A stretch of DNA of 24,561 bases. It comes from a virus. The notes beneath the pieces are model-generated. The model worked only from the letters and a program-made list of their open reading frames with translations, was not told where the DNA came from and did not search any database. The position numbers and the translations under genes were made by a program. The stretch lies in the IMG/VR virus record IMGVR_UViG_3300024358_000329, positions 1 through 24,561 of that record, one strand, 5' to 3'. Positions 1 to 24,561 of the stretch are shown here, one piece after another (positions within the stretch are counted from its first letter, which is position 1; each line of letters begins with the position of its first letter).

Positions 1-85
1 TACCGAGTTTAATATCAGCATCGCCGTTGATTACGTGTCGTGCGCGAAAAAAAGTATTCGCAGTATCAACTAAAATATAAGCCAT
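1..85 (-). CDS. 5'-3' exonuclease / T4 RNase H-like protein, N-terminal fragment
   Basis: Only the first 28 codons are inside the window; the gene runs off the left edge. The visible start reads MAYILVDTANTFFRARHV, a hydrophobic beta strand ending in an Asp (D7) and followed by a phenylalanine/arginine helix. This is the usual opening of PIN/FEN-type 5' nucleases, in which that Asp binds a catalytic metal. The ATG (83-85) overlaps the TAA of the preceding gene as TAATG, which supports the start. In T4-like phages this nuclease removes RNA primers from lagging-strand fragments, which would fit a window holding gp43 and gp45. The call rests on a short stretch and is moderate. Confidence 0.6.
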   Translation of the reverse strand, partial: MAYILVDTANTFFRARHVINGDADIKLG

Positions 86-522
86 TAATTGTTCTTCTTT
101 ACGCTCTGTATGTCTATAACACCTGTATTAACAGGACCGCCGTAGTCGCCATCGACAACCACGTTTGCACAAAGTTCACGGAACCAACGATCTACGATTT
201 CCTCGTCATTATCGCCATCGGCACCATATCCTTCTTGCTTTAATTTTAACACAAAATGCTCGTTCCAGTCAAGCTCAAAAAAACCGTTGCGAATGTTATC
301 TTGGTTAACGTGTGTATTTAGTACCCCCACCCACGGTTCTTTTTTACGATTAGCACGTTCTTTTGGACTCAGTTTAGCCAATTCTTCAGCTTCCTTGGCC
401 TTTTCTGCAGCCTCTGCAGCCTTTTCGGCAATTTCTTTAGATGCTTCAGCAGCCTTTACAGCAGCCTCTGCTTCTGCTTTGATTTTATCAATACCTAGTA
501 ATTTTTCAATAAATTTGTTCAT
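85..522 (-). CDS. Conserved hypothetical protein with N-terminal coiled coil
   Basis: This 145-aa protein has two parts. Residues about 12-50 are an Ala/Glu/Lys-rich heptad-like stretch (repeated KAAEAAEKAK-type units) that should form a long coiled-coil helix. Residues 60-145 are a mixed, acidic, probably globular part with a GDYGGP turn. No catalytic motif is visible and I do not recognise a function. Its ATG overlaps the TAA of the DUF2061 gene (TAATG), and its own stop overlaps the next start the same way, so it belongs to one translationally coupled run. A structural or oligomerisation role is possible but unsupported. Confidence 0.75.
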   Translation of the reverse strand: MNKFIEKLLGIDKIKAEAEAAVKAAEASKEIAEKAAEAAEKAKEAEELAKLSPKERANRKKEPWVGVLNTHVNQDNIRNGFFELDWNEHFVLKLKQEGYGADGDNDEEIVDRWFRELCANVVVDGDYGGPVNTGVIDIQSVKKNN

Positions 523-695
523 TAATTTTTACCCCATTGCACCTTAAGCCAAATTCTTTCCATTATATAATGTACCGCTGTTAGAATAATATGAATAAGA
601 ACAGCATCGCTTAACCCTGTCCAAATTGCAGTAATCAATAACGCAATAATTCTATAACTTACTGTCCGTACTACTGTTCTTGTTTTGGTCTCCAT
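522..695 (-). CDS. DUF2061-like small membrane protein
   Basis: A 57-aa protein starting METKTRTVVRT, followed by SYRIIALLITAIWTG and a second hydrophobic stretch around residues 30-45 (LIHIILTAVHYIMERIW). The short charged N-terminus, two closely spaced membrane helices and an HYxxERxW-type end match the DUF2061 family as I know it; function unknown. I chose the ATG at 693-695, which overlaps the queE stop as TGATG and has a GGGG-containing ribosome site upstream, over a GTG four codons earlier. It is probably in the inner membrane. Its place directly after queE is likely just operon packing. Confidence 0.7.
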   Translation of the reverse strand: METKTRTVVRTVSYRIIALLITAIWTGLSDAVLIHIILTAVHYIMERIWLKVQWGKN

Positions 696-1555
696 CAGGT
701 TCCCCACTCGTTCTTGAAGAGAGGCACTTGTAGTCGATCACTGTACCGCCATCCTTTTCGCATTGCCATTTCTGCCACGTTACGATTGTTAAGGGTATAC
801 ACGCTGTCAACTCCACCAACAGGCATAATATAAACAGGGCCCGTAAAACCTGCCTCGCGATATTCCTTAACAGCTCGTTCTGCATCTTTCAAATCCTCCT
901 CAGAGGCTACTACAAATTTTAAGTATACATAACCCCAGTTTTGATAATCACAAACTATTTCTGGACGAATAGCATCTTCCCACTTTTCTCCAGAGCAAGG
1001 TAATTTAGCACTAACACTAAATGTAATTTCTTTGTTGTAATCTGGATGAGGCATTGTCCATTCTAACAAATAATCTTTAAAACTTTCTGACAGTTCTTGG
1101 GTGCCGTTTGTTTCAAAGGTAATTTCTTTTAGACCTGTCATCTTGGGATGACGCAACAAGTCTGGATAGGCACGTTGCCAACCTAGCAAAGGTTCACCAC
1201 CTGTGATAACTAGGTGTTCGTCCTGCCATTCGTTGTGTGGAAGAATTTCCATAATGCGTTCAGCAATAGCATCGCTAGTTAGCATTGGACTTAGGTCTTT
1301 AAACTCTGGATGCCAACTAGCATAGCTATCACAACCTGTAGATACCAACGGCAATGCTTCGTATTTTTCGTAAGGAGATCTCTTGTGTTGAATAACAATA
1401 TCATCTGCCTCTGTGCTTAGTTCACCTCTAGGCATACCAAACCCGGCACACTTGAAGTTGCAACCAAATATACGTAAGAAAACAGAAGGCACACCCATAT
1501 AGCGGCCTTCACCTTGAATGCTGTAAAACAGCTCTGCGATTTTAATTTTACTCAT
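695..1555 (-). CDS. queE: 7-carboxy-7-deazaguanine synthase (QueE), radical SAM
   Basis: QueE is a radical-SAM enzyme converting 6-carboxytetrahydropterin to 7-carboxy-7-deazaguanine (CDG). The 286-aa protein opens with the family signature EIFYSIQGEG-like (here AELFYSIQGEG, residues 7-17) and GVPSVFLRIFGCNFKC. It has the SAM-binding ITGGEPLL (around residue 117) and FETNGT. The Fe-S cysteines are atypical: C32 and C36 are present, but the third, usually two residues further on, is replaced by Phe; the best candidate is C75 in TGCDSYASW, after an insertion of about 36 residues. It partners with FolE and QueD-like proteins in this window and supplies the base used by DpdA. The start overlaps the upstream gene by 8 nt (ATGAGTAA). 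Confidence 0.92.
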   Translation of the reverse strand: MSKIKIAELFYSIQGEGRYMGVPSVFLRIFGCNFKCAGFGMPRGELSTEADDIVIQHKRSPYEKYEALPLVSTGCDSYASWHPEFKDLSPMLTSDAIAERIMEILPHNEWQDEHLVITGGEPLLGWQRAYPDLLRHPKMTGLKEITFETNGTQELSESFKDYLLEWTMPHPDYNKEITFSVSAKLPCSGEKWEDAIRPEIVCDYQNWGYVYLKFVVASEEDLKDAERAVKEYREAGFTGPVYIMPVGGVDSVYTLNNRNVAEMAMRKGWRYSDRLQVPLFKNEWGT

Positions 1556-1766
1556 TGTTTATTATACCTTTTTTTACAAAATTTGTCAAGTCTTCTTTGA
1601 TCAAACTCCAAGTGCCATCTTCGTTATCGATCCAAATTAAATTATCGCCTTCTTTCCAACCTGCTTCTTTTAATAGGTCTGGAGGAAATGGTAATATACA
1701 ATCTCCTGTTTCAGGATCTTCTTCAACATTAAGGGTCCAACTTTTAGATTCTATTTTTTTCGTCAT
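1548..1766 (-). CDS. AbrB/SpoVT-like small protein
   Basis: A 72-aa protein with the pattern of the AbrB/MazE swapped-hairpin fold: a beta strand, a Pro-rich turn (PFPPDLLKEAGWKEGD, residues 27-42), then two strands with IWIDNEDGTWSLIKED. The phrase 'LLKEAGWKEGD + W' is characteristic of AbrB-type domains, which usually act as small DNA-binding regulators or antitoxins. No toxin partner is adjacent, so a regulatory role for the operon is an inference only. It overlaps queE by 8 nt and its own start lies inside the end of the upstream membrane-protein gene (23-nt overlap), so the three are tightly coupled. Confidence 0.6.
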   Translation of the reverse strand: MTKKIESKSWTLNVEEDPETGDCILPFPPDLLKEAGWKEGDNLIWIDNEDGTWSLIKEDLTNFVKKGIINNE

Positions 1767-1947
1767 TTTCTTTCTTCCAATGCTCGTAGTGTAATTTTCT
1801 ACACTCTTCTTTAACTTTATTGGGAATATCCGGATGCCATTCTGCCATTCCGCAATCGTATATTCTTGTTTGAGGTTGCTTAGAACCTACTAAAATTAAA
1901 ATAAAAAATATAGCAAAAATTGAAACTACAACAAGAATGTTTTTCAT
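1744..1947 (-). CDS. Small single-pass membrane protein, unknown function
   Basis: A 67-aa protein with one N-terminal hydrophobic segment (residues 4-21, LVVVSIFAIFFILILVG) and a short charged tail beginning RIYDCGMAEWHPDIP and continuing with a Lys/Glu-rich helix that contains one more Cys. The layout suggests an N-terminal anchor or uncleaved signal with the tail in the periplasm. The YDC..AE..PD.P..V...C pattern resembles small proteins I have seen repeatedly in marine phages, but no function is known to me. ATG at 1945-1947 overlaps the preceding TGA (ATGA). Confidence 0.65.
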   Translation of the reverse strand: MKNILVVVSIFAIFFILILVGSKQPQTRIYDCGMAEWHPDIPNKVKEECRKLHYEHWKKENDEKNRI

Positions 1948-2144
1948 ATGTATTCACTTACTAGTATCTTGCACATAAGTCCATCGTGTTCATTATGAAA
2001 ATGAAATTTCATACATTCTGTACTAACTTCAGTTCTATATCTATCTCCTGGCAATCCAAATTTTTCTACAATAGTTGCAGTTACATTATTCCAAAATGGC
2101 ATATTATTTGTTTTTTCGTTCCACGGAACATTAATGGTTACCAT
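1944..2144 (-). CDS. Hypothetical protein
   Basis: A 66-aa soluble protein starting MVTINVPWNEKTNNMPFW, with a mixture of short strands and FGLPGDRY, ending KFHFHNEHDGLMCKILVSEYI. No recognised domain. The start ATG (2142-2144) is embedded in the last codons of the HIT gene (7-nt overlap) and its stop overlaps the next ATG, so it is translated as part of the same run. Codon use is as AT-rich as that of its neighbours. Confidence 0.6.
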   Translation of the reverse strand: MVTINVPWNEKTNNMPFWNNVTATIVEKFGLPGDRYRTEVSTECMKFHFHNEHDGLMCKILVSEYI

Positions 2145-2530
2145 TTACGATAGTTTCCTTTTTCTGGAATAACGTGACGAACACCTCCTGTGGGGTCTTC
2201 CATATCACCTTTACGTCTTGGAATAAGATGAACGTGTGGCCAAGGAACTGTTTGTCCAGCAGCTGGGCCGTAATTCATACCTATGTTAAATCCGTCCCAT
2301 TCGCCTTGTTGTACTCTCTTAATACCGTCTCTAACTGCATCTTCAAAACAATCCATTAGAACAGCAACGGTATTATATTTAGGTACAAATAAAAGATGAC
2401 CCTCTGTTACCGGATAGATATCACGAAATACTTTTACGTGATAATCTTCTTCTATAAGTTCTGTCCACGGCGCTTTAGAATCTTCGATAAAACTAGGCTC
2501 GGCGGGAAATATTTTGTTTATATCGGTCAT
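2138..2530 (-). CDS. HIT-family nucleotide hydrolase-like protein
   Basis: A 130-aa HIT-superfamily protein, the usual length for the family. Seen: the N-terminal VFRDIYPVTEGHLLFVPKY segment (residues 34-52), FNIGMNYGPAAGQTV (82-95) and the signature PHVHLIPRR (98-106). In the canonical H-x-H-x-H motif the middle His is catalytic; here the middle and last are H99 and H101, but the first is Trp (W97). HIT proteins hydrolyse or transfer nucleotides from dinucleotide or AMP-linked substrates; the substrate here is unknown. It sits after two SGNH-like genes and starts by ATGA overlap. Confidence 0.88.
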   Translation of the reverse strand: MTDINKIFPAEPSFIEDSKAPWTELIEEDYHVKVFRDIYPVTEGHLLFVPKYNTVAVLMDCFEDAVRDGIKRVQQGEWDGFNIGMNYGPAAGQTVPWPHVHLIPRRKGDMEDPTGGVRHVIPEKGNYRKW

Positions 2531-3117
2531 TTTTCTATAAGTTCCTTTATTATATTATATACAATTTTATTACCGTTGTCAGTATAATGATTTGTGTAAC
2601 CTCTTTCTTTGCTCCAAAGAGTTGAAAAATCTGTATGATATTTTTCTATGGCTAATTCGGCAGCAATCTCTAAATGCGAAATACTAATATATTTTGTTTT
2701 TATTAAATTGTTTATTTTGTCTCGAATTAAATTATAGATATCAATTTGATATTCGTCGTCGTAGTGATATCTAAAAAATAGTTTAGCTGACAATAGATTA
2801 AAGTTAAAAGGATTAAAATGATTTTCGATATCGTGATATATTAAGTCACAATTTTTTCTAAATCCTGATTTTTGTATAGGATGATTTTTTGTATGAACCC
2901 TGCTAGGACTTGTATGACTGACTATCACAACATCAAATGATGTCGTGTTTACACTTTCTATTTGTTTTAGAATTTTGTATTCGCTTATTCCAGGTTCTGA
3001 TAAATTAGTAACATCGTAATCTTTAGCCAACAGATTAACCCAGCCTGTGTTTGAATCAGGCCAAACTGCTGAAAAACTATCTCCAGCAATTAATATTTTT
3101 TTAAACTGGTTAACCAT
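2527..3117 (-). CDS. SGNH/GDSL hydrolase-like protein (second of a pair)
   Basis: A 196-aa protein beginning with a Rossmann-like strand and the nucleophile block of SGNH hydrolases, ILIAGDSFSAVWP (GDS at residues 12-14). A Gly block follows at LSEPGIS (G43), and near the C-terminus an Asn-His pair (N176-H177 in TNHYTDNGN) could supply the catalytic His. The usual Asn block is not clear (VIVSHTSPSR instead). SGNH enzymes are esterases or acyl hydrolases acting on lipids or acylated sugars; the target is unknown. The gene is very AT-rich (about 22-23% GC in 2701-2820 by hand count) and overlaps the upstream paralogue-like gene by 28 nt. Confidence 0.65.
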   Translation of the reverse strand: MVNQFKKILIAGDSFSAVWPDSNTGWVNLLAKDYDVTNLSEPGISEYKILKQIESVNTTSFDVVIVSHTSPSRVHTKNHPIQKSGFRKNCDLIYHDIENHFNPFNFNLLSAKLFFRYHYDDEYQIDIYNLIRDKINNLIKTKYISISHLEIAAELAIEKYHTDFSTLWSKERGYTNHYTDNGNKIVYNIIKELIEK

Positions 3118-3917
3118 GGAATATAATGTTTGGCAACTAATTCGTGATAGCTAGTATTGTAGTGTTCTTTATCTTCAATAAGAAAATTTTCGTGATTAAA
3201 CCCTAATTGCTTTGTAAATGATTGAACTGTTTTAGAAGCAATTCTAGTATTTTTAAGTTTTCCGTAATAGTCAAACTGCGTTGGAAATTTTAATCTATCT
3301 GTAAAATTAAACAGATGTAAAGGCACTCCGTGGTCTGCGCAGATATTATCCCAGGTGTAAACACAATTTAAAAATTCTCTTTTTTCTACATAGGTATTAA
3401 GTTCGAAAAACAATTTAACCTGCATATATGTATGTTTTCGAAGATCCGGAACAATTAATCCATCAGTAGCACTAAATTCAACACCCGGATAATTTCCGTA
3501 ATCGTCGTAAGTTGACTTGTTTAATAGCTGCATTGATTTTTCTCTAACAATTGCATCCATATATCTATGAATATTTTCATCGTCTGAATCGCACTTGAAA
3601 GTGAAATAATCAGATGGAATACAATCTTCTTTAGAAATATCGTCGTATGCTATAATGAATCTATTAAATGATGCTAGACAAATAAAGACCTCATCAATGT
3701 CATCGTACAAATTAAACATCGATATAAGCCAATCGGTATATAATCTGTTTGATGCACCAGACATAGCATAAACAATGACTGGCTTATTGTTTAATTTACT
3801 GTAAATTTCTGCATAGTTGTTATCGTTCCATTGACTAAAACTGCCTACGCCTTTACTGTTCAAAACTGAAGTGTAGCCCATTGTGTGACTATCTCCAATG
3901 AATAAAGTTCTACCCAT
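3090..3917 (-). CDS. SGNH/GDSL hydrolase-like protein (first of a pair)
   Basis: A 275-aa protein starting MGRTLFIGDSHTMGY, with the GDS nucleophile block (residues 8-10) directly followed by His. A second block, YAMSGASNRL, fits the Gly block, and HYNTSYHELVAKHY near the C-terminus could provide the catalytic His. It shares its domain type with the downstream 196-aa protein but little obvious sequence, so the pair may be old duplicates or two separate acquisitions. The ATG at 3915-3917 overlaps the previous stop as TGATG; an upstream in-frame TTG is less likely. No signal peptide is visible, so it should be cytoplasmic or virion-borne. Confidence 0.65.
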   Translation of the reverse strand: MGRTLFIGDSHTMGYTSVLNSKGVGSFSQWNDNNYAEIYSKLNNKPVIVYAMSGASNRLYTDWLISMFNLYDDIDEVFICLASFNRFIIAYDDISKEDCIPSDYFTFKCDSDDENIHRYMDAIVREKSMQLLNKSTYDDYGNYPGVEFSATDGLIVPDLRKHTYMQVKLFFELNTYVEKREFLNCVYTWDNICADHGVPLHLFNFTDRLKFPTQFDYYGKLKNTRIASKTVQSFTKQLGFNHENFLIEDKEHYNTSYHELVAKHYIPWLTSLKKY

Positions 3918-4138
3918 CAATATCCCTTATTTTCTTTTGGTAGAGAATCTTCGCGAATAACAAATTCTCTCCCACCTAGGCTACCAACAAACGCTCTAGT
4001 ATTCTCTTTATATACCATTTTAATTTTTAAAGTTTGAAAAGCAACTTCTAAAAATGCTTTAGGTTTGTAACCTAAAACGTGCATATCAAAATCTTTACCT
4101 GCATCTGTGCAATGTACCTTAACCTGTGCGTCGATCAT
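3917..4138 (-). CDS. Hypothetical protein
   Basis: A 73-aa protein read from MIDAQVKVHCTDAGKDFDMHV. The ATG (4136-4138) overlaps the phosphoribosyltransferase TGA as ATGA; a longer frame starting at a TTG would run 36 nt into that gene and is not needed. It is a small alpha/beta protein with LGYKPKAFLEVAFQTLKIKMVY in the middle and REFVIRED near the end. No known domain is recognised. Its position between a phosphoribosyltransferase and an SGNH gene gives no clear role. Confidence 0.6.
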   Translation of the reverse strand: MIDAQVKVHCTDAGKDFDMHVLGYKPKAFLEVAFQTLKIKMVYKENTRAFVGSLGGREFVIREDSLPKENKGY

Positions 4139-4626
4139 TTTGCCCACCAATCTTCGTAAGGAAATTCTATCCAAACATCGTTTTCTGCCTTATTGACCTC
4201 AAATCCAACATAGTCCATTTTAACATTACACCCGCTGGCAAGATTATCTACAATTACAGCAAAGCGTACACTATTGTTCCAAATCATATCCCAACGCTCA
4301 TCGTGAGGAAAGCAACTGCTACGCCAATCGTCCATAATCCAATTAAGTGTAGCACCGCTATCGTTAATATCGTCTACAATAAGAATCTGTTTACCTGCAA
4401 ATGCATCATCAGCCATCCATAGATTGCTTTCACTTGCTGTATGATCACGTAGGCTTACATTGAGTGAGTGCATTGGCACATCTAACCAATGACTAATCAT
4501 AACAGCAGGGAGCAAACCTCCCCGTGTAAGTCCTACAATGTAATCAGGTCGCCAAGTACCAAAGCTACGGCAAATTTTACTAACGTTTACTGTAAATTCA
4601 TTAAAATTAATTATGTGCTTGTTCAT
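4135..4626 (-). CDS. Xanthine/guanine-type phosphoribosyltransferase
   Basis: A 163-aa type I phosphoribosyltransferase. Seen: the diphosphate-binding loop VGLTRGGLLPAV (residues 31-42), the PRPP loop ILIVDDINDSGATL (81-94) with the two acidic residues of the family, and near the C-terminus DVWIEFPYEDWW, which resembles the purine-contacting 'W-I/V-E-x-P-W' segment of E. coli Gpt. Such enzymes join guanine, xanthine or hypoxanthine to PRPP to give the nucleoside monophosphate. Next to a base-exchange DNA modification pathway that releases free guanine, a recycling role is attractive but inferred. The start lies 20 nt inside the upstream cupin gene. Confidence 0.85.
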   Translation of the reverse strand: MNKHIINFNEFTVNVSKICRSFGTWRPDYIVGLTRGGLLPAVMISHWLDVPMHSLNVSLRDHTASESNLWMADDAFAGKQILIVDDINDSGATLNWIMDDWRSSCFPHDERWDMIWNNSVRFAVIVDNLASGCNVKMDYVGFEVNKAENDVWIEFPYEDWWAK

Positions 4627-5044
4627 ATCGTGTTTTTAAATATTGTTCGTGTTGTACCCATTTACCGTTAACATCAAATCCCCATTCACGTTGTTTAGGG
4701 CCTGGCATAAAGATTGTCCAACATTCTACGCCCGGTTCTAATTCTACACGATGAAAACTTTTTGCCTTACAAATTCTAAAGTGTCCAGGTCTTCTCCAAA
4801 AGCGACCTTCTGGAGTAGTTTCCCAATAACCACCTTTTAGAATAAGTGTGGCATAAGGCCAGGGATGATCGTGAAGATCATCTGGATCACCTTTTAAAAA
4901 CTTGTGTAGGAAAATGTTAAATGGAAAACGGTCTCTATCTTTTAGAAATAGATAGTAGCGTTCTAAATATGGTTCGTCAGCTTCACGATCCATAACAATA
5001 CGTTTACGACCCATACGTTCTAAGAGATTAAGAAACCATTTCAT
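4607..5044 (-). CDS. Cupin-fold protein
   Basis: A 145-aa protein with cupin features: LHDHPWPYATLILKGGYWE (H58 and H60 as likely metal ligands on the first cupin motif), then RPGHFRICKAKSFHRVEL (H98 in the second motif), and a C-terminal strand-rich part with CWTIFMPGP. Cupins of this kind can be dioxygenases, isomerases or simple metal-binding proteins; no substrate can be deduced. The ATG at 5042-5044 forms an ATGA overlap with the upstream stop and is preferred over a TTG six codons earlier. Confidence 0.7.
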   Translation of the reverse strand: MKWFLNLLERMGRKRIVMDREADEPYLERYYLFLKDRDRFPFNIFLHKFLKGDPDDLHDHPWPYATLILKGGYWETTPEGRFWRRPGHFRICKAKSFHRVELEPGVECWTIFMPGPKQREWGFDVNGKWVQHEQYLKTRYEQAHN

Positions 5045-5259
5045 ACACGATCCTTTAACCAAGCATCAACTGTTGCTTCTGCTTCTTCTTGGGTAACTGC
5101 ATACGCATAAATCCAATAGCAATCGTCTTTGCCCTTAATATCAAAAGGTACAGGACCATTAAACAGAATGCCATCTTCTAGCATACGTTTTACTTCAAAC
5201 TTCTTTAAATTTTTAGCACGATTAATTAAATCGTTAGCCATATCTACGGAATTACTCAT
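5041..5259 (-). CDS. Hypothetical protein
   Basis: A 72-aa protein, MSNSVDMANDLINRAKNL, with a long N-terminal helix and then a strand-rich section containing GPVPFDIKGKDDCYWIYAYAV, ending with an acidic helix (TQEEAEATVDAWLK). The pattern suggests a small alpha/beta fold, but I know no family. Its start and stop both use ATGA overlaps with folE and the cupin gene, so it is co-translated with folE. Confidence 0.65.
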   Translation of the reverse strand: MSNSVDMANDLINRAKNLKKFEVKRMLEDGILFNGPVPFDIKGKDDCYWIYAYAVTQEEAEATVDAWLKDRV

Positions 5260-6005
5260 CGCGGTGCAAACTCCTGTTGTAGTTTAATGTTATCAAAGAA
5301 TTCCTTCTTTGTACCTGGATCATCTTTAAACGCACCTTTCAATACTGTAGTCTGCGTTAAAGAACTATGTGCCATAATACCACGGTTTTCACAACAACCG
5401 TGAGTGGCTTGGATGTAAACACCGAGGTCGGATGCAGCAGTGGCACGTTCTATTTCTCTAGCAATATCGTTGGCTAGTTCTTCTTGTAAGGTACCGCGAC
5501 GAGCGCACCACTGAGCAATACGAGTGTACTTAGACAAACCAATAAGTTTTTGTGCGGCGATGATGCCAATGTAAGCGACACCACTAACGGGCTGATGATG
5601 ATGACTGCACATAGAGCGCAACTCACTACGTACCACCAACATACCTTCGTAGCGATCTTCTGAGTCATTTGGAAATGCTGTTGCGCTTGGTGATGGGTCA
5701 TATCTACCTGCCATAATTTCGTTGAAGTACATCTTAGCCAGTCGACGTGCTGTACCTTTTGAGTTAGGATCTGTTTCTCGATCGATTAGCAAACGATCAA
5801 GAACTAGTTCAAATGCTTCAGTTGCTTCTTCAATTAAGATTTCTTTATCTTCTTCGCTGACATAATCACTGATATTGTCACCAGCCCAAAAACGTTTGCC
5901 TTCGCGTTTCATTTTAAAGCGAAGATGATCGCCTAAGTATGCTTCTTCATAGCCACCATCGCCTGCCATAGCGTCTAGTGCTGTTTCTTGTTTTTTTAAT
6001 TTCAA
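5256..6005 (-). CDS. folE: GTP cyclohydrolase I (FolE)
   Basis: FolE converts GTP to dihydroneopterin triphosphate, the first step of both folate and 7-deazaguanine synthesis. The 249-aa protein carries DPNSKGTARRLAKMY (residues 79-93), the Zn site CSHHHQPV (C133, H136) and THGCCENRG (C204) and the active-site stretch IGLSKYTRIAQWCARR. A 50-residue N-terminal extension precedes the catalytic core. The best start is TTG at 6003-6005, preceded by a GGAG site at 7-nt spacing; the next ATG (5969) has no visible ribosome site. In this window it most plausibly feeds QueD/QueE and DpdA rather than folate. Confidence 0.93.
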   Translation of the reverse strand: MKLKKQETALDAMAGDGGYEEAYLGDHLRFKMKREGKRFWAGDNISDYVSEEDKEILIEEATEAFELVLDRLLIDRETDPNSKGTARRLAKMYFNEIMAGRYDPSPSATAFPNDSEDRYEGMLVVRSELRSMCSHHHQPVSGVAYIGIIAAQKLIGLSKYTRIAQWCARRGTLQEELANDIAREIERATAASDLGVYIQATHGCCENRGIMAHSSLTQTTVLKGAFKDDPGTKKEFFDNIKLQQEFAPR

Positions 6006-6044
6006 TTAAATTCTCCGAGTTAATGTCGTGGATGACATAATAAG

Positions 6045-7118
6045 TTATTTTAGCATCTCTAAGAGATTATCGCAACTAAAATAATTCTTAGTTAAACGAT
6101 CTACCTGTTTATTTAGGCGAGGTAGATAGGATTCGTAATTTTCCATATAATGGACAATTCGATCTACTATTGCTCCTCTATGTGCCCTATAAGAATTAAA
6201 AGATTCTGTCCACTCTGAAGGATAAGAAAAATCTTTTAATGCCATTTCACTGTAACTGAGTCTGTCTGGAACCATAGGAATAGTTTTAGTAATAGCACCT
6301 TCGTACCAACTAATTCCAAGTGTTTCTTGTAGGTTAGCACTAAACACTAGTTTAGATTCGCCTAGCATATTATGATATTCGTTTTTTGTAAGTTGACGTT
6401 CTTGACAAACAATAAACTCATATTGAGGAAGTTGTTCTTTTAAGTCATAAAATATATCGACTTGTTTCTCTGGAGCAATACGATGCGGGAAAAGAATAAT
6501 GTTTTTCTTTTCCATTTCGCTGTACATACTTAAGGTATCTACCATATATTCCATTGGCCAACCTGTACGCATAATTTTATGTTTGGCAAACTCTCTAACA
6601 ATGTTGGAGTTTTCATAACCTAACAGATTTTTACAGAACATTTCGATATGAAATTCTGTAGCGAACCAATTATAATCGATTGCGTGATAGAATGCTTTTT
6701 CTGAGTGTCTAACCCAAGGAGTGTCACCAATAAGTCGACCTAAGAAATCTTGAGGATCATATGATCCGGCGTGCCACAATGCGTGAATTTTTACAGGAAT
6801 CTGTAAAAGCTCACTCATATATTTTAAGTTTATGATGCCAGGGTGCCAAGCATCAGTAAAGATAAAGTGATCATTAGGAGCCACTGATCCATTGCAAAAC
6901 AACCGACCCATTTGCTCAACTTGACTAGACTTATATATATTGGTGCCACCAAAATTAAGAAAAGCGCCAGGAGTGGTTGCACTAGGAATATCCGTAGGGC
7001 CAGATATAATTTGAACATCGTGTCCTCTCTTTTTAAGAAGTGCAGGAAGGTGGGTTTTCCACTCGCCTGTGTAACGAGTTTCTACTGCCTCAAGGTCGAC
7101 TAGGAAAACCCGTGCCAT
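6045..7118 (-). CDS. GT-B fold glycosyltransferase
   Basis: A 357-aa protein starting MARVFLVDLEAVETRYTGEW, with an N-terminal Rossmann-like domain containing a Gly-rich turn (NFGGTN). The C-terminal domain has FPHRIAPEKQVD (residues 210-221), like the 'GR...EKG' strand of GT4 enzymes, and ETLGISWYEGAI (265-276), like the donor-binding E-x7-E motif. This indicates a nucleotide-sugar-dependent transferase. The acceptor is unknown: phage GTs may modify DNA bases, virion proteins or host surface sugars. I chose the ATG at 7116-7118, just after the upstream TGA; a longer frame reaching 7319 runs through the neighbouring gene and is not credible. Confidence 0.8.
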   Translation of the reverse strand: MARVFLVDLEAVETRYTGEWKTHLPALLKKRGHDVQIISGPTDIPSATTPGAFLNFGGTNIYKSSQVEQMGRLFCNGSVAPNDHFIFTDAWHPGIINLKYMSELLQIPVKIHALWHAGSYDPQDFLGRLIGDTPWVRHSEKAFYHAIDYNWFATEFHIEMFCKNLLGYENSNIVREFAKHKIMRTGWPMEYMVDTLSMYSEMEKKNIILFPHRIAPEKQVDIFYDLKEQLPQYEFIVCQERQLTKNEYHNMLGESKLVFSANLQETLGISWYEGAITKTIPMVPDRLSYSEMALKDFSYPSEWTESFNSYRAHRGAIVDRIVHYMENYESYLPRLNKQVDRLTKNYFSCDNLLEMLK

Positions 7119-7119
7119 A

Positions 7120-7389
7120 TCAACGACCTCTGCGATCGTAGTTATTGTTTCGACCTTCGTAGTTATTACTACGACCTTCAAAACGTGGCTTATTACCTTG
7201 GTAAGGTCTACGAGGACGCTTACTTGCCAAGTAGGCTTGGTAATTTGCAGAATCTTTGCGATAAAGATCTGCAGGATTAAAATCACGCAACTCAAATCTG
7301 CAGAAATCGAGATACGCATCTAGGTCATCAAAGACCTTAACAACATCAGGACGACTTTCAAAGTAATCGATGTCCTTGTAGTTTTTCAT
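7120..7389 (-). CDS. Small protein with Arg/Gly/Asn/Tyr-rich tail
   Basis: An 89-aa protein. Residues 1-55 form a compact helical part starting MKNYKDIDYFESRPDVVKVFDDLDAYLDF-like sequence, then NPADLYRKDSANYQAYLA. Residues 58-89 are disordered and positively charged, with repeats of the type RRPYQG, NKPRFEG, RSNNYEG, RNNNYDRRGR. Such RGG/RNY tails commonly bind RNA or single-stranded DNA or drive condensation; this is inference. No enzyme motif is visible. It lies between the queD-like gene (11 nt) and the glycosyltransferase (1 nt), starting at the ATG at 7387-7389. Confidence 0.7.
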   Translation of the reverse strand: MKNYKDIDYFESRPDVVKVFDDLDAYLDFCRFELRDFNPADLYRKDSANYQAYLASKRPRRPYQGNKPRFEGRSNNYEGRNNNYDRRGR

Positions 7390-7400
7390 CTTACTTTCCT

Positions 7401-7790
7401 TTAATATTTGATGAATGAACCATTTTCTCCGTCTTCGGAGACCTCAATCCAAACCTCGCGGCCTGGATACTTATTGGAGATAGCGTCATACAAATCGTCT
7501 GACATCATCTCGCAACTCTTAAAGTCTAAACTAAGTGTAGCATCTTTATAAAGATTCTGCAACCATCGTTTAAACTGAATAAACTCAATATCGCGGTCAT
7601 TATGTGTTACGCTAATCCAAACTTTAAAGTGAAAGATATGACGATGTGGATAGCCAAGGAAGCTAACATCATACTCGTCACCTGTAGCAAGGCTAGAATC
7701 TGTAAGAGCCGCTGGATATTTGTGCATACCCTCTTTTTGAAATGTAACCCAAATCATTTTATTGGGTCTTTGGTCTTGCCTAATAATCAT
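7401..7790 (-). CDS. queD: QueD / 6-pyruvoyl-tetrahydropterin synthase-like protein
   Basis: A 129-aa T-fold protein in the position expected for the second step of deazaguanine synthesis (dihydroneopterin triphosphate to 6-carboxytetrahydropterin). Seen: H23 (MHKYPAA) and the paired H49/H51 in GYPHRHIFHF, matching the three zinc-binding His of the family, followed by THNDRDIEFIQFKRWL, which matches the 'xIIDFxxLK' helix. Odd: the catalytic Cys four residues before the HxH motif is Leu (L45), and the Asp-His pair is D89-F90 (LSLDFKSC). It may use other residues or do a changed reaction. It overlaps the upstream gene by ATGA. Confidence 0.78.
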   Translation of the reverse strand: MIIRQDQRPNKMIWVTFQKEGMHKYPAALTDSSLATGDEYDVSFLGYPHRHIFHFKVWISVTHNDRDIEFIQFKRWLQNLYKDATLSLDFKSCEMMSDDLYDAISNKYPGREVWIEVSEDGENGSFIKY

Positions 7791-8014
7791 ACTGATAACA
7801 GTCCTTTACACAATTCACCGACTTCCTCTTTAGTTAGATGAAAATTGTAGATACTTGTATCGTCAACATCACCGTCTTTATTTAGGCTTTCTTGAATAAA
7901 ATTTACAGCATATAGACCTTTGGGTGCAACGCACTCCCAAGATTCTACACGCATACGGAATCCAGAATTTTCTTTAATTGTAAATTCTTTAATTTTTAAA
8001 TCAGGGTGTCTCAT
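7787..8014 (-). CDS. Hypothetical protein
   Basis: A 75-aa protein, MRHPDLKIKEFTIKENSGF, mostly beta strands (FRMRVESWECVAPKGLYAVNFIQESL) and a C-terminal helix (LTKEEVGELCKGLL). No known domain is recognised. Both ends use ATGA overlaps with the neighbouring genes, so it is expressed with the queD-like gene. A structural or binding role in that group is possible, but nothing in the sequence shows it. Confidence 0.65.
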   Translation of the reverse strand: MRHPDLKIKEFTIKENSGFRMRVESWECVAPKGLYAVNFIQESLNKDGDVDDTSIYNFHLTKEEVGELCKGLLSV

Positions 8015-8364
8015 CTCATTGCCTCCATCATAACAATTTTACTTAAGCGATCGCCTAGGTCTTCATTTTCAGTAACTACGTGCATAGTGTTATGATTGCG
8101 ATCAGTCTTTCGATCGTAACCTCGAGTCTCTACAACGTACCCACCACTGGCTTTGTAAATCTGTAAACGAATACCGTCAGATTGAAGACGATCAGCTTCT
8201 ACAGCCAAGGTTGGTACTGCATCCATATCGTCATTGTCGCTATTGAGCCAATTACGGATACGCTGTTTAAATGTAAGTTTCATTTCTTTCCTTTTTACTC
8301 TGCGAGCAGGGCGAATAGCTGATTGTTTAGCAGTCGCATAGTTTATTGCCTGTCCAGTACTCAT
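8011..8364 (-). CDS. Hypothetical protein (alternative start at 8283)
   Basis: A 117-aa frame if read from the ATG at 8362-8364 (ATGA overlap with the upstream gene). A second ATG at 8281-8283 (MKLTFKQRIRNWLN) has a much stronger ribosome site (AAAGGAAAG just upstream), and relatives I recall from marine phages begin there, giving 90 aa. The first 27 residues are very basic (RPARRVKRKE) and may be an optional extension. The core contains ADRLQSDGIRLQIYKASGGYVVETRGYDRKTDR, a beta hairpin-rich stretch. Function unknown. Confidence 0.65.
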   Translation of the reverse strand: MSTGQAINYATAKQSAIRPARRVKRKEMKLTFKQRIRNWLNSDNDDMDAVPTLAVEADRLQSDGIRLQIYKASGGYVVETRGYDRKTDRNHNTMHVVTENEDLGDRLSKIVMMEAMR

Positions 8365-8894
8365 TTAATAATTTCATCCTTGCCATATTGATCCCAATCT
8401 GTGAAGCGATCTCTTCCCAGAAGGTCCTGTAGGTTATGGCACCATACCCCAGGGTTAGTTGCACAAAAATCTTTGTCGTCGATCTTTAGTGTAGCATTAT
8501 AACCAAGTTGATTGATATAAGGTAATTTTACACTAATCTGCGGAATAAATCTACGCTTTTCGGTTAAACCGCTCTCGAGCAATCCTTCCGTTTCCTTAAC
8601 ATCAAAGTCAAGCGTACACCAGAAACCGTCTTCTGCATCTAGACAAACGTAGATCATATCTTCCCACGGACGCCAAGTTTCTACATCATTAACGCCATTA
8701 GTTTGGAAACTTTGATTAGCACCAAAATAGATATGCTTGCAGTTATGATTACGTGCAAGTTCCATAATAACATATGGGTCGTGAACACCTACAACAAATA
8801 AGGTCTTCATTCCAAATGCAGGAGTGCGTTCAATCTCCACACCAGTGAAGAATGTAATACCTTCGCTGACTCCGTCTGTGTAATCACGCTTCAT
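8361..8894 (-). CDS. Conserved hypothetical protein of the queD neighbourhood
   Basis: A 177-aa soluble protein. Hydrophobic strands alternate with helices (GMKTLFVVGVHD, CKHIYFGANQSF, FWCTLDFDVKE, IPQISVKLPYI, NATLKIDDKDF), suggesting an alpha/beta fold. Five Cys are scattered with no cluster-binding spacing, and there is no Walker or PP-loop motif, so it is not a QueC. I do not recognise a named family. I recall similar proteins near queD/queE in marine phages, and it lies a few genes from queD here, so a link with base modification is possible but unproven. Starts by ATGA overlap. Confidence 0.68.
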   Translation of the reverse strand: MKRDYTDGVSEGITFFTGVEIERTPAFGMKTLFVVGVHDPYVIMELARNHNCKHIYFGANQSFQTNGVNDVETWRPWEDMIYVCLDAEDGFWCTLDFDVKETEGLLESGLTEKRRFIPQISVKLPYINQLGYNATLKIDDKDFCATNPGVWCHNLQDLLGRDRFTDWDQYGKDEIIK

Positions 8895-9457
8895 TCATTT
8901 TCCTTAAAGTCAATAACATTGCCATCTTCGTCGGCTTGGATAATACGACGATAACCGTTTTCGCCTTCAATCACAATAGGACCCCAAATCCACATTTCGC
9001 TATCACTAGAAGACCAATCTCTGCTTTCTAGTGCATCGTAATAGCCATCTTCTTCCATTGCTTCTTCAATTTCTGCTTGCTCATCTTCGTCAATGTCATC
9101 TGGCCATTCTACGTCTGCCCAACAACCGTCAAAGGTTGATTCGAGCTCAACTTCTTCAATATTATTATAGTAGCAGTTGTTAATATCTATGCTGTCTTTA
9201 GATCCATCACCGCCTGGTACATAATCAAACTCAAACTTTGGCGGGTTTCCATCGTTAGTATAAACAATCCAAGATCCTCCACGCCAACCAGTTTTGTGAA
9301 TAATTTCTTGTCCGTCTTTAGTAAAGTGTTCGTGTTCTTCAATAGACTTTTTGTAGTATGTACTTACAGTCCAAGCGGTAAGTTCTTTCTTTTCTGTAGT
9401 TTCGTCGCTACTATATGATGGTGAGGTATCGTCTGATGAAAAAGGCCAAGTTGCCAT
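8891..9457 (-). CDS. Acidic hypothetical protein
   Basis: A 188-aa, strongly acidic protein with a Ser/Asp-rich N-terminus (WPFSSDDTSPSYSSDETTE), a strand-rich middle (GWRGGSWIVYTNDGN) and a cluster of Asp/Glu around residues 115-140 (WPDDIDEDEQAEIEEAMEEDG). The C-terminal part, WIWGPIVIEGENGYRRII, looks like a small beta sandwich. Strong negative charge is common in DNA-mimic phage proteins and in many structural proteins, but no specific resemblance is visible. It starts two bases after the stop of the small Cys-rich gene at 9460-9630. Confidence 0.65.
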   Translation of the reverse strand: MATWPFSSDDTSPSYSSDETTEKKELTAWTVSTYYKKSIEEHEHFTKDGQEIIHKTGWRGGSWIVYTNDGNPPKFEFDYVPGGDGSKDSIDINNCYYNNIEEVELESTFDGCWADVEWPDDIDEDEQAEIEEAMEEDGYYDALESRDWSSSDSEMWIWGPIVIEGENGYRRIIQADEDGNVIDFKENE

Positions 9458-9459
9458 AA

Positions 9460-9630
9460 TTATTTTTCCTTTTTAGCAAATAATCTTTTAATGGACTGAA
9501 TTAAATTATAGTATCTAAAATGATAATTGTCAAGAAATGCTGAGCTCAAAAGAGGTTCTCTATGCGGACATCTTCCTTGATTCCAATCACAATTTGGTTG
9601 AATTTGTAAATTACAGGTTTGGCATTTCAT
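9460..9630 (-). CDS. Small Cys-rich (zinc-ribbon-like) protein, 56 aa
   Basis: Found by reading the apparent gap between two genes on the minus strand. The frame starts at the ATG at 9628-9630, overlapping the upstream TGA as ATGA, and stops at TAA 9460-9462, two bases before the next ATG. It reads MKCQTCNLQIQPNCDWNQG, then RCPHREP, and ends in a basic tail (IKRLFAKKEK). Four Cys (C3, C6, C14, C21) with a His (H23) give a CxxC...C...CPH layout expected of a small zinc-binding knuckle. The overlaps on both sides make it a real gene. Nucleic-acid binding is plausible only. Confidence 0.75.
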   Translation of the reverse strand: MKCQTCNLQIQPNCDWNQGRCPHREPLLSSAFLDNYHFRYYNLIQSIKRLFAKKEK

Positions 9631-9809
9631 TCTTCCAACCCCGCCTGTTTTGCCCTTAGCATTTCGATCTCATCTTTTAAAAAGAGTCGTTTCTTTTTAA
9701 GTTCGTGAATATTCTCTTCCCCAAATATTCCTGTTCTTTCCATATCGTCTACTTTTTTATCAAGCATACGATGTGCTTCTTCCAAGTGCTTAATTCTATT
9801 TTCGTACAT
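9627..9809 (-). CDS. YdcH-like (DUF465) small coiled-coil protein
   Basis: A 60-aa, all-helical protein, MYENRIKHLEEAHRMLDKKVD then ERTG and a second helix with LKKKRLFLKDEIEMLRAKQ. The pattern 'R...LEEAH..LD..V..ME....' followed by 'LKK.RL.LKDEI' matches the DUF465/YdcH family of short helical hairpins, whose function is unknown. I chose the ATG at 9807-9809 because the longer frame enters the HNH gene. Spacing to that gene is one base. It may act as a small adaptor or oligomerisation factor. Confidence 0.75.
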   Translation of the reverse strand: MYENRIKHLEEAHRMLDKKVDDMERTGIFGEENIHELKKKRLFLKDEIEMLRAKQAGLEE

Positions 9810-9810
9810 A

Positions 9811-10212
9811 TTAAACCTCTTCAAATAAAGTTGTGAACATCTTATTTGTATAAGAATATTTCTTTTTGTGATCTCCAAACATTTTACTTTTTTCGTTATG
9901 GCAATTTGCGCACAAGATTTTTAAATTGTCTGAAGATGTATTGCCTTTATCACCGTCGTGATGATCTATGGTAAGACTTCTATACGGATCTCTACAAAAC
10001 CATCCAAGGTATCCTGATTGGTTTTCGCATCCTTTTGATTGCATCCATTCGTCCACTTCAAACCTTAACACAGTTCTATGAAGATTGCAAAAAGTTTTCC
10101 ATTTCCAGGTAGGTGTACCATCTTTTTTAACATAACCTTTATGGTACCCTACTTGAGTATTGCAACCGGGTAAACTACATTTAGGAGCGTGATTCCTAGA
10201 TAGAGATCGCAT
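9811..10212 (-). CDS. HNH endonuclease
   Basis: A 133-aa protein with an N-terminal zinc-binding part (C12, C17, then C42 and H45) and a C-terminal HNH core: LTIDHHDGDKGNTSSDNL (H84/H85, N96) and LCANCHNEKS (C101, C104, H105). HNH enzymes cut DNA and in T4-like phages are often free-standing homing endonucleases. Its position directly downstream of dpdA could mean chance invasion or a functional pairing with the modification. The last eight residues (FTTLFEEV) resemble the C-terminal clamp-binding peptide of the gp43 encoded here. ATG at 10210-10212. Confidence 0.85.
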   Translation of the reverse strand: MRSLSRNHAPKCSLPGCNTQVGYHKGYVKKDGTPTWKWKTFCNLHRTVLRFEVDEWMQSKGCENQSGYLGWFCRDPYRSLTIDHHDGDKGNTSSDNLKILCANCHNEKSKMFGDHKKKYSYTNKMFTTLFEEV

Positions 10213-10220
10213 TTTAAGCC

Positions 10221-11777
10221 TTATTCAACTTTTAAATTATCCAACTCTTCGTCTTCTCTGTCGTCAGTCCAAGGAACTTCAACAGTTCCATCTTCTTTGA
10301 CTTCATCAAAAAGACTATCTACAATGTTAGTAACACCACCACGTAGACGAGCACCTTCTAAGTTTTGTAAAAATCCAAGACGTTCTGCTTCAGCAATCAT
10401 TTCAAATGCTTCTTCTTTAGTCTTGAGTTCAAACAATTCTTCAACAAATCTATTAAAATACAGAATGTTGCGCGGTACCCATTCTGAGTATTCATCACTT
10501 TTATCTGCATCTTTAACCTTGCGCCAGTGTCTCCAATCTGGTCTGTGACTTGCATATTCAATATCTGCTAGATTATTAGATCTTTGAACAGCACGAATGT
10601 GACATTCAACATTATGACCCATCATTAGAGCATAGGCAAAACTATCCCAAGAAGTTTTACCTTCTTTACCAATCTTGTTTAACATTCCCGGTGCATAGTG
10701 GCAAATATCAGCGACTGTAAGTCTGCGACCAAAATCGGATTCGAAAGGAAAAGGTATATCGTGCCGTCTGGCAAGACTCTTATTGTCCGGGGCTTTATCC
10801 ATGATAACAGAGAATCGCTTATTGGTATGTTGGGCGTTAGTATATACCAATCCGTGAGCTGTTGCGATGAAAGGTGATGCGCAGTCAAAGGAAATTGTGA
10901 AGTTTTCATTTACGTGCTTTCTAATTTGACGCTGAATGCTTGTTAGATAACAAGCCCAGTCCAACTGTGCAGTACCCAAGAAGTGCATCCAATCCTTGCC
11001 TTCTAGCATACCGTCAAACCGCATAGTAATCAGTCTACGTAGTGTAATAGGCATCTTACACATATTAGCACCACCCATAGCCCATCCTTCTGCGGCTCTG
11101 TCTCCGTACTTGCTAGTATCGGAGTATTCTTTTACACCCTGGTACCACGCTTCTGCGTTTTCCCAGTTACTACCCTGTAAAACATTTAACAGTTTAGTAC
11201 CGCCATCTTTTGCACCTAAACGATTTTGAATAAAATATTCATTGTTAAATCTTGTTTTATCTAAACAATCTTGAAATGATTTTAAACCTGTCTTTGGACT
11301 ATGAATATGGTCACAAGCCCAGGTCGGAACGTCTAACATCATTGACCAATCAGCAGTAACATCTAGCCAAGTTAAGATCTTTTCGCGAGTTTTATTTGCT
11401 TCTGAGCCTTCAAAATTTTGCCAGTCGAACTTAATAACACCTTTACCGATCTGATAACCGCCTGAATCACCTAATATCATAGTAGCGTTACGATCACGTT
11501 GTTGAATCATAGATTCTTGTGTGATACTTTTATTAATGTCTAACTGTGCGTGACCTGCTGAATACAACGCATATTTGTAATAAAAATAGCCTTGCTCTGG
11601 ATTCAAGAAGTTCATACCTTCAATGCCGCGATCAAATCCTTGAGGAACGCGATCGTCTGGAATAAATTTTTCTAAACGTTGTTTTGCAACGTATGTAGAA
11701 TAGAAAGAACTAATAGCAGGTAAGTAAACCGCATAGTCTTTCTGTAATGGTGTTAAATCAACTGGTTGTTGTTTCAT
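10221..11777 (-). CDS. dpdA: DpdA-like DNA 7-deazaguanine transglycosylase
   Basis: A 518-aa relative of tRNA-guanine transglycosylases. The TGT active-site landmarks appear in order: LGDSGGYQ (102-109, D104 as the first catalytic Asp), LDVPTW (149-154), LQGSNW (200-205), GWAMGG (231-236), HFLGTAQLDWA (265-275) and FDCASPF (297-303, D298 as likely nucleophile). The length exceeds the about 375 aa of bacterial TGT and fits the DpdA family, which exchanges guanine in DNA for a 7-deazaguanine base; phage members protect viral DNA from restriction. FolE, QueD-like and QueE in the same window supply the base. It starts 20 nt inside the upstream gene. Confidence 0.88.
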   Translation of the reverse strand: MKQQPVDLTPLQKDYAVYLPAISSFYSTYVAKQRLEKFIPDDRVPQGFDRGIEGMNFLNPEQGYFYYKYALYSAGHAQLDINKSITQESMIQQRDRNATMILGDSGGYQIGKGVIKFDWQNFEGSEANKTREKILTWLDVTADWSMMLDVPTWACDHIHSPKTGLKSFQDCLDKTRFNNEYFIQNRLGAKDGGTKLLNVLQGSNWENAEAWYQGVKEYSDTSKYGDRAAEGWAMGGANMCKMPITLRRLITMRFDGMLEGKDWMHFLGTAQLDWACYLTSIQRQIRKHVNENFTISFDCASPFIATAHGLVYTNAQHTNKRFSVIMDKAPDNKSLARRHDIPFPFESDFGRRLTVADICHYAPGMLNKIGKEGKTSWDSFAYALMMGHNVECHIRAVQRSNNLADIEYASHRPDWRHWRKVKDADKSDEYSEWVPRNILYFNRFVEELFELKTKEEAFEMIAEAERLGFLQNLEGARLRGGVTNIVDSLFDEVKEDGTVEVPWTDDREDEELDNLKVE

Positions 11778-12126
11778 AATCTCTCGCTAAATGTGCTGTA
11801 AGTTCTACTCTTGTCTTTGCCTGTTCTAATTGGTCTAATGCAATGCGAACTGCTTCGTTAGTTGTTGCTAACTTGTACCATTCTTCTTCTTGCTTCATAC
11901 GTTTAATAGCCCAGTCAATGGCTTTTTCTGCGTCATTATTTAGGCCTACGTTTGCAGACCCTGCATAAATCTTCATCCACGTATGGCCATCAAATACTTC
12001 CATATCGCTGCCGTTTAATCTCAACATACCTTGAGAAGGATTTGACATATTAGATGACACATAGGGAAGCGAACTTCCCCCTGCGGCATACATATGTTTG
12101 CTGGAACTACTAACGTTATTAATCAT
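11758..12126 (-). CDS. Hypothetical protein between gp45 and dpdA
   Basis: A 122-aa protein. The N-terminal 55 residues are Ser/Gly/Asn-rich with a small strand motif (GMLRLNGSDMEVFDGHTWMKIYAG) similar to a repeat often seen in phage virion proteins ('LR.N...LEVYDG..W'). The C-terminal 60 residues are helical (KAIDWAIKRMKQEEEWYKLA and EQAKTRVELTAHLA), suggesting a coiled coil. The start overlaps the gp45 stop (TAATG) and the stop lies inside dpdA, so it is translationally linked to both. A structural role would be odd in this replication block; function unknown. Confidence 0.65.
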   Translation of the reverse strand: MINNVSSSSKHMYAAGGSSLPYVSSNMSNPSQGMLRLNGSDMEVFDGHTWMKIYAGSANVGLNNDAEKAIDWAIKRMKQEEEWYKLATTNEAVRIALDQLEQAKTRVELTAHLARDYETTTS

Positions 12127-12863
12127 TAGGCCGCCTGTGCTGGAATAATGTATTTGTATGTTGCCAATCCGCTGTCTAGAGTGATTTGGATAGCACCTTC
12201 ATTTGACAAACTCATCTTTGTGTTGTTGACATCGGCAATCTTAAGAATGCTCAAGATTGGAAGCACCGGCCAAGTCCAACCACGATCCAGTTTACCTGCA
12301 ACGTTCTGTGCAAAAATAAACTCACCGCCGTGTGTGCTTGCATCACCAAAGATAAATTTCAAATTGCCACCGTCAGTTTTTGCAAGGAATGTTGGATGTT
12401 CGCTGTTAGCACCAGCTTGGAAATTAAAACGCTGTACAGCAGCAACGGTTGGCTCTAGTTCAACATCCCACTTAACACCGCGGAACTTAACAGTCTTCAT
12501 CTTTTCGTTGATGATTTCCTGATTCATAAAGCGATAGTCGTTGCGGAAATCGCCGTCTTTGTTTTCAAAGTGGATACCGACGGGGATAGTTTCACCATTA
12601 CGTTCTGCTGATGTGATAGTAATTTTTGCATCATCCTTGTATTCGCTGCCATCTAACAAATATTTCAACTTGTTAAGTTGCGGCATACCAAATACACCAA
12701 TCATATCTGGATAAGGATTAGCAGTTTCTGCATCCATAATAACTGAACGGTCATCTGCCATTGAGTTAATTGTAGTCTTTTCTTCTGTGCCTGTAACTTT
12801 GACTGTGGTTAAAAAGCCTAGGTTTTGTGTATGTGACACAATGTCTTGTAAAATGTCTTTCAT
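12126..12863 (-). CDS. 45: T4-like sliding clamp (gp45)
   Basis: A 245-aa protein recognised as the T4-type DNA polymerase processivity clamp (T4 gp45 is 228 aa). It forms a trimeric ring on DNA, tethers gp43 and, in T4, activates late transcription with gp33/gp55. Seen: FGMPQLNKLKYLLDG in the first clamp fold, and KFIFGDASTHGGEFIFA and GAIQITLDSGLATYKYIIPA in the second. It is preceded by its own promoter (12888-12916) and a GGAG ribosome site. Because it also licenses late promoters in T4, its presence fits the late motifs found at 17212-21035. Confidence 0.88.
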   Translation of the reverse strand: MKDILQDIVSHTQNLGFLTTVKVTGTEEKTTINSMADDRSVIMDAETANPYPDMIGVFGMPQLNKLKYLLDGSEYKDDAKITITSAERNGETIPVGIHFENKDGDFRNDYRFMNQEIINEKMKTVKFRGVKWDVELEPTVAAVQRFNFQAGANSEHPTFLAKTDGGNLKFIFGDASTHGGEFIFAQNVAGKLDRGWTWPVLPILSILKIADVNNTKMSLSNEGAIQITLDSGLATYKYIIPAQAA

Positions 12864-12887
12864 TTAGATATCTCCATGTATATTAAG

Positions 12888-12916
12888 ATTATATTTAGAT
12901 CGTGAATAAAAATCAA
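12888..12916 (-). promoter_or_regulatory. Sigma70-like promoter upstream of gp45
   Basis: In the 61-nt gap between gp43 and gp45, the minus strand reads TTGATT (12911-12916), a 17-nt spacer, then TATAAT (12888-12893), a perfect -10 with four of six -35 bases. Transcription would start about 12881, leaving a short leader with GGAGA before the gp45 ATG. This would allow extra clamp (and dpdA) expression independent of gp43. Confidence 0.65.
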
Positions 12917-12924
12917 CCTTGAAA

Positions 12925-15594
12925 TCACTCAAAATCAAATAATTTGCTAAAGGTATTATCATTTCTAGTAGAACTGATATCCCATTCTAGTACTCCAATT
13001 AAGTTTTCTAATTTTTCATCGATAACAGTAGTTTCCATCAAACCGTCATCGAATGGTAAATCTTTAAACCATTGAGGTAAACGTAGTTCGTCTACAGGAT
13101 ATGCTACTGACGTATATCCCATAGGATTGTCTTTTAATTTGCAGACAATGACTTTTGCTCCGTCGACGATTTGCATTGAGTATTTGTCGTCGTAGAGGCG
13201 TTTGAGCGTATTCCAATTAAGGCTTGCTCTAACATGACCAGGCATATTTGCCTTGCCAGCTTTCTTCTCTTTACTGGCGTATTCTGTAATGTTGTTTGCA
13301 CGTTTTGGTGATCCTTTCTCCCATCCTGGGCGTGTTTTAAAATCTGTTCTAAAGTCTGTAATAAACTCTAGTACTTCTTCTTGCGGAGCTCCATTAAGAA
13401 CTTTTGTAAGTACGTCACTTAAAAAGTCTTGGATAACAACCGGGGTATCTGACCTTTTGAGGTCAAGCCCCATTGCTTTGATCTTGCCTGGCTTGCCATC
13501 GACGTCTGCCCGCTTTCCTTCTTTGTCGTAGTAGAGCACGGCATATCGTTTCTTTGTGATGAATAGTCCTTTGGAAGCAACAATCTCGCGACCTGCTTTG
13601 ATGACCTCTCCTCGAGATTTTGGAACGTGGAAGGCATCTTGCATGAATTTGACGAAAGTACCATTTACAGTTTCTCCTATAGTGTCATAAAGTTCAACAA
13701 CGTTTTCCTTATTCCAAGGAACAAGGCCCTTCTCAATGTCTTTCTTCAGCGTTGAATAAGCTGAAAAATAACAAGAGTCTGTGTCACCGTAGATCACTGA
13801 TTTGCCAACGTGATCATATTCTCCGGTAATAATTTCATTAACTTTACTTGCCATATGTTTGGCAATCTGACGTCCTGTAAGCGTAGTACTTTGACCAATT
13901 CTATTATCAAAGAAACGGCAACCTGGGTTAAGAATAGCACCGTACAAACTGTTTAGGTTAATCTTCTTAACTAGTTGTCGTTTATCCCAGTATTCTTCTT
14001 CAACAGTATTACCTGCCTTGATGCATTCTTTAAGTTTGGCCTGCATCTCTTTACGTTCTTTGTACCAACGTGCTAACAGACCTGGAATGATACCTTCTAC
14101 TTCATAGGTAAAGATAGTTCCATTTGCTGAGATCATCCAAGGTTGGTTGCTTTCAAAGATTAAATCATAGATTTGTGCGGCCGACAGGGTATCACTACCG
14201 CCGCCTTCCCAGTCGATGGTAATTTCTCGACCAACTTCTTTGTTCATAACAGAAGTATATTCTAATGATCCAAATATTCCTTCCCAAGCAGCAGCAAATG
14301 ATTTACCCTTGCCCATTTCTGTTTCAAGATGTGCTTTGGTACCATCTGCACGTAGTTGTCCTACAATAGTTTCCGGGCCCATATTCAGCGCACGAATCGC
14401 AGACGGATACAGTGAGTTAATATCTAATGAGCCAATCCACTCGTGGATGCCTTTCTTTGGATATGCAACATAAGCGCCAGCGGCCTGTGTGTCTCCTTGC
14501 TCCTCCATCTTTTTACGATTAGGAACAATCATACCACGACGGTGAGCTTCATTAATAATGGCTTGTTCAGTTACGGCAACAGCACCCATTGTTGTCTGTA
14601 GCAGAACTGTGTTTTCGTGTGCAATCTTGTTGGACAGGTCTAGGAATTTTAGTTTCTTATCTAGTTTGTCAAGTAGTGCAGTATCTTGTCTGTTATATTC
14701 AATAAACTTTTTAAAGTCATTGTTATATAATTGATCAAGCGTTCCCTCGTAGGCAACCTTCTTTTCACCAACTTCCATTTCACCGATGGCATCTAATCGA
14801 TAGGTGTGTCTTTCTTCATATGTGTATTTTCGATATAATTCTAAATAGTCCATATGCACACGACCGATAAGATCATATGTAACAGCAGTCTTTCCGTACT
14901 TTTCGTATTCACGTTTCTTAGGATAACAATCCCACAAACAGAAACGTTTAGTATCCTCTTTGCTTAGAACTTTAATAACACGATTTACAGTATACGGAAT
15001 ATCAAAACCTTCACTGTTCCAACCAGACAACACATCAGCATCTTGAATAAGATCTAAAAATGTATCCAACATATCTGCTTCGTTGTCAAATAACATCGTG
15101 TTAGGAAATTCTTCGACAGCCTTTTGAGCTTCTTCCATTGACATTGTCTTTGGAGGAATAGCAAGACATACAAGTGTGTCCAACCATTGCAGGTGAACAG
15201 CAATTGCGGTAATTGGCATAAATGCATCATCAGGCGAAGCGTAGCCACGTTCTGGATCAAAATCTACTTCAATATCGAAGTAGGCTGCATTTAGTTTCGG
15301 CGCATCAATGTTTAGATAATGATCTTCTAAACAACGAAAGATTGGATTAATATCTGATTCGTATAGTTTTTTGTTAGAATGAATTGCAAGTTCTTTGCGA
15401 AGTTCTTTTACATTCTTACAACTTACACGGCTTAGTGGTTCACCCTTGATAGATTGAAATTTACCTTTAGGGTCATAGTAATAGAAAAGATGTTTGGCAG
15501 GATAATCCTTAAAATGCCTTTCACCTTTATCATTTCGCTCGACGACACGAATAGTATCGTCCTCGCGATCATAGAAAGCGTCAACGTAACTCAT
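12925..15594 (-). CDS. 43: T4-like family B DNA polymerase (gp43)
   Basis: An 889-aa replicative polymerase with proofreading exonuclease. Seen: Exo I YFDIEVDFD (D107, E109), polymerase motif A SLDINSLYPSAIR (D391), motif B KKINLNSLYG (543-552) and motif C YGDTDS (602-607). The C-terminus (FSKLFDFE) looks like the clamp-binding peptide of T4-type polymerases. Length and order match T4 gp43 (898 aa). The ATG at 15592-15594 has an AGGAGA ribosome site and a hairpin immediately upstream (15605-15622), whereas the longer TTG-started frame lacks support. In T4, gp43 represses its own translation through such a hairpin. Confidence 0.96.
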   Translation of the reverse strand: MSYVDAFYDREDDTIRVVERNDKGERHFKDYPAKHLFYYYDPKGKFQSIKGEPLSRVSCKNVKELRKELAIHSNKKLYESDINPIFRCLEDHYLNIDAPKLNAAYFDIEVDFDPERGYASPDDAFMPITAIAVHLQWLDTLVCLAIPPKTMSMEEAQKAVEEFPNTMLFDNEADMLDTFLDLIQDADVLSGWNSEGFDIPYTVNRVIKVLSKEDTKRFCLWDCYPKKREYEKYGKTAVTYDLIGRVHMDYLELYRKYTYEERHTYRLDAIGEMEVGEKKVAYEGTLDQLYNNDFKKFIEYNRQDTALLDKLDKKLKFLDLSNKIAHENTVLLQTTMGAVAVTEQAIINEAHRRGMIVPNRKKMEEQGDTQAAGAYVAYPKKGIHEWIGSLDINSLYPSAIRALNMGPETIVGQLRADGTKAHLETEMGKGKSFAAAWEGIFGSLEYTSVMNKEVGREITIDWEGGGSDTLSAAQIYDLIFESNQPWMISANGTIFTYEVEGIIPGLLARWYKERKEMQAKLKECIKAGNTVEEEYWDKRQLVKKINLNSLYGAILNPGCRFFDNRIGQSTTLTGRQIAKHMASKVNEIITGEYDHVGKSVIYGDTDSCYFSAYSTLKKDIEKGLVPWNKENVVELYDTIGETVNGTFVKFMQDAFHVPKSRGEVIKAGREIVASKGLFITKKRYAVLYYDKEGKRADVDGKPGKIKAMGLDLKRSDTPVVIQDFLSDVLTKVLNGAPQEEVLEFITDFRTDFKTRPGWEKGSPKRANNITEYASKEKKAGKANMPGHVRASLNWNTLKRLYDDKYSMQIVDGAKVIVCKLKDNPMGYTSVAYPVDELRLPQWFKDLPFDDGLMETTVIDEKLENLIGVLEWDISSTRNDNTFSKLFDFE

Positions 15595-15597
15595 TTT

Positions 15598-15622
15598 TCT
15601 CCTATGCAATTTACGGCTTGCA
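15598..15622 (-). promoter_or_regulatory. Putative gp43 translational operator and ribosome site
   Basis: The gp43 leader has a perfect 5-bp inverted repeat (minus strand TGCAA ... TTGCA, 15618-15622 and 15605-15609) closing an 8-base loop (GCCGTAAA, 15610-15617). One base later comes the AGGAGA ribosome site (15598-15603). T4 gp43 binds a hairpin of exactly this layout (5-bp stem, 8-base loop) beside its own ribosome site and blocks translation. The loop sequence differs, so binding here is inferred from layout. Confidence 0.5.
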
Positions 15623-15669
15623 AATACCAAAAATGCGGTTTATGGCCCAGCCTACCATCTATCTTATAT

Positions 15670-15960
15670 TTAACTAATTAGCATTCTTACCAGCCCAACA
15701 CTATCAATGGTGGTGAGCAGGATGTAGTTAGCCAGCATCCCAAAAGATTTCCTAGTCCAAGCAGCCCAAGCATACATAGCACAACCAGTGATCCAAATAG
15801 GATATAAAGCAAGGAGTGGAGGATTGGGTACTGTGACAGCCATTGTGATGCTACATCCAATTGAGATAGCCCAAGCAAGGAGCTCAATAATAAAACGTAA
15901 ACGGTTAGATGCCCAATCATCTTTGATCCATTGTATAGTTGGTTGAAAATATTCTATCAT
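15670..15960 (-). CDS. Multi-pass membrane protein, unknown function
   Basis: A 96-aa protein with a short amphipathic N-terminus (MIEYFQPTIQWIKDDWASNRLRF) and about three hydrophobic helices: residues 24-43 (IELLAWAISIGCSITMAV), 48-68 (LLALYPIWITGCAMYAWAAW) and 73-95 (FGMLANYILLTTIDSVGLV). It should be an inner-membrane protein. I recall very similar proteins in marine T4-like phages, without a function. The start overlaps the dsbA stop (ATGA); 75 nt separate it from the gp43 ATG, and that gap holds the putative gp43 operator. Confidence 0.75.
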   Translation of the reverse strand: MIEYFQPTIQWIKDDWASNRLRFIIELLAWAISIGCSITMAVTVPNPPLLALYPIWITGCAMYAWAAWTRKSFGMLANYILLTTIDSVGLVRMLIS

Positions 15961-16217
15961 TCGGGTAAACGTTTGGTAACGCCCAAAATCATTTCAATTT
16001 CATCCCACTCTTCTTCGTGAGACTTCCAATTGTCTTTATGTGCAATCTTAATTGCTTTATTAATAATGCTAGGTTTAACTTGTAGCTCTTCTGCTACGGC
16101 CTTAACGGTTTCTTTTAGGCCTTCTTGGAGATCTTCAATTTCGCGCAATACATTTCCACCTTCGTTAATGAGACGCTCAAGTTTAGCCTTTTCTTCTGGA
16201 CCGTACATTTTTGCCAT
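15957..16217 (-). CDS. dsbA: DsbA-like double-stranded DNA-binding protein
   Basis: An 86-aa, largely helical protein, MAKMYGPEEKAKLERLINEG, then EDLQEGLKETVKAVAEELQVKPSIINKAIKIAHKDNW. This matches the T4 DsbA family (T4 DsbA about 89 aa), which binds double-stranded DNA, including late promoter regions, and affects late transcription. The name is unrelated to the disulfide oxidoreductase DsbA. I chose the ATG at 16215-16217, preceded by AGGAGA; a longer frame would start inside the promoter and terminator. It is the first gene of the dsbA-membrane-gp43 unit, driven by the promoter at 16243-16271. Confidence 0.75.
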   Translation of the reverse strand: MAKMYGPEEKAKLERLINEGGNVLREIEDLQEGLKETVKAVAEELQVKPSIINKAIKIAHKDNWKSHEEEWDEIEMILGVTKRLPE

Positions 16218-16242
16218 AGTATTCTCCTGTATATAAAAGTAT

Positions 16243-16271
16243 ATTATATAGCCACAAAAAAAGCCAGTCAA
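16243..16271 (-). promoter_or_regulatory. Strong sigma70-like promoter embedded in a terminator
   Basis: The minus strand reads TTGACT (16266-16271), a 17-nt spacer, then TATAAT (16243-16248): five of six -35 bases and a perfect -10 with ideal spacing. The -35 lies in the second arm of the terminator stem. The start site would be near 16236, giving a leader of about 19 nt with AGGAGA before dsbA. Confidence 0.75.
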
Positions 16272-16287
16272 CCTATGACTGGCTTTT
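16256..16287 (-). terminator. Intrinsic terminator after the late-like block
   Basis: A perfect 12-bp inverted repeat (AAAAGCCAGTCA at 16259-16270 and its complement at 16276-16287) with a 5-nt loop is followed on the minus strand by a run of seven T (16262-16256). It lies 19 nt past the stop of the Lys/Glu-rich gene, so it should end transcription from the upstream genes. The A-run on its other side would make it partly active in the plus direction too. Confidence 0.88.
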
Positions 16288-16305
16288 CTACACCTTTTGG
16301 TTAAA

Positions 16306-17184
16306 TTACTTTTGATCTTCGCTTAGTACGTCATACATTTCAAATACGCCGCCGTTACGTTCGTAAATTAAACCTGCGTATAGATCTGCTTTCATACCTT
16401 CGCCTAGTTTAGCAACAGCAACACGTTGAGCCCAGTTGAACAATTCTGTATCAATTGCATCAATTTGTTGTTGACCGCCGCTTTCTTGAACCAACTGAAC
16501 CATTTGCTTAAATGTTAGTTTTTGTTCTACACTTTCAGCAACAACTTTCTTAGAAGTTTTAACAGATTCGTTTTTCTTGCCACCAAAGTATTTTGCCTGC
16601 TTGTCGCTCATACCTTTCTTGCCATCTTTCTTGTTACCGCCTTTTTCGGCAGCAGCTTTTTTCATTGGCTCTTTCTTGTCACCGTCTTTGTCAATGTCTA
16701 AGAAATCTGGCTTTGCACCTTCGTCCATTTTCTTTTCTTTCTTGGCTTTTTTATCTTCTTTATCAGACTTTTTAGCCTCAACCATTTTTAGGAATTTAGA
16801 CTTAAATTGTTCTGGATCTACAGATTCTTTAGCAGACTTACGAGCTTTTTCTTTACGCTTCTTGTCGTCCTTGTCATCTGAACCTGGATCGTATTCAAAC
16901 TTGTCACGAGTGTGTTTTACACCTGTTGCAGTTTTTGTTAAAGTACCTGTTGAAGTTTTCTTTGTATCGCCAGTTTTAGCATCAGCGTCAAAGCCTTCTT
17001 CAACTTCTTCTTTCTTTTCTTCTTTTGCTTTCTTTGCTTCAGCAATGTAAGAAGATTGTCCAGCTAAAACACGCAATTCTGCGTCTTCGTTTAACTGTAC
17101 AGATTTTGGTAATTGAGGAGCAGCAGGAGTTTCGATCTTGCCGTCGATGCTCTCAATTTTAGTAATTAGTGATTTAAAGTCCAT
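16306..17184 (-). CDS. Lys/Glu-rich protein, possible internal virion or scaffold-like protein
   Basis: A 292-aa, highly charged protein. Residues 1-50 contain MDFKSLITKIESIDGK, NEDAELRVLAGQSSYIAEA. Residues 50-230 are low-complexity Lys/Glu/Asp/Ser with DIDKDGDKKEP, half of an EF-hand-like calcium loop. Residues 230-292 are more ordered (LTFKQMVQLVQESG, FNWAQRVAVAKLGEG). The IAEA sequence at 47-50 fits the (I/L)xE|A/G cut of the T4 prohead protease, and several similar sites follow. T4 core and internal head proteins are similarly charged. Late promoter-like GATAAATA lies 28 nt before the ATG and a strong terminator follows. Function is inferred. Confidence 0.7.
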   Translation of the reverse strand: MDFKSLITKIESIDGKIETPAAPQLPKSVQLNEDAELRVLAGQSSYIAEAKKAKEEKKEEVEEGFDADAKTGDTKKTSTGTLTKTATGVKHTRDKFEYDPGSDDKDDKKRKEKARKSAKESVDPEQFKSKFLKMVEAKKSDKEDKKAKKEKKMDEGAKPDFLDIDKDGDKKEPMKKAAAEKGGNKKDGKKGMSDKQAKYFGGKKNESVKTSKKVVAESVEQKLTFKQMVQLVQESGGQQQIDAIDTELFNWAQRVAVAKLGEGMKADLYAGLIYERNGGVFEMYDVLSEDQK

Positions 17185-17211
17185 AATAAAAGTCCTAAAA
17201 GGTGTATACTT

Positions 17212-17219
17212 TATTTATC
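17212..17219 (-). promoter_or_regulatory. Late promoter-like motif GATAAATA (Lys/Glu-rich gene)
   Basis: Minus-strand GATAAATA, one base from the T4 late -10 TATAAATA, placed about 28 nt before the ATG at 17184 with a TTAGGA ribosome site between. Using T4 spacing, transcription would begin near 17206. Confidence 0.55.
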
Positions 17220-17460
17220 TTTTAATGAAGTTGCCTTCGCCAAAGATATTAGTTTTCATATTTAATGCGTTATCTGTTGGCTTTTGTTTCTTGGGTTTAG
17301 GCTGCGGAGGAGCCTTTGTGCCAGATTTTCCCGGGCTACCAGTATAGCTTGTTTTTCCACGAGCTTTTCCTGGGCTAATATGCGGATTTGCAACGGTAGC
17401 AATATTACCTGCTGAAGTAGCACCTGCTGTGGCTGTTTCTAAAAGTTCACTTATTTTCAT
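17215..17460 (-). CDS. Small Pro/Lys/Gly-rich protein with leader-like N-terminus
   Basis: An 81-aa protein starting MKISELLETATAGATSAGNIA, followed by a disordered, basic, Pro/Gly-rich stretch (residues 28-62: SPGKARGK, KAPPQPKPKKQKP) and ending GEGNFIKR. The first eight residues resemble the leader seen on neighbouring proteins and the T4 capsid-targeting sequence. Related 'leader + ATSAGN-IATV-NP' proteins occur, as I recall, in marine phages. It looks like a small internal virion protein, but this is inference. No ribosome site precedes the ATG; a GATAAATA motif ends five bases before it. Confidence 0.65.
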   Translation of the reverse strand: MKISELLETATAGATSAGNIATVANPHISPGKARGKTSYTGSPGKSGTKAPPQPKPKKQKPTDNALNMKTNIFGEGNFIKR

Positions 17461-17465
17461 ATTAA

Positions 17466-17473
17466 TATTTATC
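17466..17473 (-). promoter_or_regulatory. Late promoter-like motif GATAAATA adjoining an ATG
   Basis: Minus-strand GATAAATA ends five bases before the ATG at 17460. With T4 spacing the predicted start base is the A of that ATG, giving a leaderless message; no Shine-Dalgarno sequence is visible there, which is consistent. Confidence 0.45.
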
Positions 17474-18194
17474 GCATAGCTAGCTGGAATGCTTGATGTT
17501 TTTCTTTACGTTGATCTAGATGTTTCATTCCTGGATTAATTGGTTTAGTTACAGATTTTGTATCTTTAAAACTATCAACTTTATTAGCAACACGGGTTTT
17601 CCAATACCATACTGCAACTTTGGCAGCAACTTCAGGTTTTTCTACAAGCTCTGGATGTTTTTCTAAAGGAAGACCTAGAGCTTCTCCGGCTTTTTTATAA
17701 TTTTCTCGTCCAGTTAACTGAATATAACCACGTCCCTTATATTTGGCACCGTCCCCTGCTTGTTTGTTTCCTAAAATTTTTGCCTTGCGAGGAGCGTATC
17801 TAGGATCGTATTTTTTAAAATCTAAAGATCCACCAATTTCTTTCATATGTTTAAAGTCTAATGTTTCGTGAGCACATTGAGCTAGAAACGCAGCAAGCTC
17901 TGGCCCTTTTATACCTGCTTTCTCAGCAGCCTTTTTAAGGTACACTTCGTGCGGATTTCCTGTAACAGATTTAGCAACATCTTTTTTGCTAATTGTTTTT
18001 AACGGATCTACTTTTTTGGTATGTTGTTGTTTTGCCTGTTGTACAATTGCAGGTTTATCGTTTTGGTTTTTTACTTTGCCTGCCTCTGCACTAGGACTGT
18101 GCCCTAATGCGGCAGCACCTAAAGCAGCACCGGCTACCCAGTCTTTCCAACCTTCCTCTAATTCTTGAGGAGTAATAAACTCTGCTGCTCTCAT
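17469..18194 (-). CDS. GH19 chitinase/lysozyme-like cell-wall hydrolase
   Basis: A 241-aa protein. Residues 90-241 are a glycoside hydrolase family 19 domain: AAFLAQCAHET (E110, expected general acid), HMKEIGG (E119), the hallmark YKGRGYIQLTGRENY (152-166), then WYWKTRV and VTKPINPGMKHLDQR. Phage GH19 enzymes cut peptidoglycan. The N-terminus is unusual: a leader-like [15 protein letters not shown], then a hydrophobic Ala/Gly stretch (WVAGAALGAAALG, 19-31) and a basic linker. This could be a signal or anchor, or a capsid-targeting leader. It overlaps the upstream gene by ATGA. It may be an endolysin or a virion-borne lysozyme. Confidence 0.86.
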   Translation of the reverse strand: MRAAEFITPQELEEGWKDWVAGAALGAAALGHSPSAEAGKVKNQNDKPAIVQQAKQQHTKKVDPLKTISKKDVAKSVTGNPHEVYLKKAAEKAGIKGPELAAFLAQCAHETLDFKHMKEIGGSLDFKKYDPRYAPRKAKILGNKQAGDGAKYKGRGYIQLTGRENYKKAGEALGLPLEKHPELVEKPEVAAKVAVWYWKTRVANKVDSFKDTKSVTKPINPGMKHLDQRKEKHQAFQLAMR

Positions 18195-18385
18195 ACTTGA
18201 CTAAAGGGATTAATTTTTTCGTCGGAGTCAATGCTTTGTTTTTCTGGATATACTAGATACGTGTCTACACCAGCAATACCTCCCATAAACATTCCTTCTT
18301 TCATTTTATGAATAGGATCGTTGGGATCTAAGACGCAGTCTTCTTCACTGGTTTGTACATTATATGTTACACGATATTGTTTCAT
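18191..18385 (-). CDS. Hypothetical protein
   Basis: A 64-aa protein, [20 protein letters not shown], with strands on both sides of a Gly/Met-rich turn ([22 protein letters not shown]) and a short polar tail. No known domain is recognised. ATGA overlaps on both sides couple it to the Fe-S carrier gene and the GH19 gene. Confidence 0.6.
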
Positions 18386-18705
18386 ACAGCAAAACTACTC
18401 CCACATCCACAGGTTGTTTGAGCATTTGGATTTTTAATTACAAATTGACTGCCCATTAACTCTTCTTTATAATCTATGACAGCACCTTGTAGGTATTGCA
18501 TACTCATAGAATCAACAAGAACTTTAAAATTTTCTAAAGGAATTTCGAAATCATCTTCGTTTTGTTCCTCGTCAAATGTAAATCCATAACTGAAACCAGC
18601 ACAGCCTCCGCCTTGTACAAAGGTTCGAAGAGCTAGTTTAGGATTGTTTTCATCAATCAATAAATCTACGATTTTACTTTTAGCTGATTCAGTTATCTCA
18701 ATCAT
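18382..18705 (-). CDS. A-type iron-sulfur carrier (IscA/ErpA/HesB family)
   Basis: A 107-aa protein of the usual family length. Seen: [13 protein letters not shown] (C35) and the C-terminal TTCGCGSSF (C99, C101), the three conserved cysteines that hold an Fe-S cluster, plus the [19 protein letters not shown] strand-helix region. A-type carriers deliver clusters to client enzymes such as radical-SAM proteins. QueE in this window needs a 4Fe-4S cluster and could be a client, but the gene lies in the late-like block, so other roles such as a virion metal protein are possible. Start overlaps the upstream TAA (TAATG). Confidence 0.92.
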
Positions 18706-19298
18706 TATGCAGTAGCCTTTTCACCTGTTCTAGATACTTCCCATTTCTTGCCAGTCTGTGCAGTTTTCTTACGGCACATATCTTGTAATCTACGAAGCTG
18801 AGCCATTTCTCTGTAATCGTCGGCATATGTTCCTTGACCTTGAAATACTTTCCATTTCTTGCCGTTAATGTAGATAGCAAAGTTGTTTGGAGGTTCTGTA
18901 TTACCTTCGTCCCAGTCGTCTTCTCTATTTCTACGTCCAAATCCGCTTACGCTACTATCATAGTCTCTTTGATAAGCATCACGTCCAAAACCTGCTTCTG
19001 CCATACCTTTTTGCTTTGCTTCTTTTTCTAGGTCTGCCTTGCGTTGAATAATGGCCTGTTTAATTTCAGGATCTTTTCCGGCAATTGGATCCATTTGTAG
19101 GTCTTGTAGGGCTTTGCGTTTTGCTTGAAGGTCATCTTTATTGCGAAGTTCAGTTTCATCGACTTTATTCTTGTGCTTAACATCACCTTGCTTTTGTGCT
19201 TTCTTTTTATCTTTGTGTGCGCCGGCACCGCTAGTTTTTTGATTCTTAGCTACAAAGTTTCTTGGTTTACTTGTTGGTATAATATCTTTTGCTCTCAT
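18705..19298 (-). CDS. Basic, leader-bearing protein of unknown function
   Basis: A 197-aa protein starting [16 protein letters not shown], with a Lys-rich disordered N-terminal third ([10 protein letters not shown]), a helical middle ([36 protein letters not shown]) and an ordered C-terminal part with [31 protein letters not shown] and WEVSRTGE. The end resembles a short beta-beta-alpha module ('I-I-NGK-W-V') seen repeatedly in marine phage proteins. No enzyme motif is visible. It sits between the nucleotidyltransferase-like gene (ATGA overlap) and the Fe-S carrier (TAATG). The basic nature suits DNA contact inside a capsid, as an inference. Confidence 0.65.
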
Positions 19299-20269
19299 GA
19301 CGACCTCTTTTGTTTTGGACCCTTACGTTCCTTCCATTTTTTATCTGTCGAACACCAATAGCGTCCGTATCCTTCCTCAATGCTGTCAATCATAGGATCG
19401 ATACCTCTACTACGTATTCCGCCTTTCTTACGAATTTTTGCAAGCTCTTCTAAAGCATGACGAATTTGTTCAACATTCATTTTTAATTCATCAAATTGTC
19501 TTACCATAGTCTGCCATTCGCCTGGGCTAGCACCATCAACTCTACTGGCTAAATCTTTGATTTGACCCGCTGCTCTTAACATTCTATATTTAAGTTTAGC
19601 AGGATTAGCTTTGTTGTGACTATGAATCATAGGATCCATTGGATCAGCAGGATCTAATTCGATAGGTGCTTCTGAAATACTTTCGGTAATTTTCATACCT
19701 TTACGAACAGCAACAAATAAAGGTTTAGCAAGTTCCCCTGCACCTGTTGCTTCTTTAAATCCTTCAAAATCGTTATTGGCAGCGGCAGCTCTTGCTCCAC
19801 TGGCACTTACACCAGCAACGCCTTCTGCACCATCTTCTCTATCTCCGCTTGATACAAAATCTAGAACATCAAATTTATAGAAACCGTGTGCTTTACCTTC
19901 AACACCGTTGTATCCTTCTAACAATTTTTTCATATCTTCTAAACGATCACTACCTGCAACAAACGTAGCTGCATTATAGCCGTTATCATAAAGATAAGAA
20001 GCAACTTTTACAACTGTATTAAGACCGGCATTATCTACAACATCTTTAGCATATTCTGGAAACATTTCTTTAATAAACTTTATTTTAGTTCCATAATCTA
20101 AAGGATTCTTTTTAGCATCTTGACTTTGACTAACAAATATCTGCATATCTCCGCCCTGGGCTTTCATAGTATCTAATACCTGCTTATGGCCAATGGTAGG
20201 TGGATTCATTCTGCCAAAGCAAAATGTAACGTGTTTTGTTCCGCCTTCAAATAATTCAAACAATAACAT
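19295..20269 (-). CDS. NMN/cytidylyl-transferase-like protein with C-terminal extension
   Basis: A 324-aa protein. Residues 12-190 form a nucleotidyltransferase domain of the NadM/cytidylyltransferase superfamily: GRMNPPTIGH (19-28, the HxGH-type motif with NPPTIGH), NPLDYGTKIKFI, FVAGSDR (103-109) and SASGARAAA (155-163, the ISSTxxR equivalent). Such enzymes adenylylate NMN or transfer CMP. Residues 200-324 are a separate helical part with DPADPMDPMIHSHN and a Lys/Arg-rich tail. Before the catalytic domain is a nine-residue leader, MLLFELFEG. Homologues I recall from T4-like phages also carry a short MKTFKQFI-like leader. A role in NAD supply is likely. Confidence 0.8.
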   Translation of the reverse strand: MLLFELFEGGTKHVTFCFGRMNPPTIGHKQVLDTMKAQGGDMQIFVSQSQDAKKNPLDYGTKIKFIKEMFPEYAKDVVDNAGLNTVVKVASYLYDNGYNAATFVAGSDRLEDMKKLLEGYNGVEGKAHGFYKFDVLDFVSSGDREDGAEGVAGVSASGARAAAANNDFEGFKEATGAGELAKPLFVAVRKGMKITESISEAPIELDPADPMDPMIHSHNKANPAKLKYRMLRAAGQIKDLASRVDGASPGEWQTMVRQFDELKMNVEQIRHALEELAKIRKKGGIRSRGIDPMIDSIEEGYGRYWCSTDKKWKERKGPKQKRSS

Positions 20270-20604
20270 TACTTGTAATCGCCTTTTTCTATATGTTTTT
20301 CTTGTTCATCTGCAATGCGTTTGGCAAGATCGATTAATTTTTCTTTGGGGAATTTTTCTTCTTTATCTTTAATATCAAATTTATCGCAATAATGTCCTAC
20401 TGCTGTTTCAATAGGTCTAATGTATATTTTAAATACGTGAGGATTACCCTTGTGTTCTCTATGTTTTTTAATGGCAGGGAAGAAGTGCTGATCTAAAATT
20501 CCTGTATCGTTGTCAATAAAGAACTTTAAATCGTCTAACCAGTCAATATCTTGCTGGTCGTCTTTTGGTGCACCAATAGGGCTAAACATTTCTTTCAATA
20601 ACAT
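20269..20604 (-). CDS. Conserved hypothetical protein, leader-bearing
   Basis: A 111-aa protein starting MLLKEMFSPIGAPKDD, then DIDWLDDLKFFIDND, FFPAIKKHREHKGNP, IYIRPIETAVGHYCDKFDI, KFPKEKLIDLAKRIADEQEKHIEKGDYK. It is helical, acidic and basic in turn, and soluble. I recall close relatives in marine T4-like phages, without known function. Upstream are a GATAAATA late promoter motif and a hairpin that pairs the start codon region, so expression is probably restricted to late infection. It overlaps the next gene by one base (TAATG). Confidence 0.72.
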   Translation of the reverse strand: MLLKEMFSPIGAPKDDQQDIDWLDDLKFFIDNDTGILDQHFFPAIKKHREHKGNPHVFKIYIRPIETAVGHYCDKFDIKDKEEKFPKEKLIDLAKRIADEQEKHIEKGDYK

Positions 20605-20629
20605 AGTATCTTCCGTAAGATGATACTAT
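20603..20629 (-). promoter_or_regulatory. Start-codon hairpin in the leader of the 111-aa gene
   Basis: Minus-strand ATAGTATC (20622-20629) and GATACTAT (20603-20610) form a perfect 8-bp stem. The 11-nt loop (20611-20621) carries the CGGAA ribosome site and the 3' arm ends in the AT of the ATG at 20604. A late transcript starting near 20623 would lack most of the 5' arm, so only read-through RNA would form the stem. Confidence 0.6.
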
Positions 20630-20636
20630 ATTTATC
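20629..20636 (-). promoter_or_regulatory. Late promoter-like motif GATAAATA (111-aa gene)
   Basis: Minus-strand GATAAATA in the 44-nt gap before the 111-aa gene, 25 nt from its ATG. It is preceded by TTTC, as in the copy at 21028, and overlaps the first base of the hairpin stem. Predicted start is near 20623. Confidence 0.62.
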
Positions 20637-20648
20637 GAAAGTTTACTG

Positions 20649-21023
20649 TTAGCAATTATAACGGACCGCAATAATTTGGCCGTCTTCGATGTGGTATTTT
20701 GCGCGAATAAACACAAATTTTCCGGTAATATTTGTGCTTCTATTAGAATTTGAGCTATCTAAATCAAACGTTTCTGTATGAACGTCAAACCAATCATTAT
20801 CACCGGGGTGAAGTTCTAAAGTTGCTTGTAAAGCAATAGTACCTACAAATCCCTCAGTATGAAACAAGACAGTATGTATTCCGCTGCCGTTTTTATAATA
20901 TCCTGCGCCTCTGCTTTTATCGGAATAAAATACCGCATCTGCATCTGTGCCTGCATCATAATCTCTGTTATATGCAGAATGCACACTGATATTTTCTAAT
21001 AAATTAAAGGTTTCAAAGCTCAT
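20649..21023 (-). CDS. Small beta-rich structural-type protein
   Basis: A 124-aa protein, MSFETFNLLENISVHSAYN, followed by strand-rich sequence with ADAVFYSDKSRGAGYYKNGSG, IALQATLELHPGDNDWFDVHTE and GKFVFIRAKYHIEDG. The 'YSD...G.GYY...G.HTV..' and 'L...P...DWFD' patterns resemble small beta-sandwich virion proteins of marine phages as I recall them; the exact place in the virion is unknown. I chose the ATG at 21021-21023; a GTG precedes it by one codon. No ribosome site is visible, and GATAAATA ends only four bases before the ATG. Confidence 0.7.
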   Translation of the reverse strand: MSFETFNLLENISVHSAYNRDYDAGTDADAVFYSDKSRGAGYYKNGSGIHTVLFHTEGFVGTIALQATLELHPGDNDWFDVHTETFDLDSSNSNRSTNITGKFVFIRAKYHIEDGQIIAVRYNC

Positions 21024-21026
21024 CAC

Positions 21027-21707
21027 TTATTTATCGGAAATAACAAAGTTGTAGATTCGACCTACGACTTCCGAATTACGGAGTTTTAGCATCAGCAGAG
21101 TAGCTTCGTCTTCAACTAATACATACCTTCTATCCCAATTCCAGTCAGTGTTTAAAAACCAATTTTCTACAGCAGGTGTGCAAGTAACTTTACCATCTTG
21201 TTTCTTAAGCCAATCCAGATAACGTTGTTTTCCTTCTTTATCGCCTTTCATTTTGTGAGGTAATAGATATACTCTATAATTATACCTACCTTTGGGCAAT
21301 TTATCTACAGTGATATAATTTTGATTAGAATTTAATAGATCAATGCTAGAAGTACTAGGTTCAAACCGATGCCGTAAGATATATTCAAACGATGTAGAAA
21401 TTAAATCATAAAAAGAATTGTCGTTAGTGTATACGTCAATCAGACCACTTTCTATTCTTAGGCTATATAGATCTGCGGTATATTTTTTTAAAAATTGAAC
21501 AAACGGAAGAATAACATCTTTATTATGCCAAGCTCTTTGTTTAAAAGAAAAATGATTTGTGTCTGGATCTGGACCTAGACAAAATTGTTCTACTTCATCT
21601 AAATTTTTAGTTCTTAACAAGGCACAGCCTTCTATTGTAAAGCTGGCCTTGTATAACCATTTACCGTAAAATTTACGAGTTGTCTGTTTGGTCTTCTGTG
21701 ATAGCAT
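21027..21707 (-). CDS. Conserved hypothetical protein
   Basis: A 226-aa protein starting MLSQKTKQTTRKFYGKWLYKASF, with FEYILRHRFEPSTSSIDLL in the middle, a basic hinge (YRVYLLPHKMKGDKEGKQRY) and a well-marked C-terminal block TPAVENWFLNTDWNWDRRYVL and EDEATLLMLKLRNSEVVGRIY. This C-terminal block is strongly conserved in relatives I recall from marine phages, suggesting a binding or catalytic site around DWNWDRRY. No named family is known to me. The start lies 35 nt inside the clpA-like gene and the stop adjoins the next gene's start region. Confidence 0.7.
   Translation of the reverse strand: MLSQKTKQTTRKFYGKWLYKASFTIEGCALLRTKNLDEVEQFCLGPDPDTNHFSFKQRAWHNKDVILPFVQFLKKYTADLYSLRIESGLIDVYTNDNSFYDLISTSFEYILRHRFEPSTSSIDLLNSNQNYITVDKLPKGRYNYRVYLLPHKMKGDKEGKQRYLDWLKKQDGKVTCTPAVENWFLNTDWNWDRRYVLVEDEATLLMLKLRNSEVVGRIYNFVISDK
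21028..21035 (-). promoter_or_regulatory. Late promoter-like motif GATAAATA adjoining an ATG
   Basis: Minus-strand GATAAATA overlaps the stop codon of the 226-aa gene and ends four bases before the ATG at 21023. With T4 spacing the start base falls within one base of that ATG. No Shine-Dalgarno sequence is visible. Confidence 0.45.
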
Positions 21708-24030
21708 CCGATTCTACCTTAGCTTCTTCAGCGGCCCGTTGTGCTCTGAGTGCTTTCTTTTCTTCTTTAGTTAATGGTTTAGGAATTTCTGCAACTGTAA
21801 AGTCTAGTTTATCATCAACAATATCTACAGTTACTCGACCACCATTAACTAGATCGCCAAACAGCACACGACGACTTAAAGGACTTTTAACTTCGTTATC
21901 GATAATACGAGCCAACGGGCGAGCACCCATTTTCTTATCATAACCTTTATCTGCTAACCAACGAGTAGCTTTAGCTGTAAGAACAATTTCAATTCCTTTA
22001 TCTTTAAGTTGACCGTTGAGATCGCCAATAAATTTCTTGACAATTTGTTCAACAACTTTTTCGCTAAGTTTATTGAATTTAATTACAGCGTCAAGACGAT
22101 TGCGGAATTCAGGAGCAAAGAATTTTTTAATTGCTTTATCATCTTCGCCGTCGCGTTCTAGTTCGCCGAATCCAATGGTATTACGTTCGTTATCGGCAGC
22201 ACCTAGGTTAGATGTCATAATAAGAATTGTATTTCGACCATCTGCTTGTTTACCATTTGATCCTGTAACAAACCCGTTATCCATAAAAGCAAGAAGAATG
22301 TTAGAAACATCTGGATGTGCTTTTTCGATTTCGTCTAACAATAAAATAGAATTAGGTTGTTCTTGCAGTTTAGTAATTAACTGACCTGCGTTATCTTCGT
22401 AACCAACATACCCTGGAGGAGCACCAATTAACCGTGCAACACTATGCTTCTCTTGATATTCGCCCATATCGAAACGAATAAGTTGCATACCCATCTTGTC
22501 TGCAAGTTGTTTAGCAGTTTCTGTTTTACCGCAACCTGTTGGGCCTAAGAATAAGAATGAACCAATTGGTTTGTTAGGTGCTTTCATACCTGCTTGTGCA
22601 ACCATAACTTTGTCAAGCAATGTGTCAACAGCTTTATCCTGACCGTAAACAACGGATTTCATTTGTGCATCTAATCCTGAAAGATTTTTGCTTTCTTTTT
22701 GTGCTACAGTCTCTAAAGGCATATTGATCATCTTGCTAAGTTCGTATGTAACTTGTTCGATGTCAACAATTTGATCAATGCCGTCCATTGCTTCGTCGTC
22801 TTTAAGTTTGTAACGAGCCGCAGCACAGTCAATGATATCAATGGCCTTATCTGGAAGTTTCTTATCCGCCATATACTTGACAGATAATTTAACTGCTTGG
22901 TCAATAGCCGCATCACTAATTTTAACATTGTGATGTTGTTCATAATACTTTTTAAGACCTTTAAGAATCTTAATAGTGATTTCTGGAGTAGGTTCTTCAA
23001 TACTTACACGCTGGAATCGACGCATTAGAGCACGATCGCTTTCGAAGTATTTTCGATATTCTTCCCAGGTAGTAGATGCAATAAGTTTGATAATACCTTT
23101 GGTAAGAATAGGCTTAAGCATATTGGCCATATCGTTAGAACTTTGACTTGCAGCACCTGCACCGTTCATCATATGCGCTTCGTCGATAAAAAGAATAATT
23201 TTACCTTTCTTTTCAAGTGCTGATAAAACTGCTTTTAATCGCTCTTCAAAATCACCACGATATTTACTGCCAGCAAGCAATGAACTAATATCAAGTGTAT
23301 AAACTTGATGATCCTGAATGAATTTAGGGACTTTCTTTTCAAAGATCTTACGTGCAAGTCCTTCTGCAATAGCAGTCTTACCTACACCTGGATCACCTAC
23401 CATAAGAACGTTACTCTTATTACGTCGAGCTAGAACTAGTTGAATTTTTTCAATTTCATCATCACGACCAATAACAGGGTCAATCTTACGCTGCTTTGCT
23501 TTGAAGCTTAAATTTGTACAGAATTGATTTAAAATTCTATCTGCTTGATTTGTATTAACAACTTTATTTTCGCTCAATTCGACCTCTTCTTCCTGTACAA
23601 AATTTTCTTGGAAATATTTTACAAATTTTTCTTTAGTTACACCACCTTTTGTTAAGAAGTAAAAGGCAAAACTATTCTTTTCTGATAACACACTGATGAT
23701 TACATCGGCCACTTCCATTCGTTGACGGCCGCTAAACAACACCTGTGTAAAACAACGATTAAGCACACGTTCCACACTATTAGTTTTCTTTGGCTTAATA
23801 TTTGGATTTGAAATCTTGATATCGTTAAGATTATTTTTTAGATAATGTTCAAGATTAGTTTTAATAAAAGTTGAATCTGCACCAAAACTTTCTATAAGTT
23901 TGAATGATTCATCGTCGTTCATAATACCAAAAACAATATGTTCGATGGTAATATATTCGTGACCTAAGTCTTTTGCAACTCTAATAGAGTCTTCAAAAAT
24001 TTCTTGAAGTTGCTTACTTGGTTCGATCAT
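21673..24030 (-). CDS. clpA: ClpA-type AAA+ unfoldase
   Basis: A 785-aa double-ring AAA+ protein, close to E. coli ClpA (758 aa). Seen: an N-domain (EYITIEHIVFGIM), first ATPase with GDPGVGKT (212-219) and FIDEAHM (Walker B, about 281-287), second with GPTGCGKT (496-503) and LLDEIEKAHPD. It lacks the ClpB middle domain, which points to ClpA. An IGF tripeptide (619-621, TIGFGE) sits where ClpA carries its ClpP-docking loop, just before KFFAPEFRNRLD. It may therefore feed substrates to host ClpP. The C-terminus is an added Lys/Glu-rich tail. It follows a DnaJ-type gene by three bases. Confidence 0.93.
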   Translation of the reverse strand: MIEPSKQLQEIFEDSIRVAKDLGHEYITIEHIVFGIMNDDESFKLIESFGADSTFIKTNLEHYLKNNLNDIKISNPNIKPKKTNSVERVLNRCFTQVLFSGRQRMEVADVIISVLSEKNSFAFYFLTKGGVTKEKFVKYFQENFVQEEEVELSENKVVNTNQADRILNQFCTNLSFKAKQRKIDPVIGRDDEIEKIQLVLARRNKSNVLMVGDPGVGKTAIAEGLARKIFEKKVPKFIQDHQVYTLDISSLLAGSKYRGDFEERLKAVLSALEKKGKIILFIDEAHMMNGAGAASQSSNDMANMLKPILTKGIIKLIASTTWEEYRKYFESDRALMRRFQRVSIEEPTPEITIKILKGLKKYYEQHHNVKISDAAIDQAVKLSVKYMADKKLPDKAIDIIDCAAARYKLKDDEAMDGIDQIVDIEQVTYELSKMINMPLETVAQKESKNLSGLDAQMKSVVYGQDKAVDTLLDKVMVAQAGMKAPNKPIGSFLFLGPTGCGKTETAKQLADKMGMQLIRFDMGEYQEKHSVARLIGAPPGYVGYEDNAGQLITKLQEQPNSILLLDEIEKAHPDVSNILLAFMDNGFVTGSNGKQADGRNTILIMTSNLGAADNERNTIGFGELERDGEDDKAIKKFFAPEFRNRLDAVIKFNKLSEKVVEQIVKKFIGDLNGQLKDKGIEIVLTAKATRWLADKGYDKKMGARPLARIIDNEVKSPLSRRVLFGDLVNGGRVTVDIVDDKLDFTVAEIPKPLTKEEKKALRAQRAAEEAKVESDAITEDQTDNS

Positions 24031-24033
24031 TAT

Positions 24034-24561
24034 TTAGATTCCTTCTTTAAGTTGTTTAATCTGTTCGATTTGATTATTGTTTAAATTCTTAGGTATTAAT
24101 ACTTTAATTTTTAACATCAAATGACCTTTTTGTCTAGTCCTCATATTAGGAAGACCTTCTCCTGTTATCCGTAATGTTGTGTCTGGTTGTGTTCCTTGCG
24201 GAATGTTAATTGATAATTTTTTTAAATCTAACGTCGTTATCTCAACTGACGTTCCTAAAATTGCATCCCAAACAGATATTTCTTTTTCTAAAAATAGAGT
24301 TGCACCTTCTCGTCTAAAAATAGGATGGTCTGCAACAAATACATTTACTATAAGATCTCCGGGTCGAAGAGAAGGAATTGAACTGTCTCCCATACCTTCG
24401 TATCTAATTTGTTGACCGTGTTCTATTCCCTGAGGAATCTGAATGTTGATCATTTTAGGTTTTCCGCCCGGCATTGATAATTCGGCGGTAAAATCTTTAC
24501 CGTTTAGGACATCTTCTAATGTCACGGTTACGTTTATGTTTAGGGATTTGTTTTTCCTCAT
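24034..24561 (-). CDS. DnaJ/CbpA-type co-chaperone, C-terminal substrate-binding region (partial)
   Basis: The frame reaches the window edge with at least 175 codons. It matches the two beta-barrel C-terminal domains of DnaJ-family proteins: NINVTVTLEDVLNGK, then INIQIPQGIEHGQQIRYEGMGD, PGDLIVNVFVADHPIFRREG, and a second domain with SVWDAILGTSVEITTLD, INIPQGTQPDTTLRITGEGLP and GHLMLKIKVLIP. No CxxCxGxG zinc repeats are seen, so it is a type II (CbpA-like) protein. The Met at the edge corresponds to an internal position of relatives, so a J-domain probably lies outside the window. It would work with host DnaK and pairs with the ClpA-type gene. Confidence 0.85.
   Translation of the reverse strand: MRKNKSLNINVTVTLEDVLNGKDFTAELSMPGGKPKMINIQIPQGIEHGQQIRYEGMGDSSIPSLRPGDLIVNVFVADHPIFRREGATLFLEKEISVWDAILGTSVEITTLDLKKLSINIPQGTQPDTTLRITGEGLPNMRTRQKGHLMLKIKVLIPKNLNNNQIEQIKQLKEGI

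What the first reader, a model, noticed from the sequence alone, without database searches (positions are those of the whole stretch)
695..11777. Phage-encoded DNA 7-deazaguanine modification route without QueC
FolE, a QueD-like protein, QueE and DpdA are all encoded on one strand within 11 kb. In characterised phages this set replaces guanine in DNA with 7-deazaguanine bases and blocks host restriction. QueC (CDG to preQ0; a PP-loop SGGxDS ATPase) is absent from the window. The modified base may therefore be CDG itself, a derivative made by an unknown enzyme, or preQ0 via host QueC. dCDG has been reported in phage DNA, so this is testable.
Basis: partly seen in the sequence, partly recalled or inferred. 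Interest (0 to 1): 0.75.

Follow-up and report, generated by a model that had tools for sequence, protein, structure and literature searches.

The report
Phage cassette for modified DNA guanine
This phage fragment carries a conserved gene cassette that probably swaps guanine in its DNA for a 7-deazaguanine base and then decorates it, possibly with a sugar, which would be an unrecorded kind of DNA camouflage against bacterial defences.

Summary
In detail: QueE, FolE, a T-fold QueD-like protein and a DpdA-type transglycosylase lie on one strand, without QueC. Two inferences change. (2) The QueD-like protein is not the usual QueD: it has the QueD fold (Z 10.8), lacks the catalytic Cys, and 17 of 20 records carrying it also match canonical QueD (not the window's virus so far). 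In 51 distinct relatives with enough flank, DpdA is followed by this protein, an unknown protein and a GT4-like glycosyltransferase in 49. In three isolates the glycosyltransferase and T-fold genes adjoin a different DpdA family, DpdA2. Ten isolates with the T-fold gene lack full-length QueC; four reference phages without it have QueC (hand-picked). I infer a QueC-independent, CDG-based DNA modification that is processed further, perhaps glycosylated. Deazaguanine genes in PA5oct and QueC-less CDG phages are in print; I found no glycosylated 7-deazaguanine DNA in a limited library, and the key 2023 paper was not held. New variant of a known kind.

The parts
10221..11777 (-). DpdA-like DNA guanine transglycosylase (divergent family)
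   Evidence: hhalign to the nt-1 DpdA2 family: prob 93.65, E 2e-7, 193 columns. DSGG[YFL]Q in 129 of 130, H-x-LG in 130, [IV][ST][FY]D in 125; CxCxxC in none of 130. 433 of 434 candidate IMG/VR stretches encode a relative.
8361..8894 (-). p8361, unknown 177-aa protein, near-constant cassette member
   Evidence: In 49 of 51 distinct loci with at least 9.5 kb downstream. Also in the PA5oct group, best E 1e-37, and directly upstream of DpdA2 in Acidovorax phage ACP17, E 1.7e-25. AF2 pLDDT 81; only weak fold matches, best Z 6.4, QueE 6.0.
7401..7790 (-).
   Evidence: phrog_17812 E 2.1e-31. AF2 model matches QueD. H23, H49 and H51 in 106 of 106; Cys four residues before HxH in 0 of 106. Found near a separate annotated QueD/PTPS in four other phages.
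6045..7109 (-). GT4-like glycosyltransferase (start chosen by homology; the longer ORF runs to 7319)
   Evidence: Strict E-x7-E pattern in 30 of 34. Pfam Glycos_transf_1 in 4 of 12 relatives, best 5.7e-4; homologs in ACP17, BUCT-ZZ01 and X1 reach 2.5e-4, 5.5e-6 and 8e-12. Best PDB chain by sequence WlaC, E 0.21.
5256..6005 (-). FolE, GTP cyclohydrolase I
   Evidence: PF01227 E 4.8e-38; in 40 of 51 loci
4607..5062 (-). cupin-like protein by eye (PHROG name 'cysteine dioxygenase')
   Evidence: phrog_4786 E 3.3e-40; in 40 of 51 loci
4135..4626 (-). phosphoribosyltransferase, purine type
   Evidence: PF00156 E 5.2e-13; nearest NCBIfam model xanthine phosphoribosyltransferase 4.7e-11, below its cut-off; in 39 of 51 loci
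2138..2530 (-). HIT-domain protein
   Evidence: PF01230 E 2.6e-11; in 34 of 51 loci
695..1555 (-). QueE, 7-carboxy-7-deazaguanine synthase
   Evidence: phrog_2076 E 7e-51; NCBIfam QueE models from 3.6e-16, below their cut-offs; in 48 of 51 loci

Best explanation
A DNA hypermodification cassette of large tailed phages. FolE, a QueD (canonical; encoded elsewhere in most relatives, or by the host) and QueE make 7-carboxy-7-deazaguanine (CDG); a divergent DpdA exchanges guanine in phage DNA for this base or a derivative. The T-fold QueD paralog, p8361 and the GT4-like glycosyltransferase take the place that QueC and the amidotransferases have in other 7-deazaguanine phages: they process and decorate the base, most simply by adding a sugar. 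The phosphoribosyltransferase may recycle the guanine that DpdA releases. Status: gene identities, the predicted T-fold, linkage and module swap are shown by computation; chemistry, order of steps and the sugar are inferred.
For: DpdA identity (controls 136). Order DpdA-p8361-Tfold-GT-(FolE-cupin-PRT-HIT)-QueE: T-fold, GT and p8361 each in 49 of 51 distinct loci. PAC2, a PA5oct-group phage whose DpdA is 42% identical, keeps DpdA, GT, T-fold, PRT and QueE in one block. GT and T-fold adjoin a DpdA2 gene in ACP17, BUCT-ZZ01 and X1, whereas DpdA2 phage nt-1 has QueC instead. T-fold against QueC: 10 T-fold isolates, none with full-length QueC; 4 isolates without T-fold, 4 with it. T-fold is not the only QueD-type gene in 17 of 20 records. 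A carboxyl group as handle for phage DNA hypermodification has a precedent on another base (PMC12783734, abstract and passages).
Against: The window's own virus has a QueC-family gene, as do G048, G060 and G061, which also have DpdA; D479 has a partial QueC match over the cut-off and X1 one below it. In G001, G002 and G035 no other QueD was found, so there the T-fold protein could still be the QueD. The 14-isolate table is small and hand-picked. Five of ten T-fold isolates have no GT homolog. A weak GT homolog in PhiXhv-12 lies away from annotated deazaguanine genes. Relatives share ancestry, so synteny in the 51 loci is partly inheritance. No chemistry was measured.
Confidence: 0.45

Rival explanations
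1. Ordinary preQ0/ADG-type modification: QueC (the phage's own distant QueC-like gene or the host's) converts CDG, DpdA inserts preQ0 or ADG, and GT, T-fold and p8361 serve something else or only tune the pathway.
For: QueC-family gene with SGGLDS and a C-terminal four-Cys motif in the same virus. 35 of 43 candidate viral stretches encode a relative of it, G001 itself among them; DpdA is in 8 of 22 such records searched, G001 included. The QueC model rings in 12 of 14 control bacteria and archaea, so hosts often have it.
Against: No QueC match in G002 and G031-G035 (210-353 kb), nor in the complete PAC2 (286 kb) and Phosso (469 kb) genomes; no full-length QueC in the 10 T-fold isolates. None of the nine cassette families was found within the flanks of the 35 QueC-like loci. 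QueC-like records of 114-208 kb without a DpdA match: G051, G053, G064, G065.
Confidence: 0.25
2. Plain dCDG or dDG: the T-fold paralog acts on CDG (for example a decarboxylase of the DpdL kind, recalled from Cui et al. 2023) or helps DpdA use it; the GT acts on another target.
For: T-fold occurs without a GT homolog in phiST, RHph_I1_18, Ahp1_CNU-2021, Bakedbeans and D479, near FolE in each. It is present where full-length QueC is absent across the 14 isolates.
Against: In the five isolate lineages with a strong GT match it lies next to DpdA and/or T-fold, hard to explain if unrelated. Whether phrog_17812 is DpdL could not be checked: the paper was not held.
Confidence: 0.2
3. The genes raise queuosine in host tRNA rather than modify DNA.
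For: Hutinet et al. 2019 propose this for phages with pathway genes but no DpdA (PMC6884629 section 8).
Against: A DpdA-type transglycosylase heads the cassette; in PAC2 it follows annotated DNA polymerase and clamp genes, as it does by eye in the window.
Confidence: 0.05

Closest known systems
DpdA2 7-deazaguanine system of Vibrio phage nt-1 (Hutinet et al. 2019, PMC6884629, section 8 and passages seen)
   Same: FolE, QueE and a distant-TGT transglycosylase with the same motif order
   Different: nt-1 has full-length QueC and no phrog_17812 and is not among the GT hits; the window's DpdA is a separate family by HMMER
PA5oct/MIJ3/Paride-type jumbo phages of P. aeruginosa (PAC2 examined)
   Same: DpdA 42% identical, GT, T-fold, PRT and QueE in one block after DNA polymerase and clamp; a 'deazaguanine synthesis/incorporation system' in PA5oct is in print (PMC7824862, passages)
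   Different: No FolE, cupin or HIT match within the 37 kb around DpdA; p8361 about 28 kb away
dCDG/dDG phages and DpdL (Cui et al. 2023, recalled; not held)
   Same: QueC-less route with CDG or its decarboxylation product as DNA base (recalled)
   Different: No glycosyltransferase recalled; relation of DpdL to phrog_17812 unknown
Mycobacterium phage Bipper (PMC6884629 section 8)
   Same: DpdA pathway lacking only QueC; the authors say it could carry the QueC substrate CDG
   Different: T-fold/GT module not mentioned in that section; not tested here
5-carboxymethylcytosine-glycine phages (PMC12783734, abstract and passages)
   Same: Carboxyl group on a DNA base used as handle for further modification
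   Different: Cytosine, not 7-deazaguanine; amide ligase, not GT

Membership tests
DpdA (DNA guanine transglycosylase, TGT superfamily) | Homology to a known DpdA subfamily | tested here: met
   hhalign vs DpdA2 families prob 93.65, E 2e-7 and 94.32, E 9.9e-8; five negative controls at 0.1-0.2. HMMER to nt-1 DpdA2 not significant, E 2.3; to ACP17 DpdA2 weak, E 0.0017
DpdA (DNA guanine transglycosylase, TGT superfamily) | Both TGT-type aspartate motifs (DSGG and ISFD/ISYD; roles recalled) | tested here: met
   129 and 125 of 130
DpdA (DNA guanine transglycosylase, TGT superfamily) | Linked 7-deazaguanine biosynthesis genes | tested here: met
   QueE in 48, FolE in 40 of 51 loci
DpdA (DNA guanine transglycosylase, TGT superfamily) | Inserts 7-deazaguanine into DNA | not testable with these tools
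   needs LC-MS
QueD (6-carboxytetrahydropterin synthase), for ORF 7401-7790 | T-fold | tested here: met
   Predicted model, Z 10.8 to QueD and 11.0 to a PTPS
QueD (6-carboxytetrahydropterin synthase), for ORF 7401-7790 | Three conserved His (zinc-type; assignment recalled) | tested here: met
   H23, H49, H51 in 106 of 106
QueD (6-carboxytetrahydropterin synthase), for ORF 7401-7790 | Catalytic Cys four residues before HxH (position recalled) | tested here: not met
   0 of 106
QueD (6-carboxytetrahydropterin synthase), for ORF 7401-7790 | Is the only QueD-type gene of the genome | tested here: inconclusive
   Of 20 records with phrog_17812, 17 also have a PTPS match at E up to 0.01, 16 of them above the cut-off; G001 (the window's virus, partial), G002 and G035 have none in the DNA held
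GT4 glycosyltransferase | E-x7-E motif | tested here: met
   30 of 34 by a strict pattern
GT4 glycosyltransferase | Curated family match | tested here: inconclusive
   window member Glycos_transf_1 E 0.11-0.13, below cut-off; X1 homolog 45.5 bits over cut-off 26.4
QueC (gene in the same virus, outside the window) | PP-loop SGGxDS and C-terminal four-Cys motif, curated match | tested here: met
   sequence; Pfam 28.2 bits over cut-off 22 for the protein, 19.3 bits, under the cut-off, in the six-frame search; phrog_1550 1.3e-19
QueC (gene in the same virus, outside the window) | Makes preQ0 from CDG | not testable with these tools
   divergent; located among tail-type genes
DpdL (CDG decarboxylase, recalled) | Sequence identity with the published protein | not tested
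   paper not held; no paper holding both 'DpdL' and '7-deazaguanine' in the library

The most novel reading that the evidence does not exclude
A large group of uncultured and cultured phages carries a sugar on a 7-deazaguanine base in DNA: CDG (or a derivative made by a Cys-less QueD paralog in place of QueC) is inserted by DpdA and glycosylated by a dedicated GT4-type enzyme, a hypermodification chemistry not yet recorded for DNA.
Probability: 0.38. Interest if true: 0.85.

Novelty: new variant of a known kind. Interest (0 to 1): 0.62.

Why it matters
7-deazaguanine DNA systems are known, but a swappable module (QueD paralog plus glycosyltransferase, in place of QueC) shared by two DpdA families would mean a further layer of DNA camouflage, in over a hundred distinct environmental sequences (106 distinct T-fold and 96 distinct GT proteins) and in cultured jumbo phages of P. 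aeruginosa. It gives a candidate role to phrog_17812, phrog_10773 (here identified as DpdA2) and several genes annotated 'hypothetical' in the PA5oct group, and one LC-MS experiment on available isolates can test it.

Tried and rejected
QueC absent from this virus: rejected, G001 has a QueC-family gene. The 7401-7790 ORF as the usual QueD of these pathways: rejected for most records, open for G001, G002 and G035. ORF 4607-5062 as the QueD-like ORF: rejected, phrog_4786. p8361 as a QueE relative: only a weak structural lead (Z 6) and no profile support (prob 0.1). QTMAN/GTDC1 kinship of the GT: a recalled resemblance, no Pfam support. ORFs next to the T-fold gene in Ahp1_CNU-2021 and D479 as DpdA: alike by eye, not supported (prob at most 3.1). 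X1 ORF L318:9024-9455 as p8361: not supported. X1 ORF with a PHVDDE motif as a PIG-L deacetylase: by eye only, no Pfam hit. Sequence searches of solved structures with DpdA, GT, T-fold and p8361 gave nothing useful. T-fold profile against four phage QueDs: no match (prob 0.5); a second such comparison failed because the file was not aligned and was not repeated. Absence of other folds from the fold lists is not taken as evidence.

Not settled: the host, the order of steps, which sugar, whether p8361 is an enzyme. An earlier count said that all QueC-like relatives lie beside a methyltransferase-looking ORF; I looked at three neighbourhoods only (L082, L278, L299).
Full report
CHECK OF THE OBSERVATION. 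The window (24,561 bases, a whole virus record) is coded mainly on the minus strand (by eye). QueE 695-1555 (phrog_2076, 7e-51) and FolE 5256-6005 (PF01227, 4.8e-38) are firm. The DpdA call rested on motifs: the 518-aa ORF 10221-11777 has no meaningful Pfam, PHROG, NCBIfam or PDB-sequence match. A profile of 130 relatives aligns with the DpdA2 family of Vibrio phage nt-1 (11 ORFs) at probability 93.65, E 2e-7, over 193 columns that bring DSGG, LQG, H-x-LG and IS[FY]D into register; five unrelated cassette families give 0.1-0.2. Results the other way: a 55-sequence profile did not find nt-1 DpdA2 (HMMER E 2.3) or 9g DpdA, and hhalign with the single proteins gave 6.0 and 0.6; HMMER to ACP17 DpdA2 was weak (E 0.0017). 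So this is a separate, distant DpdA family.

THE QUED-LIKE PROTEIN. The candidate I found, 7401-7790 (129 aa), matches no Pfam model and one PHROG of unknown function well, phrog_17812. Its AF2 model (21 sequences, pLDDT 90.1) has the T-fold order of strands and helices and matches E. coli QueD best in Foldseek (E 3.4e-4); by VIA-align QueD scores Z 10.8 (rmsd 2.5, 108 aligned) and a PTPS of P. horikoshii 11.0. Three His are invariant in 106 of 106 sequences, but none has the Cys four residues before HxH (0 of 106) that I recall as catalytic in QueD. Isolated phages ACP17, BUCT-ZZ01, phiST and RHph_I1_18 encode it near a separate annotated QueD/PTPS. Of 24 records searched, 21 have a PTPS match (20 above cut-off) and 20 have phrog_17812; 17 of these 20 have both, and the three without PTPS are G001, G002 and G035. 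So in most members it is a paralog with another job; in the window's own virus no other QueD has been found in the 134.8 kb held.

QUEC. The window is 100.000% identical over its whole length to G001:32448-57008. G001 (134,843 bases) encodes a 197-aa QueC-family protein at 18249-18842, 13.6 kb past the window's right end, with SGGLDS and a C-terminal four-Cys motif; phrog_1550 1.3e-19, Pfam QueC 28.2 bits against a cut-off of 22 for the protein, though 19.3 bits in the six-frame search. It lies among tail-type genes next to an ORF that looks like a methyltransferase by eye (no family hit). Of 43 candidate viral stretches 35 encode a relative, G001 included; 8 of 22 such records searched also have DpdA, G001 included, while G051, G053, G064 and G065 (114-208 kb) have none. 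No cassette family was found in the flanks of the 35 loci. In a set of 24 records, phrog_1550 matched in 4 (G001; G006 and G037 partially; Vibrio phage 2.275.O) and PF06508 in 3 (G001, G006, 2.275.O); there was none in G002, G031-G035 (210-353 kb), the circular complete PAC2 genome or Phosso.

THE CASSETTE. Loci, scanned and grouped by the last 150 residues of DpdA, gave 120 groups; 51 have at least 9.5 kb downstream. In these, on the same strand after DpdA: p8361 49, T-fold 49, GT 49, QueE 48, FolE 40, cupin 40, PRT 39, HIT 34; 29 show the full order DpdA-p8361-Tfold-GT-FolE-cupin-PRT-HIT-QueE; two have DpdA alone. This is partly shared descent. Against descent alone: PAC2 of the PA5oct group, with DpdA 42% identical, keeps DpdA-GT-Tfold-PRT-QueE and has p8361 about 28 kb away. 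ACP17 has QueD-FolE-p8361-DpdA2-GT-Tfold-QueE, X1 FolE-...-GT-DpdA2-Tfold-QueE, and BUCT-ZZ01 QueE-XGPRT-...-QueD-FolE-GT-like-DpdA2-Tfold-GT. Their transglycosylase, phrog_10773, is DpdA2 (hhalign 100, 5.3e-96; phrog_10773 hits nt-1 at 9.1e-213). Phosso has T-fold, GT, FolE and QueE after polymerase and clamp, its DpdA about 170 kb away. Vibrio phage 2.275.O has a DpdA of this family beside QueF, a YhhQ-type transporter, QueC, FolE, QueE and QueD, without GT or T-fold.

MODULE SWAP. Across 14 isolates (hand-picked: ten T-fold hits plus four reference phages), the ten with phrog_17812 have no full-length QueC (D479 a partial match of 32.8 bits, over the cut-off; X1 one of 16.2 bits, below it), while 2.275.O, nt-1, 9g and CP220 lack phrog_17812 and all have QueC at 156-191 bits. 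Within DpdA2 phages the contrast is direct: nt-1 has QueC, ACP17, X1 and BUCT-ZZ01 have GT plus T-fold. Against a strict rule: G001, G048, G060 and G061 have both the T-fold gene and the divergent QueC-like gene. Five of the ten T-fold isolates have no GT homolog at E 1e-5, so GT is a further, optional layer.

GLYCOSYLTRANSFERASE. The GT family has a strict E-x7-E pattern in 30 of 34 members, weak Pfam GT1 matches in the clade (best 5.7e-4, 4 of 12 members) and a clear one in the X1 homolog (8e-12). tblastn against 50,697 phage records found it in 20; 16 of these (PA5oct group 11, Phosso, ACP17 twice, X1, BUCT-ZZ01) also carry the T-fold gene; the other four are weak matches, one of which, PhiXhv-12, sits beside aminosugar-type genes with no annotated deazaguanine gene within 9 kb.

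HOW IT PROBABLY WORKS. Shown by computation: gene identities, predicted fold of the T-fold protein, linkage, module swap. Inferred from known enzymology (recalled): FolE to H2NTP, QueD to CPH4, QueE to CDG, DpdA exchange for guanine in DNA. Inferred only: T-fold and p8361 act on CDG or help load it, and GT adds a sugar. The phosphoribosyltransferase is nearest to xanthine/hypoxanthine types, as needed if released guanine is recycled; this is speculation.

LITERATURE. A deazaguanine synthesis/incorporation system in PA5oct is in print (PMC7824862, passages), as is the idea that a QueC-less DpdA phage (Bipper) could carry CDG (PMC6884629, section 8). Term searches inside papers on PA5oct (PMC6950013), MIJ3 (PMC6892783) and Paride (PMC10761892) showed no mention of deazaguanine. 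Four further bases including dCDG and dDG, and DpdL, are recalled from Cui et al. 2023, which was not held. Searches for deazaguanine with glycosyltransferase, glycosylation or hypermodification (listings, plus passages of PMC7824862 and PMC12783734) showed no report of glycosylated 7-deazaguanine in DNA; the library holds only open licences.

VERDICT. Real, conserved, and interesting for other reasons than the missing QueC: a new variant of the known DpdA systems with a QueD paralog and a glycosyltransferase. DNA modification by DpdA about 0.85 likely; QueC-independent use of CDG in the family about 0.55; a sugar on the base about 0.4.

Noticed in passing
window 695-1555: QueE of this family has 34-44 residues inserted between the second and third cluster cysteines (CxxxC-xn-[GT]CD[ST]) in 49 of 51 full-length members.
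   Followed up: partly
L082:1477-2516 (G001), L278:9519-10600, L299:9429-10594: QueC-like gene next to a methyltransferase-looking ORF (by eye) inside tail-type genes in the three neighbourhoods looked at; role unknown.
   Followed up: partly
window 9811-10212: HNH endonuclease ORF (PF01844) right after dpdA, with 12 hits of only 2 distinct sequences in the loci; looks like a homing insertion.
   Followed up: no
L322:8182-9363 (Vibrio phage Bakedbeans): T-fold protein at the C-terminus of a longer ORF of otherwise unknown kind.
   Followed up: no
L318:7158-13262 (Xanthomonas phage X1): PAPS-reductase-like gene and an ORF with a PHVDDE motif between FolE and the GT/DpdA2/T-fold block.
   Followed up: partly
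window 18382-18705, 21673-24030, 24034-24561: IscA/HesB-type Fe-S protein, ClpA/B-like ATPase (by eye) and DnaJ C-terminal domain.
   Followed up: no
phrog_10773: PHROG of unknown function; here it is the DpdA2 family of nt-1.
   Followed up: yes
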